Assembly (NCBI GenBank): GCA_949128115.1
Contig: OX421962.1
Coordinates: 9,456,262-9,520,261 of the forward strand
Direction: 5' to 3'
From: Anaspis maculata
Lineage: Eukaryota; Arthropoda; Insecta; Coleoptera; Scraptiidae
Length of the DNA: 64,000 nt
In this document: positions 1 through 64,000 of the stretch, in pieces
Numbering within the stretch: position 1 is the first letter of the stretch
Layout: every line of letters begins with the position of its first letter
Program-made: the position numbers and the translations under genes
Notes under the pieces: model-generated
Databases searched by the model: none
The model's input: only the letters and a program-made list of their open reading frames with translations
What the model was told of the DNA's origin: nothing

Positions 1-434
1 CAACTTGCGCTTTGACGAACAAAGTCTTCGATCTGCTGATCCATTCTGGGCCGATACACGTATCTTCTGGCCAGTGACTCCATTTTCTTCTCGCCGGAAT
101 GACTCTTGTGTAGCTGTTGGAGAATTCTTCTCTGCAAAATCTTCGGTACCACGAGTCGATCCTCATACATCAGGCAATTCTTGACGATTGAGAGTGGATC
201 CTTCCTTGCAAAGAATTGTTCGAGATCGTCACTCAAATCCTTGCTCGTGTAAAGCCATTGTGTTTGAATGTAACTCGTGACTACTTGAAGAACCGGATCC
301 TTGCGCGTGCTGCTTGCGGCCATATTGGATGTTGAAGGTAAATTAGTGATGGTATCGTCCAGGATTTGGTTGACATCATTGTAAACTGCGGCGATTACTG
401 TTTCTTCCTCGGGTTTGTGTCTGACGTCGATTAA
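1..434 (-). pseudogene. Ty3/gypsy pol relic: RNase H-integrase linker and integrase zinc finger, cut by window edge
   Basis: Read on the minus strand this stretch is open, without a start codon, for about 143 residues and runs off the left edge. Near the edge it shows the start of the H2C2 zinc-binding domain of retroelement integrase: LHKSHSGEKKM supplies the His pair, and about 30 residues on, RRYVYRPRMDQQIEDFVRQS leads into the expected Cys at the edge. The catalytic core would lie left of position 1. The upstream part (EEETVIAAVYNDVNQ) is the usual linker after RNase H. It lies in a different frame from the RNase H segment, so a frameshift sits near 425-440. Domain identity rests on motif recognition; the order RT, RNase H, integrase is that of Ty3/gypsy elements (K02A2.6-like). 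The element is dead as it stands. Confidence 0.8.
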
Positions 435-865
435 TCTTGATAGAATCGGCGTTTCCGAAGGCAGAAGTCGATACAAACTTGGTTTCGAAGTCGTACGATT
501 TTAGTAATAGCGCCCACCTCTGCGGGCGATTGGCTGAATAAGCTGGAATGCCTTTTTTGGTTCCGAATATGGTCAGCAATGGCTTGTGGTCCGTCTGTAG
601 CAAAAAAACGTCATCCATAGAGCATTTTGTGAAATTTGGTCACCGCAAAGGTGAGAGCTGAGCCTTCCTTTTCGATTTGACTGTAGTTCCTTTCGGCTGG
701 AGTCAGAGATCTGGATGCATGCATGACAGCCTTGACCGAACCGTCGTCAAACTCATGGAGGACGCACGCTCCTATGCCGTGGTTGGAAGCGTCGCCTGCT
801 ACGATGATTTCCTTTGACGGATCAAAGTGTGTGAGTGCAAGGTCCGAACGTAAAATTCTCTTGAA
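435..865 (-). pseudogene. Ty3/gypsy pol relic: RNase H domain, frameshifted
   Basis: Two minus-strand frames carry one RNase H domain. The first (about 865 down to 615) has VAGDASNHGIGACVLHEF, with the first catalytic Asp in the GDAS motif, then SRSLTPAERNYSQIEKEG with the catalytic Glu, then FAVTKFHKMLYG. The frame breaks at about 615. The next frame resumes with LLQTDHKPLLTIFG, holding the third catalytic Asp in TDHKPL, and then RPQRWALLLKSYDFE and the FGNAD end of the domain. A third frame break follows near 430. These motifs in this order are diagnostic of gypsy-type polyproteins. In a live element this domain degrades the RNA strand of the RNA-DNA hybrid. Confidence 0.85.
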
Positions 866-1661
866 TGTTTTCAAATGAATTCTGACATTCTGTAGGCCAG
901 CTCCATTTGACATTCTTCTTCAAAAGTCCATCCAATGGTTTTCGTAGTTCGTGCATGTTGCCAACGAACTTGCCGCAATATGTGATGGCTCCGAGATACG
1001 AACGTAGCGTCGAAATGTCGTCTGATGGTGGAGGCATGTTGATGATTGCCTCGACTTTTGCCGGATCGGCTTGGATACCATTCTTGTCAATCACGCGTCC
1101 AAGGTACCGAAGTTTTCCTGAAAAAAATATGCATTTTTCTTTCTTGACATGGAATCCAAAATCCCGGATGCGTTGCAAAACCTTGATCAGTTTTTGTTTG
1201 TGCTCTTCCACGTCCTTTCCCGATACTAAAATGTCGTCGATGTATGCTGCAGTACCTTCGATTTCCGCGAGCAGTTGGTCCATGATCTGTTGGAAAGCGC
1301 CTGGTGCAACTTGGATACCAAATGGGAGTCGATTGTACTGGAAAAGTCCCCTGTAGGTGTTGATCGCCAACAATTTTCTCGATGTTTCATCAACTTCGAC
1401 TTGGAGGAATGTGTCCGCAAGATCAATGACGCTGAACAATCTGGAGTTTGCCAGCCTGCTGAAAATGTCCTCTGGTAGTGGCAATGGATACTGGTGCAGC
1501 TCAAGAGCATCGTTCAGTCCCGTCGAGTAGTCTGCGCATATTCGAACGTTTCCATTTGATTTCTTGACAACCACGATTGGTGCTGTCACCGAAGATAGAA
1601 ACTCGCCAATGTATGTTCCAGATGTCCCCCTCGGTATAAAAATCCTTCTTCTTGAGTTCAC
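866..1661 (-). pseudogene. Ty3/gypsy reverse transcriptase relic, 5' truncated
   Basis: The minus-strand frame shows successive reverse transcriptase blocks: APIVVVKKSNGNVRICADYS, then FSVIDLADTFLQVEVD with the first catalytic Asp, then RGLFQYNRLPFGIQVAPGAF, then the catalytic box AYIDDILVSG (a YXDD variant), then CIFFSGKLRYLGRVIDKNG and the thumb/connection RSYLGAITYCGKFV. Homology starts abruptly around 1600. The 5' fingers region, protease and gag are missing, and the sequence beyond 1661 belongs to something else. The frame breaks near 865 into RNase H. The YIDD box and following VSG spacing match the K02A2.6-like gypsy lineage common in invertebrates. The plus-strand frames here are antisense shadows. 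Confidence 0.9.
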
Positions 1662-1704
1662 GTCACTTTAAAAATCCAATATTCAATAGGTGGCAGCTCC
1701 CTTG

Positions 1705-3355
1705 TAGTACAAGAAAGATAGATTTCAACCTCGGAAAAAATATGGACGTCATGAAAATTTGATATTTTGTTCAGAATTGAGTGCTCTACAACATATCCAA
1801 AATCGCCAAAAATCGCACCCGGGGGTTTTGAGTTATTGGAGGGGGGGTAAAAAATTGCAGTTAAAAATGGAGGGGATGGAACCCGTCAATCCATTGGATG
1901 CAAATACATTATAGTTCGTCTTATCGTATCCCGTTGATACCATTTTGGCACAAAAAGTGTCCATCATTGTTGAAGGGGAGTAGTGGGGGGGCGAAGCTCT
2001 GCTAGGTGGTCCATTTTGTTTTTCTGGCCATGTAGAACCGATCACAACAAGTTTGGTATCTTTTCCGACTAAATTCAATCTCCTGAACTCGTATCCGATG
2101 TGTAAATTTGGATGAAAACAAGTTTGAACAAGTTAACTTGAGAAAACTTGTTTTTTCTTTGACAATTTTGACGAATTTTTTTTTTACTGTTGGAGGTGTT
2201 CATTTTCAAAATTTTTCCAGGGACCATTGAATTGAAGTGTATTCTCCATAAAAATCATCCACTCGATGTATAATTTTGATTATCGAGTTTAAAAAATCAA
2301 TTTGAACTTGAGCCAGCGCGACGCGTCGTCTACTACTGACCAGAACACTACAGCATGCACGTTTAAATGAAAACACCTCAAACTATTGAAGAAATAACAG
2401 CTTATCTTTGAAAATTGGAGGATCTGTGGAGAATTGAATTCCCTATAACATAAACAAAATCGCCATGAATCGCACTGCAGGGTTTTGAGTTATTCAAGGG
2501 GAGAGGTAACAGTTCATAGAGTATGAATCCTGTCAAAGTGTTATCCTCCTCATCGAATAACTCAAAACCCTGCAGTGCGATTCATGGCGATTTTGTTTAT
2601 GTTATAGGGAATTCAATTCTCCACAGATCCTCCAATTTTCAAAGATGAGCTGTTATTCCTTCAATAGTTTGAGGTGTGTTCATATAAAGGTGCATGCTGA
2701 AGTGTTTTAGTCAGTAGTAGACGACGCGCCGCGCCGGCTCAAGTTCAAATCGATTTTTTAAACTCGAGAAACAAAATTATACATAGAGTGGATGATTTTT
2801 GTGGAGAATACACTTCATTTTAATGGTCCCTGAAAATTTTCTGAAAATGAACACCTCCAACAGTAAAAAAAAAATTCGTCAAAATTGTCAAAGAAAAAAC
2901 AAGTTTTCTCAAGTTAACTTGTTCAAACTTGTTTTCATCCGAATTTACACATCGGATACGAGTTCAAGGGATTGAATTTAGTCGGAAAAGATACCAAACT
3001 TGTCGTGATCGGTTCTACATGACCAGAAAAACAAAATGGACCACCTAGCAGAGCTTCGCCCCCCCACTACTCCCCTTCAACAATGATGGACACTTTTTGT
3101 GCCAAAATGGTATCAATGGGATATGATACGTCGAACTATAATGTATCCGCATCCAATGGATTGACGGGTTCCATCCCCTCCATGTTTACCTGCAATTTTT
3201 TACCCACCCTCCAATAACTCAAAACCCCCGGGTGCGATTTTTGGCGATTTTGGATATGTTGTAGAGCACTCAAATCTGAACAGGATATCAAATTTTCATG
3301 ACGTCCATATTTATTCCGAGGTTTCGCCGATTTTTTCACTATTTTTCCTGTACTA
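1705..3355. mobile_element. Palindromic foldback element FB-1 (1,651 bp, 3-bp TSD TTG)
   Basis: Almost the whole element is an inverted repeat. The left arm from 1705 matches the reverse complement of the right arm ending at 3355, with a short asymmetric centre near 2505-2550. Landmarks pair up: the arms' outer TAGTACARGAAARATAG, the sequence around 1740-1860 against 3190-3310, and the sequence around 2400-2500 against 2560-2650. The trinucleotide TTG stands directly outside both ends (1702-1704 and 3356-3358), as expected for a 3-bp target duplication. It interrupts the gene remnant that resumes at 3359. A truncated copy lies at 16090-16865 in opposite orientation. Short reading frames in the arms are mirrored on both strands and look like by-products. 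No transposase is seen, so it is probably non-autonomous. Confidence 0.8.
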
Positions 3356-4484
3356 TTGAGGCTACCCAACAACTGGTCGGATTTTTTAAGGAACTCGGGA
3401 AATAAACAGGAACTCTTCCATATGCTGAGTACCTACGTTCTCACAGAATTCCATGATATACATATCGTGACTAATTTGGATCAGGTATTCCCTTTTCCAT
3501 TATACAATTATTTGCGACGCTTCTTTGTAACTTCAAAATCAATCGAACTGCAGAACTTCAACACCTTTTCTTTTCAGACCATCAGATCAGCTGGGAACTT
3601 TCGAACATCTCTTACGGGGTTGTCTTGTGCTGCGACAGTGGAGGCTGATGGGTAGGATCATGGCTCACGCAAAGGATATGACTATCCATGGCGCTCAGTC
3701 GATTCTCATTTGTACTGTTGACTCCGATGTTGTGGTCCTTTCAGTTTCCTACTTTTTTGAACTTAAAATTTTTGGACTGCGTGAGCTTTGGATTTGGATT
3801 CTATTTGGCACAGGCCGTACAAAGCGGTATATACCAGTACACCTGATTGCCTGCCATGACACTTTCGGTGAAGAAATGGCCACTGCATTACGAGGATTTC
3901 ATGCATTTACCGGTTGTGACACCGTGTCATCCTTCATGGGAAATGGAAAGAAGTCGGCAGTGAAAGTGTGGAAGAGCTTTCCAGATAGTACTGCCGCCTT
4001 TTTAGCCATTCCTAGACCTACCTCTTCTATTAACCATGCTACATTCAGTGTCCTAAAAAAGTTTGTGGCCATCCTATACGGGGCGAATGAAAGCAGAGAC
4101 TTGAACGAGGCACGAAAGAATTTGTTTACGACCAAAACAAAAACCCTTGACAAATTACCACCGACTCAGTCGGCATTGCGATAGCACATTTTGCGGGCAG
4201 CGTTTCAGGCTGGTCAAATCTGGGGGCAAGCCGGTGACGTGAACCCCGATATCCCATCTCCCTCCAAGTGGGGTTGGGAGCAGACGACAGCAGTGTGGAC
4301 ACCGACATGGACAGATTTACCACCCATATGGGAGTCTATCAAAGAACTTGTCAAGTGCTCATGTACATCAGGCTGCAAAGCAAGTAGCAGGTGCTCTTGT
4401 AGAGGAGCAAATATACCTTGCACACAATGTTGTGCTGGGTGCAAAGGAAACTGCTGCAATTCAAGCCAACCACGGTCAGTTTAA
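3356..4484 (+). pseudogene. Broken gene of the HAFTGCDT / CXC-tail family (repetitive invertebrate family)
   Basis: Three pieces share one protein. Piece 1 (from 3359, interrupted upstream by FB-1) has NNWSDFLRNSGNKQELF. A likely 93-bp intron follows, GT at 3485 and a pyrimidine-rich CTTTTCTTTTCAG ending 3577. The next exon runs to VEAD and shifts frame near 3650, resuming as RIMAHAKDM. Piece 2 has ICTVDSDVVVLSV (acidic Asp pair), HLIACHDTFGEE, then GFHAFTGCDTVSSFMGNGKK. An in-frame TAG at 4182-4184 interrupts the LPPTQSAL...RAAFQAGQIWG stretch; the frame is otherwise continuous. Piece 3 ends in a cysteine cluster, VKCSCTSGCKASSRCSCRG followed by CTQCCAGCKGNCC, resembling a CXC (tesmin/TSO1-like) motif. 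I recognise the family from many copies in invertebrate genomes, where it looks mobile; its function is unknown to me. One frameshift plus one stop make this copy a pseudogene. Confidence 0.7.
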
Positions 4485-4615
4485 TATTATTTCGGCAATT
4501 TTTAACTCGTCTGGTTACTTCTGATTTTTACTAACGAAGTTTTACTTAATTCGAAGACAAAGAAATGCGCGAAATATGATATTATCGAGGACTAATAGAT
4601 AATGATGACTAGATA

Positions 4616-5428
4616 TAGTAGGTTCACTTGTACCGTGACTCTAGTTGGCTGTGAGATTTTGTTTCTAAGTTTTCAAATCTGATATTTGAGAACTCCCTAG
4701 AACTTGGCAGTTGGTTGCATTGAAATTTGAAAGTTTAAGCTTGACGACAAGATCAACAACTTTACCGTTTGTCAAATCAAGTGTCAAATAGACTGGAAAT
4801 CACGAGTTTCGCGAAAATTGTGGTGAAATTATGCCCAATACTGTGAAAACTGTGTTTGCGCCTCAGCTTGTGTCTTGAACAATAACGTCCAGTGCCCATT
4901 TTAAAGTCCTCGAGAGTGCCATCAAGAACTCGCTTCTGGGAGAAAAAATGGGCGGAATAGGTGCTGGGCATGTACCCCATAACGTTCAGCTTTGCGGAGA
5001 AGCCGTGAATCTATTTTCAAAAACCACATAATATGGAAGCATTGTGAACTATTCCTGGTTTTTAAAAGAAGTACCCACACTCTGGAAGGCGGGAAACGAT
5101 GGGAAGCTGAACCCTCCTAATTTTTGTGGGGATGGGATTCATCGGCGTTAATACTTGATTTCACTGCTCAGGACATCGTACTGGAACAAGAAATTTGCGG
5201 AACTTGTGAAAGGTGAACTACATCCACTCTATATTTGCAATTTGCAAAGTTGATGTCGGTAGATTTTTCATTTTTGACAGCAACAGTCAACACATCATCA
5301 CACCAACATAACCTATCTTTCGAAGCCAGACGCTCAGGCGCACACTAGGCAGTTGGACGTGAAGTCTACAATGCCAAACTGTGAAATTTGCCCAGCCTAC
5401 TAGAATCACGGTACAAGTGAACCTACTA
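4616..5428. mobile_element. MITE with ~40-bp terminal inverted repeats and TA flanks
   Basis: The left end TAGTAGGTTCACTTGTACCG at 4616 is matched by its reverse complement ending at 5428. Similarity continues about 40 bp inward with a few mismatches (GTGACTCTAGTTGGCTG against GTGATTCTAGTAGGCTG). TA lies directly outside both ends (4614-4615, 5429-5430), the target duplication of Tc1/mariner-type elements. The interior of about 730 bp holds no recognisable transposase; a 67-residue minus-strand frame at 4777-4980 has no motif I know. Likely a non-autonomous Tc1/mariner-like element. It lies about 130 bp beyond the CXC gene remnant. Confidence 0.7.
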
Positions 5429-5430
5429 TA

Positions 5431-6499
5431 CTTCTAGTCCAATATAATGAAAATTCTGTAGATGGTTATTAGTTATAACCTCCATCTTTTTTTTATAAAG
5501 TCTCGAGTTCACATTATTTACATAAACTTACACTGTGTACCTATGCTCGTGCTACGAAAAAAGATATACATCTATCACCACTACTAAACTTCAAGAAGAG
5601 CGCTAGTTTCTACTTCCGGTCGGTTGAAAAATACTCTTGTACCAATCAATATAGCTACCAAGCAACAAGGTACCCTCAAAATGCTTGGAAAAAATAGTAC
5701 ATTCGATTTCGGTCAAGATTTGACCGAAACTCTTCTTTTACACCACTTAAACAAAAGAGAACGGTGCGTTAAGGCTTTTTGGTGATCCAATTGAGTTGAA
5801 ATTACTGCCAGTTGATCTTATACCTATCCTTGAAAATAAGTAAATTCTACTTCTTTCCACCATACACCATGAGAGCTAATTTCAATAAAAAAAAAACAAT
5901 TCGATATTTTTTTGCCGTTTTTGAGGTAGGATGTGGGGCTCCAGGGACAATGTGGTGGCTCTGGTGAGGCTCTTGGAAGAACAATTCCACAAATTCATAT
6001 TCGGTGATGACTCTTTTGTCACCCTCATCGATTTCGGAGCACTACCAAACAATAAGACGCCCCCGAAATGCCCGGAAAATAAATTGGTTTTGCTTGAGAT
6101 TTAATCGAAACCTTTTTTACCATTTTAGTCAAAAATGACCGTTCTACGACCTCCACGTTGGTCTGGTTAAGTCAATGTTGCTGTCAATCGATTCAGCATC
6201 CTTGAAATACATTGAAATGATGTTTTCCGGGCAACTGTGCGACTGATTTGGTGATTTTTTCAAAATTCGGGCGCCATTTTGAAAAAAGGGGGCTGTACAG
6301 CGCCCCCATCGTTTTTTTTTCTGGCTCATCGGATGAAATTACTTGAAATGGTCTCAAGGAACTGTGTGCCAAGTTTCATTGCATGAACCAAAAGTGCAGC
6401 ATAATATGTCCCATTTTTGTGTTCTACCGACCGCACTACATAGAAAACATCGAAGAAAAGAATTTTCGGTGGAAAAAGTGCTACCCAAATCATCCCTTT
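5431..6499. other. Gene-free stretch with a diverged direct duplication
   Basis: No gene is seen. Two diverged copies of a segment of roughly 95 bp lie at about 5655-5752 and 6043-6133, offset by about 388 bp. They share CTACCAAGCAACAAG / CTACCAAACAATAAG, AAATGCYYGGAAAA and TCGAAAC-type landmarks. A small perfect-stem hairpin (GGGGGC ... GCCCCC) sits near 6288-6307. Confidence 0.4.
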
Positions 6500-7628
6500 T
6501 GCTCTCCACCACCTCAGCTTCAAAATTTAACGAAACACCACCTACTTTGTGATACATCAAATTGAAGGGAATACACCCATTCAGTTTTACCTGGTCTGCG
6601 CGCGCATCTGCACGACTCGGTGCCATGATAACGGTCAGGTGAAATGGTGAAAAATGACATCCTTGGAAAAATCAAAGTCAAAGTGTCAAACAGTTGAAGT
6701 GATAAGTGTACGGTACATTCGCGTGATCCCTGGTACGTAGGTACCATGTATGCTCCCTGCAGCAAACATCACCTTGAAAGAAGAGTGGTTAAAAGCAACA
6801 AGATGTGGTTAGATTAGAAGTCCCCGATCGCGAAAAACACGGACAGTACCTAGTAGCTCCCAGACTCCCCAGTTTCTTTGAGTGTTTCTGTCCGCGATAG
6901 TGTGACAAATTCTTACAGGTCGGCCTGTCTTCGGCTACTGTCACCTTCTGGGAGCACTTATAGATCATAGTCGTAGTTCTCTAGGCCCTCGAAGAGTTGC
7001 TGTCGGTGACAAAGGATGCAAAGCTTCTTCCATGAGGTTGACCCATGAGGTTGGACCGAGGATACATGTTCTGTAATAGGTGGGAATGCTGCTGACCTGT
7101 ATGTTTTGCGGTTACACGGTCTCTGCCTCTCCTTCCTTCAGAGGGGTAGCCCTGGCTCACATCTTGTTCCATTTTGAGTGGAGGTCACCTCATCATTCAG
7201 CAGTGAATTCTTACTAGCGTAAACGTCAAAATGACGGCAGTTGAAGTCTTCATCCACATGCTCCGTCAAAAATGAAACATACAGGGAATATCAGGAGCGC
7301 AAACCTCATGCTGAATTTCCCTAGATGGTCGTTCAGATGCGCGCGCAACTCACTTTGTGTCTCTTTTCTCACACAGATTTCTGTATAAGTCTATCTCTCT
7401 CGTTTTCACCGAATAGGTCTATTGAATTCTCTTCCTGAAAACAATTTTTTTGGAATTTTCAACCCCTCTCCAAATAAATTAGACATTTGGGGTGTTTTGT
7501 GGGAGAATGGGGGTTTTAAAAAATTTGAAAAAAAAATTTTCATAGAGAAAATTTAATTTCCATCAATTTGATGTATCACAAAGTAGGTGGTGTTTCGTTA
7601 AATTTTGAAGCTGAGGTGGTGGAGAGCA
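6500..7628. repeat. 66-bp inverted repeat pair flanking ~1 kb of unrecognised DNA
   Basis: Positions 6500-6567 and 7563-7628 are near-perfect reverse complements (starting TGCTCTCCACCACCTCAGC in the left copy). Similarity stops outside both, so they are either two insertions of one repeat family or remnants of a larger inverted element. The intervening sequence carries no gene I recognise. The minus-strand frame 6354-6626 overlaps the left copy and has no known domain. Confidence 0.6.
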
Positions 7629-8387
7629 ATTTCAGGAAGAAGGAGGGTGGGGTTTAAAATTCTATAAATATTTTTTCGGAAAGAGATAGACAGATAAACA
7701 AACAGATAGACAGATCTTACTGACAGAATCCCATTTAGGGGACCAACATTTCAAGAAATGATGCCAAACATGCCTATGTTCTGAAATTTAAGGTGAAGGC
7801 AAAAAATTCCAAAATGGCGGAAATGTGGTTAATCCAATTCTGATGACGTAGTCCCATGTTGACTAAAGAGAGTAAAAATTAACTTTTTTCCAATGCTGAA
7901 AACCCGAATTTTAGGAGTAGTAGGTACCAAAAAGTACGCTGCCAATTGGGCTTTTATTCACCCCTACACTGGACAATAGTAACGTGTTGCAATTCAAATT
8001 GCTCAAAATTGTTCAGTGAACAAGCCTACCAAGTGGCGTCATCTTGATATGAAAAGTTCTAATGTTTTTGCGTTGCTACAGGAATAATATACAGTATTCA
8101 CAATAAAAAATAACATTTTGGCTGTTTCTACTGGAATTCCGAAAATTCAAAAACCGTTTCGAGGGAACACATCATTCTTCATAAATTTGGTATTGATACA
8201 CCCGAAAAAAAAAAATTACGAAAACGGGGGTATGTTGAACTTTCATCAATTTTGCACTGCTCTGTTCATCACCCTGTAAAAGTTTTATGAGGGGCTCTAT
8301 GGATTCCACATTGACAAGAAAGATGGTCAAAAGATTGGGCTCTTCAGTATTTGAAACAGAATCAGAATCGTTCGTGCCAATCAAAAG
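7629..8387. other. Gene-free stretch
   Basis: AT-rich sequence without a credible gene, tRNA or repeat structure. A short GATAGACAGATAAACA-type low-complexity run lies around 7684-7715. Confidence 0.4.
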
Positions 8388-8660
8388 TTACAGCGGTTCA
8401 AAATTGGGTGAATTTTTGCTCTGTAACACTTTCATTGTTGAGCAGTTTATATTCATTGAACATCTCAACACATCTGGTTCTATTGTATTTGACTCTAAGC
8501 CGCTCCTTCTTCCCAATATCTCGTATAATTTGTCCAGTGAACCAGGGGGGATATGTGCGAGAAGTTTTCCTTTTACAGGGCACACACAAGTCGAACACCC
8601 GAGCGAGGAATTCATAAAATCTATCCACGACATCCTCTGTGAAAGAACTATCTTGTGAAA
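8388..8660 (-). pseudogene. LINE ORF2 fragment (linker between endonuclease and RT)
   Basis: The minus-strand frame reads DRFYEFLARVFDLCVPCKRK, then TYPPWFTGQIIRDIGKKERL and RVKYNRTRCVEMFNEYKLL. The pattern of a VP-K motif, then (Y/F)PPWF, then a Lys/Arg-rich helix with KYK-type residues is typical of the segment between endonuclease and reverse transcriptase in jockey-like non-LTR retrotransposons. Only about 80-90 residues remain; neither flanking domain is present. The longer plus-strand frame across the same bases (8287-8658) has no recognisable domain and is treated as antisense. Clade assignment is tentative. Confidence 0.6.
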
Positions 8661-11543
8661 GAAGATATCTTTCCTTACTTTGTTATCTTATGAAATAATA
8701 TACGTCTTCAACTGTTAAGGCCTGGTTTTTGATATTGTTGATTTACCTCGAGCCATGTTGTGGTATTTATTGTGATAAATAATTGATGATGATTTTATTG
8801 ACCATGTGTATCATGTTTATTCTTGATCTTTTATTATCATGTTTTATTATGGTACCATTAAAAGACATCCGCATATGCAACACTGTTCTCTTTTCTTCTT
8901 TCGGCAGCAGGGGCCTGTTCAAGAGAACCTGTGCTTAGCCAAACTCGTCTCTATTCCCTCTTTAGATCCCTCGTCAATTTAGGTCACCGCAGAACTTACT
9001 AATAAACGTTTGTCTCCCTCTTCTTTCCCTTCGCGCCAAGTGATGTATAGGCGATGCTCACACTTTGGTTCTGCCGTTTAGTTTCCGCTATACAGGTTCC
9101 TTATATGATCTGTTCTAGCGAGAGCGATACTCTCTCTCTCGTCTTTCTCTCGTTCTCTCTGCATCAGTGGCTTACACACTGCATTTCAAATAGTGGGAGG
9201 GTGGGGTAACTGGATTGATATTGCATTTTTGAACATGAGTCGATATATTTGTCTTTGGAATAAAATTGTTCTTTGTGGATTTGAAATCTCTGTGTTTCAT
9301 TTCCAAGCCTTCACTTACCTGTACTACCTTGGGTAACTACAACATAACGAAAGTCCTAACAAACACTACTAGATAAACACAATTGATCAAACTAAGTCTT
9401 CAACTTGGAGGGAATTGTTCTTCTTCTTCTTCTTCTTCTTCTTCTTCTTTGGGAAATGTTTATTTTTATAAGACGGGTGGGTTGGGAGATTACAGTATGT
9501 ATCATGTGTACCTATTATTTTGATATCGATCAGTTCGAAAGCTCAAATCGAAATGGGGACATTACTGAGAAAACCACTTTGTGTATATCAATCCGGAACG
9601 ATAGCCAGTGGCTAAGTACAATTTTTATATAAATCAGCTTTAGTCGAGCAAAGCTGACATTAATATTGGTTCATGCGGTAGGGTGTGCTCATTTATCTTC
9701 TCAGAGGGAGGATCCGGTGTGGTGTGTCTACAGGCAGTAAGTCTTTTAATTATATAGTGCGCTGGATTTTTGCCGCTAGTTTGCACGGTTCATATCTATA
9801 ATCGAGTCTATAATCAATACCTACAGTTTCAATGCTTTCTACAATCGATTGGCTAATCTGCCTGTCATTACAATAATCCTTTAGCAGCTATCTTGTAGCA
9901 GTTGTGGCGGTGAAACTAATTTGAATCGTGAATACAACATGATAAAACTTATTGCATTGGAAACTCTACAACTCAACTTTTGTCTGAAAGATTAAACGCC
10001 AAACTTGGAGCTTTTGCAGAAAGTTAGGTATTATTGGAGAGCTCAGCAAGCTCATACAATCACCGCGTTCGAATCCTTCGTTAGCAAACCAAAACCGTGT
10101 TGATGTGATCAAAGTAAACAAGAGCATGAGCTTAATGCAGTTACGAGGAACTTTGCGCATTGAACGTTTAGTTAATCGGATATATGGGTAGGTAGGTACT
10201 GAAGGTACAGGTGTATGCACCTACTCTAGTAACTAGACTCTCTTGACGAGACGCTTCGAACTAATACCTACCCAGCTCGACGAAACCGATGTCATTAAAA
10301 CTTTCTTTCTGAATCTTTGAAACAACTTTTCCGCGAAATGCAAATATATATTCTCGATACACAGTTTGGAAGCTCGGCCGCCGCATGCCCGGTGTATTGC
10401 GAAAAATTGCGGAGATGCGTGCTTTGAAAAAATTCCAGGAATCTCTTTCTCGAAAATTCTCTTTTGCGTCTCTGCCCGCTGTACAGCTATATATATACGG
10501 CCGCTTTAATTTATGGGCTATCCGTCAGGTACAACTGTATAATTGAAAAAGTAATCAACTTTCCTGCCAGCAAGCTGCCAGAAAGCTTTGGCTGCCGTTC
10601 CGTTCGAAAGGAAACTTGACAGATTTAAATATTAATGGACGGCGGAATTTTATTGCCGAAGCCTGGGAAGGGCCTTCCTGAATCCTGCCAGAGAGCGGTG
10701 TGCCGAGAGGAGTGGACGCGGGTGAGAAATTATAGTGGTGCAGTGGTGGTGGTGGTGCTTGGTTCGATTTTCGTTGAAAGTTTGAGCAACGTGTGCGCAA
10801 ACTTTTAGGTGCTGACAGTTTCGGGCCCAGAAAATCTACATTGTATCAGGGCGTTATAACTTATAATTTGAAAAGGAACCGCTACAGGAATTTTCAAATA
10901 TCCAACTGGCGTCACTCGCATCGTATTATCCTGTCAACCTCATCGGTGTCAAAATTGAGGAATATGGTAAAAGTTGAAAAGATCCCAGCTATATTCTTGT
11001 ACCTACCCCTGAAGGGGTAGACAACCCATTATACTTCAATTTAACTCAACTTATTTGAATTAAGTCACGTTTCTCGCTTTTGTAACCCCTTGGCCGACGA
11101 TCATCTAGCATCAGGACGACATCTCGTTGTGCCTCTCTTCTTGTTGTTCGAGGATAGAGCTCTCGAGATTGTCGAGACAGGTCTGACTACGTGTTTGAAC
11201 ACAATAAGACACAGTATAAATTTTCAACATAACATCAATCTATTGACCTTTATGTACAAGTCAAAATACAAATAATGGCTTGGTCCTATACCTAGTCCTA
11301 CCTTCACATTGCAGGCTGAAATATCTAAAATGTCCAAGCTGTTCCCGGCCGACGAACACCTGATTTTACACCTTGACCAACATTCAATGCTGACTGGTTT
11401 TCGCGGTTCAAAGTTCTTTTAGAGGTTCAATTAGATCCAACATTCAGTGTTAGAGGTTATTTTAGGGTTAGGCCCGACTCCCACTGAAAAAGGGGAGCGT
11501 GACTCCGACCACGAATGCAATCTGAGATTTGTGGCCGGTATGC
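8661..11543. other. Gene-free stretch, mostly single-copy looking
   Basis: No coding exon recognised. It contains a CT-rich run near 9130-9165, a (TTC)n microsatellite at about 9418-9448, and a TATATATATA run near 10489-10498 followed by moderately GC-rich DNA to about 10800. The last could be a promoter region, but nothing confirms it. The upstream non-coding exon implied by the acceptor at 21742 could lie anywhere to the left, including here. Confidence 0.35.
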
Positions 11544-12944
11544 GCGGTGGCTAGGGTGTCCCTTATATTGTCAAAATTTCAACTTCACCAGTTGATTTTT
11601 CACCCTGCCACAAAAGATTTCAAATTTTGTTTAAAATCAGGTAATGCGATCAACAATTTTTTGCATAACAAGGTCATTATACTGAATAATTGTTATAATT
11701 GTTAGATAATCAAGGTATATGCCGATCACGTTTTAAATTCAGCAGAAAATAAAACGCGGTTGGTCATGTTGCCTAGAGTGTAACGGACGCTCATAGACCA
11801 AGTTGCGCGAAAACGGGCTGAGCTCAAAGAGGTTAGAAAATTTTGACAAGAAATGCCAGTTCTGGCGTCTCCTTGCATCATATCCGCTGCCCTGTTGCCT
11901 TGGCCGTTGTTTGTCATGATGTCAGGTGAGTGTCATAGTTGTTTACATTCCTGGGAAAATTTCATTAAGTGTTCTGCCCTCGGTTCTGCTATTGCTATAT
12001 TCATGGTTCTGCCTGTATATTTATAAGGTAAGTACGAGTAACACTCTTGTCTGAGTACTTAAGTTCATGTAAATTTTTTCTTTCATTCAAAGTTGACTTC
12101 AGATGCAAATGATCATGGGGTGAATCCTCGGGTGAATTACTGGGACATCAGAACGTTCAACGGATTGTGATGGATTGCCACGGGATTACCACGGGATTTC
12201 CACCGGATACGATTTCTTCAAATTAAATGGATAGCCACGGGATTCCAGGGAATTTCCACAAATTGCCAACGGCTTGAGGCCACGCATGAATCACCACCAG
12301 AGAAAGGCGCTCTTGCTTTGCGGCGCTTATCATCACCTGAGGTCTCCACGCTATAAGGTTATTCATTAACGTTACATAGACCAATGGCAGATAGGGGATT
12401 TCAATTTTGTTTAGATTCACCAGCAATATTCCTCTGTTAAAACTTGTCAAGAATTACTGGGTAAATCAAAGTCTAGGGCCGCAGATTCGGAAAAATGTAT
12501 CCCTGTGTTATTTGGTCAAATTTACATTTTTGGAAATACTGTTATCGGGTTCGAGCCATATTGAGGCAAATTTAATGGTTGACCTGCGATGTGACTCGAT
12601 TGAAAAAAGTTGGCTTCTGTAATTTTAGCTTTTTAGGCCAGCCCTTCTGTCAACAGAGACAAGCCATGAAATGAATTTGAACCAATTCAGTCGAACAGTG
12701 AGTAGATTATGACCAGCCAAAAATGAAAACTTGATCCAAAGTTTTATCTTGTATTTTTTGTCAAAACTGAAAACGAACTTTTTGGACAAATAACACAGAT
12801 GTGCAAAATAAAAACCCGCCGATTCTGTGATTTTTCACTATGATATTTCTGCACATAATAAATATGTATTACGATTTTCCAACAGAATTTTGTCATCTTT
12901 CAGAAATGAGGATTGAATCCAAACTCTCTGGAGATAGAGACTAG

Positions 12945-13740
12945 AGCCATTCATCTGAACGACACAAGCAGTTCGTCACCTCAATGTCAGCTTTGATGGC
13001 CGGACTTCATTTGCAGCACAGTCCCACTCCAAGTACCTCGGTGGGACCTTCGACCAAACATTATCGACCAAACATTATCCTTCAAGATCAACTTGGAGAG
13101 ACTCACTGCCAAGACGAAGACACGAATGAACCTGGTTCAGAGACTTGCGAGAACTACATGGAGTGTCGACGCCACTACTCTTTGGATATCCACCATTGTC
13201 TTGGTCTAGTCGACAGCGGAATACTACGCTCCTGTTTGGATGAATAGCACACACACACAACATCATTGACGTCATTCTTAACCAAGCATTGAGAATCATT
13301 GCTGGAGTTGTCAAATCTACCCAGACTTTCTGGCTGCCAATTTTGAACATCGCAGCCAAAAATCCATGCTGCAGATTTCGAGATGAAAAGACACTGGAAG
13401 GAAATATGGGATACTGAAGCCGCCGTCAAGAACAGAGCGATTGTAGAGGATCCGAAGAGCTTCTCCCTTCCAAGGAAAGTATGGATTCAATAGGATACGA
13501 ACAGGGCAGGGAAAATGCAGATTTCAGTTCTATCAGTGAGGATATGTAGAAGATCCGAGTTCTGAGTGTGGAACTGAGAACCAGACCATGAACCACATCG
13601 TCGCGGAGTAGGTGTCCGCGGACAATGGCTATCAAAAACTGCATCTGAGCTAGACCTGTAGTTCCTCAACATCTCCATCGTCAACTTCGCACTCGCCAAC
13701 TTGCTGCATCTACTCTACCCTCTGTTCCCTAAGATGGCCA
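12945..13740 (+). pseudogene. LINE reverse transcriptase C-terminal relic
   Basis: Reading across several frames on the plus strand gives a decayed C-terminus of a non-LTR retrotransposon RT. Landmarks are HLNVSFDGRTSFAAQSHSKY-LG, then ERLTAKTKTRMNLVQRLART followed by TW, then STAEYYAPVWMNSTHTHNII and LNQALRIIAGVVKSTQTFW with LP. At least two frameshifts (near 12975 and 13065) and an in-frame stop just before STAEY break it. Weaker similarity to the Cys/His tail (EPDHEPH, for EPQTINH-type sequence) follows to about 13740, near a T-rich stretch. The family pattern (AEY..PVW..S.H) is common in jockey/CR1-like LINEs; the clade is not certain. It lies inside the hAT-like element. Confidence 0.7.
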
Positions 13741-14593
13741 CTGATATCAGCCCCGCTGACATCTTTTCCTTTTTTTTTGCATTAAAGCTACGTCGAGCAG
13801 TTTTTCTGTGGTTTGCCTATAGATCTTCGAGCGAATGCTGTAGCTGAAGTTAATTCATCTCACAGGTTTTCAAGAATTGTTGTATTTATTTAGTTATAGT
13901 ATCAATGTACCTTAAGTACCTACATATAGTGATACTAGGTACTATTGCACTATATAAGTTGATTTACGTTGTCACTAATATTGTATCCTTAGTACAGGCA
14001 TAGCAATTAATTCAGAAAAATTGTGAAATTTTCGATTAATACCTTCGAGAGCTTGTAAAATCTATCACCTAGTGTTAAATTTAGAAGGCACAGATTAATT
14101 TTAGATATCAGCTATTGACCTTTATTTTTGACCAAAAATTAGAACAGTTCCCTCAACGTAATTTATTATTTAATTTGAAAAAACCTTGGAAAAAACATTC
14201 CACCAGTCGCCCATTTAAACTGGCGAAAATCTACCAAAATCAAGACGCCTTGAACGTTTATACAATCTTGCAACAGCGCTGTACTCGATTGACAATAAAA
14301 ATTCAAGGTCATCTAGGGAAAAAGTGATCCAACATTACAAATTTGAGCATCCCCAATTATCGCAGAATTGCCAACTTGGCGTAAGAAAATTACCGTTCTA
14401 GTGCTGAATTTAAAAGCTGATCGGCATATAGATAGGGTGTATACCGATATAAAAGAATGAGATAATGAAAAAAAAATTAACGTTAAACTTAAAAAAATAT
14501 TACAAGGACTTATAAAGCATTAAACTTACAATGTGCTTTTTCATAGAGCTTCTTTAGTACAGTGAATTTTTTGACGAGTAACCTGAGATACTA
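13741..14593. other. Gene-free AT-rich stretch inside the hAT-like element
   Basis: No gene is seen. Near 14405-14440 is an inverted copy of a motif also found near the left end of the element at 11716-11750 (ATGCCGATC..TTTTAAATTCAGCA), which may mark original hAT interior. Confidence 0.35.
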
Positions 14594-16085
14594 TAGTCCG
14601 GATGCTAGTTGCATAAAATGGAATGAACCTTGCATTTTTTTATGAGAAGATGCTACTTGGTAGAAATGTTCTTTGCATCATACTCTTCCGATCCAGAAAG
14701 GTAGCCATCAGCGCCATCCATGCCAGCAGCGTATACAGGGTGAAACAGAAATAAAAAGTTGGAAAATTATATTTAAATAACCGAAGCATGTGGAGACGTG
14801 TAATTTATCACATACATTAACTGTTTTATGTCCATGAAGTCACAGCGAACCGTTCTTGATTACCTTGAACCATCTTTGAAATGTAGGGAGGAAACAGAAA
14901 AAAAACAAAAACACTCTTTTTCCATAAATGAGCGATTCTTAGAGATATCGACACAATACTTGGTATTTCTACAAAAAGTGATGTTAGAAATGATATAAGC
15001 TGGGTAGCCAATTCCTAAGCCAACTATTTCCAGGAATACGATTGTCAACTTTTTTTCCTCTTGAGCACCATCTTGAATCTGCCCTGTGAGACATCGTTAA
15101 AAAAGTGATTGGTTATCATAATAATGGTGATATGTAATCATTGCATCGTAAAAACAACCTCCTCATCATAATTTAGTGACCTCTTCGGCGGGAAAGAATT
15201 GCCATTCACGTATTTTCTGGCTCTTCAAAGCTTCGGTGCTCAAGTAATAGGGATCAAGTAAGGGTGAGAGACCCAATATTTTGTATTTTTCATAAAAAAA
15301 ACGAAACAAATTTTGTTCAAACAGCTTTTAAAAACTAACCTCTCAATTGATGATGGTGAAACTTGATAGGCTACCTCAAAGTACATCAAGGTTCATAATG
15401 CGTAACATATTTTACCATTCCAGATGTTGCAAATGCCATCATGGGCACTAAAGCTTTGAAGAGCCGAAAAATACGCGAATGACAATTCTTTCCCGCCGAA
15501 GAGGTCACTAGATTATGATGAGAAGGTTGTTTTTGCGATGCAATGATTTCATGTTACCATTTTTATAATAACCAATCACTTTTTCAACGATGCCTCACAG
15601 GGCAAATTCAAGATAGTGCTCAAGAAGAAAAAAAGAAGTTGACAATCGTATTCCTGGAAATAGTTGGCTTAGAAATTGACTACCCAGCTCATATAATTTC
15701 TAACATTACTTTTCGTAGAAATACCAAGTATTGTGTCAATATCCCGAGGAATTACTTATTTATGGAAAAAAGAGTGTTCTTGTCTTTTTTTCTGGTTTTT
15801 CCCTACATTTCAAAGACGGTTCAAGGTAATCAAGAACAGTTTGCTGTGACTCCATGAGCATAAAATAGTTAATGTATGTGGTGAGTTACAGGTCTCCACA
15901 TGCTTCGGTTGATTGAATATAATTTGTTAACTTTTTTTTTCTGTATCACCCTGTATACGCCGCCGGCATGGATGGCGCTGATGGCTATCTTTCCAGATCG
16001 GAAGAGTACGATGCAAAGAACATTTCCACCAAGTGGCATCTTCTCATCAAAAAATGCAAGGTACTTTCAACTAGCATCCGGACTA
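14594..16085. mobile_element. Palindromic foldback element FB-2 (1,492 bp, 3-bp TSD CTA)
   Basis: Left arm from 14594 (TAGTCCGGATGCTAGTTG) and right arm ending at 16085 are reverse complements over about 640 bp each. For example 15181-15240 matches 15430-15510 and 14700-14900 matches 15820-16010. A unique centre of about 190 bp lies near 15245-15430. CTA stands directly outside both ends (14591-14593, 16086-16088). Each arm carries a block centred on CACCCTGTATACGCCGCCGG, which recurs in elements FB-3a and FB-3b. Frames in one arm (14860-15048 minus) mirror those in the other (15543-15857 plus), so I do not call genes. No transposase is present. Confidence 0.8.
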
Positions 16086-16089
16086 CTAA

Positions 16090-16865
16090 TAGGTTTTGAA
16101 AGTTCAAGGATATGTGCAGAATTGAATTCCTTATAACACAAACAGATCGCCATGAATTGCACTGCAGAGGTTTGAGTTATTTGAGGAGGAAAATAACATT
16201 TCGGCAGGATTCATACTCTATATTTTGAACGAGAACTGTTACCCCCTCCCCTCAAATAACTCAAAACTTTGCAATGTAATTCATGGCGATTTTGTTTATG
16301 TTATGAGGAATTCAATTCTGCCCAGATCCTCGAGCTTTTGAAGATGAGTTACAGTTTGTTTCGATAGTTTGAGCTATTTTCATTCAAAGGTGCATGCAGT
16401 GTTCTGGTCATTGGTGGACGCCGCGCCAGGCCAGCTCAGGTTCAAATTAATTTTTAATCTCGAAGAACAAAATTATTATACATTGAGCGGATGATTTTCT
16501 TGTAACAGTAGCTTCTAACAGTGAAAAAAACAATGCGTCAAAATTGTCAAAAGAAAGCAAGTTTTTTCAAGTCAACCAGTTGAAACTTGTTTTCATCTAA
16601 ATTTACACATCTTATTCGAGTTCAGGAGATTGAGTTTAGTCGGAAAAGATATCAAACTTGTCGTGATCGGTTCTATATGACTAGGAAAACAAAGAGAACT
16701 ACCTAGCCGAGCTTAGCCCTTCCCCCACGACACCTCTTCAACAATGATCGACATTTTTTTGTGCCGAAAAGGTATCAACGGAATATGATGGATCTAGTTA
16801 CGACGTAATTGCATCCAATAAATTGACGGGTTACATCCCTTCCATTTTATGTTGCAATTTTCTAA
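16090..16865. mobile_element. Truncated second copy of FB-1
   Basis: About 110 bp of one arm, the asymmetric centre and about 620 bp of the other arm of FB-1 are recognisable. Shared sequence includes the GGATTCATACTCTAT centre, the TCATGGCGATTTTGTTTATG arm segment and the region ending in ATTGACGGGTTACATCCC. The centre runs in the opposite orientation to the copy at 1705-3355. Both outer ends are missing. It starts five bases after the FB-2 duplication, so FB-2 may have landed in or next to it. Confidence 0.75.
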
Positions 16866-16931
16866 ACCTTGTGGTCTTGCTTGAAGCCCACAAAGATATA
16901 GGTACGCAGGCCAGAACTAATAGTAATTGTC

Positions 16932-17014
16932 TTTGACTTGTGAAAGTGACGTTAGAATACACAGCCCACTTTGTCTGTGACTTGTTAAAGTGACGTTTGA
17001 ATGCATAGCCCACT
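16932..17014. repeat. Two tandem ~40-bp units
   Basis: The unit GACTTGTGAAAGTGACGTT..GAAT.CA.AGCCCACT occurs twice with a spacing of about 43 bp and few differences. It sits just inside the right end of the hAT-like element. Confidence 0.6.
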
Positions 17015-17433
17015 AACAGAAAACAAAAAAGTATGAAATGAAGACCAATACTAATTTTTGAATACTCATGCTATCAATCAACTTTTCAACGACATTCGAG
17101 ACCTTGTGGCAGGGTGAAAACTCAACGTATCGAGTTCAAATTTTGCAGTGATGCTTTAAAATTCAGCAGAATCAAAATAAAAGAAGTTCACGTGGTCTAT
17201 GAAAATGTTTACTTTTAAGGGACACCCTAGCGGTGGCCTCCTTTTTGTGGAGCTTCTTTTCAAAGGCTAACGCTCTTTTTTGGCTATGGTTTTCTTTTGC
17301 CCGTTTGGAAGGGATTGGATATGGCTGGCCTTTGTGGAAGCTTCGAACCTGTTTTCGCCGTGAATTGCCCCCAACCCTCAGAGACATTCTCGTGATCGAG
17401 AGTGCCTGTAACCGGAAATATTAAACCGAATCT

Positions 17434-17637
17434 GGGAGCGGTGGTAGCCGAGTGGTACAGGTGATTGCAAGCCAAACCATTCGCGCTGCCCTGTGTGGGT
17501 TCGAATCCTACTTCATCCATGGATATTTTGTGCTGTCCCCGAGGTTGCATGGTAGAGCAGCTTATAGCTGAATGCCGCCTCGTAAAATAAGACAATTAAA
17601 TAAATAAATAAAAAAAATAAAAAAAAAAAAAAAAAAA
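17434..17637 (+). mobile_element. tRNA-derived SINE with poly(A) tail
   Basis: A tRNA-like head has a pol III A box (GTAGCCGAGTGGTACAGG, from about 17444) and a perfect B box (GGTTCGAATCC, 17498-17508), about 45 bp apart. The body continues through GGTTGCATGGTAGAGCAGC and ends in an A-rich tail (AAATAAATAAATAAA then a long A run) to 17637. The anticodon region does not fold into a normal tRNA, so this is a SINE, not a tRNA gene. It lies about 200 bp outside the right end of the hAT-like element. AATCT occurs just before the head and just after the tail, a possible short target duplication. Confidence 0.8.
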
Positions 17638-18589
17638 TCTTATCCTTCCAAAAACATTCGAACCGATGGTGTACGCGAAACAATCACTCAAGCCAAGAGA
17701 CAAACTTTATGTGGAGAACGTTTTGAGCACGCCCCGTATACGCGCTAGTTCGTTGTTGTTTACCAGTTTGTGAGAGAATGCCGCCGTCAGAAGAAACAAA
17801 GCGCAGATAATTGACTTCACAGGGTGTTCGCCGAAAAGCCGATGCGAAGAGATAATAGATAATAGAGATAGAGATAATCGAAATGATCTTCGCCCTTACA
17901 ATAAATACTCGCCATCTACACTATACCTGGTTGAGCCCCAATAACAATTCATTCTTACAAAGTCTCTGAACTTTGTAGTATCTGAACGGTGGTGTCGTTG
18001 GGTGCCGAGTTGAACTCATCAGTTTCGAACAAGAACGTCTTCATCATCTATAATTTCAGACGATTGCTGCAACAGAAACTATTATTTTCGCGACGTCAAA
18101 CCGTGTATCCCTCTAAGGAACATTCTTCTTCAGGTCATAATTATTCTCTTGTATTTAAAAGTAAGAAATATCAGGAACTGTGGTGGCGCTGAAACAAAGT
18201 TATTAGTTTCAAGGGGGGGGGGATTTCATCATCAACTAATTTCGATCAACAATCACGACTCTATGGCAATGCTCAATTCTACGGCTATTTTATTTCAATT
18301 ACATACTTGCTTTTCCACGTAGTTCTCAAAATTTACATTTAATTAGATACATTTATTTACATTCCGAATAACTAGGAGCTTCAGAAACGCAGGGGAGGCT
18401 CACTCGCGAGTCTCCAGATCTAACCCACTGGATCCGGTGCTCTGAGTACGCAGTCAAAGTCCAGAGGGCCACGATGAAGCTCAATCGTGAGTACCAATCC
18501 CAATTCACCAAGACACACCTCCGCTCGCCGAGGTAATCACTCCGCTACAAGAGATACCGAAACGAGAGAACTCGTTCCTATCGGGTCTG
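17638..18589. other. Gene-free stretch
   Basis: No credible gene. A short GATAATAGATAATAGAGATAGAGA low-complexity run lies near 17855-17880 and a run of nine Gs near 18213. Confidence 0.4.
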
Positions 18590-18835
18590 GATCATTAAGG
18601 GGTTTCAACTCTACATCCTCGAGGTGGGTCAAAACTCTTCGTCGAAGGATCATCGCGACTCAGCATCCTGTAGGGGGATCGAAACACACTATCAACGGAT
18701 CTCAACTCTACGACTTGGAGATGGATCGAAACTCAGCACTAGAGGGGCCTCAGCACAACTATCTGATGATGGATTGCGACTCGTCATCGAAGGGTTTCTA
18801 CTCGACTCCCGGAGCAAAGGCAAAGGCAAAGGCTT
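18590..18835. repeat. Degenerate minisatellite (GGNTTCAACTC..CATC type), first block
   Basis: Diverged units of roughly 45-50 bp repeat a theme such as GGGTTTCAACTCTACATCC then GAGGTGGGTCAAAACTC. The same theme resumes at 19395-19700 after an unrelated repeat block, so it probably was one array later split or interleaved. The plus-strand frame across it has no protein-like features. Confidence 0.55.
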
Positions 18836-18854
18836 GACCGAGGAGTTGATTTTC

Positions 18855-19365
18855 CCGGAATTCAGTTTACTTTTCATTTCGGCATTCCCGGAATTTTTTC
18901 GGAAGTCACCGGACATCCTGGAACTTTTTCGGAAATCACCTCAAGTCCCTCGGAAATCACCGAAATTCCCGAAATTCTTTCGAAAATCACAGTACCGGAA
19001 TTCCCGAAAGTTTTTCGGAAATCTTTCGAAAGTCATCGTAATTCCCGGAATTTTTTCGGAAATCACTGGAATTCCCAGAAGTCTCTCGAAAATCACCGGA
19101 AACCACCGGAATTCCCGGAATTCTTCAGGAAATCACATCACTGGATTCCCAAAAAAAAAATCGGAAATCACCGGAATTCTAGGAAGTCTCTCGGAAATCA
19201 CCAGAATTCCTAGAAATCTTCTAGAAGTCACCGAAATCCTTCTGGAAATCACCGAAATCCCTGAAATTCTTTCGAAAATCACCGGAATTCCCGGAATTCC
19301 CGGAAGTCACCGGAAATCCTCGAAATTCCGGAAGTCAGAATTCTTGTGTACACTTTTTTCTCGGG
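18855..19365. repeat. ~30-bp minisatellite (CCGGAATTCCCGGAATTTTTTCGGAAATCA theme)
   Basis: About 15 diverged tandem units of close to 30 bp combine GGAATTCCCGGAA, a T-rich run and CGGAAATCACC. The 266-residue open frame 18624-19424 is produced by this repeat (it reads as reiterated EITGIPRSLSKITG-like units) and is not called as a gene. Confidence 0.7.
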
Positions 19366-19394
19366 AAATCAACCCCTCGGCTTTGACACTACAT

Positions 19395-19700
19395 CTCAAA
19401 GGTGGGGTGCAACTCAAAGAGTAACAACTCTTCAGTCTCTGGGCGCTTCAAAACTCTTCCTAGAAGGATCCCAACTCAACTTCCCCAAGGGGATCTGAAC
19501 GCATCTCCGGAGGATTTCAACTGAAAATTCTCCAGGTGGGCTGAGACGTATCAGCCGGGGTTTCGACTCGGCATCGCCCAAGTGGTTTGAGACTCATTAT
19601 CGAAGGGCTTCGACTCTACGGCCTCTAGGTGGGTCGCGACGCAGCATTAACGGGTTTTAGCTCAGCTTCCTTGAAGTGGATCAAAACTCTTCGCTAACAG
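19395..19700. repeat. Degenerate minisatellite, second block
   Basis: Continuation of the repeat theme of 18590-18835, for example GGGGTTTCGACTCGGCATC and GGGCTTCGACTCTACGGCC, each followed by an AGGTGGGTC-like segment. Confidence 0.5.
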
Positions 19701-21742
19701 ACCCGCAGAAACACTCGGCAATGAACGTGACAAGTCGGGAGCGGACAGCAGCCAAGGCGGATTGGTCCAGGTACAACAGTCAATCTCCATCGATACTCCT
19801 CTATTCCAAGTTTTTTGGAACCAATTTATTTTATGCTAAACGATCGCGAACGGCGTATTGTCTTAAAAATTCCAATGACTAATTTGATATAGCACGCCGG
19901 GTGCTATCACTGGGATATCGGGTGACACACCACGGCGATGGAGCAAGCTGGCGGACGGACCCTGTCTGTCTGTTGGCGGGTGCGCTAAGATACTACCGCA
20001 CATCGTTTTCAGCATACTATCAGACGTCGTGTAGGGAACGGTTTTTAAAAATCGAGGTGTAGCAAGTGAATCATGTTGTAGAACTTCGCTTGGTTCACAC
20101 GGATGAATTAAATAACTAGCGACATCTTTTAATGATGCCTTGACTCTGAATATTCACATATAACTTGGTTTCACGGCTTCGATCTATTTTCCTCCAGATT
20201 TTTTTCCGTCCGCCAAATGCGGGTGGCTTCAAAGTGGTGCTTCAGTATGCCAAGTAACAACTGCTAATGATATTTCCACACAGAATGATATTATACCTTC
20301 TTTAAAATACTACCCGTTTAGCGTTCACTGCCACCCTTGCTTTTGCCGCAAGTACCTCCTATCCAAAATCACTTACCACGCTTTTTTTGGAAATTGCCAA
20401 CATACCTAACTGTTAAAAATTTGCATGGGATAGTTAATGCTTCAATAATTGAGAGACAAACCTTCAATCACACACTATTTTCTCATTTTTATCACTGTGT
20501 AAGTACCACTGAATTATACAGTAAGCAGATTGTCGCACTTAAATATCGCTCTGCTCAACTCCGCTGATGTTTCCACTATCGCTGCGAATTCCAATCTGGC
20601 TTGCTCTCTGGTGATGCCGTTTTATACAACTTGTGTCTTGTATTCAAGAACTCTTCTAGAAAGGTCCTGAAAGTTCTCGTCGCTTCCATGATGGTACCGG
20701 TATCATCCAGCATCCGTTGCTTGTCTATTCTAGGAAGTTTCAGAAAAGTCTAATGGCTTCGCGAATTTTTTGGCAAGCACAAGCTCTCGATGCACGGCTC
20801 CTTCGCCAATTGTGCAGGTTTCTGTTTTATTCGTGCGTCTGGATCTCCAGCGAGTTTCGTGAAACTGCCCCCATCAGTTTTCTCGTTTTGAAAAAAATGG
20901 GTGAAATTTGGAGTACGACAATAATTTCGTTGCGTAGTTTGTACGTTATCATCTTGACAACTTTCGAACTATGGTCAAAATTGCTGAAAACCTTGGAAAC
21001 TCTCGTTTGATCGCCAAAACATTGTCATTTTTTCAAAAACTCTTTGTTGGCCCTGACAACTCACGAAATATCTTGGAGACTTTCGGATCATCTCGAAAAC
21101 ATTTTTCGAACTTTCCTCGAAACTCTTGGTTTTCTAGAAGACTTTTTCACTGTAAACTCTCACAATGTCTTGAATATCCCCGAGAATATCCCTCAAGTAT
21201 ACCTTCAAAACATTCGATTTATTATCAAAGCTCCACAGTTTTCTTGACACTCCCGGATTATGTCTCATCAGTGCTGACAGTATGACGTCAATGGAAATAC
21301 CTGATTGACAGCATCCTGATCCATGCAAAAGCGCCCCCTACATGTAACCGCCCTGTTGTCGATCCCACTGTATAATAATAATAGAAGAAAACCGGCTGCC
21401 AACATCCAATAATAAAGACGACTATATTACCCCCGCGCGTTCCGGCGCGACATCTTCTGGAGTGTTGTTCAAAATTGCCCATAAAGAGCTACGACTTCAT
21501 TTTCTTTTATTTTCTCGGTTCAGCGGGTTTGTGTGCGACAATCTCTTATAATCGTAAGAGAATGCTTTACGACACGCGAAATTATTACGCTCTTCCATCT
21601 TTCATTCGCCTCTGCTTTTCCTCCTTCGATAGAACACATAAGGGTTAATGTGTCAAGACAAGAGTTCTCTACTATAAACTTTTGTACTTGAGTACCGGAT
21701 TAAAATATTATTATACTTAATAAAATTGTGTTATTGTTCCAG
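19701..21742 (+). other. Gene-free stretch upstream of the first coding exon, ending in a splice acceptor
   Basis: No coding exon recognised. From about 20940 to 21260 there is a very diverged GAAAACTCTTGG/TTTTCGAACTTTC-like repeat. The last 45 bases are AT-rich and end in TTATTGTTCCAG (AG at 21741-21742), a good acceptor for the exon at 21743. The branch region and any upstream exon were not located. Confidence 0.45.
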
Positions 21743-21818
21743 GCGCAGCCGCTACAAGCCATGCCGATCTCAGATTTTCGCAAGAAAAAGCTCCTCTACG
21801 TATTCAACGTTTTCTTCG
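21743..21818 (+). CDS. Calexcitin-like EF-hand protein, first coding exon (start codon at 21761)
   Basis: After the acceptor TTATTGTTCCAG there are 18 bases of leader and then an ATG at 21761. It encodes MPISDFRKKKLLYVFNVFF, followed by the first base of a codon and a strong donor, G|GTACGTAA, at 21819. Basic residues followed by a hydrophobic LLxVFNxFF helix match the N-terminal helix of EF-hand 1 in calexcitin / sarcoplasmic calcium-binding proteins. The exon ends in phase 1; the exon at 53210 starts in phase 1 and completes an Asp codon. Together they give an intact EF-hand: helix, 12-residue loop, start of the second helix. The family consists of cytosolic Ca2+ sensors or buffers of about 180-200 residues, known from neurons and muscle; this function is inferred. 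Later exons are not in the window. Confidence 0.85.
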
Positions 21819-22154
21819 GTACGTAAATTGCATATTTTTATACACAAGTTTCTTTTTTTCCCATACATTTTATGTTCCAACCCGTATGGAACTACCAGGA
21901 CGGTTTTTAATGAGGCATTATTTTTACAATGCACATGCTTTTGCCAGAGAGATAAGATAAAAACGGGCTTTATGTTGAGCGACGTAAAATCGTTACATGC
22001 AGAGGTAGTTAAGAATACAGGGTGGCATATGGCTCTAATGAGATCTGAAAAGCATTCAAGCAAATTAATGTGGAATCAAAATGTGCGATTTGATTAGAAA
22101 TCATACCAAACATGTCAAAAAAGGTGTTAGTCACAGTTTACCATGGGAATTTAT

Positions 22155-22225
22155 GAGAAATCGAACCTCGACCCCTTCGCAGCCGTCTGGTACCTACGCC
22201 ACTGATGCATTATACTAACCACTTC
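22155..22225 (-). mobile_element. tRNA-like SINE head fragment
   Basis: Read on the minus strand, AAGTGGTTAGTATAATGCATC resembles a pol III A box region. About 35 bp later GAGGTTCGATTTC matches a B box with one deviation. The stem pairs are poor, so it is not a functional tRNA. No A-rich tail was identified. Confidence 0.5.
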
Positions 22226-22569
22226 CTGGGAACTATTGCATCAAGTTCCTCGACCTTGAAAATGTGGAAGTCCAATGGAAGAATCATCAAAAAAGCACCA
22301 ACTTTGAAAATGGTATAACTTCTTATACTTCGACCTCCCCACAAAAAAAATGTCAAGCCTCGGACAGATGGGGACTTTTAGTATGTTGTTCTCCATCAAA
22401 TTCTGAAGGCTGGAGGAATCCTCAAATTTTCAGATTCTCGTTATAATTTATTCCGGGTTTCATCAAAATTTTGCATTTCTTTCCTGGGCTATTACCACTT
22501 CTCCTCAATTCTCAGATTTTTTTGTTCAAATCCACGATCGATCATTTCAGGAATCAATATGTATACATA

Positions 22570-23155
22570 TACAGGGTGTTTCAGGGATGATAGCAAAAAA
22601 TTCAACTGTGGGTAGATCTTGTCAAAATATGACGAAAACCTCTATACCATTTTGCAAAGCTCGGCCTAATAACGAAGATACAGCCCCCCAAAGTTCACTA
22701 ATTTTTGGATTTCAAAAATTTGTAACTCAAGAACGTTTCGACAAATTTTGCTTCAATTCAGCATAAACTGGTTTGTCATAATTGTTCATCAACCTGCCAA
22801 ATTTGGAGAGAATCCAATCAGCGGCGTAAAAGTTATGAGGGGTCACCTCAAGTCAACTTTTCTTCGGATGCTTCTGAATTATTGACCCTCATAACTCCTA
22901 CACCACTGGTTGGATTCTTTCCAAATTTGACAGGTTGACAGATAATTATGACAAACTAGTTTTTGCTGAATGAAGCTTAATTTGTCGGAACGTTCCTGAG
23001 TAACAAATTTTTGAAATCCGAAAAAAGTGAACTTTGGAGGGCTGTATCTTCGTCATTAGGCCGAACTCTGCAAAATGGTACATAGGTTTTCGTTATATTT
23101 TGACGAGATCTACCCACAGTTAAATTTTTTGCTATCATCCCTGTAACACCCTGTA
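22570..23155. mobile_element. Palindromic MITE, ~586 bp, TA target site
   Basis: Left end TACAGGGTGTTTCAGGGATG and right end CATCCCTGTAACACCCTGTA are inverted copies. The inverted pairing continues through nearly the whole element (for example 22600-22720 with 23010-23125, and 22860-22890 near the centre). TA flanks both ends (22568-22569 and 23156-23157). The CAGGGTGTT-type end and TA site are typical of non-autonomous Tc1/mariner-like elements; full-length hairpin potential is unusual. Confidence 0.8.
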
Positions 23156-23167
23156 TAATAAAAGAAA

Positions 23168-23700
23168 ATGCCAAATCTTTGTGCCGCTAAAACTCAAAAA
23201 CGAGTCCCGCTACGATCAAGGGAGTTATATGGTGTGGTAGCCCTTTATCCCCCATCGATGAAGAAAGTTTCCGTTTTTACCTCAAGGGCGTACTTTTGAA
23301 GGTGTAAGGGCTGGAAGTTTCTCGCCTTCTAGAAATGTCTAGAACAGTCCAGAACATTCGAGGGTATTCGGGATCATTCCGCAACATTCCAGAATGTTCC
23401 GTATGTTCTGGAATGTTCGGGAATAGTATGGAACGTAAGGATAATGAAAGTAAGTGTACACTGTTCGTGCCAAAACTCAGAAACGAGTCCCGGTACGACC
23501 AAATGAGTTATATGGTGTGGTAACCCTCTATCCCCCATCCATGAAAAAAGTACTCGGATTTATCTTAAGGGTGTATTTTTCAAAAATATAAGGGCTGGAA
23601 CTTTCGCCCTCTAGAACGTCTAGAACAGTCCAGAACTTACAAAAGTATTCTAGATAATTCCACAACACTCCAGAATGTTCTGGTATGTTTAACAATGTCC
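23168..23700. repeat. Two ~240-bp direct repeats at the edge of the TTCnnGAAnn satellite
   Basis: About 23168-23410 and 23455-23700 share AAACGAGTCCC, GAGTTATATGGTGTGGTA, TATCCCCCATC and AAGGGCTGGAA. Each copy ends in a stretch with CTAGAACAGTCCAGAAC that already resembles the satellite unit. They look like the junction or founder sequence of the array. Confidence 0.65.
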
Positions 23701-26700
23701 GGAAATAGCCTGGAACGTTCGGAAACATCGCTGAACCTTCCAGATTATTGTGAAACATTCAAGATCATTCCATAACATTCCAAGATCTTCCGGTATGTTC
23801 TGGAATGGTCGAAATAATCTGGAACGTTCAGAAACATTCCAGAACATTCCAATCCATTGTGGAACGTTCGAGATTGTTCCACAACATTGCAAAACGTTCC
23901 TGTATGTTCCTAGATGTTCGGAAAATCCCGTATCATTCCAGATCATGGTGGATTATTCGAGATCATAATAAAACAATCCAGAATGTTCCGGTATGTTCTG
24001 GAATGGTCGAAAATAGTCTGGAACGTTCGGAAACATCCCAGAATATTCCAGATCAATGTGGAGCATTCGTGATCATTCCACAACATTATAGAAGGCAACG
24101 GTATTATCAGGATACTCTGGAAGGCTTGGAAATATTCCGGAACATTCCGACCCATTGTGGAACATCCGAGATCATTCCACAACATTCCAGAATCTTCCGG
24201 TATATTCTGAAACGATCGAGAATGATCTGGAACGTTTAGAAACATCCCGGAACATTCCAGATAATTGTGGAGGATTTTTTATCATTCCACAACATTTTAG
24301 AATGTTTCGGTATGTTCAAGAATAGTCTGGAACGTTCGGGAACATTCCTGTACATTCCAATCCATTGTGGATCTGGAACGTCGGAAACATTCCAGAACAT
24401 TCCAATCCATTGTGGAACGTTCGAGATTGTTCCACAACATTGCAAAACGTTCCTGTATGTTCCTAGATGTTCGGAAAATCCCGTATCATTCCAGGTCATG
24501 GTGGATTATTCGAGATCATAATGAAACATTCCAAAATGTTCCGGTATGTTCTGGAATGGTCGGAAATAGTCTGGAACGTTCGGAAACATCTTAGAATATT
24601 CCAGATCAATGTGGAGCATTCGTGATCATTCCACAACATTATAGAAGGCAACGGTATTATCAGGATACTCTGGAAGGCTTGGAAATATTCCGGAACATTC
24701 CGACCCATTGTGGAACATCCGAGATCATTCCACAACATTCCAGAATCTTCCGGTATATTTTGAAATGATCGAGAATGATCTGGAACGTTTGGAAACATCC
24801 CGGAACATTCCAGATAATTGTGGAGGATTTTTTATCATTCCACAACATTTTAGAATGTTTCGGTATGTTCAAGAATAGTCTGGAACGTTCGGGAACATTC
24901 CTGTACATTCCAATCCGTTGTGGATCTGGAACGTCGGAAACATTCCAGAACATTCCAATCCATTGTGGAACGTTCGAGATCGTTCCACAACATTTCAAAA
25001 CGTTCCTGTATGTTCCTAGATGTTCGGAGAATCCCGTATCATTCCAGGTCATGGTGGATTATTCGAGATCATAATGAAACATTCCAAAATGTTCCGGTAT
25101 GTTCTGGAATGGTCGGGAATAGTCTGGAACGTTCGGAAACATCTTAGAATATTCCAGATCAATGTGGAGCATTCGTGATCATTCCACAACATTATAGAAT
25201 GCAACGGTATTGTCAGGATACTCTGGAAGGCTTGGAAATATTCCGGAACATTACAACCCATAGTGGAACATTCAAGATCATTCGATATGTTCTAAAATGG
25301 TCGGAAATGATGTGGAACGTTTAGAAACATCCCGGAACATTCCAGATCATTGTGGAGAATTTGTTATCACTCCACAACATTTTAGAATTTTTCGGTTTGT
25401 TCAGGAATAGTCTGGAACGTTCGAAAACATTCCTGTACATTCCAATCCATTGTGGATCATTCTAGATCGCTCCACAACATTCCAGAATGTTTCGGTATGT
25501 TCTAGAATGTTCGGTAATAGTCCGGAACGTTCGGAAACATTCCGGAACATTCCAATTCAATGTGGAACATTCGAGATCGTTCCTCAACATTCCAGAATGT
25601 TCCGGTATGTTCTGAAATGTTCGGAAGATCCCGGAAAATCGAAAATCATTGTGGAACATCCGAAATCATTCTACAACATCCCAGAATGTTCCGGTATGTT
25701 CGAGAATAGCCTGGAACGTTCGGAAACACCCCAGAATATCCCAGATCACTGTAGAACATGATCTGACTGAACATGACTGTTGATCATTTCACAACACTTC
25801 AGAATGTTCCGGTATTGTCGGAAATAGTCTGGAAGGTTCGGCAACATTCTGTAACATAACAACCCATTGTGGAACATTCGAGATCATTCCACAACATTGC
25901 AGAATGTTCCGGTATGTTCTGGAATAGTCGTGAATGATCTGGAACGTTCCGGAACATCCCGGAACATTCTAGATCATTTGGCGCATTCGTTATCATTCCA
26001 CAACATTGAAGAATGTTCCGGTATGTTCGAGAATCTGGAACGTTCGAACACATATCAGAACATTTCAATTTATTGTGAAATATTCTTGATCGTTCCATAT
26101 CATTCCAGAATGTTTCGGTATGTTCGAGGATGTTCGGGAATAGTCTGGAACGATCCGGAAACATCCCGCAACGTTAAAAAACATCCAGGAACATTCGAGA
26201 TCATTATGAAACATTTGAGATCATTGTGAAACATTCGAGATCATTCCACAACATTCTAGAATGTTCCGGTATGTTCCGTAATGTTTGCAAGATCCCGGAA
26301 CATTCCAGATCATTATGAAACCTTCGAGATCATTCTATAACATTCCAAAATGTTCCAGTATGTTTTGAAATGTTCGGGAGAATCGAGAGTATCCGCGGTC
26401 ACTCTGCAACATTCCAGAATGTTCCGGTATGTTCTGGAATGTTCGAGAATAGTCTGGAACGATCCGGAACATTCCAGATCATTGTAGAACATTCGAGATC
26501 ATTCCACAACATTCCAGAATGTTTCGATATATTCTGAAATGTTCGGGTAGCTCTAGATCATTCTAGATCATTCCACCACATTCCAGTATGTTCCGGTATG
26601 TTTTGGAATGGTGGGAAATAGTCTGGAACGTTTGAAAACATCTCAGAATATTCCAGATCAGTGTGGAGCATTCGTGATCATTCCACAACATTATAGAATG

Positions 26701-29180
26701 CAACGGTATTGTCAGGATACTCTGGAAAGCTTGGAAATATTCCGGAACATTCCGACCCATTGTGGAACATTCGAGATCATTCCACAACATTCCAGAATGT
26801 TCTAGTATGTTCTGAAATGGTCGGGAATGATCTGGAACGTTTAGAAACATCCCGGATCACTCCAAATAATTGTGGGGGATTTGTTATCATTCCACAACAT
26901 CTTAGAATGTTTCGGTATGTTCAGGAATAGTCTGGAACGTTCGGAAACATTCCGGAACATCCCAATTCAATGTGGAACATTCGAGATCGTTCCTTAACAT
27001 TCCAGAATGTTTCGGTGTGTTCTGAAATGTTCAAAAAATCGCAGATCATTGTGGATCATTCGAAATCATTCTACAACATCCCAAAATGTTCCGGTATATT
27101 CGAGAATAGCCTGGAACGTTCGGAAACATCTCAGAATATCCCAGATCACGGTGGAACATTTGTGATCATTCTACAACTCTCCAGAATGTTCCGGTATTGT
27201 CGGGAATAGTCGGGAAGGTTCGGCAACATTCCGTAACTTAACAACCCATTGTGGAACATTCGAGATCATTCCACAGCATTGCAGAATGTTCCGGTATGTT
27301 CGAGAATCTGGAACGTTCGAACACATTACAGAACATTCCAATTGATTGTGAAATATCCTAGATCATTCCACATCATTTCAGAATGTTCCGGTATCTTCTA
27401 GAATGTTCGGGAATAGTCTGGAATGATCCGCAAACATCCCGCAACGTTCAAAAATATCCAGAAACATTCCAGATCATTGTAAAACATTCGAGGTCATTCC
27501 ACAACATTCTAGAATGTTCCGGTGTGTTCCGTAATGTTTGGAAGATCCCGGAACATTCCAGATCATTATGAAACCTTCGAGATCATTCTATAACATTCCA
27601 AAATGTTCCAGTATGTTTTGAAATGTTCGGGAGAATCGAGAGTATCCGTGGTCACTCTGCAACATTCCAGAATGTTCCGGTATGTTCTGGAATGTTCGAG
27701 AATAGTCTGGAACGATCCGGAACATTCCAGATCATTGTAGAACATTCGAGATCATTCCACAACATTCCAGAATGTTTCGATATATTCTGAAATGTTCGGG
27801 TAACTCTAGATCATTCTAGATCATTCCACCACATTCCAGTATGTTCCGGTATGTTCTGGAATGGTGGGAAATAGTCTGGAACGTTCGAAAACATCTCAGA
27901 ATATTCCAGATCAATGTGGAGCATTCTTGATCATTCCACAACATTATAGAATGCAACGGTATTGTCAGGATACTCTGGAAAGCTTGGAAATATTCCGGAA
28001 CATTCCGACCCATTGTGGAACATTCGAGATTATTCCACAACATTCTAGAATGTTCTAGTATGTTCTGAAATGGTCGTGAATGATCTGGAACGTTTAGAAA
28101 CATCCCGGAACACTCCAGATCATTGTGGAGGATTTGTTATCATTCCACAACATCTTAGAATGTTTCGGTATGTTTAGAAATAGTCTGGAACGTTCGGAAA
28201 CATTCCGGAACATTCCAATTCACTGTGGAACATTCGAGATCGTTCCTCAACATTCCAGAATGTTCCGGTGTGTTCTGGAATGTTCAAAAAATCGCAGATC
28301 ATTGTGGATCATTCGAAATCATTCTACAACATCCCAGAATGTTCCGGTATGTTCGAGAATAGCCTGGAACGTTCGGAAACATCTCAGAATATATCAGATC
28401 ACTGTGGAACATTTGTGATCATTCCACAACTCTCCAGAATGTTCCGGTATTGTCGGGAATAGTCGGGAAGGTTCGGCAACATTCCGTAACTTAACAACCC
28501 ATTGTGGAACATTTGAGAGCATTCCACAGCATTGCAGAATGTTCCGGTATGTTCGAGAATCTGGAACGTTCGAACGCATTACAGAACATTCCAATTCATT
28601 GTGAAATATCCTAGATCATTCCACATCATTTCAGAATGTTCCGGTATCTTCTAGAATGTTCGGGAATAGTCTGGAATGATCCGGAAACATCCCGCAACGT
28701 TCAAAAATATCCAGAAACATTCCAGATCATTGTAAAACATTCGAGGTCATTCCACAACATTCTAGAATGTTCCGGTGTGTTCCGTAATGTTTGGAAGATC
28801 CCGGAACATTCCAGATCATTATGAAACCTTCGAGATCATTCTATAACATTCCAAAATGTTCCAGTATGTTTCGAAATGTTCGGGAGAATCGAGAGTATCC
28901 GCGATCACTCTACAACATTCTAGAATGTTCCGGTATGTTTTGGAATGTTCGAGAATAGTCTGGAACGATCCGGAACATTGCAGATCATTGTAGAACATTC
29001 GAGATCATTCCACAACATTCCAGAATGTTTCGATATATTCTGAAATGTTCGGGTAACTCCAGATCAGTCGAGATCATTCCAGTATGTTCCGGTATGTTCT
29101 GGAATGTTTGGAATATAGTCTGAAACGATCAAAAACATCCCGGAACATTCCAGATCATCGTGAAACTATAAACTATTGTG
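23330..29180. repeat. 110-bp satellite made of 10-bp TTCnnGAAnn subunits (heat-shock-element register)
   Basis: The core unit is 110 bp: the anchor CGGTATGT lies at 25493 and again at 25603. It splits cleanly into 22 five-mers that alternate TTCnn and GAAnn with substitutions (TTCCA GAATG TTCCG GTATG TTCTG GAATG...). Shorter 90-bp steps also occur (25603 to about 25692), still whole decamers. Perfect three-site heat-shock elements TTCCAGAATGTTC occur, for example at 23387-23399, 25590-25602, 26412-26424 and 27665-27677. Four contiguous sites lie at 26432-26449 and 27685-27702. Higher-order repeats of about 553 bp (23.95-25.2 kb) and 1,253 bp (26.4-29.0 kb) are superimposed. The many open frames on both strands are by-products. 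It decays into partial units to about 29415. Confidence 0.9.
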
Positions 29181-29415
29181 GACTATTCGAAGCCTTTTTA
29201 GTGTAGGGCCACCTATTGGTAGAGGTACAATACAGAATATTTGAGAGTATTCGAGATCATTTCGCATCATTCCAGAATGCTCCGGTATATTCTGGAATAT
29301 TCAGAGATAGTCTGGAACGTTCGGAAACATCCAGGAATATCCGAGATCATTGTGGAACATTCCAAAACACTCTCGAATGTTGTGGAATATTCTGGAACAT
29401 TGTGGACCATTCAAA

Positions 29416-31060
29416 ACCTTTTTGGTATGAGTGGGGCTACCTATTGGTAGGGGTATATGAAGCAAGATCCGTCGTGGTTTCGAACGCATGTTTCTTATCA
29501 GCTGTTGATAAAAAGGAGCTTGGGCTCGGGTAAAGGAGCAGAAGATCTGGCCAGTTCTGTAGCAAAACGGCGAAAACAAGAAAAGTAAAAGAACAGCAAA
29601 AAAATGAAAATGTCTGAGAGCGCGAGGCACGCTTACGTTCCCAACGAATCAGAATGAGCCCCGTGAAAAGCAGAGAAACTGAAGAACAACGAAATGAACG
29701 AATTGCGATACAATCTCATAACAAAACACTGCGAATGCAAGTCACCTTTGAGAATATCACCCTACGAGAAGCGCGGACGAGGACTAGGTTTCGCTTAGGG
29801 GCCGCGAAGCGGCCCTGGCGAAAGCTAATTATTACTGAAAGCGCGTCATAAACCTCCTGTACTTTTGCTTGCATCAGGTCAACATCTCTAAAGTCATCAA
29901 TTCCTTTCAAAACCTTCAGCCCGTGGAATTGTATCCGTCTTTCTTGGCAATTACCTTAATTCCAGTCAAGTTCACGGGCTTCAGTCTTTCACCGATCAAA
30001 GTCTTATGCCTGACATAAAACCGCTTCGCTCCTCCGTCTGTGCAACAGATCATTATTCATCATCAACTCCTGCGTTTTACTACACTGGGGCAGAGTGAAT
30101 TACGATTACGAAAATTAGATATAAAAGCACACGCCCGGACGCGTCTTCCCCCTTTTCCATCACCGCGTTCCTCGAGGCTTGTTTGAACCCGTTCGCCTTG
30201 TAAAAACATCACTTTCCCACTTTCGCACCGAGAAAGAGGTCGGTTTCATCAAATTGAATGGCATTCCCGCGCGCCATGGCTTTGCTCACCGACTTTGCAG
30301 GCTGCAGGGCATAGCCCAAGATCTGAGTAGTCAGGAACTTATTGCTCAAGCAAACAACAGTTGCTGTGTTTGGTGGACTAATTCGGACGAAACTCCGTTC
30401 GAGCGACGCTGAGCTCAGCTCAAATTTGAAGTGGGAGCACGCGTCGAGCCGAACGGCATCCCGATGAAGCGGAACAGCCCCCGCGCTAGCGGCCCTTCGC
30501 CTCGACATTCGGGGTCGTAGGCGCATGCAAAGAGAGGCACCGAAAGCATCGGCGGAGTAAAAGAGGTTTCAAATTAATTTTCGGGATTACCGACTCTTGA
30601 CGCGCCGAAAGCCGATGCCTGAGGTAATTTATTTGTATAGTCTTGAAGTTTTCGGCTTTGTTTGGAGCGCCGACCCTCCCACCCGACGTCGTCAGAGCTT
30701 ATTGTTGCCTTTCGGCCTTTTCTTTCGGATAAATAGGTGGGTACTTTGTTGTACTCCTTCGGAGTCTTTTAGAGCTCACTGCCGTAACAATGTGCCTCTG
30801 CTATACACAGTTATATGGTGTAGTAAGTATGTACGATAAAAAGTAACATTATGTAGCATAATTGAAATAGAATGCATGGCCTGATGCGGGGTGATTAAAA
30901 AGGGCAAATTACATTTTCAGCATGCACGCTAAACTTTTTAACGCACACATAACAAATTCACTGGGATACAGGGTGTCCGTTCATGATTTGGCCAGCTGTG
31001 GTGAAGACGATGACCAAATCAATTCCCACTCCAAACGGGCTCACGTTTTCCCACTTTCGC
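29416..31060. other. Gene-free, locally GC-richer island inside the intron
   Basis: No gene recognised. Unlike its surroundings it is not tandemly repeated. It has a TATAAAAG box near 30120, a GC-rich part around 30440-30530 with frames on both strands, and a CCGCGAAGCGG hairpin near 29802. The 105-residue minus-strand frame 30209-30526 shows no known domain. A regulatory or promoter role is possible but not supported. Confidence 0.35.
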
Positions 31061-31061
31061 T

Positions 31062-32888
31062 GCGCCGCACACAGGCGGAATTTCAAAAAATCGTGGACAA
31101 AATTAAATTTTGATTTTTTTTTTGACTTTTTTTGCAGGAATTCGCTTGAAAATAGCTAGATTGAATGTAATTCTTCAAAAATCACCAAAAAAAAACTTTT
31201 TTTTTGAACAGAAACAAAATAAATGTTTTAGAACGTCGCGTAGACCTCATGGAAAAATTATTTCGTATAAAATGTTTTTTTGACACGTAGATTGGTTGAA
31301 AATCCAGTATATTGTAGATATTCAATAAAGTATCAGATGATCCTATAGCTAAATTCCATTCAATTGATTCCGAGTTTAGCGAGTAGGGCGGAATGAAGGT
31401 GTATTTCCAGTTATTCGGCGAAAATTTTGTAATTTACGTAACTGGTCCAATACCAAGCTCCAGATTACAGGAAAAATAGTGGAAAAAAGTCTCCTTGGGT
31501 TGATGAGGGTAGTTAGTGAGGTTTCAAAGTTTATTTACTTTACATTCTCCAAAACAGCTCTGTCAAAATTATTAAAAGATTTTCTCACTATCTTTCCTAT
31601 ACCTCCTTTACAGCTTGTATTGGACAAGTTTCACTACTTTTGAGAATCATTCATTTTTTTGGTTTTCGATGACAAGTCCTGGTCGTCACATCCGGTAACT
31701 TGTTTGATTTGGCTTAGCAAATGGCTTGCACTTATCCATGAAGTTAGGAGCTTGACAAAATTGTAAGATACGAACTAGCTTATTTTTTTGCTACGCCTAC
31801 GGTGATAAACTCCGATCGGGAATCTAAAATTAAAGTATTGGTTGAAAAAAACTAAATTTTTGTCTTGATAATTAAGAATTAAGGTACACATACAGGGTGT
31901 TACACTTTTTTTGTCAATATTTCAGGAGATAGTAGAGTATCAAAAAATATGTGGACTTTCTCGAAAAAAAAAACATCGGAAACGCATTGTAACGGAGATA
32001 GAGATTTCCAAAGTTGGGTTTTGCAAATGATTTTTTTTTATTACTTCGAGTTCAATCAATGAATTTTTGATAAAATTTGGTACACATCATAAGTTGATGT
32101 ATGCATACAAGATGGTCATATTGGTTTTTGTCACATCTCGAAAATTGAAACTTTTTATTTTTTATTATTTTTCTTTTATTTGCGAAACTACTTATTTTTC
32201 GATGCTCTACCATATTTTTAAATATTGAAAAAAAGTGGAACACTCTGTATAGGAGAAGCGGTTCAATAGAACCAAGTTTTCAAATTTGGTTAAAATTCGA
32301 GTGGTGCGTTATTTTGCGAATTTATGTACTCCAAAGTCAACACAAAAATCAGTTTCTCGTATTATAGCAAGTTATAGCAAAAGATGTTGCCTGGAACATG
32401 TACAGTATACCTTTTGGCTTATAAAAATATGAAAATCGCTGCTCGATCGTGCTCGATAGGATACTTTTTGTCTACAGGTAAACACAAAAATTCACTTTTT
32501 TCGAAGATTGAAAACTCTACTTCAAATATTATTTTTTGGGGATGACCAGTGGATATTTTCCAATGAAATATCTATATGTAAATGTAATACAGACCTCCTG
32601 CTATAGACTCCATATATTTGGATTGAATAAATTCACATGGCAATGTGTCAAGGGCCATTCGAAACGAGTAAGAAAAAGTCCAAAACTGATAACTGGTGAC
32701 GGCTTTTTTTCAGCATGAACTTCATATCGCTGTATCTTTTTTATCCTTGCACTTGTTAAGCTGAGGGTACCTGATAATTATAGCTAGATTATCCAAGAAT
32801 ATTTTAAAGTGGATAGTTCCTGATCAACTCAATATTTTTATTTTTGGTTTTTGTCCACGATTTTTTGAAATTCCGCCTGTGTGCGCCG
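31062..32888. repeat. ~40-bp inverted repeats enclosing ~1.75 kb with a palindrome inside
   Basis: Positions 31062-31102 and 32849-32888 are reverse complements around GCACACAGGCGGAATTTC and AAAAAATCGTGGACAAAA. They may be the ends of an older element. Between them lies the palindromic MITE at 31891-32249. No transposase or target duplication was found. Confidence 0.5.
31891..32249. mobile_element. Palindromic MITE, ~359 bp
   Basis: Left end TACAGGGTGTTACACTTTTT and right end AAAAGTGGAACACTCTGTA are inverted copies. Pairing continues inward (GTCAATATTTCAGGAGATAGTAGAG against CTCTACCATATTTTTAAATATTGA). The end resembles that of the element at 22570, but the interior differs. Probably Tc1/mariner-like and non-autonomous. 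Confidence 0.65.
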
Positions 32889-34193
32889 TCTCGAAAATTT
32901 TCACTTGCGGGTCACATCCACATTCACACTGTTACATTATCAGGGCTGGGGAAAATTCTTCGATGAATGTTTTCAAATACGAAATACAAAATACTTGATC
33001 CAAAATACGTATCATGGAAAATTAAGAAATTCCAAATTACAAAATACAAAATCTCTAGAAGTCCCTGAAAATCTTGTCGAAGAATATTTAGAAATCTCTT
33101 GATATCCCATGCAAATTTTTGGATATCCTGTAGAAATCTATACAACTCACTCGAAGTTCTCAGAAATCCTTAGAAATCTTCAGAAATCTCTACTAATTTT
33201 GTACAAATCTTGAAAAGTCTTGAAATTCCCTGTAAACCTTCAGAAATCTCTCGAAATCCCATACAAATCTTCAAGAATCCTCAGAAATTCCATTCGAAGA
33301 TTTTTGGAAATCACTCAAATTCTTGTAAAAATCATGAAAATCGTAAAAAAAATCATGAAGTTCTTAAAGTGCCTTCTGACCCAATAAACACAAAAAATTT
33401 CGAAGATTTCGGGAAATTTCAACGTGATTTCTATAGATTTCTGGATATCTGTATGGAATTTCTAGAATATCCTGAAATTTTCTTGAGACTTTCAAAAATT
33501 TCTACGAGATTTCTTAGGAATCTGTCTTAGGAATCTCAAAAGATTTCTAGGAGATTTGTAGAGATTCCCAAAGACTTTAACGGAATAATTTCACTAGATT
33601 TCTGCAAATTTTTGAGGATTTCTAAAGATTTCAGTAATTTTCTAAGGAATTTTCAGGAATTTCTACGACAATTCTAGGGATTTCTGAAGATTTCTGATGA
33701 ATACCAATATTTTGTGAGGATCCATCAATATCCTTACAGTTCCTATAGATTACAAAAAGGCTTCCATGAAATTCTCAATAATTTCTGAAAATTTATAAGC
33801 AGTTTTAAAAATTTTATGGAATTTCTCGAGGAATTTCTAGAGATTTTTATGAAATTCTAGATATTTCACGACATCACCAGGAGTTTTCAATGATTTTCAA
33901 GAATTTCTACTAGGATATCTAGAGATTTATAACGATTCGTGAGAAATTTCAAAAATTCCCGACGATTTCCAAGTGATTTTGTAGGAGTTTTTTGAGAATT
34001 CTCAAAAGTTTGTATGGATTCTTCAATTATTTCTGCAGGATTTCAAAGAATCATAAAGATTTGTATCACATTCTAGGGATTCCTAAAGATTCTCATGAGA
34101 TTTTTGAAGAATTTCTATAGATTTGGGAAGATTTTCACAGGATAACTAAAGATATTCACGAAATTTTAGAATCATTGACATTGTCCTTTATAT

Positions 34194-34728
34194 TGTCGGA
34201 AAAGGTTAGGTTGACCCTTCCTGACTTTCTTGGGGCTGGTGTTTGCAAGCAGGGTGGAAGGTTTGAAAGAGCACACAGTAAAGTTTTATATAATTTTATT
34301 AACACACATTTCAATTTCACAACGACACCCGAGACGACATAAAGATGAGCCCAAACACAATCCGCCGTATAACAATAAAGTGATAATAAAATGAACAATT
34401 AATTATTAATTTAGACGGCGACGGGCATAGCGGCCCGCCGCAATTACAAAAATGAATTCGATGAAGAGCTATGGATACTCCTAGATTTATAGGCAACAGG
34501 AAACATCGTAGACCAATCAGATTGATGCCCGTTTCCTGGTGCTGGTGAACTTAGTACCACACGAGACATAAACTGCAAAGAGCATCGTTTGCAGTATCAG
34601 CATTCCTGTGGCACCTCGTTCTTTTTGCTGGAGACGATTAATGATTTATTATAATTTATACCTAATAAAACAATTCGTACTTAAGGGATGAGCCTTTCCC
34701 CTATGGCACTTCTGTCATGTTCATGACA
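34194..34728 (-). mobile_element. Probable solo LTR (535 bp) present in only one of two higher-order copies
   Basis: On the minus strand the segment starts TGTCATGAACATGACA and ends TTTTCCGACA, the TG...CA termini of retroviral-type LTRs, and carries an AATAAAATTATATAAAAC polyadenylation-like signal near its 3' part. The paralogous place in the second copy (about 37265-37293) lacks it, so it is an insertion. I could not find an exact 4-6-bp target duplication, hence the reserve. Confidence 0.5.
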
Positions 34729-34734
34729 TTATGA

Positions 34735-35440
34735 CTTGGTTGTTGGACAATAAAGCTCATTATTATTATTTTCACATATTTCGCGTACGGGTTCGAATAT
34801 AATTGAAACGATCGTTTCAAAACACATACACTGTTTATCACTGCGTACTACGATAAATACACGCCGACAATTATTTACGCTTGAAAATATCGCTGAGACT
34901 ATCGCTTCTTATCCGCTCGCTGTCTCTTCCAATTCAATACTGCTCGTGAGACGACGACTGATGCCTTATATAGGTCCGACTAGTTCATCTCGAATGTTCC
35001 ATGCATTCTCCAGTAGTTTACACAGTGACCCGACATACGGTTTCCATACGACTTTCGAAAAATCTTGCACGTTACCCGTATAATTATGCCGTGCTCTAGA
35101 ACCGGCGCCTCCGCCAAAATGAGCGGATGTGTCTTGATCGAGCGCTGAAGGTTCCCAATGCCAAACCATCGCGTATACTCCTGGAAATGTCCAAAAGCAC
35201 TTGTATCTACACCGCGACATAATGAACGGAAGAATCTAGAAAGATCGCGTGTTAACCAGAATGCACGGGATCGCCGCTCATAACATAAATATTCTGCTGA
35301 ATTACCATCGGAACTTCGAAGTCATTTAAATCTTAATTATTTCTTGTACAGAAAAATGCCGCTAGTATTATGCTATTTTTTGCCAACAATCGTATCCTTA
35401 TTCTGGCCTCGAAAGCCCATAGCGTCGGATATATGGATCA
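34735..35440 (-). repeat. 690-bp block, copy A, with an 84-residue minus-strand reading frame
   Basis: It starts at TGGTTGTTGGACAATAAAGC, includes GACGACGACTGATGCCTTATATAGG, and ends by merging into satellite after ATAGCGTCGGATATATGGATC. A reading frame on the minus strand (34966-35220) is closely matched in copy B, with VYAMVWHWEPS and FGGGAGSRARHNYTGNVQD then LLENAWNIRDELVGP. I do not recognise a protein family; the frame may be a relic of a mobile element. The ATAGCGTCGGATATATGG tail is also present in every 3.44-kb unit further right, so this block predates their amplification. Confidence 0.5.
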
Positions 35441-37292
35441 CTCGAAATCAGAAATTCTCACAAGAATCTTCAGAAATCCCGTAAATATTCCGAGAAATCT
35501 CACAGACTCTTCAAAAATCCCAGAGTTCAAAAGTTCTTAGAAATCTTATGCAATAATCTTCGAAAATTCTCAGGTATTCCGCAGAAACAAACAGAAATGC
35601 TTGGAAATTATATTAGGAATCCTTAAAAAAACTTCAGAAATACCTACAAAATCTTTTTAAAACTCTGGGAGGTCCCGTAGGAATCTTCAAAAATCCATAG
35701 AAGGTGTCGAAGTATTTTTAGAAATCCCATACGAATTTTCAGGATCTCGTGAAAAATTTTCCAAAATCCCTAGAAATTCACATGGAAGTCCTCGGAAATT
35801 CTGTAGAGATTCATTGAAATTCTCAAAAATCCTGTACAAATCTCTTGAACCCCCCAGGAACCTTCCAGAAATCTTAAAAGTATTCCCGTAGAGACCTTGA
35901 GAGATCCCTCAAATTTCCGTAGAAATCCTTGAGAAATCCCTTGAATTCTCGTAGAATTTAGGACTCCCCAGATCACCAGTTTTCCAAAATCTTGTAGAAT
36001 TATTTGGAATTTCCTAAAAATCCCGACAGCTGATTAGAATTTTTTCTCTATAAAATTTCATTATTTATTGAAAGTCTTTTAGAAATCTTCAGAAATCTTC
36101 AAAACTCCTCGAATTTTTGTAGAAATCTTGAGGAATCTCTGAGAATTTTGGAAAATCAGTACAAATTGCTAAGAAATCCCTAGAAATCCGATGCAAATTT
36201 TCAGAAATTTTGTAGAAATCCACAGACTCCCTAGAAGTTCTCAGACATCCTTAGAAACCTTCAGAAATCTCTACTTACCTTGTAGAAATCTTCAAAAGCT
36301 CAGAAAACGTTCAGAAATTCCTACAAATCCCATGCAAATCTTCAATAATCCTCATAAATTCCATAGAATTCTGAAGAAATCCATGAAAGTTCCTCGAAGA
36401 TTTTTAGAAATCGCTCAAATTCTTGTATACATTGTGAAAATCGTAAAAAAAAATCAAGAAGATCTTGAAGTGTCCTCTGACCCAACAAACACAAAAAAAA
36501 TTGAAAATTTCTAGGAATTTCGACCAGATTTCTGTAGATTTCTGGGTATCTGTATAGGATTTCTAGAATATTCTGAAAATTTCTAGGGACTGTCACAAAT
36601 TTCTACGAGATTTCTCAGTCTTAGGAATCTCGAAAGATTTCTATAAGATTTGTAGAGATTCCCGAAGACTTCAACGGAACTAATTCACGAGATTTCTGCG
36701 GGTTTTTGAGGATTTCTAAATATTTCAGTAATTTTCTAAGGAATTTTCAGGGATTTCTACGACAATTCTAGGGATTTCTGAAAGCTTATCTGAAATTCTC
36801 AATAATTTCTGAAAATTTATGAGCAGTTCTGAAGATTCTATGGAATTTCTAAAGATTTTTATGGGATTTCTAGATATTCCCACGAGTTCACCAGGAGTTT
36901 TCAGTGATTTTCAAGGATTTCTACTGGGATATCTTATCTTATCTTATCTTATATCTAGAGATTTATAACGATTCGTGAGAAATTCCAAAAAATTTCGACG
37001 ATGTCCAAGAATTACCATAAGTGTTTGGAAACTGCTAGGAGATTTCCAAAGATCACCAAAAATTTCTATAAGATTTTGTAGAAGTTTTTTGAGAATTCTC
37101 AAAAATTTCTATGGATTTTTCAATTATTTCTGCAGGATTTCAAGGAATCATGAAGATATGTATCACATTTCTAGGGATTCCTGAAGATTCTCATGAGATT
37201 TTTGAGAATTTTTCTAGATATTTGTGAAGATTTTGACAGGATAACTAAAGATATTTACGAATCTTTAGAATCATTGTTCTCTAGGTATGTCA

Positions 37293-37985
37293 CTTTTGGT
37301 TGTTGGACAATGAAGCTTACTATGATTATTCTTACGTATTTCGCGTACGTGTTCGAATATAATTGAGACGATCGTTTCAAAACACACACTGTTCATTACT
37401 GCGTACTACAATAAATACACGCCAACAATCATTTACGTTTGGAAATATTGCTGAGACTATCGTTTCTCATCCGTCCGCTGTCTCTTCCAATTCAATACTG
37501 CTCGTGAGACGACGACTGATGCCTCACATAGGTCCGACTAGTTCATCTCGAATGTTCCATGCATTCTCTAGTAGTTTCCACAGTGACCCGACATACAGTT
37601 TCCATACGACTCCCGAAATATTTTGCAAATTACCCGTATAATTCTGCCGTGCTCTAGAACCGGCGCCTCCGCCAAAATCAGCGGATGTGTCTTGATCGAG
37701 CGTTGAAGGTTCCCAATGCCAAGCCATCGCGTATACTTCTGGAAATGTCAAGAGCTCCGCACTTGTATCCACACAGCGACATGATGGATGAAAGAATCTA
37801 GAAAGATCGCGTGTTTACCAGAATGCACGGGATCGCCGCTCGTAACATTATTATTCTGCTAAATTACCAGCGGAACATCGGAGTCATTCGAATCTGAATT
37901 ATTTCTTGTACAAAAAAAATGCCGCTAGTATTATGCTATTTTTTGCCAACAATCGTATACTTATTCTGGCCTTGAAAGCCCATAG
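37293..37985 (-). repeat. 690-bp block, copy B, with an 82-residue minus-strand reading frame
   Basis: Paralogue of 34735-35440 with scattered substitutions. The minus-strand frame 37524-37772 keeps VYAMAWHWEPS, FGGGAGSRARQNYTGNLQN and LLENAWNIRDELVGP without stops. The shared frame could be chance given the low divergence. Confidence 0.5.
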
Positions 37986-38880
37986 CGTCGGATATATGGA
38001 TCACTCGAAAACAGAAATGCTCACAAGAATCTTCAGAAATCTTGTAAATATTTCGAGAAATCTCACAGACGTCTTTAAAAGTCCATGGAGATTTCTCAAA
38101 ATTCTCGTAATCTCCCAAAATTCAAATTTTTCAAAATCCCTAGAAATTCTCACGAAAGTTCTTGGAAATTCTGTAGAAATTCATTTAAATTCTCAAACAT
38201 CCCGTACAAATCTCTTGAACTCCCCAGGAATCTTCTAGAAATCTCAAAAGTAATCCCGTAGAGACCTTGAGAGATCCCTCGAATTTCCGTAGAAATCTTG
38301 ATAAATCCCTTGAATTCTCGCAGAATTTAGGAATCCCCAGATCTCTAACTTTCCAAAATTTTGTGGAAATACTTGGAATTTCCCAGACACTGATTAGAAT
38401 TTCTCCTCTATAAAATTTCAATGATCACTGGAAGTCTTGTAGAAAACTTCAAGAATCTTTAGAAATTTCTCGAATTTTTGTAGAAATCTTGAGAAATCTC
38501 TAGGAATTTTTGAGAATCAATACAATTTTTCCAGAAATAACTAGAAACTCTTTGAAAATCTTGTAGCAGTCTAAAAAATTCCACAGGAACCCTCAAAAAT
38601 TCCGTGAGTACCTACCTTTAGGAGTTACGAATAAATCTCTAGAAATGCTCAAAAAGTCCCCAAAAATCTCCTAGAATTCTTCAAGAATTACTAGAAATCT
38701 CGTACAAATCTTTATAAATTCGTGGAAATCCCGTGGAAATCTTGAGAAATCCATAGAAATTTTTGTGAGTCCTGAAAAAATCTCAAGGAATCTCTTCAAA
38801 ATCTTTCAGGAATATTTTTGAAATTCCTGGAAATCCCGTAGAAATCTACAAAAATCAATAGAGATTTCCAAAAATACTGA

Positions 38881-41800
38881 GCAACCTTCAGGATTCCCAT
38901 ACTAATGAACAGGAGCCGCAAAAGATGGCGATCAGCGAGGGAGTTTGCCAATGGAGCTGGGATGCCAGTTTTTCCATATTATTATTTTATTATTTTACAA
39001 TTTTGATTTCTCCATTTACAATGAAAAGTTCTAAATTTTCAACCATCCCCATTCACTGTATATTGATGTTCAAATACAGAAATCCGTGAGAATCCAGCAG
39101 AAATCTTGAAAAATACCTAGAAATTATCCAGGAATTTTTAAACGTCCAATACAAATCTTTAGAAATCCCTGAATTCTTGCAAATAAATTAAGTCGAAAAA
39201 AGGAATTGAGTGGAAAAGTGGGAGGAGAATCCTCAGAAATCTTGTAGAAATTTTCAGAAGCGCTCAAAAATTTTGTAGAATTATTCAGAAATCTCTAGAA
39301 ATCCCTTGAAATCCCATGCAGTTTCTCAGAAATCCTGTGCAGAAGTCTATAGTACTTCAGATAGATTTCTCCTAGAATCTCTTAGAATCTGAGAGATTCA
39401 TAATCATAATCATAATCATAATCATAATTTGGATAGATTGGATAGATAAATCGAAAAATTGTTTATTCAAAGAAAAAACTCCATAGAAGTTCTCAGATAT
39501 CCTTAGAAATCTTCAGAAATATTTACCAATCTTGTAGAAATCTGCAAATAGTCTTGAAATTCCCTGAAAATCTTCAAAAATTCCTAGAAATCTCATACAA
39601 ATCTTCAAGAATCCTCAGAAATTCCATAGAAATCTCAAGGAGTCTTCATATACCTATTCTGGCTTCGACAGCTCATAGCGTCAGATATATGGATCACTAG
39701 AAATCAGAAATTCTCACAAGAATCTTCAGAAATTTTGTAAATATTTCGAAAAAATTCACTGACGTCTTTAAAAATCCCTGGAGATTTCTCAAAATTCTCG
39801 TAATCTCTCAAAGGTTTCTAGATATCTCATGCAATAATCTTCAAAAATTCACAGGTATTAATTCACAGAAATGCTTAGGAATGCTTAAAAATTTCGAGAA
39901 ATACCTCAATACCTACAAGATCTTTCCAAAACTCTGGGAAGTCCCGTAGAAATCTTCAAAAATCCAGGATTCTCCCCAGTAATCTTCTAGAAATCTCAAA
40001 AGTAATCCAGTAGAGACTATGAGAGATCCCTTGAATTTCCGTAGTAATCTTAAGAAATCCCTTGAATTCTCGTAGAATTTAGGAATCTCCTGATCTCCAG
40101 TTCTCCAAAATCTTGTAGAAAAATTTGGAATTCCCTAGAAATCCCGTACAGTTGATTAGAATTTCTTGTCTATAAAATTTTAATAATCATTAGAGATCTT
40201 CTAGAAATCATCAAAAATCTTTAGAAATTCCTTGAATTTTTGTAGAAATCTTGAGAAATCTCTGAGAATTCTTGAAAATCAATACCAATTTCTTGGAAAT
40301 CTCTAGAAACAACGTGAAAATTTTTTGAAAACCTTGAAAATCTTGTAGCAATCTGAAAATTTCCACAGGAACCCTCAAAAATTTCGTGAATACCTTAAGA
40401 AATTACGTAAAAATCTCTAGAAATGCTTGAAAAGTCCTTAAAAATCTCGTAGAATTCTTAAGGAATCCCTAGAAATTTCATACAAATCCGAGTAGAAATC
40501 CTAATAAATTCCTAGAAATTCCGTAGAAATCTTGAATAGAATAGAATAGAATAGAAATTTATTCATACTTAAAACAATGAAATCATTGCATGTAAACGTC
40601 ACAAAATAATGGTCATCACAATACATACAAATGCACAAATATGACAGACATAACTCGTAAAAATGTCAACAAAACAAACAGTAACAACAACAATATCACA
40701 GCCTATCGCATATCCATGGACATTTTTAGGAGTCCTGGAAACATCTCTCCAAAATCTCTTCAAAATCTTTCAGAAATATTCTTGAAATCCCTAGAAATCC
40801 CGTAGAAATCTGCAAAAAGCAATAGAGATTTCCAAAAATACTGAGCAACCTTCAGGAAACCCATACTAACCAACAGAAATCCGTGAGGATCTAGCAGAAA
40901 TATTGAAAAATACCTAGAAATTATCCAGGAATTTTTTAAACGTCCGATTCAAATCATTAGAAATCCCTGAATTTTTGAAAATGAATTCAGTCGAAAGAAA
41001 GAATTGAGTTGAAAAGTGGAAGGAGAATCCTGAGAAATCTTGTAGAAATTTTCAGAAGCTCTCAAAAATCTAGTAGAAATATTCAGAAATCCCTAGAAAT
41101 CTCTCGGAATCCCAAGCAGTTTCTCAGAAATCCTGCAGAAATCTATAGTTTTTCAGATAGATTCTTCCTAGAATCTCTTAGAATCTAAAAGATTGGATAG
41201 ATAAATCGAAAAATTACTTATTCAAAGAAAAACTCCATAGAAGTTCTTAGAAATCCTTAGAAATCTACAGGAATATTCACCAATCTTGTAGAAATCTGCA
41301 AATAGTCTTGAAATTTCCTGAAAACCTTAAAAAATTCCTAGAAATCCCATACAAATCTTCAAGAATCCTTAGAAATTCCATAGAAATCTCAAGGAGTCTT
41401 CATATACCTATTCTGGCCTCGACAGCTCATAGCGTCGGATATATGGATTACTTGAAATCAGAAATTCTCACAAGAATCTTCAGAAATCTCGTAAATATTT
41501 CGAGAAATCTCACAGACGTCTTCCAAAATCCTAGAGTTTGAAAGTTCCTATAGAAATCTCATACAATAATCTCCAAAAATTCCCAGGTATTCCGCAGAAA
41601 TATAAACAGAAATGCTTAGAACTTATTAGAAATTCTTAAAAAATTTCAGAAATACTTGAATATGTACCTACAAAATATTTTTAAAACTCTGGGAAGTCCC
41701 GTAGAAATCTTCAAAAATCCATAGAAGGTGTCGAAGCATTTTTATAAATCCCACACGAATTTTCAAGATCTCGTGAAAATTTTTCACAATCCCTAGAAAT

Positions 41801-44800
41801 TCTCACGAAAGTTATCGGAAATTCTGTAGAAATTCATTTAAATTCTCAAACATCCCGGAGAAATCTTTTGAACTCCCCAGGAATCTTCTAGAAATCTTAA
41901 AAAAAAAACCGTAGAGACCTAGGAAGATCCCTCGAATTTCTGTAGAAATCTTGAGAAATCTCTTGAATTTTCGTAGAATTTAGGAATCCCCAGATCTCTA
42001 GTTTTCCAAAATTTTGTGGAAATACTTGGAATTTCCCAGAGGCTGATTAGAATTTCTTCTCTATAAAATTTCAATAATCACTGGAAGTCTTGTAGAAATC
42101 TTCAAGAATCTTTAGAAATTTCTCCAATTTTTGTAGAAATCTTGAGAAATCTCTAGGAATTTTTGAGAATCAATACAATTTTCCCAGAAATCACTAGAAA
42201 CTCCTTGAAAATCTTTCGAAAACTTTGAAAATCTTGTAGAAGTCTAAAAAATTCCACAGGAACCCTCAAAAATTCCGTGAGTACCTACCTTTGGGAGTTA
42301 CGAATAAATCTCTAGAAATGCTCAAAATGTCCTCAAAGATCTCCTTGAATTCTTCAAGATATACTAGAAATCTCATACAAATCTTTATAAATTCGTGGAA
42401 ATCCCGTGGAAATCTTGAGAAATCCATTGTCCTGGAAAAATCTCAAGGAATCTCTTCAAAATCTTCCAGGAATATTTTTGAAATCCCTGGAATTCCCGTA
42501 GAAATCTGCAAAAATCAATAGAGATTTCCAAAAATACTGAGCAACCTTCAGGATTCCCATACTAATCAACAGGAGCAGCAAAAGATGGCGATCAGCGAGG
42601 GAGTTTGCCGATGGAGCTGGGATACCAGTTTTTTCATATTAATATTTTAATATTTTACAATTTTTATTTCTCCATTTACATTGAAAAGTTCTAAATTTTC
42701 AACCATCCCCATTCACTGTATATTGATGTTCAAATACAGAAATCCGTAAGGATCCAGCAGAAATCTCGAAAAATACCTAGAAATTATCCAGGAATTTTTT
42801 AAACGTCCAATACAAATCTTTAGAAATCCCTGAATTCTTGCAAATGAATTAAGTCGAAAGAGGGAATTGAGTGGAAAAGTGGAAGGAGAGTCCTAAGAAA
42901 TCTTGTAGAAATTTTCAGAAGCTCTCAAAAATTTTGTAGAATTATTCAGAAATCTCTAGAAATCCCTTGAAATCCCATGCAGTTTCTCAAAAATCCTGTG
43001 CAGAAATCTATAGTACTTTATATAGATTTCTCCTAGAATCTCTTAGAATCTGAAAGATTCATAATCATGATCATAATTTGGATAGATTGGATAGATAAAT
43101 CGATAAATTGTTTATTCAAAGAAAAAACTCCATAGAAGTTCTCAGAAATCCTTAGAAATCTTCAAAAATATTTACCAATCTTGTAGAAATCTGCAAATAG
43201 TCTTGAAATTCCCTGGAAATCTTCAAAAATCCCTAGAAATCTCATACAAATCTTCAAGAATCCTCAGAAATTCCATAGAAATCTAAAGGAGTCTTCATAT
43301 ACCTATTCTGGCTTCGACAGCTCATAGCGTCAGATATATGGATCACTAGAAATCAGAAATTCTCACAAGAATCTTCAGAAATTTTGTAAATATTTCGAAA
43401 AAATTCACTGACGTCTTTAAAAATCCCTGGAGATTTCTCAAAATTCTCGTAATCTCTCAAAGGTTTCTAGATATCTCGTACAATAATCTTCAAAAATTCA
43501 CAGGTATGAATTCACAGAAATGCTTAGGAATGCTTAAAAATTTCGAGAAATACCTCAATACCTACAAGATCTTTCCAAAACTCTGGGAAGTCCCGTAGAA
43601 ATCTTCAAAAATCCAGGATTCTCCCCAGTAATCTTCTAGAAATCTCAAAAGTAATCCAGTAGAGACTATGAGAGATCCCTTGAATTTCCGTAGTAATCTT
43701 AAGAAATCCCTTGAATTCTCGTAGAATTTAGGAATCTCCTGATCTCCAGTTCTCCAAAATCTTGTAGAAAAATTTGGAATTCCCTAGAAATCCCGTACAG
43801 TTGATTAGAATTTCTTGTCTATAAAATTTTAATAATCATTAGAGATCTTCTAGAAATCATCAAAAATCTTTAGAAATTCCTTGAATTTTTGTAGAAATCT
43901 TGAGAAATCTCTGAGAATTCTTGAAAATCAATACCAATTTCTTGGAAATCTCTAGAAACAACGTGAAAATTTTTTGAAAACCTTGAAAATCTTGTAGCAA
44001 TCTGAAAATTTCCACAGGAACCCTCAAAAATTTCGTGAATACCTTAAGAAATTACGTAAAAATCTCTAGAAATGCTTGAAAAGTCCTTAAAAATCTCGTA
44101 GAATTCTTAAGGAATCCCTAGAAATTTCATACAAATCCGAGTAGAAATCCTAATAAATTCCTAGAAATTCCGTAGAAATCTTGAAAAATCCATGGACATT
44201 TTTAGGAGTCCTGGAAACATCTCTCCAAAATCTCTTCAAAATCTTTCAGAAATATTCTTGAAATCCCTAGAAATCCCGTAGAAATCTGCAAAAAGCAATA
44301 GAGATTTCCAAAAATACTGAGCAACCTTCAGGAAACCCATACTAACCAACAGAAATCCGTGAGGATCTAGCAGAAATATTGAAAAATACCTAGAAATTAT
44401 CCAGGAATTTTTTAAACGTCCGATTCAAATCATTAGAAATCCCTGAATTTTTGAAAATGAATTCAGTCGAAAGAAAGAATTGAGTTGAAAAGTGGAAGGA
44501 GAATCCTGAGAAATCTTGTAGAAATTTTCAGAAGCTCTCAAAAATCTAGTAGAAATATTCAGAAATCTCTAGAAATCTCTCGGAATCCCAAGCAGTTTCT
44601 CAGAAATCCTGCAGAAATCTATAGTTTTTCAGATAGATTCTTCCTAGAATCTCTTAGAATCTAAAAGATTGGATAGATAAATCGAAAAATTACTTATTCA
44701 AAGAAAAACTCCATAGAAGTTCTTAGAAATCCTTAGAAATCTACAGGAATATTCACCAATCTTGTAGAAATCTGCAAATAGTCTTGAAATTTCCTGAAAA

Positions 44801-47800
44801 CCTTCAAAAATTCCTAGAAATCCCATACAAATCTTCAAGAATCCTTAGAAATTCCATAGAAATCTCAAGGAGTCTTCATATACCTATTCTGGCCTCGACA
44901 GCTCATAGCGTCGGATATATGGATTACTTGAAATCAGAAATTCTCACAAGAATCTTCAGAAATCTCGTAAATATTTCGAGAAATCTCACAGACGTCTTCC
45001 AAAATCCTAGAGTTTGAAAGTTCCTATAGAAATCTCATACAATAATCTCCAAAAATTCCCAGGTATTCCGCAGAAATATAAACAGAAATGCTTAGAACTT
45101 ATTAGAAATTCTTAAAAAATTTCAGAAATACTTGAATATGTACCTACAAAATATTTTTAAAACTCTGGGAAGTCCCGTAGAAATCTTCAAAAATCAATAG
45201 AAGGTGTCGAAGCATTTTTATAAATCCCACACGAATTTTCAAGATCTCGTGAAAATTTTTCACAATCCCTAGAAATTCTCACGAAAGTTATCGGAAATTC
45301 TGTAGAAATTCATTTAAATTCTCAAACATCCCGTACAAATCTTTTGAACTCCCCAGGAATCTTCTAGAAATCTTAAAAAAAAACCCGTAGAGACCTAGGA
45401 AGATCCCTCGAATTTCTGTAGAAATCTTGAGAAATCTCTTGAATTTTCGTAGAATTTAGGAATCCCCAGATCTCTAGTTTTCCAAAATTTTGTGGAAATA
45501 CTTGGAATTTCCCAGAGGCTGATTAGAATTTCTTCTCTATAAAATTTCAATAATCACTGGAAGTCTTGTAGAAATCTTGAGAAATCTCTAGGAATTTTTG
45601 AGAATCAATACAATTTTTCCAGAAATCACTAGAAACTCCTTGAAAATCTTTCGAAAACTTTGAAAATCTTGTAGAAGTCTAAAAAATTCCACAGGAACCC
45701 TCAAAAATTCCGTGAGTACCTACCTTTGGGAGTTACGAATAAATCTCTAGAAATGCTCAAAATGTCCTCAAAGATCTCCTTGAATTCTTCAAGATATACT
45801 AGAAATCTCATACAAATCTTTATAAATTCGTGGAAATCCCGTGGAAATCTTGAGAAATCCATTGTCCTGAAAAAATCTCAAGGAATCTCTTCAAAATCTT
45901 CCAGGAATATTTTTGAAATCCCTGGAATTCCCGTAGAAATCTGCAAAAATCAATAGAGATTTCCAAAAATACTGAGCAACCTTCAGGATTCCCATACTAA
46001 TCAACAGGAGCAGCAAAAGATGGCGATCAGCGAGGGAGTTTGCCGATGGAGCTGGGATACCAGTTTTTTCATATTAATATTTTAATATTTTACAATTTTT
46101 ATTTCTCCATTTACATTGAAAAGTTCTAAATTTTCAACCATCCCCATTCACTGTATATTGATGTTCAAATACAGAAATCCGTAAGGATCCAGCAGAAATC
46201 TCGAAAAATACCTAGAAATTATCCAGGAATTTTTTAAACGTCCAATACAAATCTTTAGAAATCCCTGAATTCTTGCAAATGAATTAAGTCGAAAGAGGGA
46301 ATTGAGTGGAAAAGTGGAAGGAGAGTCCTAAGAAATCTTGTAGAAATTTTCAGAAGCTCTCAAAAATTTTGTAGAATTATTCAGAAATCTCTAGAAATCC
46401 CTTGAAATCCCATGCAGTTTCTCAAAAATCCTGTGCAGAAATCTATAGTACTTTATATAGATTTCTCCTAGAATCTCTTAGAATCTGAAAGATTCATAAT
46501 CATGATCATAATTTGGATAGATTGGATAGATAAATCGAAAAATTGTTTATTCAAAGAAAAAACTCCATGGAAGTTCTCAGAAATCCTTAGAAATCTTCAA
46601 AAATATTTACCAATCTTGTAGAAATCTGCAAATAGTCTTGAAATTCCCTGGAAATCTTCAAAAATTCCTAGAAATCCCATACAAATTTTCAAGAATCCTC
46701 AGAAATTCCATAGAAATCTCAAGGAGTCTTCATATACCTATTCTGGCTTCGACAGCTCATAGCGTCAGATAGATGGATCACTAAAAATCAGAAATTCTCA
46801 CAAGAATCTTCAGAAATTTTGTGAATATTTCGAAAAAACTCACTGACGTCTTTAAAAGTCCCTGGAGATTTCTCAAAATTCTCGTAATCTCTCAAAGGTT
46901 TCTAGATATCTCATACAATAATCTTCGAAAATTCACAGGTATTAATTCACAGAAATGCTTAGAAATTATTAGGAATGCTTAAAAATTTTGAGAAATACCT
47001 CAATACCTACAAGATATTTCCAAAACTCTGGGAAGTCCCGTAGAAATCTTCAAAAATCCAGGACTCTCCCCAGTAATCTTCTAGAAATCTCAAAAGTAAT
47101 CCCGTAGAGACTGTGAGAGATCCCTTGAATTTCCGTAGTAATCTTAAGAAATTCCTTGAATTCTCGTAGAATTTAGGAATCCCCTGATCTCCAGTTCTCC
47201 AAAATCTTGTAGAAAAATTTGGAATTCCCTAGGAATCCCGTACAGTTGATTAGAATTTCTTGTCTATAAAATTTTATTGATCATTGGAGATCTTCTAGAA
47301 ATCTTCAAAAATCTTTAGAAATTCCTTGAATTTTTGTAGAAATCTTGGGAAATCTTTGAGAATTCTTGAAAATCAATACCAATTTCCTGGAAATCTCTAG
47401 AAACAACGTGAAAATCTTTTGAAAACCTTGAAAATCTTGTAGCAATCAAAAAATTTCCACAGGAACCCTCAAAAATTTCGTGAATACCTTGAGGAATTAC
47501 GTAAAACTCTCTAGAAATGCTTGAAACGTCCTCAAAAATCTCGTAGAATTCTTTAGGAATCCCTAGAAATTTCATACAAATCCGAGTAGAAATCCTAATA
47601 AATTCCTAGAAATTCCGTAGAAATCTTGAAAAATCCATGGACATTTTTGGGAGTCCTGAAAACATATCCCCAAAATCTCTTCAAAATCTTTCAGAAATAT
47701 TCCTGAAATCCCTAGAAATCCCGTAGAAATCAGCAAAAATCAATGGAGATTTCCAAAAATACTGAGCAACCTCCAGGAAACCCATACTAACCAACAGAAT

Positions 47801-50800
47801 TCCATAAGGATTTAGCAGAAATCTTGAAAAATACCTAGAAATTATCTAGGAATTTTTGAAACGTCCGATTCAAATCATTCGAAATCTCTGAATTTTTGAA
47901 AATGAATTCAGTCGAAAGAAAGAATTGAGTTGAAAAGTGGAAGAAGAATCCTAAGAAATCTTGTAGAAATTTTCAGAAGCTCTCAAAAATCTTGTAGAAA
48001 TATTCAGAAATCTCTAGAAATCCCTTGGAATCCCATGCAGTTTCTCAGAAATCCTGCAGAAATCTATAGTACTTCAGAAAGATTCTTTCTAGAATCTCTT
48101 AGAATCTAAAAGATTGAATAGATGAATCGAAAAATTATTTATTCAAAAAAAAAACTCCATAGAAGTTCTCAGAAATCCTTAGAAATCTTCAGAAATATTC
48201 ACCAATCTTGTAGAAATCTGCAAATAGTCTTGAAATTCCCTGGAAATCTTCAAAAATTCCTAGAAATATTATACAAATCTTCAAGAATCCTCAGAAATTC
48301 CATAGAAATCTCAAGGAGTCTTCATATACCTATTCTGGCCTCGACAGCTCATAACGTCTGATGGATCACTCGAAATCAGAAATTCTCACAAGAATCTTCA
48401 GAAATCTCGTGAATATTCCGAGAAAATTCTTGTAATCTGCCAAAAGATCCTAGAAATCTTATACAATAATCCTCGAAAATTCCCAGGTATTCCGCAGAAA
48501 TTTACAGAACGGCTCAGAGATTATTAGAAATTCTTAAAAATTTTCAGAAATACCTAAATACCTACAAGATCTTTTAAAAACTGTACGAAGTCCCGTAGAA
48601 ATGTTCAAAAATCCATAGGAGGTGTCGGAGCATTTTTAGAAATTCCACACGAATTTTCAGGATCTCATTAAAAAATTTCAAAAACCCTAGAAATTCTCAT
48701 AAAAGTTCTCAGAAATTCTGTGGAAATTCATTGAAATTCTCAAAAATCCCATACAAATCTCTTGAACTCCCCAGGAATTTTTAAGAAATCTCAAAAGTAA
48801 TCCCGTGGAGATCTTGAGAGATCCCTCGAGTTTCTGTGGAAATCTTGAGAAATCCCTTGAATTTTCGTAGAATTTAGGAATCTCCAGATCTCTAGTTTTC
48901 AAAAATCTTGTAGAAATATTTAGAAATTCCTAGGAATCCTGTACAGATGATTAGAATTTCTTCTCTATAAAATTTCATCGATCACTAGAAGTCTAGTGGA
49001 AATCTTTAAAACTCTCTAGACTTTCCTCGAATTTTTGTAGAAATCTTGAGAAATCTCTAGGAATTTTTAAAAATCAGTATAAATTTCTTAGAAATCCTAA
49101 GAAACTCCGTGAAATTTTTTTGAAACCCTTGAAAATCTTGTAGCAGTCTAGAAATTTCCACAGGAATCCTCAAAAATTTCGTGATTACCTTTGGAAATTA
49201 CGTAGAAATTTCTAGAAATGCTCAAAAAGTTCTCAAAAACCTCGTAGATTTTTTTAGGAATCCCTAGAATCTCATACAAATCTTTATAAATTCCTGGAAA
49301 TCCCGTAGAAATTTGAGAAATCCATGGACGTTTCTGGGAGTCCTAGAAAAATCTCAAGAAATCTATTCAAAATCTTTCAGAATTTTTTAAAATCTTGGAA
49401 ATCCCGTAGAAATTTGCAGAAGTCAATAGACATCTCCAAAATTACTTAGCAACTTTTAGGATTCCCATACTAGTCAACAGGAATCCGTAGAGATCCAGCA
49501 GTAATCTTCAAAAATTCCTAGAAATATTTCAGGAATTTTTTAAACGTCCAATACAAATCTTTTGATATCCCTGAATTCTTGGAAATGAATTCATTCGAAA
49601 GGGAGAATGAAGTTTAAAAGTGAGAGAAAATCCTCAGAAATCTTGTGGAAATCCTAAGAAGCTCTCAAAAAACTTGTAGAAATATTCAGAGATCTGTAAT
49701 AAATTGTGAATTTTTAGATCTCTCTGAAACTCCCTGCAATTCTTAGAAATCTCGTAGGAATTTCTGGAGATCATAGAAGTCCCTCAAAATTCCATGGAAA
49801 TTTCGGAAACCTTAGAAACATCATGCAAATATCTTGTCTGTCTATAGAAATCTTGAACACAATAGAACTTACATAGACGTCTATAATTTCAGAACTCTAT
49901 ACACATTTTTAGAAAACCTCAAAAATGCCTAGTGGAACCCGTAAAAATCTTTGGAAAATCCCTAGAAATTTTGTAGGAATCTTCAGAAATCTCCACAAAT
50001 TCCGTATAAAAACTGAACAACCTCGAGAAATCCAAAACCAGGCTTCAGAAATCCTCGGAGATCCCTCAGAAATGTACAGAGAGCCCTAGAAATCATCACA
50101 GGAATTCTCAGAAATTTCGTAAATATCTCTGGTTATCCAGGAAAAATCTTCACAAATCTCTAGAAATTTCTCAAAAATCTCATGAGAATCTTCAGGAATC
50201 CTTAGAAATGTGATACAAATTCTTATGATTTCTAGAAATTCTGCAGAAATAATTGAAGGATCCGTAGAAATTTTTGAGAATTCAAATTCTCAACGTTCTT
50301 GAAAAACCCCTACAAAATCTTGTAGACATTTTTGGGAATATTTGGAAATCCCTTGCAAATTTCCCAAAAACTTATGGAATCCTTTTTATTGGAAGAAGGA
50401 TCTCTAAATTCTTGGGAATTGTTGGGAATTTTCGGAATTTCTCAGGACTCATTATAAGTCTATAGATATCCCGTAGAAACTCTTGAAAATCCCTGAAAAC
50501 TTTTGGAGATTTTGTAGAAATATCTAGGAATTGCATAAAAATTTCTAGAAATTCGATAGAATCTTCAGAACTGCTCATAAATTCTCAGAAATTATTGAGA
50601 ATTTTATAGAAGCCTTTTTGTAGTCCCCAGGAAATGTAGGGATATTAAGGTATCTTTGGAGAATATTCGTAATCTTCAGAAATTTTCAGAATTCCCTAGA
50701 ATTGTTGTAGAAATCCCCAAAATTCCTTATACTGAAATCCTTAGAAATCCTCAAAAATTCGCGGAAATCTCGTAAAATTTTCCATGAAAATTCCGTTTAA

Positions 50801-50940
50801 GTCTTCGAGAATCTTAAACAAATCTTATAGAAATTTTCCGAGATACTCCTATGACCAAGAAATCTTGTAGAAATTTTTGAAAGTCCCTAGAAATTTTTAG
50901 AATATTCTAGAAATTCTATACAGATATCCAGAAATCTATA
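38881..50940. repeat. AGAAATC-type satellite with a ~3.44-kb dimeric higher-order repeat
   Basis: The same short unit theme, all in AGAAATC orientation. A large-scale period is clear. The GCAAAAGATGGCGATCAGCG landmark lies near 38919, 42579 and 46014. Related half-unit landmarks (GAGCAACCTYCAGGAAACCC) lie near 40845, 44321 and 47765, and a more diverged one near 49449. So monomers of about 1.7 kb alternate in two types as dimers of 3,435-3,476 bp. The first dimer is longer through a 175-bp insertion. Unit copies also retain ATAGCGTCRGATATATGGAT (39675, 41425, 43330, 44910, 46760). A (CATAAT)n run is at about 39387-39427. From about 49.6 kb the repeat is more diverged and lacks the long period. 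Confidence 0.85.
40537..40711. mobile_element. 175-bp insertion present in one dimer only, with (ATAGA)n end
   Basis: Compared with the paralogous site near 44185 (CTTGAAAAATCCATGGAC), this dimer holds an extra 175 bp beginning ATAGAATAGAATAGAATAG and ending near CACAGCCTATCGC. A simple-repeat end on one side suggests the tail of a SINE or RTE-like retroposon inserted in minus orientation. A similar ATAGAATTTATTACA stretch occurs at about 53510-53550. Confidence 0.55.
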
Positions 50941-52365
50941 TAGTCCAGAAATTTTAGCTGTTTGAATCGCAAATAGCAAACAAAAATGATAACTAGCCGG
51001 ATTTTTGTATATAAGCTCGGTTAAGCATGTAGTTCAACATAGTAAAAGTCCTCAAGAATCCGGTGTGAGCTTCGGCCGTTGTGGCCTCGAGAAGAACTTG
51101 AGGGTCAGTTTTTCGCGTATATCTCATGAACAATAGCACTTGGGAAAAAAGTTCCAAGGAAGAAATTGTTGAAAATTTTATTGCCTACAAAAAAAGGTCT
51201 TACACATTTCATCGTCAGTCATCTTCTTCTTCGTCAAAACACAAGAAAAAAAAAATAGTCCAGATGCTCGATGCTGAAGACTGGTATGGACCTTGAGTTT
51301 TATGATGGCGGAGTTCCACTTTGTAGAGGTGTTGTTTGATCCACTTTCTTTTGGTTGAAACTTGAAGCCATCAAAACGAACTATGCCGGCGGCATATACA
51401 GGGTGAAATAAAAATAAAAAGTTAAACATTTGTACCTCGAGAACCAAAATAGTTGAAGACATGTAAATCGCCATGGATAATTCTGATTTCATGGTCATGA
51501 AGTCGTCGTAAACTTGAATTGAATATCTTGAGCCGTTCTTGAAATATCTTCAAAAGACTGAAGTTGTTACCAAAAAATATATATATTTTCGTCTACTTAT
51601 CTGAAAAAAAGTTGACTGTGGTTTTTCTAAAATTAGTTGGCTCAGAGAGAGCTTTTCATTGTAATTTCATCTTAAATGTAATTTATCATTGTTTCGATTC
51701 AAAACACCAAGTTTCGATTCAAGATCTGAAGAATTACTGATATACGGAAAACTATTTTTTTTTCGTAACGACTTCAGTCTTCTGAAGATATTTCAGAAAC
51801 GGCTCAACATATTTGATTCAAGCTCACGACGACTTCATGGTCATGAAATTAGAAATATTTTTGGCCATTTACATGTCTTCACCTATTTTGGTTCTTGAGG
51901 TACATTTGTTCAACTTTTTATTTTTATGTCACCCTGTATATGCCGCCGGCATAGTTGGTATTGATGGCATCAAGTTTCAATCAAAAGAGAATGGATCGAA
52001 CAACACTTCTACCAAGTGGCACTCTGCCATCCTAAAACTCAAGGTCCGTACAGTCTTCGGCATCGAGCATATGGACTATTTAGCTTTTCTTGTGTTTTGA
52101 CGAAGAAGGAGTGGACTGATGAGGGAATATGTGAGGACCTTTCTTGTGGTTCTTGCTTAAAGTGCTTTTCCTCCAAGTGCCATCGTTCACGAGATAAACA
52201 CGAAAAACTGATCCTCAAGTTCTTCTTGAGGCCACAACGGCCGAAGCTCACACCGGATTCTTGAGGACTTTTACTATGTTGAACTACATGCTTAACTGAG
52301 CTTATATACAAAAATCCGGCTAGTTATCATTTTTGTTCGCTATTTTTTCTATAATTCCTGGACTA
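50941..52365. mobile_element. Palindromic foldback element FB-3a (1,425 bp, 3-bp TSD ATA)
   Basis: Left arm from TAGTCCAGAAATTTTAG (50941) pairs with the right arm ending CCTGGACTA (52365) over about 650-700 bp each. ATA lies outside both ends (50938-50940, 52366-52368). The flanks are AGAAATC satellite on both sides, so the insertion site is clear. The arms carry CGAGAAGAACTTGAGG, TATGCCGGCGGCATATACAG and ACGACTTCATGGTCATGAA, each mirrored on the other strand. Inner TAGTCCAGATGCTCGATGC (51256) resembles the outer end of FB-2. Mirror-image frames (51178-51498 minus; 51813-52100 plus) are not called as genes. No transposase is seen. Confidence 0.85.
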
Positions 52366-52368
52366 ATA

Positions 52369-53209
52369 GAAATCCCGTTGAAATTCTTAGAAATCCTTGA
52401 AAATTTTTGTGTTTGTTGGGTCAGAAAACACTCCAAGAACATCATGATTTTTTTTTTAACTGAAAAAGTTGATTGTTCTTCGTTCGTTAGTGAAAAGTGC
52501 TTTGTGCTTGCCGAAAACAATAATAAACTCAGCATCACAGTTTGAGTGCCGGTAACACCTAAATTTGTACAGATAAATTATTCAGGCTTATAAAATTTCC
52601 AAAACACACACCGGAAAATCCCAAGAAACCCTCCAGTTTGTTTCGATGTTTAAATAAACGCGACGCCACAACCGCTCCCCCGCCGAAGGACCGGTGGTGG
52701 TACTTATTGTGAATGGCAAGTCTATTTGCGAATTGTACCTAAAGGAGGGAAGTCCTCGATCAAAATGAGGGATGAACCTGAAGGGAGTTTACATGGAAAG
52801 GTCTCCACGTCACAGGATTAGCTCCTCTGTACGTAGCAGTTAATTCCGGGGAAACCGCAGGACAATAGAAGCGGGCGAGGATTATGTCCCCCTCCCCCCG
52901 CAATTTCTCTAGGACTTTACGCGATGAAATATTACGTCTGTTAACGAACCGTTGTCGTTTTTTTTTTGCTCATCTCATTCTCTAGTCTTTTTATGCCCTT
53001 CTAATAATTCGCATGAAGAATATGTGCAGTGTAAAATTAATAGCTGGAAGCGTAAAATTTATATTACTTTTGTTATGAAACCAGGTATAGAGAGGTAGGT
53101 GGGTACGAAATGGCGACCTGTCGTAAACCGACCGGGTTTCAGCTTTTAGCGCCAAGTTTATTTTTGGTAAATAAAATGAATATTAATTTTATGGATGTGT
53201 GTGTTTCAG
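52369..53209. other. End of satellite, then single-copy intron sequence up to the acceptor
   Basis: Satellite-like AGAAATC units with the GTGTTTGTTGGGTCAGA landmark (reverse of the one at 33385 and 36480) continue to about 52460. The remainder to the acceptor at 53209 shows no gene or repeat. The last bases, TGGATGTGTGTGTTTCAG, form a good splice acceptor. Confidence 0.5.
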
Positions 53210-53262
53210 ATGTTAATCAAAGTGGAACCATCGATAGGAAGGACTTTGAGCTCGCTATCGAG
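53210..53262 (+). CDS. Calexcitin-like EF-hand protein, second coding exon (53 nt)
   Basis: Between GTGTTTCAG (ending 53209) and the donor GAG|GTAAATAT (53263) lie 53 bases that complete a Asp codon and encode VNQSGTIDRKDFELAIE. With the last base of the previous exon this gives loop DVNQSGTIDRKD: Asp, Asn, Ser and Thr at positions 1, 3, 5 and 7, Gly at 6, Ile at 8, Asp at 9 and an acidic residue (Asp rather than the common Glu) at 12. This is a canonical calcium-binding EF-hand loop followed by the start of its second helix. The exon ends in phase 0. Calexcitin and sarcoplasmic calcium-binding proteins have this motif directly after the N-terminal helix encoded at 21761-21818. The continuation is not found before 64000. 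Confidence 0.85.
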
Positions 53263-53781
53263 GTAAATATTTGCATATCTTCTAAAGTTTCGTACGAGAT
53301 CCCTCTCTCGTAAACCCCATCAAAGCTTGTCTCTAGTAGTCTAAGTTGGTATTTGTATGTTATATTGAATATTTGCGGTGAATATGCATATTTGCGGCTT
53401 GTCCCGATCGATTTTGAACGACTTCCAAGAGCTTTTTGGAAGATGTTTTTATTCGCCTAATGATATCTTGCTGGATCTATACAGATTCATGAATGACCTT
53501 ACATAGAAACATAGAATACATAGAATTTATTACACATTACATAGAAAAAAAAAAGTCTATCCCTTTCAATGTCACTTTTTCGCCTTTTAAATCAAAATTT
53601 TCATAAAATAACAATCATCGCTAACCCACCAGAGGAAGCCCCAAATTAGGGGCGAAACGTTGTGCGTTAACAAAGGAAAAAATTTTACTCACTATCCTTA
53701 AACCCTCAAAATTCGCCGAACCATAATTAATATTTCAGGAATTTTCGGCGACCATTCAGTCGTTTTCGACAAAAATCGAAC
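53263..53781. other. Intron start with a hammerhead-like relic
   Basis: No gene. Around 53621-53670 the sequence AGAGGAAGCCCCAAATTAGG followed by GGCGAAAC has a perfect GCCCC/GGGGC stem and GAAAC, as in minimal hammerhead ribozymes of Penelope-like retroelements. The expected CUGAUGA strand is replaced by CAGAGGA. A retroposon-like ATAGAATTTATTACA stretch precedes it at about 53510-53550. Confidence 0.3.
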
Positions 53782-55208
53782 TAGTCCAGGAATTTTAGCT
53801 GTTTAAATCGCAAATAGCGAACAAAAATGATAACTAGCCGGATTTTTGTATATAAGCTCAGTTAAGCATGTAGTTCGACATACTAAAAGTCCTCAAGAAT
53901 CCAGTGTGAGCTTCGGCCGTTGTGGCCTCGAGAAGAACTTGAGGGTCAGTTTTTCGCGTATATCTCGTGAACAATAGCACTTGGGGAAAAAATTCCCGGG
54001 AAAAAATTGTTGGAAATTTTATTGTCTACAAGACAGGTCCTCACACATTTCATCGTCAGTCATCTCCTTCTTCGTCAAAACACAAGAAAAAATTGTCCAG
54101 ATGCTCGATGCTGAAGACTGGTATGGACCTTGAGTTTTATGATGGCGGAGTGCCACTTCGTAGAGGTGTTGTTTGATCCACTTTCTTTTGATTGAAACTT
54201 GAAGCCATCAAGACGAACTTTGCCGGCGGCATATACAGGGTGAAATAAAAATAAAAAGTTGAACATTTGTACCTCGAGAACCAAAATAGGTGAAGACATG
54301 TAAATCGCCATAAATAATTCTGATTTCATGGTCATGAAGTCGTCGTAAACTTGAAATAAATATCTTGAGCCGTTCTTGAAATATATTCAAAAGACTGAAG
54401 TTGTTACAAAAAAAATTATTTTCGTCTACTTATCAGAAAAAAGTGTGTATTTTTTCTAAAATTAGTTGGCCTAGGAAGGGCTTTTCACTGTGATTTCATT
54501 TTAGATGTAATTTATCATTGTTTCGATTCAAAACATCAAGTTTCGATTCAATATCTGAAGAATTACTGATATACGGAAAACTATTTTTTTTCGTAACGAC
54601 TTCAGTCTCCTGAAGATATTTCAGAAGCGGCTCAACATATTTGATTCAAGTTTACGACGACTTCATGGTCATGAAATTAGAAATATTTTTGGCGATTTAC
54701 ATGTCTCCACCTATTTTGGTTCTTGGGGTACATTTGTTCAACTTTTTATTTTTATGTCACCCTGTATATGCCGCCAGCATAGTTGGTATTGATGGCATTA
54801 AATTTCAATCAAAAGAGAATGGATCGAACAACACCTCTACCAAGTGGCACCCTGCCATCATAAAACTCAAGGTCCGTACAGTCTTCGGCATCGAGCATCT
54901 GAACTATTGAGCTTTTCTTGTGTTTTGACGAAGAAGGAGTGGACTGATGATGGAATATGTAAGGACCTTTCTTGTAGACAGCACAATTTCCAACAATTTT
55001 TCAAGTGCTTTCTCTCCAAGTGCCATCATTTACGAGATAAACACGAAAAACTGATCCTCAAGTTCTTCTCGAGGCCACAACAGCCGAAGCTCACACCGGA
55101 TTCTTGAGGACTTTCACTATGTTGAACTACATGCTTAACTGAGCTTAAATACAAAAGTCCGGCTAGTTTTCATTTTTGTTCGCTATTTTTTCTATAATTC
55201 CTGGACTA
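53782..55208. mobile_element. Palindromic foldback element FB-3b (1,427 bp, 3-bp TSD AAC)
   Basis: A second, closely similar copy of FB-3a. Ends are TAGTCCAGGAATTTTAG (53782) and CCTGGACTA (55208). AAC stands outside both ends (53779-53781, 55209-55211), so it is an independent insertion. Arms pair over most of their length, for example 53895-53960 with 55065-55105 and 54220-54320 with 54690-54785. Reading frames are again mirrored between arms. The near-identical length and sequence to FB-3a suggest recent activity of the family. Confidence 0.85.
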
Positions 55209-55219
55209 AACAAGTTTGA

Positions 55220-57845
55220 GCATTTTCAGCAAACTCCAGCAATTTCTAGCTACAATTTAGCAATTCAAAATGAAAATTAACCCATGAACAAAAATTCAGC
55301 AATACCTAGGTACAGTTTAATACTTTTCAACCAAAAGTAGCAATTTTTTTGCCACAGTTTAGCCATTCTCAATCGAAGTTTTGCAAGCTTCGGCAAAATT
55401 CAGAAATTATTATAAACAATTGACCATTTATTTTCGACATTTCGCAGCAATTTTTACTAAAATTCAGCATTTTGCAGGAATTTTTAGGAACAGTTCAGGA
55501 ATTTTTAACCAAACATTCAGCAAGTTTCAACAATATTCAACAAAACTAATCAGACTTTAGCAACAATTCATCAGTTTCCGCTCATGAGTTAGCAAGTTTC
55601 AGCAACAATTGAGCAATTTTGAATAAACATTCAGGAAGTTTCAGCAAAAATTCAGCAAATTTTCAGGAAAATTCAAGCCATTCTGAACAAAAACTCAGAT
55701 ATTTCAACTGGAATTCAGTTGTATCTATACCTGGCAGTTTTCAGCAATTTCGAATGGAAATTTTTCAGGTAAATTCAGCAATTTTCTGACGAAAATGTGG
55801 CAAGGTTTAGTTCAACAATTTCCAGCAAACAATTAACACTTTCTTCCACACTTAGCAGTGCAACAAAGCAACAAACAAAAATTTATCAATTTCCATCACA
55901 AATGTAGAAAAAATCAGCAAAAATGTAGCAAGCTTCAGCAGAGATTTGATAAGTCAATCAACCATTCAGCAACTTTCCAGGAAAACATAATTCTCAACAA
56001 AAAAATATCATTTTCAACCAAACTTCAGCAAGCTTCAGAATATATCAAAAATTTTGAGAGGAATTTAGCAATTTTCAACGAGTGATTAGCAACTTTTTGC
56101 ACAATTCAACAATTCTCAGCAAAATTCAGCAGTTTCAAACAAAAATTGGCCAAGTTTTGGCACAATTTAGCTATTAGCAAAAAATCAGCAATGTTATTCA
56201 AAATTTAACAAGCTTCATCATAAATTTAGCAAATTTGAATTGATATCAAGCAATTTCTTGGAAAAAATATCACAAATTTAAGCAAAACTTCAGCAAAGTT
56301 CAGCAAAATAGAGCGATTTTCGGCAACATTTCAATAATTTTCAATCAAAATTAGGCGAATCTAAGCAAATTTCAGCTAGTTTCAGAAGAATTCAGCAATT
56401 TTCAGCTCAAATGTAGCAAGTTCAAGTTTTTGCAAGCGCGAGCAAACAATTAACAATTTCCAGCACACTTGAACAACGCACCTGAAGCGACAAAGCAAAA
56501 CTTCGTCAATGTTCACCACATATGTAGAGAATTTCAGCAAACATGTAGCAAGTTTAGCAAGTCTCAGCATCAATGTAACTATTTTCAGCAGGAGTTTAGC
56601 ATGCTCTAGCAAAGATTCAGCAGGCTTTGGCGAAACATTTGTTGTTTTCAGCAACAATTTAGCAATTTCGTATGAACATTCAGAAAGTTTTTAGCAACAA
56701 TTCAGCAATTTTTCAACAAACACTAGGAATTCTGAATAAAAACTTAGATATTTCAACTGGAATTTTACAAGATTTATATCGGTTTCCAGCAATTTTGAAT
56801 AAAAACTCAATGAGTTACATCGAGATTTGAAACCCAAATGCAGCTTGCTTAAGCAGATTTCAACACTTTTTATCTGAATTTTGCAATTTTCGATGAGTGA
56901 TTGGCAAGTTTTCGCAAGATTCAACATGTCAACACAATTCAGCTTTTGGCAACAAAGTGGCAATGGTAATCGAAATTTAGCAAGATTTATCATCAATTTA
57001 GCAATTTTGAGTAACTATTTAACAATTCCCAACAACAATATAGCAAGTTTTAGGAATATTCCAGTAAGTTTCAGCGAAACTGAGCAACTTTCAGCAACAA
57101 TTCCAAATTTTCAATGAAAATTCAGCGAATCTGAGCAAATCTCAGCAAATTTTGCAATTTTTCAGCACAAATCTAGCAAGGTTTGGTTCGACAAGTCCCA
57201 GCAAACAATTAACAATTTCCAGCATACTTGAGCAGTGCAACAGAAGCAGCAAACAAAAATTTGGTCATTTTCATTACAAATGTAGAGAATTTCGGCAAAA
57301 ATGTACAACGTTTCAGCACAATCTTGCAAGTTTCATCAAAGTAGCAATCTTCAACATAAAGATAGCGCGTGTTTCAGCATGTTGCAAAACATCAGCAATT
57401 GTGTGCAACCATTTAGCAATCTTTAATGATAATTTAAGAAGTTTCTTCAGCAATTCTCCAAGAAAACGTAATTCTAAACCACAATATATTATTTGCAACC
57501 AAAATTCAGCAAGCTCAACAGATTTTCAGATGAATTTAGCAATTTTCGACAAGTTTCCGCAACATCCAACATGTTTAGCAAAATTCAGCAATTTTGAACC
57601 AAACATCAGCCAAGTTTCAGCACAATCCAGCTATTGGCAACAAAGTAGCTATGTTAATCACAGTTTAGCAAACTTTATGATTCATTTAGCAATTGTGAGC
57701 AAATATTGAGCGATTTCTAACACAAACTTAGCAAGTTTTAGTAAAACTTCAGCAAATTTCAGCAAAACTGAGGCAGATTTTGTCAAATTGAGCAATTTTC
57801 AGCAACAATTCAACAATTTCCAATCAAAAGTCAGTGAATTTTATT
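55220..57845. repeat. CAGCAATTTT-type satellite
   Basis: Short diverged units such as TTCAGCAATTTTCAACAAAAA and TTTAGCAAGTTTCAGCAAA fill the block. A longer period is suggested by a segment with CCAGCAAACAATTAACA and a following CACAAATGTAG. It recurs near 55810, 56440 and 57195 (spacing about 630-760 bp). The 185-residue frame at 57152-57709 is a repeat by-product. Confidence 0.85.
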
Positions 57846-57849
57846 ATAG

Positions 57850-59010
57850 AGAAAAAATTGAATTCAAATAAAAAAGTTGGAATCCGAAGAGGAAAGCTCG
57901 AAATAGAAAAGTTCTGATCCGAACGAGATTTTGGTTATCAAGATTTTTGAGATTGAAAAATTCAGTAACATCTCAAAAACCTCCAATTTGAAATTGGATT
58001 ATTGGAGGAATTTTGAACTTCCTTGAATCTTCAAGCCTTCGAAATTGTAGGTTTTTTAGATGTTTCAAGACATTAAAACTCAAATTCGAATTTGATTAAA
58101 AAAGTTTGAATTCAAAGAGATTCGGATTCGTAAAGTTTGAATCCAAAGAAAAAAGTTCGATTTTGAGAATTCAAGGAAAAAAGTATGTTTTGAGAATATA
58201 AATAGAAGGCGGTCTTCCCACAAAACGTGATTCCCACGATTTTGAGAAGTTCACGAATTCGAACATCCGAACGATAAAGTTTGAGTTCGAACGAAATGTT
58301 GGAATCCGAAGAGAAAAAATCGAATTCTAAGAAAAGTTTGGATAAAAAAAAAGTTCGAATTCAAATGAAAAAAGTTGGAATTCGAAGGGAAAAGTTCGAA
58401 ATGAAAGAACAAAGTTTTGATTAAAACAAAAAGCTCCAATACGAACATAAAAGTTTGAATTAGAACAAAGACGTTAAAATTCGAAGATGAAAGTTCAAAT
58501 TCAGAAAGAAAAGTTCGTATTCAAAGAAAAAGTTCGAATTTGAGAATTCGAAGAGAAAAGTTCACGAATTCGAGCATTTGAACAATAAAGTTTGATCTTG
58601 GACAAACAGTTGGAATTCGAAAAGAAAGTTCAAACTCAAAAAAGTTTGAATTCAAAGAAAAGTGTTTGAATTGAAAGAAGTTGGAATCCGACGAGAGAAG
58701 TTCGGAATTGGAACGAAAAGTTTTTACTTGAAGACAAAAGCTTGAATTTGATCAAAAAAAGTTTGAAATAGAACAACAAAGACGTTTGAATTCGAATAAA
58801 ATGTTGGAAATCGAAGAGAAAAACTTGAAAAAAAGTTTCAATTCAAATAAAAAGTTGGAATCCGAAGAGAAAAAATTGAAATGAAGATAAAAGTTCTAAT
58901 TTGAACACAAAAGTCTAAATCCAAACAAAAAAGTTTGAATTAGAACAAAGACGTTGGAATTCGAAGATAAAAGTTCGAATTCAGAAAGACAAGTTCTTTC
59001 TGGAACTTTT
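57850..59010. repeat. GTTCGAATTC / AAAGTTTGAATT-type satellite
   Basis: Diverged units of about 20-25 bp, for example GAAAAGTTCGAATTCAAAGA and AAAAAGTTGGAATCCGAAGAG. It adjoins the CAGCAATTTT block and ends about 20 bp before the palindromic element at 59028. Confidence 0.8.
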
Positions 59011-59027
59011 ACCTGGAACAGCCTGTA

Positions 59028-59945
59028 TACCGTCCGTTTTTTTTTCTAGGCCCCAGCGCGTAGCGCCTTTATTATGGGTTCCACACCCAACATATTATAT
59101 ATTTTTGAAATCAGAAGAACAAAATCTTTCGATTGATGGTATGTCAAATTATTTTTGACAGATGTCATTTTTTGACAATTGACAGAATAGTACTTGTGAT
59201 ACATCATTTTAAAGCCCATTAAATTCTGAGGGAAACTGTGTCTTTATTTTTGGAATAGGATGTCTTTCAAAGCTTCTAGAGGTCTTCAAATAGGAAAAAT
59301 TGTTGAAATTCAGAAATACTCAATAAGTACGTAAGTATAGGCAAAAGAGGTATTTTCAATAATAACTAATGATAATAATCAATAAATAATCACAATGAAA
59401 CGGAAAATGTCCTGAAAAAGTTACTCGAAATGACCGTCTCCTTGTTCCTTGAATGAGAGATTCAACGACCGGTAGATTGGAACTGCCAGCCCAACGCGAT
59501 AGTATCCGAGGTGGCCAGGTATGTTCCCCTCGATTTTTTTTATGAGCCTATCTGAAAGATAAGGTGTTTATAGAGTCTCCCGCTAATTTGGACGATTTAA
59601 AACCAGATTATTATCATCAGTTGATATTAAAAATACCTTTGATTATTGAGTAGGTATTTCTGAATTTTAACAATTTTTCCTATTCAAAGACCTCCACAAG
59701 CTGTAAAAGACATCCTATTCTAGAAATGAAAACACAGTTCTCCTAAGAATTTTATGGGCTTTAAAATGGTGCGTCACAAGTACTATTCCGTCAATTGTCA
59801 AAAAATGACATCTGTCAAAAATAATTTGACATATCATCAATCGGAAGATTTTGTTCTTCTGATTTCAAAAATATATAATATGTTGGGTGTGAAACCCATA
59901 ATAAAGGCGCTATAAGCTGGGGCCTAGAAAAAAAAACGGACGGTA
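59028..59945. mobile_element. Foldback element, 918 bp, TA target site
   Basis: Left end TACCGTCCGTTTTTTTTTCT and right end AGAAAAAAAAACGGACGGTA are inverted copies. Pairing continues about 330 bp inward with modest divergence (GGCCCCAGC, CACACCCAACATATTATATA, TGACAGATGTCATTTTTTGAC). A unique centre lies near 59340-59630. TA flanks both ends (59026-59027, 59946-59947). Probably a Tc1/mariner-like non-autonomous element; no gene inside. Confidence 0.75.
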
Positions 59946-60364
59946 TATAACAAGGTTTTGTTTAGAATGCTCATTACGCTCATGAAAATCAATATCGATG
60001 GCGAAGAACAGCAACCTTCTATGTCACCGTTTGCAGAAATTCAGCAAGCTCCTATGTCAAAAAGGGGTACTTTTCAGGAGGAACAAAATGTACTTTCAAC
60101 GTGATGTACTATATTTTCTTCCATTTTAGGTTGAATAATATTCACTATAAATTAAGGTGACTTGATGGGATATGAAATTTGATATTATTCACTAGATTTG
60201 CGCGTGATCAAGATTTCGCCCAGATTTCATTCGCATAAATACTGCTGGTGCTTGTCTCAAGCTAATAGAGTCTACAAAATTATGCTCTGTAGGAAGCTAA
60301 ACTCTTCGAAAGGGTTACTAAGGTTTTCACCCTTTTTCTGGCTTCTTGAATGTAGGTAGCTGAA

Positions 60365-61771
60365 CACTGGCGGCTCCAGCATTTTCGAACAGAGGGTACG
60401 GTTCACCGACCAGGCGCCCTTAAGGTAAGGGCTACAATCAAAATAAGCCCCATGCTTTTCTCCAGTGGCGTACCCAGATTTATGGACAGGGGGGGGGGTC
60501 GATGGAGGTTTTGTGTATTTTTAAAAGATCATCTCTGTACTGGACGACCGCAGCCATTAAAAACTAGTGTCGCAGGCGAAAATTTTTGGGCATAATAGTA
60601 ATAATAATATTTACAATAATAAGCAGAAAAAAGAAAGCCTCTCTAATTCATTTTTTCTCTTCCCTTCGAGGCTCAGGCAAAACTCAAAAGTGCAAAACTA
60701 TCCAAAAAACATAGCCTAAATTCTGTTTTTGAAACACAATGATACCTGTCAAGTAGGTATCAAGCAATCAATCAAATGATAATTCGCTAGGGGATATTAG
60801 TCGAAGCCTTAGGGGGGGATTTATACCCTTCATCCTTCCCCCGTGGGTACGCCCCTGCTTCTCTTTATGACTTCACTCGAACTCCCTATATGTAGTTGAT
60901 TCATAAGCGGTTTTCAAAGAAAAACGATCATTACAACAACTTGGTTTTAATAGTATAAATTGAACTTTTTTTACGCATCTATTTTACCAAAACTAAATTT
61001 ACACCTATCTGCCTCTTCTGTAATCACCAACAGGGTATTTAGTCAGTCTTCAGTCATCGTAGACCAACTTTTGGTTCTGGCGGAGCCTGGAGGCTCTAGC
61101 CCTCAGCAGATTAGAAAATATTTTTTTGCCATAGCTTCCAGATTGGCGAATCAATTTTTCTGAAACTTGGCTCATAAGAAACACGGATTTACTTACTCAT
61201 TGTTTGGTTGAATGCATTATTCTGGAATGTATCTTCTGAAGCAACCATTTCTTCTTTTTTCCGCGGAGTAGGTAATGAGTGACTTCCCTCCCTCTCACAT
61301 AGTATGTAATGAATCAATTACCATAATGGTTGTGAATAATAGTACATTACATACCGAGACGGAAAGAGGTTCATTACAGACAAGAGCCAAGGTAGCTGCA
61401 GAGCGCGCCGCGGGCCGATGGTTCGTAATGATTTATTTTCCAACATTTTCAAAAGTCACCTCGGAAGCGAGCTCGAAAGTCACTAATGAACAATGATTAT
61501 GGTGGTTGTGAGTAGAAGTTCTTTCCACCTTCATAGATGTTATGAGAATAGTTCCAAGATTTTATCACGCGACGCCCAAAGCGAATTTCCACAGGTAACA
61601 TTATCAATTTCATTGGCGAGTTTTCATCACGTTAATTGTTTTTTACAAAGAGTAATCCATCGGTACTACTTATGGATTTTTTTTTCAAAATTATAAGCTT
61701 GACGTCTGGCGCCCCTGATTTGCAACAGGGGGTACGGCCGTACCGTCGTACCCCCCGTGGAGCCGCCAGTG
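60365..61771. mobile_element. hAT-like element, 1,407 bp, perfect 8-bp TSD TAGCTGAA
   Basis: Left end CACTGGCGGCTCCA and right end TGGAGCCGCCAGTG differ only slightly in the inner bases and are inverted. TAGCTGAA is repeated exactly outside both ends (60357-60364, 61772-61779). Inside the ends GGGTACGG-type sequences pair weakly. The 8-bp duplication places it in the hAT superfamily. No transposase is present. It contains another hAT-like MITE (60463-60857). Confidence 0.8.
60463..60857. mobile_element. Nested hAT-like MITE, 395 bp
   Basis: Left end CAGTGGCGTACCCA and right end TGGGTACGCCCCTG are inverted, a widespread hAT terminus. Flanking 8-mers CTTTTCTC and CTTCTCTT agree at 6 of 8 positions, consistent with an aged target duplication. 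Poly-G runs lie just inside both ends (60490, and the C-run near 60838). Confidence 0.65.
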
Positions 61772-61779
61772 TAGCTGAA

Positions 61780-62689
61780 ACAAGGGGCCGCATTAAAAAG
61801 CTCAAAGCAACTACAGGGAATTGAAATCGGCTTGACGCTTATCATGGCTGTTCGAAATATCAGAACAAAACCTACTATCATTTTATAAACAAAACAATTA
61901 CCTTACACCCAATCCAACAATAATTAAAGTGTTTTTAGCACTTTTCCTAATTTATTCTTCTTGAAAAATATGAGTTTTTCTTTTCCCGCACATCTGCCGT
62001 TCTTGACTGCTACAACGCGACTTCCTGGATATTGATTTCCCTTTTATTTTAAAATTGAAAAGCGTACCACCACAATATTGATAATTTTTGCAGAATAGAA
62101 GCATTATAGCAGCTTTTTTGTCTGACATAGAAGGCTATTTTCCATCTTGTCGTTGAAATTGTGTGCTACAACCTTCCATGTTTGACATAGAAGGTTGATA
62201 TTTTGCACTTGACATACGAATCAGTCTTAGTTGGAATCGGAGGTTTTGTCAGTCGATTAAAGGCTGGAGTGTCGATCGTTCAATTCACTATTTCCAACTT
62301 TGCTGAAATTGACATAGAAGGTTGCTGTTCTTCGCCATCGATATGAAAATTGTGCTCTACGGCCCTCTTTAATTTGAAACGATACCAAAGTCGACATGAT
62401 TCTGATAAACTGGTGAGGTAGGCCGCCATTTTGGATTTTTAAAACTGACAACAACTGACAACTGATCCGCAAGATGACGGGCAAAGTGAACGCCACGATG
62501 TGTTTTGAGTGACGTATCGTTTCCGACAAATTTGAGGCCGCGCAGCACGTTTCTAACAATATTTTTCACGTTGAGTGCTAGCTCATTTTGCTTTCGGCAA
62601 TTCCCTTCCTTTTAGCCCAGGCATTTTAGGTTTTGACCTGGAAAAAAATAACGTGAGTCTGAAAATTGGTGGAACGCTTCCACTTTGAC
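61780..62689. other. Gene-free stretch
   Basis: No credible gene. Three direct GACATAGAAGG motifs (about 62125, 62183, 62311) suggest remnants of a short repeat. The minus-strand frames at 62257-62569 show no known domain. Confidence 0.4.
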
Positions 62690-63905
62690 CCCTCAACCAC
62701 ATACTGAAAGTCCTAAAAAAATCCTATGTCCGCTTCATCGGTTTTTGGCGGCAAAAAGCTGTAAGTGACACATTATTTTAAAAACTATTCATTAAAATAC
62801 GCGCTGAAGTATCAATACAGCTGAAAACTTCCAAAAATGATCTTCACGGTCAGTTGAACAACATATTGAAAGTCCTGAAAAATCCTCTCTCCGCTTCATT
62901 GGTTTTTGACAGCAAAAAGGTTCAAATGACATAATTTTGGAAACTATTAAAATACAAGTTAAAGTTTCAGTAAAGCCTGAAAATTTTTAAAACTGTTTTT
63001 TTTTTTCAGTTGAACAACATACTAGAAGCCATTAAAAATCCTATGTCCATTTTATTGTTTTTTGGCGGCAGAAAGGTATAAGTGACATTGTTTTGGAAAC
63101 TATTCAATCAAACAGGCGGCCAAGTTTCGATTCAGCTGAAAATTCTGAAAATGGTTTCCTTGATTAGTTGAGCAACATATTGAAAGTCCTAAAAAATCTT
63201 CTCTCCGCTTCATTAGTTTCTGGCGGCAGAAAATACGGGTTGAAGTTTCGATACAGCTAAAAATTGCTGAAAATGGTCTGGTTTCCTTGATCAGTTGAAC
63301 AACACACTAAAAATACTAGGAAAATCCTTGTTTGCTTCAATGTTTTTTGGTGGAAAAAAGGTATAAGTGACATTGTTTTGGAAACCATTATTTATTGAAG
63401 TAGGCGTTGAAGTTCCAATTCATCTGAAAATTGCTTCCTCGATCATGAGAATAACATACTGGAAGTCCCAAGAAATCCCATGTCCGCTTCATCGTCTTTT
63501 GGCGGCAAAAAGGTATAAGATCATTTCTTGAAACTATTGTTCAAAATATGTGTTGAAGCTGCAATACAGTTGAAAATTGCTGGAAATAGTCTACTCGGAC
63601 CAGTACACTAGTACAGTCAACTAACCAAGGAGACCATTTTCAGAAATTTTCAGCTGTACTGAAATTTTAACCCATATTTCAAAAAAATAGTTCACAATAG
63701 TCACTTATACATTTTTGCCGCCAAAAAACATGAAGCGGACATGGGATTTCTCAGGACTTTTAGTATGTTATTCAACTAACAAAGGATACTATTTTTCAAC
63801 AACTTTCAGCTGTGCTGAAACTTCATCTCATGTTCCAATAAATAGTTCCAAATAATGTCACTTGAACCTTTTTGCTGCCAAAAACCGATGAAGTAGACAT
63901 AGGGG
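62690..63905. repeat. 155-160-bp tandem array that reverses orientation
   Basis: The unit contains GAACAACATATTGAAAGTCC, GTCCGCTTCATCGGTTTTTG, GGCGGCAAAAAGGTATAAG, TGACATTGTTTTGGAAACT and CAGCTGAAAATTGCTGAAAA. The CGCTTCAT anchor falls at about 62731, 62892, 63048, 63206, 63333 and 63485, that is six direct units. Two inverted units follow with anchors near 63731 and 63886. The orientation switch lies near 63600. The array is followed by about 95 bp of other sequence to the window end. Confidence 0.85.
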
Positions 63906-64000
63906 AGAGCAGGTGAATATCGACCACTTAAGGCAAAAAATTCAAAACCAGTCGCCATGTGCACTGTCGAGGCTGTACGTTTTGTACCATATTCCCCAAT

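Follow-up and report, generated by a model that had tools for sequence, protein, structure and literature searches.

Among the closest described systems are the Helitrons of Caenorhabditis, in which HSF-1 uses clustered heat shock elements (HSEs) inside the transposons, for example, HelitronY1_CE and HelitronY4_CE (Garrigues et al. 2019, PMC6927752). A survey of UCSC metazoan genomes in that study is reported to find Helitrons enriched for HSEs in Caenorhabditis and in no other lineage covered (PMC6927752). Helitrons and Helentrons of Crassostrea gigas (PMC8268682) have terminal segments around an internal tandem array of variable length and are dispersed over chromosomes, as is the element described below. 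The Crassostrea monomers are mostly 160 to 180 bp, whereas the array in this study has a 10-bp base unit in ~90- to 110-bp units and is HSE rich (PMC8268682). In an insect, the TCAST1 satellite repeats of Tribolium are dispersed near genes and are reported to show a heat stress effect (PMC4537270). The repeat in this study is likewise dispersed, and the effect described for TCAST1 is that of a satellite on nearby genes (PMC4537270).

Anatomy and genomic context of the element

The window (the whole 64,000-nucleotide stretch of DNA that was analyzed) holds a decamer array that an earlier note had described as a satellite inside a calcium-protein gene. The intronic position was borne out: two coding exons flank the array, and the 31.4-kb intron between them belongs to a calexcitin/juvenile-hormone-diol-kinase (JHDK)-type EF-hand gene, with the joined peptide of exons 1 and 2 matching JHDK 6kth (E = 8.9e-15) and calexcitin 2ccm (E = 2.1e-8). 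A free satellite, in contrast to that proposal, was not what we found, since the Helitron ends are shared with other genomic copies and the array is the interior of a larger mobile element (Table 1). The feature is likely a minisatellite inside an old, non-autonomous Helitron in intron 1 of this gene, with its HSEs following from the decamer. The range first given for the array, 23330 to 29180, also takes in a stretch (23437 to about 23619) that is the start of the second copy of a ~285-bp block, a copy placed at about 23441 to 23723.

Table 1. Features of the Helitron and its host gene (window positions)
Feature	Positions	Strand	Details
Exon 1 (coding part), calexcitin/JHDK-type EF-hand gene	21761..21818	+	donor GTACGT; MPISDFRKKKLLYVFNVFF/G
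Non-autonomous Helitron	22554..29828	+	5' TC to 3' CTRR-type end; flanks A (22553), T (29829); ends common to other copies
Nested foldback (palindromic) element	22572..23153	.	ends CAGGGTGTT...AACACCCTG; inverted repeats 153, 86, 54 nt
Helitron 5' unique segment	23154..23339	+	start of first of two ~285-bp block copies
Short first decamer stretch	23340..23436	+	three-site HSEs at 23387, 23406, 23411
Main decamer array TTC-YR-GAA-YR, HSE-like sites	23620..29170	+	phase model, TRF, duplicate alignments
Last decamer stretch, after short non-array spacer	29243..29412	+	TRF period 10 at 29289-29412; three-site HSEs 29290, 29385
3' terminal hairpin and CTAA terminus	29785..29828	+	GGGGCCGC-GAA-GCGGCCCT, outer stem reaching CTA
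Exon 2, same gene	53210..53262	+	acceptor TTTCAG, donor GTAAAT; DVNQSGTIDRKDFELAIE

The window copy begins at A·TCAATA and ends in a hairpin and CTAA·T (raised dots mark the element boundary). Across the window and 20 other loci, 17 5' ends were found by pattern from 16 of the 21 sources and 11 3' ends from 10 of the 21. The form A·TC[A/G]ATA was present at 10 of the 17 5' ends, or at 11 with the window's own end beyond the nested insert, and the base before TC was always A; the remaining six either lacked this form or were abutted by other DNA. The 11 3' ends, the window's included, comprised nine CTAG·T, the CTAA·T of the window, and one CTAT·G, a distribution in which CTAG was favored by the search pattern, which itself held CTAG with up to 4 mismatches. 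The window hairpin has an 8-bp GC-rich stem (DNA fold of −17.9 kcal/mol, matched by none of 200 shuffled sequences; z = −4.59), and by eye the hairpin was short or degraded at 3 of the 11 ends (the plus-strand copy of L018, L022, and L025). No target-site duplication was seen by eye at the flanks of the window copy, the only copy inspected for one. The foldback sits in a TA-rich 5' tract of the Helitron that is present on both its sides, and first-position alignments of other loci start beyond it, at 23154 to 23161, in 15 of 20 loci; later starts occur in the other five (L011, L012, L017, L021, and L027). Internally, the main array carries higher-order duplications of 553 bp and ~1,253 bp that are 95.0 to 96.4% identical.

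Copies of the element were recovered from at least 9 contigs, with at least 242 matches to a query of the 5' kilobase (40 of 736 candidates scored) and at least 42 to a 3'-end query (40 of 250 scored). Among the 3' matches listed, the 41 others are 77 to 91% identical to the window copy, which therefore has no close recent sibling among them. Arrays were 1.1 to 2.6 kb long in 19 of 20 other loci. The genome contains 18 matches to Helitron_like_N, 14 of them at E below 1e-22, and no autonomous Rep/Hel partner with the element's ends was found in the two Helitron_like_N lineages compared. In the sequence compared, neither L037 (1,017-amino-acid frame) nor the L030/L038 lineage (2,391-amino-acid frame) showed ends in common with the element. 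One comparison gave six matches, each of only 15 to 21 bases (best E = 0.061); the three on the 5' side of the element fell at the end of the foldback insert, and the 3' hairpin was not matched. The other gave no match to the element, and for the second lineage, the comparison toward the 3' end reached as far as a single mismatch inside the reading frame. The Rep frame of L037 has at most 51% identity among the matches listed (best 120 of 2,547). A reverse transcriptase frame also lies in the window, with its top match in Coccinella septempunctata (64%).

Decamer register and HSE content

The phase model placed 541 full decamers (TTC-YR-GAA-YR) in phase within 23330 to 29180, with 46 phase jumps, part of them within the non-array stretch. 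The decamer register claimed by the earlier note was present but not perfect: TTC is intact in 279 of the 541 decamers and GAA in 186, and the longest run of perfect half-sites is four. A 110-bp unit was likewise found only in part, as periods of 109/110 among units of varying length (TRF periods of 89, 99/100, 109/110, 169, 179, and 209, among others). Spacer dinucleotides are mostly CA, TG, CG, or TA, and the ancestral decamer could be TTCCGGAACG. The core base least kept is the G of GAA (0.66 in the phase model), which is a key HSF contact.

Half-sites are regularly spaced, as had been claimed, with GAA-to-TTC peaks at 2 bp (102 counts) and 12 bp (87 counts), far above shuffles (~4). Perfect three-site HSEs number 40 in 23330 to 29180 compared to a mean of ~0.2 in shuffles, with seven four-site HSEs and no five-site HSE. 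All six individual elements singled out earlier (23387, 25590, 26412, 26432, 27665, and 27685) are perfect three-site HSEs, and those at 26432 and 27685 each have four sites. Outside 23154 to 29827 (57.3 kb of the window), there are 18 three-site HSEs. The 20 other loci hold 400 three-site HSEs in 200 kb; three control loci hold 4 in 18.5 kb. CATTCCA strings, which we take to be TEAD-like, are about as frequent as HSE pairs (92, 102, and 64), and the motif is therefore not specific to HSF. The window also holds four further arrays with periods of ~10, 20, or 30 bp and different motifs.

The HSF-type binding architecture is far above composition-matched chance but shows no excess over a phase-preserving control, in which the columns of decamers in in-phase runs were permuted. 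Column permutation gave 80 three-site HSEs in the window versus 38 observed in in-phase runs and 32 four-site HSEs versus 7 observed; in the 20 other loci, the corresponding values were 730 versus 316 and 328 versus 45. We do not claim this shortfall as avoidance of HSF: among related units, such a control chiefly reveals the fixed places that weak half-sites occupy in the unit. Motif density arising from the decamer alone, the outcome named in the earlier note as counting against an HSF role, is what this control showed. A self-complementary decamer of this kind necessarily yields an HSE, since its GAA half-sites recur at 5-bp intervals and alternate in orientation. The HSE density is probably an accident of such a decamer, in an HSE-dense Helitron. 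This is a warning for motif-based claims, as an HSE cluster will be called in any array of TTCnnGAAnn decamers when shuffled sequence is the control.

Constraint on half-sites and competing explanations

The cleanest comparison is between recent duplicates within the window array, where half-sites are conserved no better than spacers (changes at 71 of 1,796 half-site positions and 53 of 1,197 spacer positions; P = 0.57). Half-sites show little sign of special preservation, and the comparison across copies leans the other way: core-matching half-sites diverge 7.6% versus 10.6% for spacers outside CpG, a difference seen for all four bases. This lower divergence may mean that source copies were under constraint and not that units exchanged sequence. 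Half-sites are nevertheless no better conserved than the element outside the array (7.6% versus 5.8% divergence, in the same order for each base). Within the array, spacer variation by transition far exceeds half-site variation. CpG decay is an unlikely cause of the variable spacers, with overall C>T at 0.064 at CpG versus 0.077 elsewhere and a window CpG observed/expected ratio of 0.91. Divergence is higher at spacer CpG sites than in the rest of the spacers (15.6% versus 10.6%), but transversions are raised as well (6.4% versus 3.5%), so the CpG excess is not a methylation signature.

It is possible, although unlikely in our estimation, that the family recruits HSF selfishly, with HSEs selected in source copies for heat opening, transcription, or mobilization, as has been proposed for Caenorhabditis, and with inserted copies making neighboring genes, here the calexcitin/JHDK-type gene, heat responsive. 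The density of three-site HSEs (40 within 5.85 kb, with a maximum of 11 per kb), the excess in other loci over control loci, spacers far more variable than half-sites within the array, and the lower divergence of matched half-sites across copies are all consistent with such recruitment, as is the Caenorhabditis precedent, for which HSF-1 and Pol II occupancy is reported (PMC6927752). Against it, multi-site HSEs are rarer than decamer columns alone would give, the key contact base is the one least kept, recent duplicates lack constraint on half-sites, and the window copy is without a close recent sibling among the listed 3' matches. A broader claim is likewise judged unlikely, namely, that HSE arrays arose or were amplified independently in a Helitron family of a non-Caenorhabditis genome, and that this family has spread a very large number of HSF sites through an insect-like genome and wired host genes such as the calexcitin/JHDK-type gene into the heat shock response; if true, HSF capture would be a recurrent Helitron strategy.

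A 10-bp unit kept for its match to the helical repeat (nucleosome contact or curvature) rather than for HSF would agree with the four other short-period arrays in the window and with strong-base dinucleotide power of 14.1 at 10.0 bp, yet that power has dropped to 4.0 by 10.2 bp and to 1.6 by 10.5 bp. AA/TT power lies at 5.0 bp (16.6), where wedges should cancel, and not at 10.0 (1.5) or 10.5 bp (0.7); phased-A-tract curvature is therefore not expected, contrary to the earlier suggestion, and we regard a structural role as very unlikely. Least probable, and likewise very unlikely, is a heat-inducible nuclear focus or HSF sink like that of human satellite III. The dense and regularly spaced half-sites would suit it, and SATIII transcription is HSF1 driven in human cells (PMC9032817), but a Helitron dispersed over at least 9 contigs, with a few kilobases per site, does not resemble a large pericentric block.

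Under the preferred explanation, an internal Helitron minisatellite whose HSEs follow from its decamer, the element would have inserted in intron 1 of the calexcitin/JHDK-type gene as a member of a family that spread over the genome, presumably by the rolling-circle transposition that family membership implies. The family carries a self-complementary decamer, TTC-YR-GAA-YR, that is an HSE by construction. Local duplication of the 553-bp and ~1,253-bp blocks extended the window array to about 5.6 kb, and its half-sites now drift, it appears, much as the rest of the array does. In open chromatin and under heat, HSF trimers would be expected on three- and four-site stretches, which would make the window copy no more than an incidental element of the intron that responds to stress.

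Comparison with known systems

Human satellite III is a tandem repeat targeted by HSF1 under heat shock and shares with this element an HSE-like repeat, but it is pericentric, whereas the element here is a dispersed transposon (PMC9032817). In the HSE-bearing Helitrons of Caenorhabditis, HSEs are likewise clustered and overlap one another, more than 10 HSEs occur in some 1-kb windows, and copies lie near genes (PMC6927752). The survey of metazoan genomes used the consensus NGAANNTCCNNGGAN (PMC6927752) and not the one counted here, which precludes a direct comparison of densities. Unlike in Caenorhabditis, the HSE here is yielded by a palindromic decamer, the HSF sites are putative, and the genome is one of 758 Mb whose gene and retroelement relatives appear insect-like. 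With a second HSE-rich Helitron lineage, one could ask whether exploitation of the heat shock response by Helitrons is recurrent or whether 10-bp palindromic repeats just resemble HSEs, and we favor the latter.

The Helitron and its position in the gene

The array described in the earlier note as an intronic satellite in a calcium-protein gene does lie within such a gene but is part of a Helitron whose ends are shared with other loci. Exons read within the window border a 31.4-kb intron that contains the Helitron, and the 37-residue peptide from exons 1 and 2 matched juvenile hormone diol kinase 6kth (E = 8.9e-15) and calexcitin 2ccm (2.1e-8). The Helitron has the orientation of the gene and starts ~0.7 kb downstream of exon 1.

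Features of the window and their coordinates
Feature	Position	Details
Retroelement	611-1667	minus strand; frames for reverse transcriptase and RNase H
Array, other motif	18900-19340	30-bp period
Exon 1	21761-21818	MPISDFRKKKLLYVFNVFF|G; GT splice signal
Foldback element	22572-23153	~580 bp; inverted arms of 153, 86, and 54 nt; inserted in TA-rich 5′ tract
Decamer array	23330-29180	TTC-YR-GAA-YR decamers
Diverged array	33000-50500	~17.5 kb; ~10/21/31-bp period; AGAAATC-type motif; same intron as Helitron
Exon 2	53210-53262	DVNQSGTIDRKDFELAIE; AG and GT splice signals
Array, other motif	55400-57800	10/21-bp period
Array, other motif	58100-59000	20-bp period

Alignment of non-array ends from the window and 20 other loci gave common edges at ~23154 (5′ side) and ~29827 (3′ side). 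A pattern search recovered 11 3′ ends from 10 of the 21 sources, with CTAG|T in nine, CTAA|T in the window, and CTAT|G in one other locus (L023); the pattern included CTAG with up to four mismatches permitted and is thus biased toward CTAG. The 3′ end of the window copy is a GC-rich hairpin (fold z = -4.59). On the 5′ side, 17 ends were recovered from 16 of the 21 sources, and 10 of the 17 had A|TC[A/G]ATA. This motif is absent directly beside the Helitron body in the window because the foldback element (termini CAGGGTGTT/AACACCCTG) interrupts the TA-rich 5′ tract; since A|TCAATATGTATACATATA sits on the far side of that element, 22554 was taken as the Helitron 5′ end. A matching foldback end adjoins the same tract of Helitron copies in loci L014 and L024, which suggests that the tract is a preferred target of the foldback element.

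Helitron-related copies were found on at least nine contigs, and copy counts are lower bounds, with 40 of 736 candidates scored in one search and 40 of 250 in the other. The genome encodes Helitron_like_N proteins (18 matches; the assignment was also made with Pfam), and no autonomous partner sharing the Helitron's ends was found among the Helitron-protein lineages compared. The family probably spread by rolling-circle transposition. Helitron-like protein frames at L030, L031, L036, and other places reach 2411 aa, that in L030 with DUF6570; these three loci are identical across 3462 bases, as if they had recently been active. One locus (L018, near 7075, minus strand) has two Helitron copies head to tail (...CTAG|TATATAATAAAAG). 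Another copy contains an open frame of 296 aa (L013:6308-7198), which we take to resemble part of a non-LTR retroelement protein. The retroelement of the window had its top match in Coccinella septempunctata (64%).

Summed array length under the phase model was 1.1 to 2.6 kb in 19 of the 20 other loci; L018, a locus with more than one element, reached 3.95 kb. The window array contains repeated 553-bp and ~1253-bp blocks (95.0 to 96.4% identical in four alignments) and therefore lengthened locally.

Heat-shock elements and the decamer

Self-identity of the array at lag 10 was 0.549 (23620-29180), compared to 0.259 expected from base composition. Heat-shock elements (HSEs) with three sites numbered 31 for TTCnnGAAnnTTC and 9 for GAAnnTTCnnGAA, against ~0.2 expected by chance (200 dinucleotide shuffles); seven four-site and no five-site HSEs occurred in 23330-29180. 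All six places named in the earlier note have a three-site HSE, and two have four sites. The perfect register claimed there holds for the decamer build (541 full in-phase decamers under the phase model) and fails on perfection: of these decamers, 279 keep an unaltered TTC and 186 an unaltered GAA.

Permutation within each decamer column, which retains the 10-bp period, yielded more HSEs in in-phase runs than were observed, both in the window (80 versus 38 three-site; 32 versus 7 four-site) and in the other loci (3761 decamers; 730 versus 316 and 328 versus 45). The HSE load is therefore no greater than the decamer implies; this 10-mer-preserving check, of the kind proposed in the earlier note, gave no HSE excess over the decamer. 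The shortfall is not read as avoidance because array units are related. An incidental origin of the HSEs from TTC-YR-GAA-YR is the reading we infer, although the Helitron may instead, less probably, recruit heat-shock factor (HSF), which the array would be predicted to bind. Recent duplicates in the window had changes in 71 of 1796 half-site columns versus 53 of 1197 spacer columns (P = 0.57), columns that are not wholly independent, since neighboring alignments share blocks.

The main result against an incidental origin comes from divergence across copies, with each copy compared to the majority base in each column (21 rows over 23154-24340). Divergence was 7.6% at matched half-sites, 15.8% at unmatched half-sites, 5.8% in non-array sequence, and in spacers 10.6% outside CpG and 15.6% at CpG; for each base, matched half-sites were below spacers and above non-array sequence. 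Lower divergence of half-sites than of spacers favors some constraint or exchange between units. Spacers also vary much more than half-sites in transitions within the array, and because CpG decay explains this excess poorly, TTC-YR-GAA-YR may have been under past constraint. The purine/pyrimidine pattern at three of the four spacer positions was preserved to roughly the same degree as that of half-sites, or better, which would not be predicted from HSF alone.

Three-site HSEs exceeded simulation in two of the four other short-period arrays of the window: 13 versus 1.4 in the 33- to 50.5-kb array, where some blocks recur ~3.5 kb apart, and 2 versus 0.13 in the 55.4- to 57.8-kb array. The arrays at 18.9 to 19.3 and 58.1 to 59.0 kb had no three-site HSEs. 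Repeat units near helical length seem to recur in the window. The curvature that, according to the earlier note, the 10-bp period may favor is not expected from phased A-tracts, since AA/TT in the main array recurs at 5 bp and not at 10 to 10.5 bp.

Comparison with known systems

A Helitron with an internal minisatellite is a known kind of element; oyster Helitrons likewise contain internal satellite arrays (PMC8268682). In C. elegans, HSF-1 and Pol II occupy HSEs of Helitrons, some copies of which have >100 HSEs (Garrigues et al. 2019, PMC6927752); among the UCSC metazoa surveyed in that study, HSE enrichment was seen in Caenorhabditis Helitrons only. A literature search found nothing on Helitrons and heat-shock elements in insects, the matches listed for Helitron, heat shock, and HSF included no insect in a title, and a search combining heat-shock elements, satellite DNA, HSF, and insects gave no title on an insect HSE satellite. 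Judged by its size and by the relatives of its proteins, the genome of the window does not belong to Caenorhabditis and is probably insect-like. What is new is a Helitron minisatellite unit that forms a dense HSE lattice outside Caenorhabditis.
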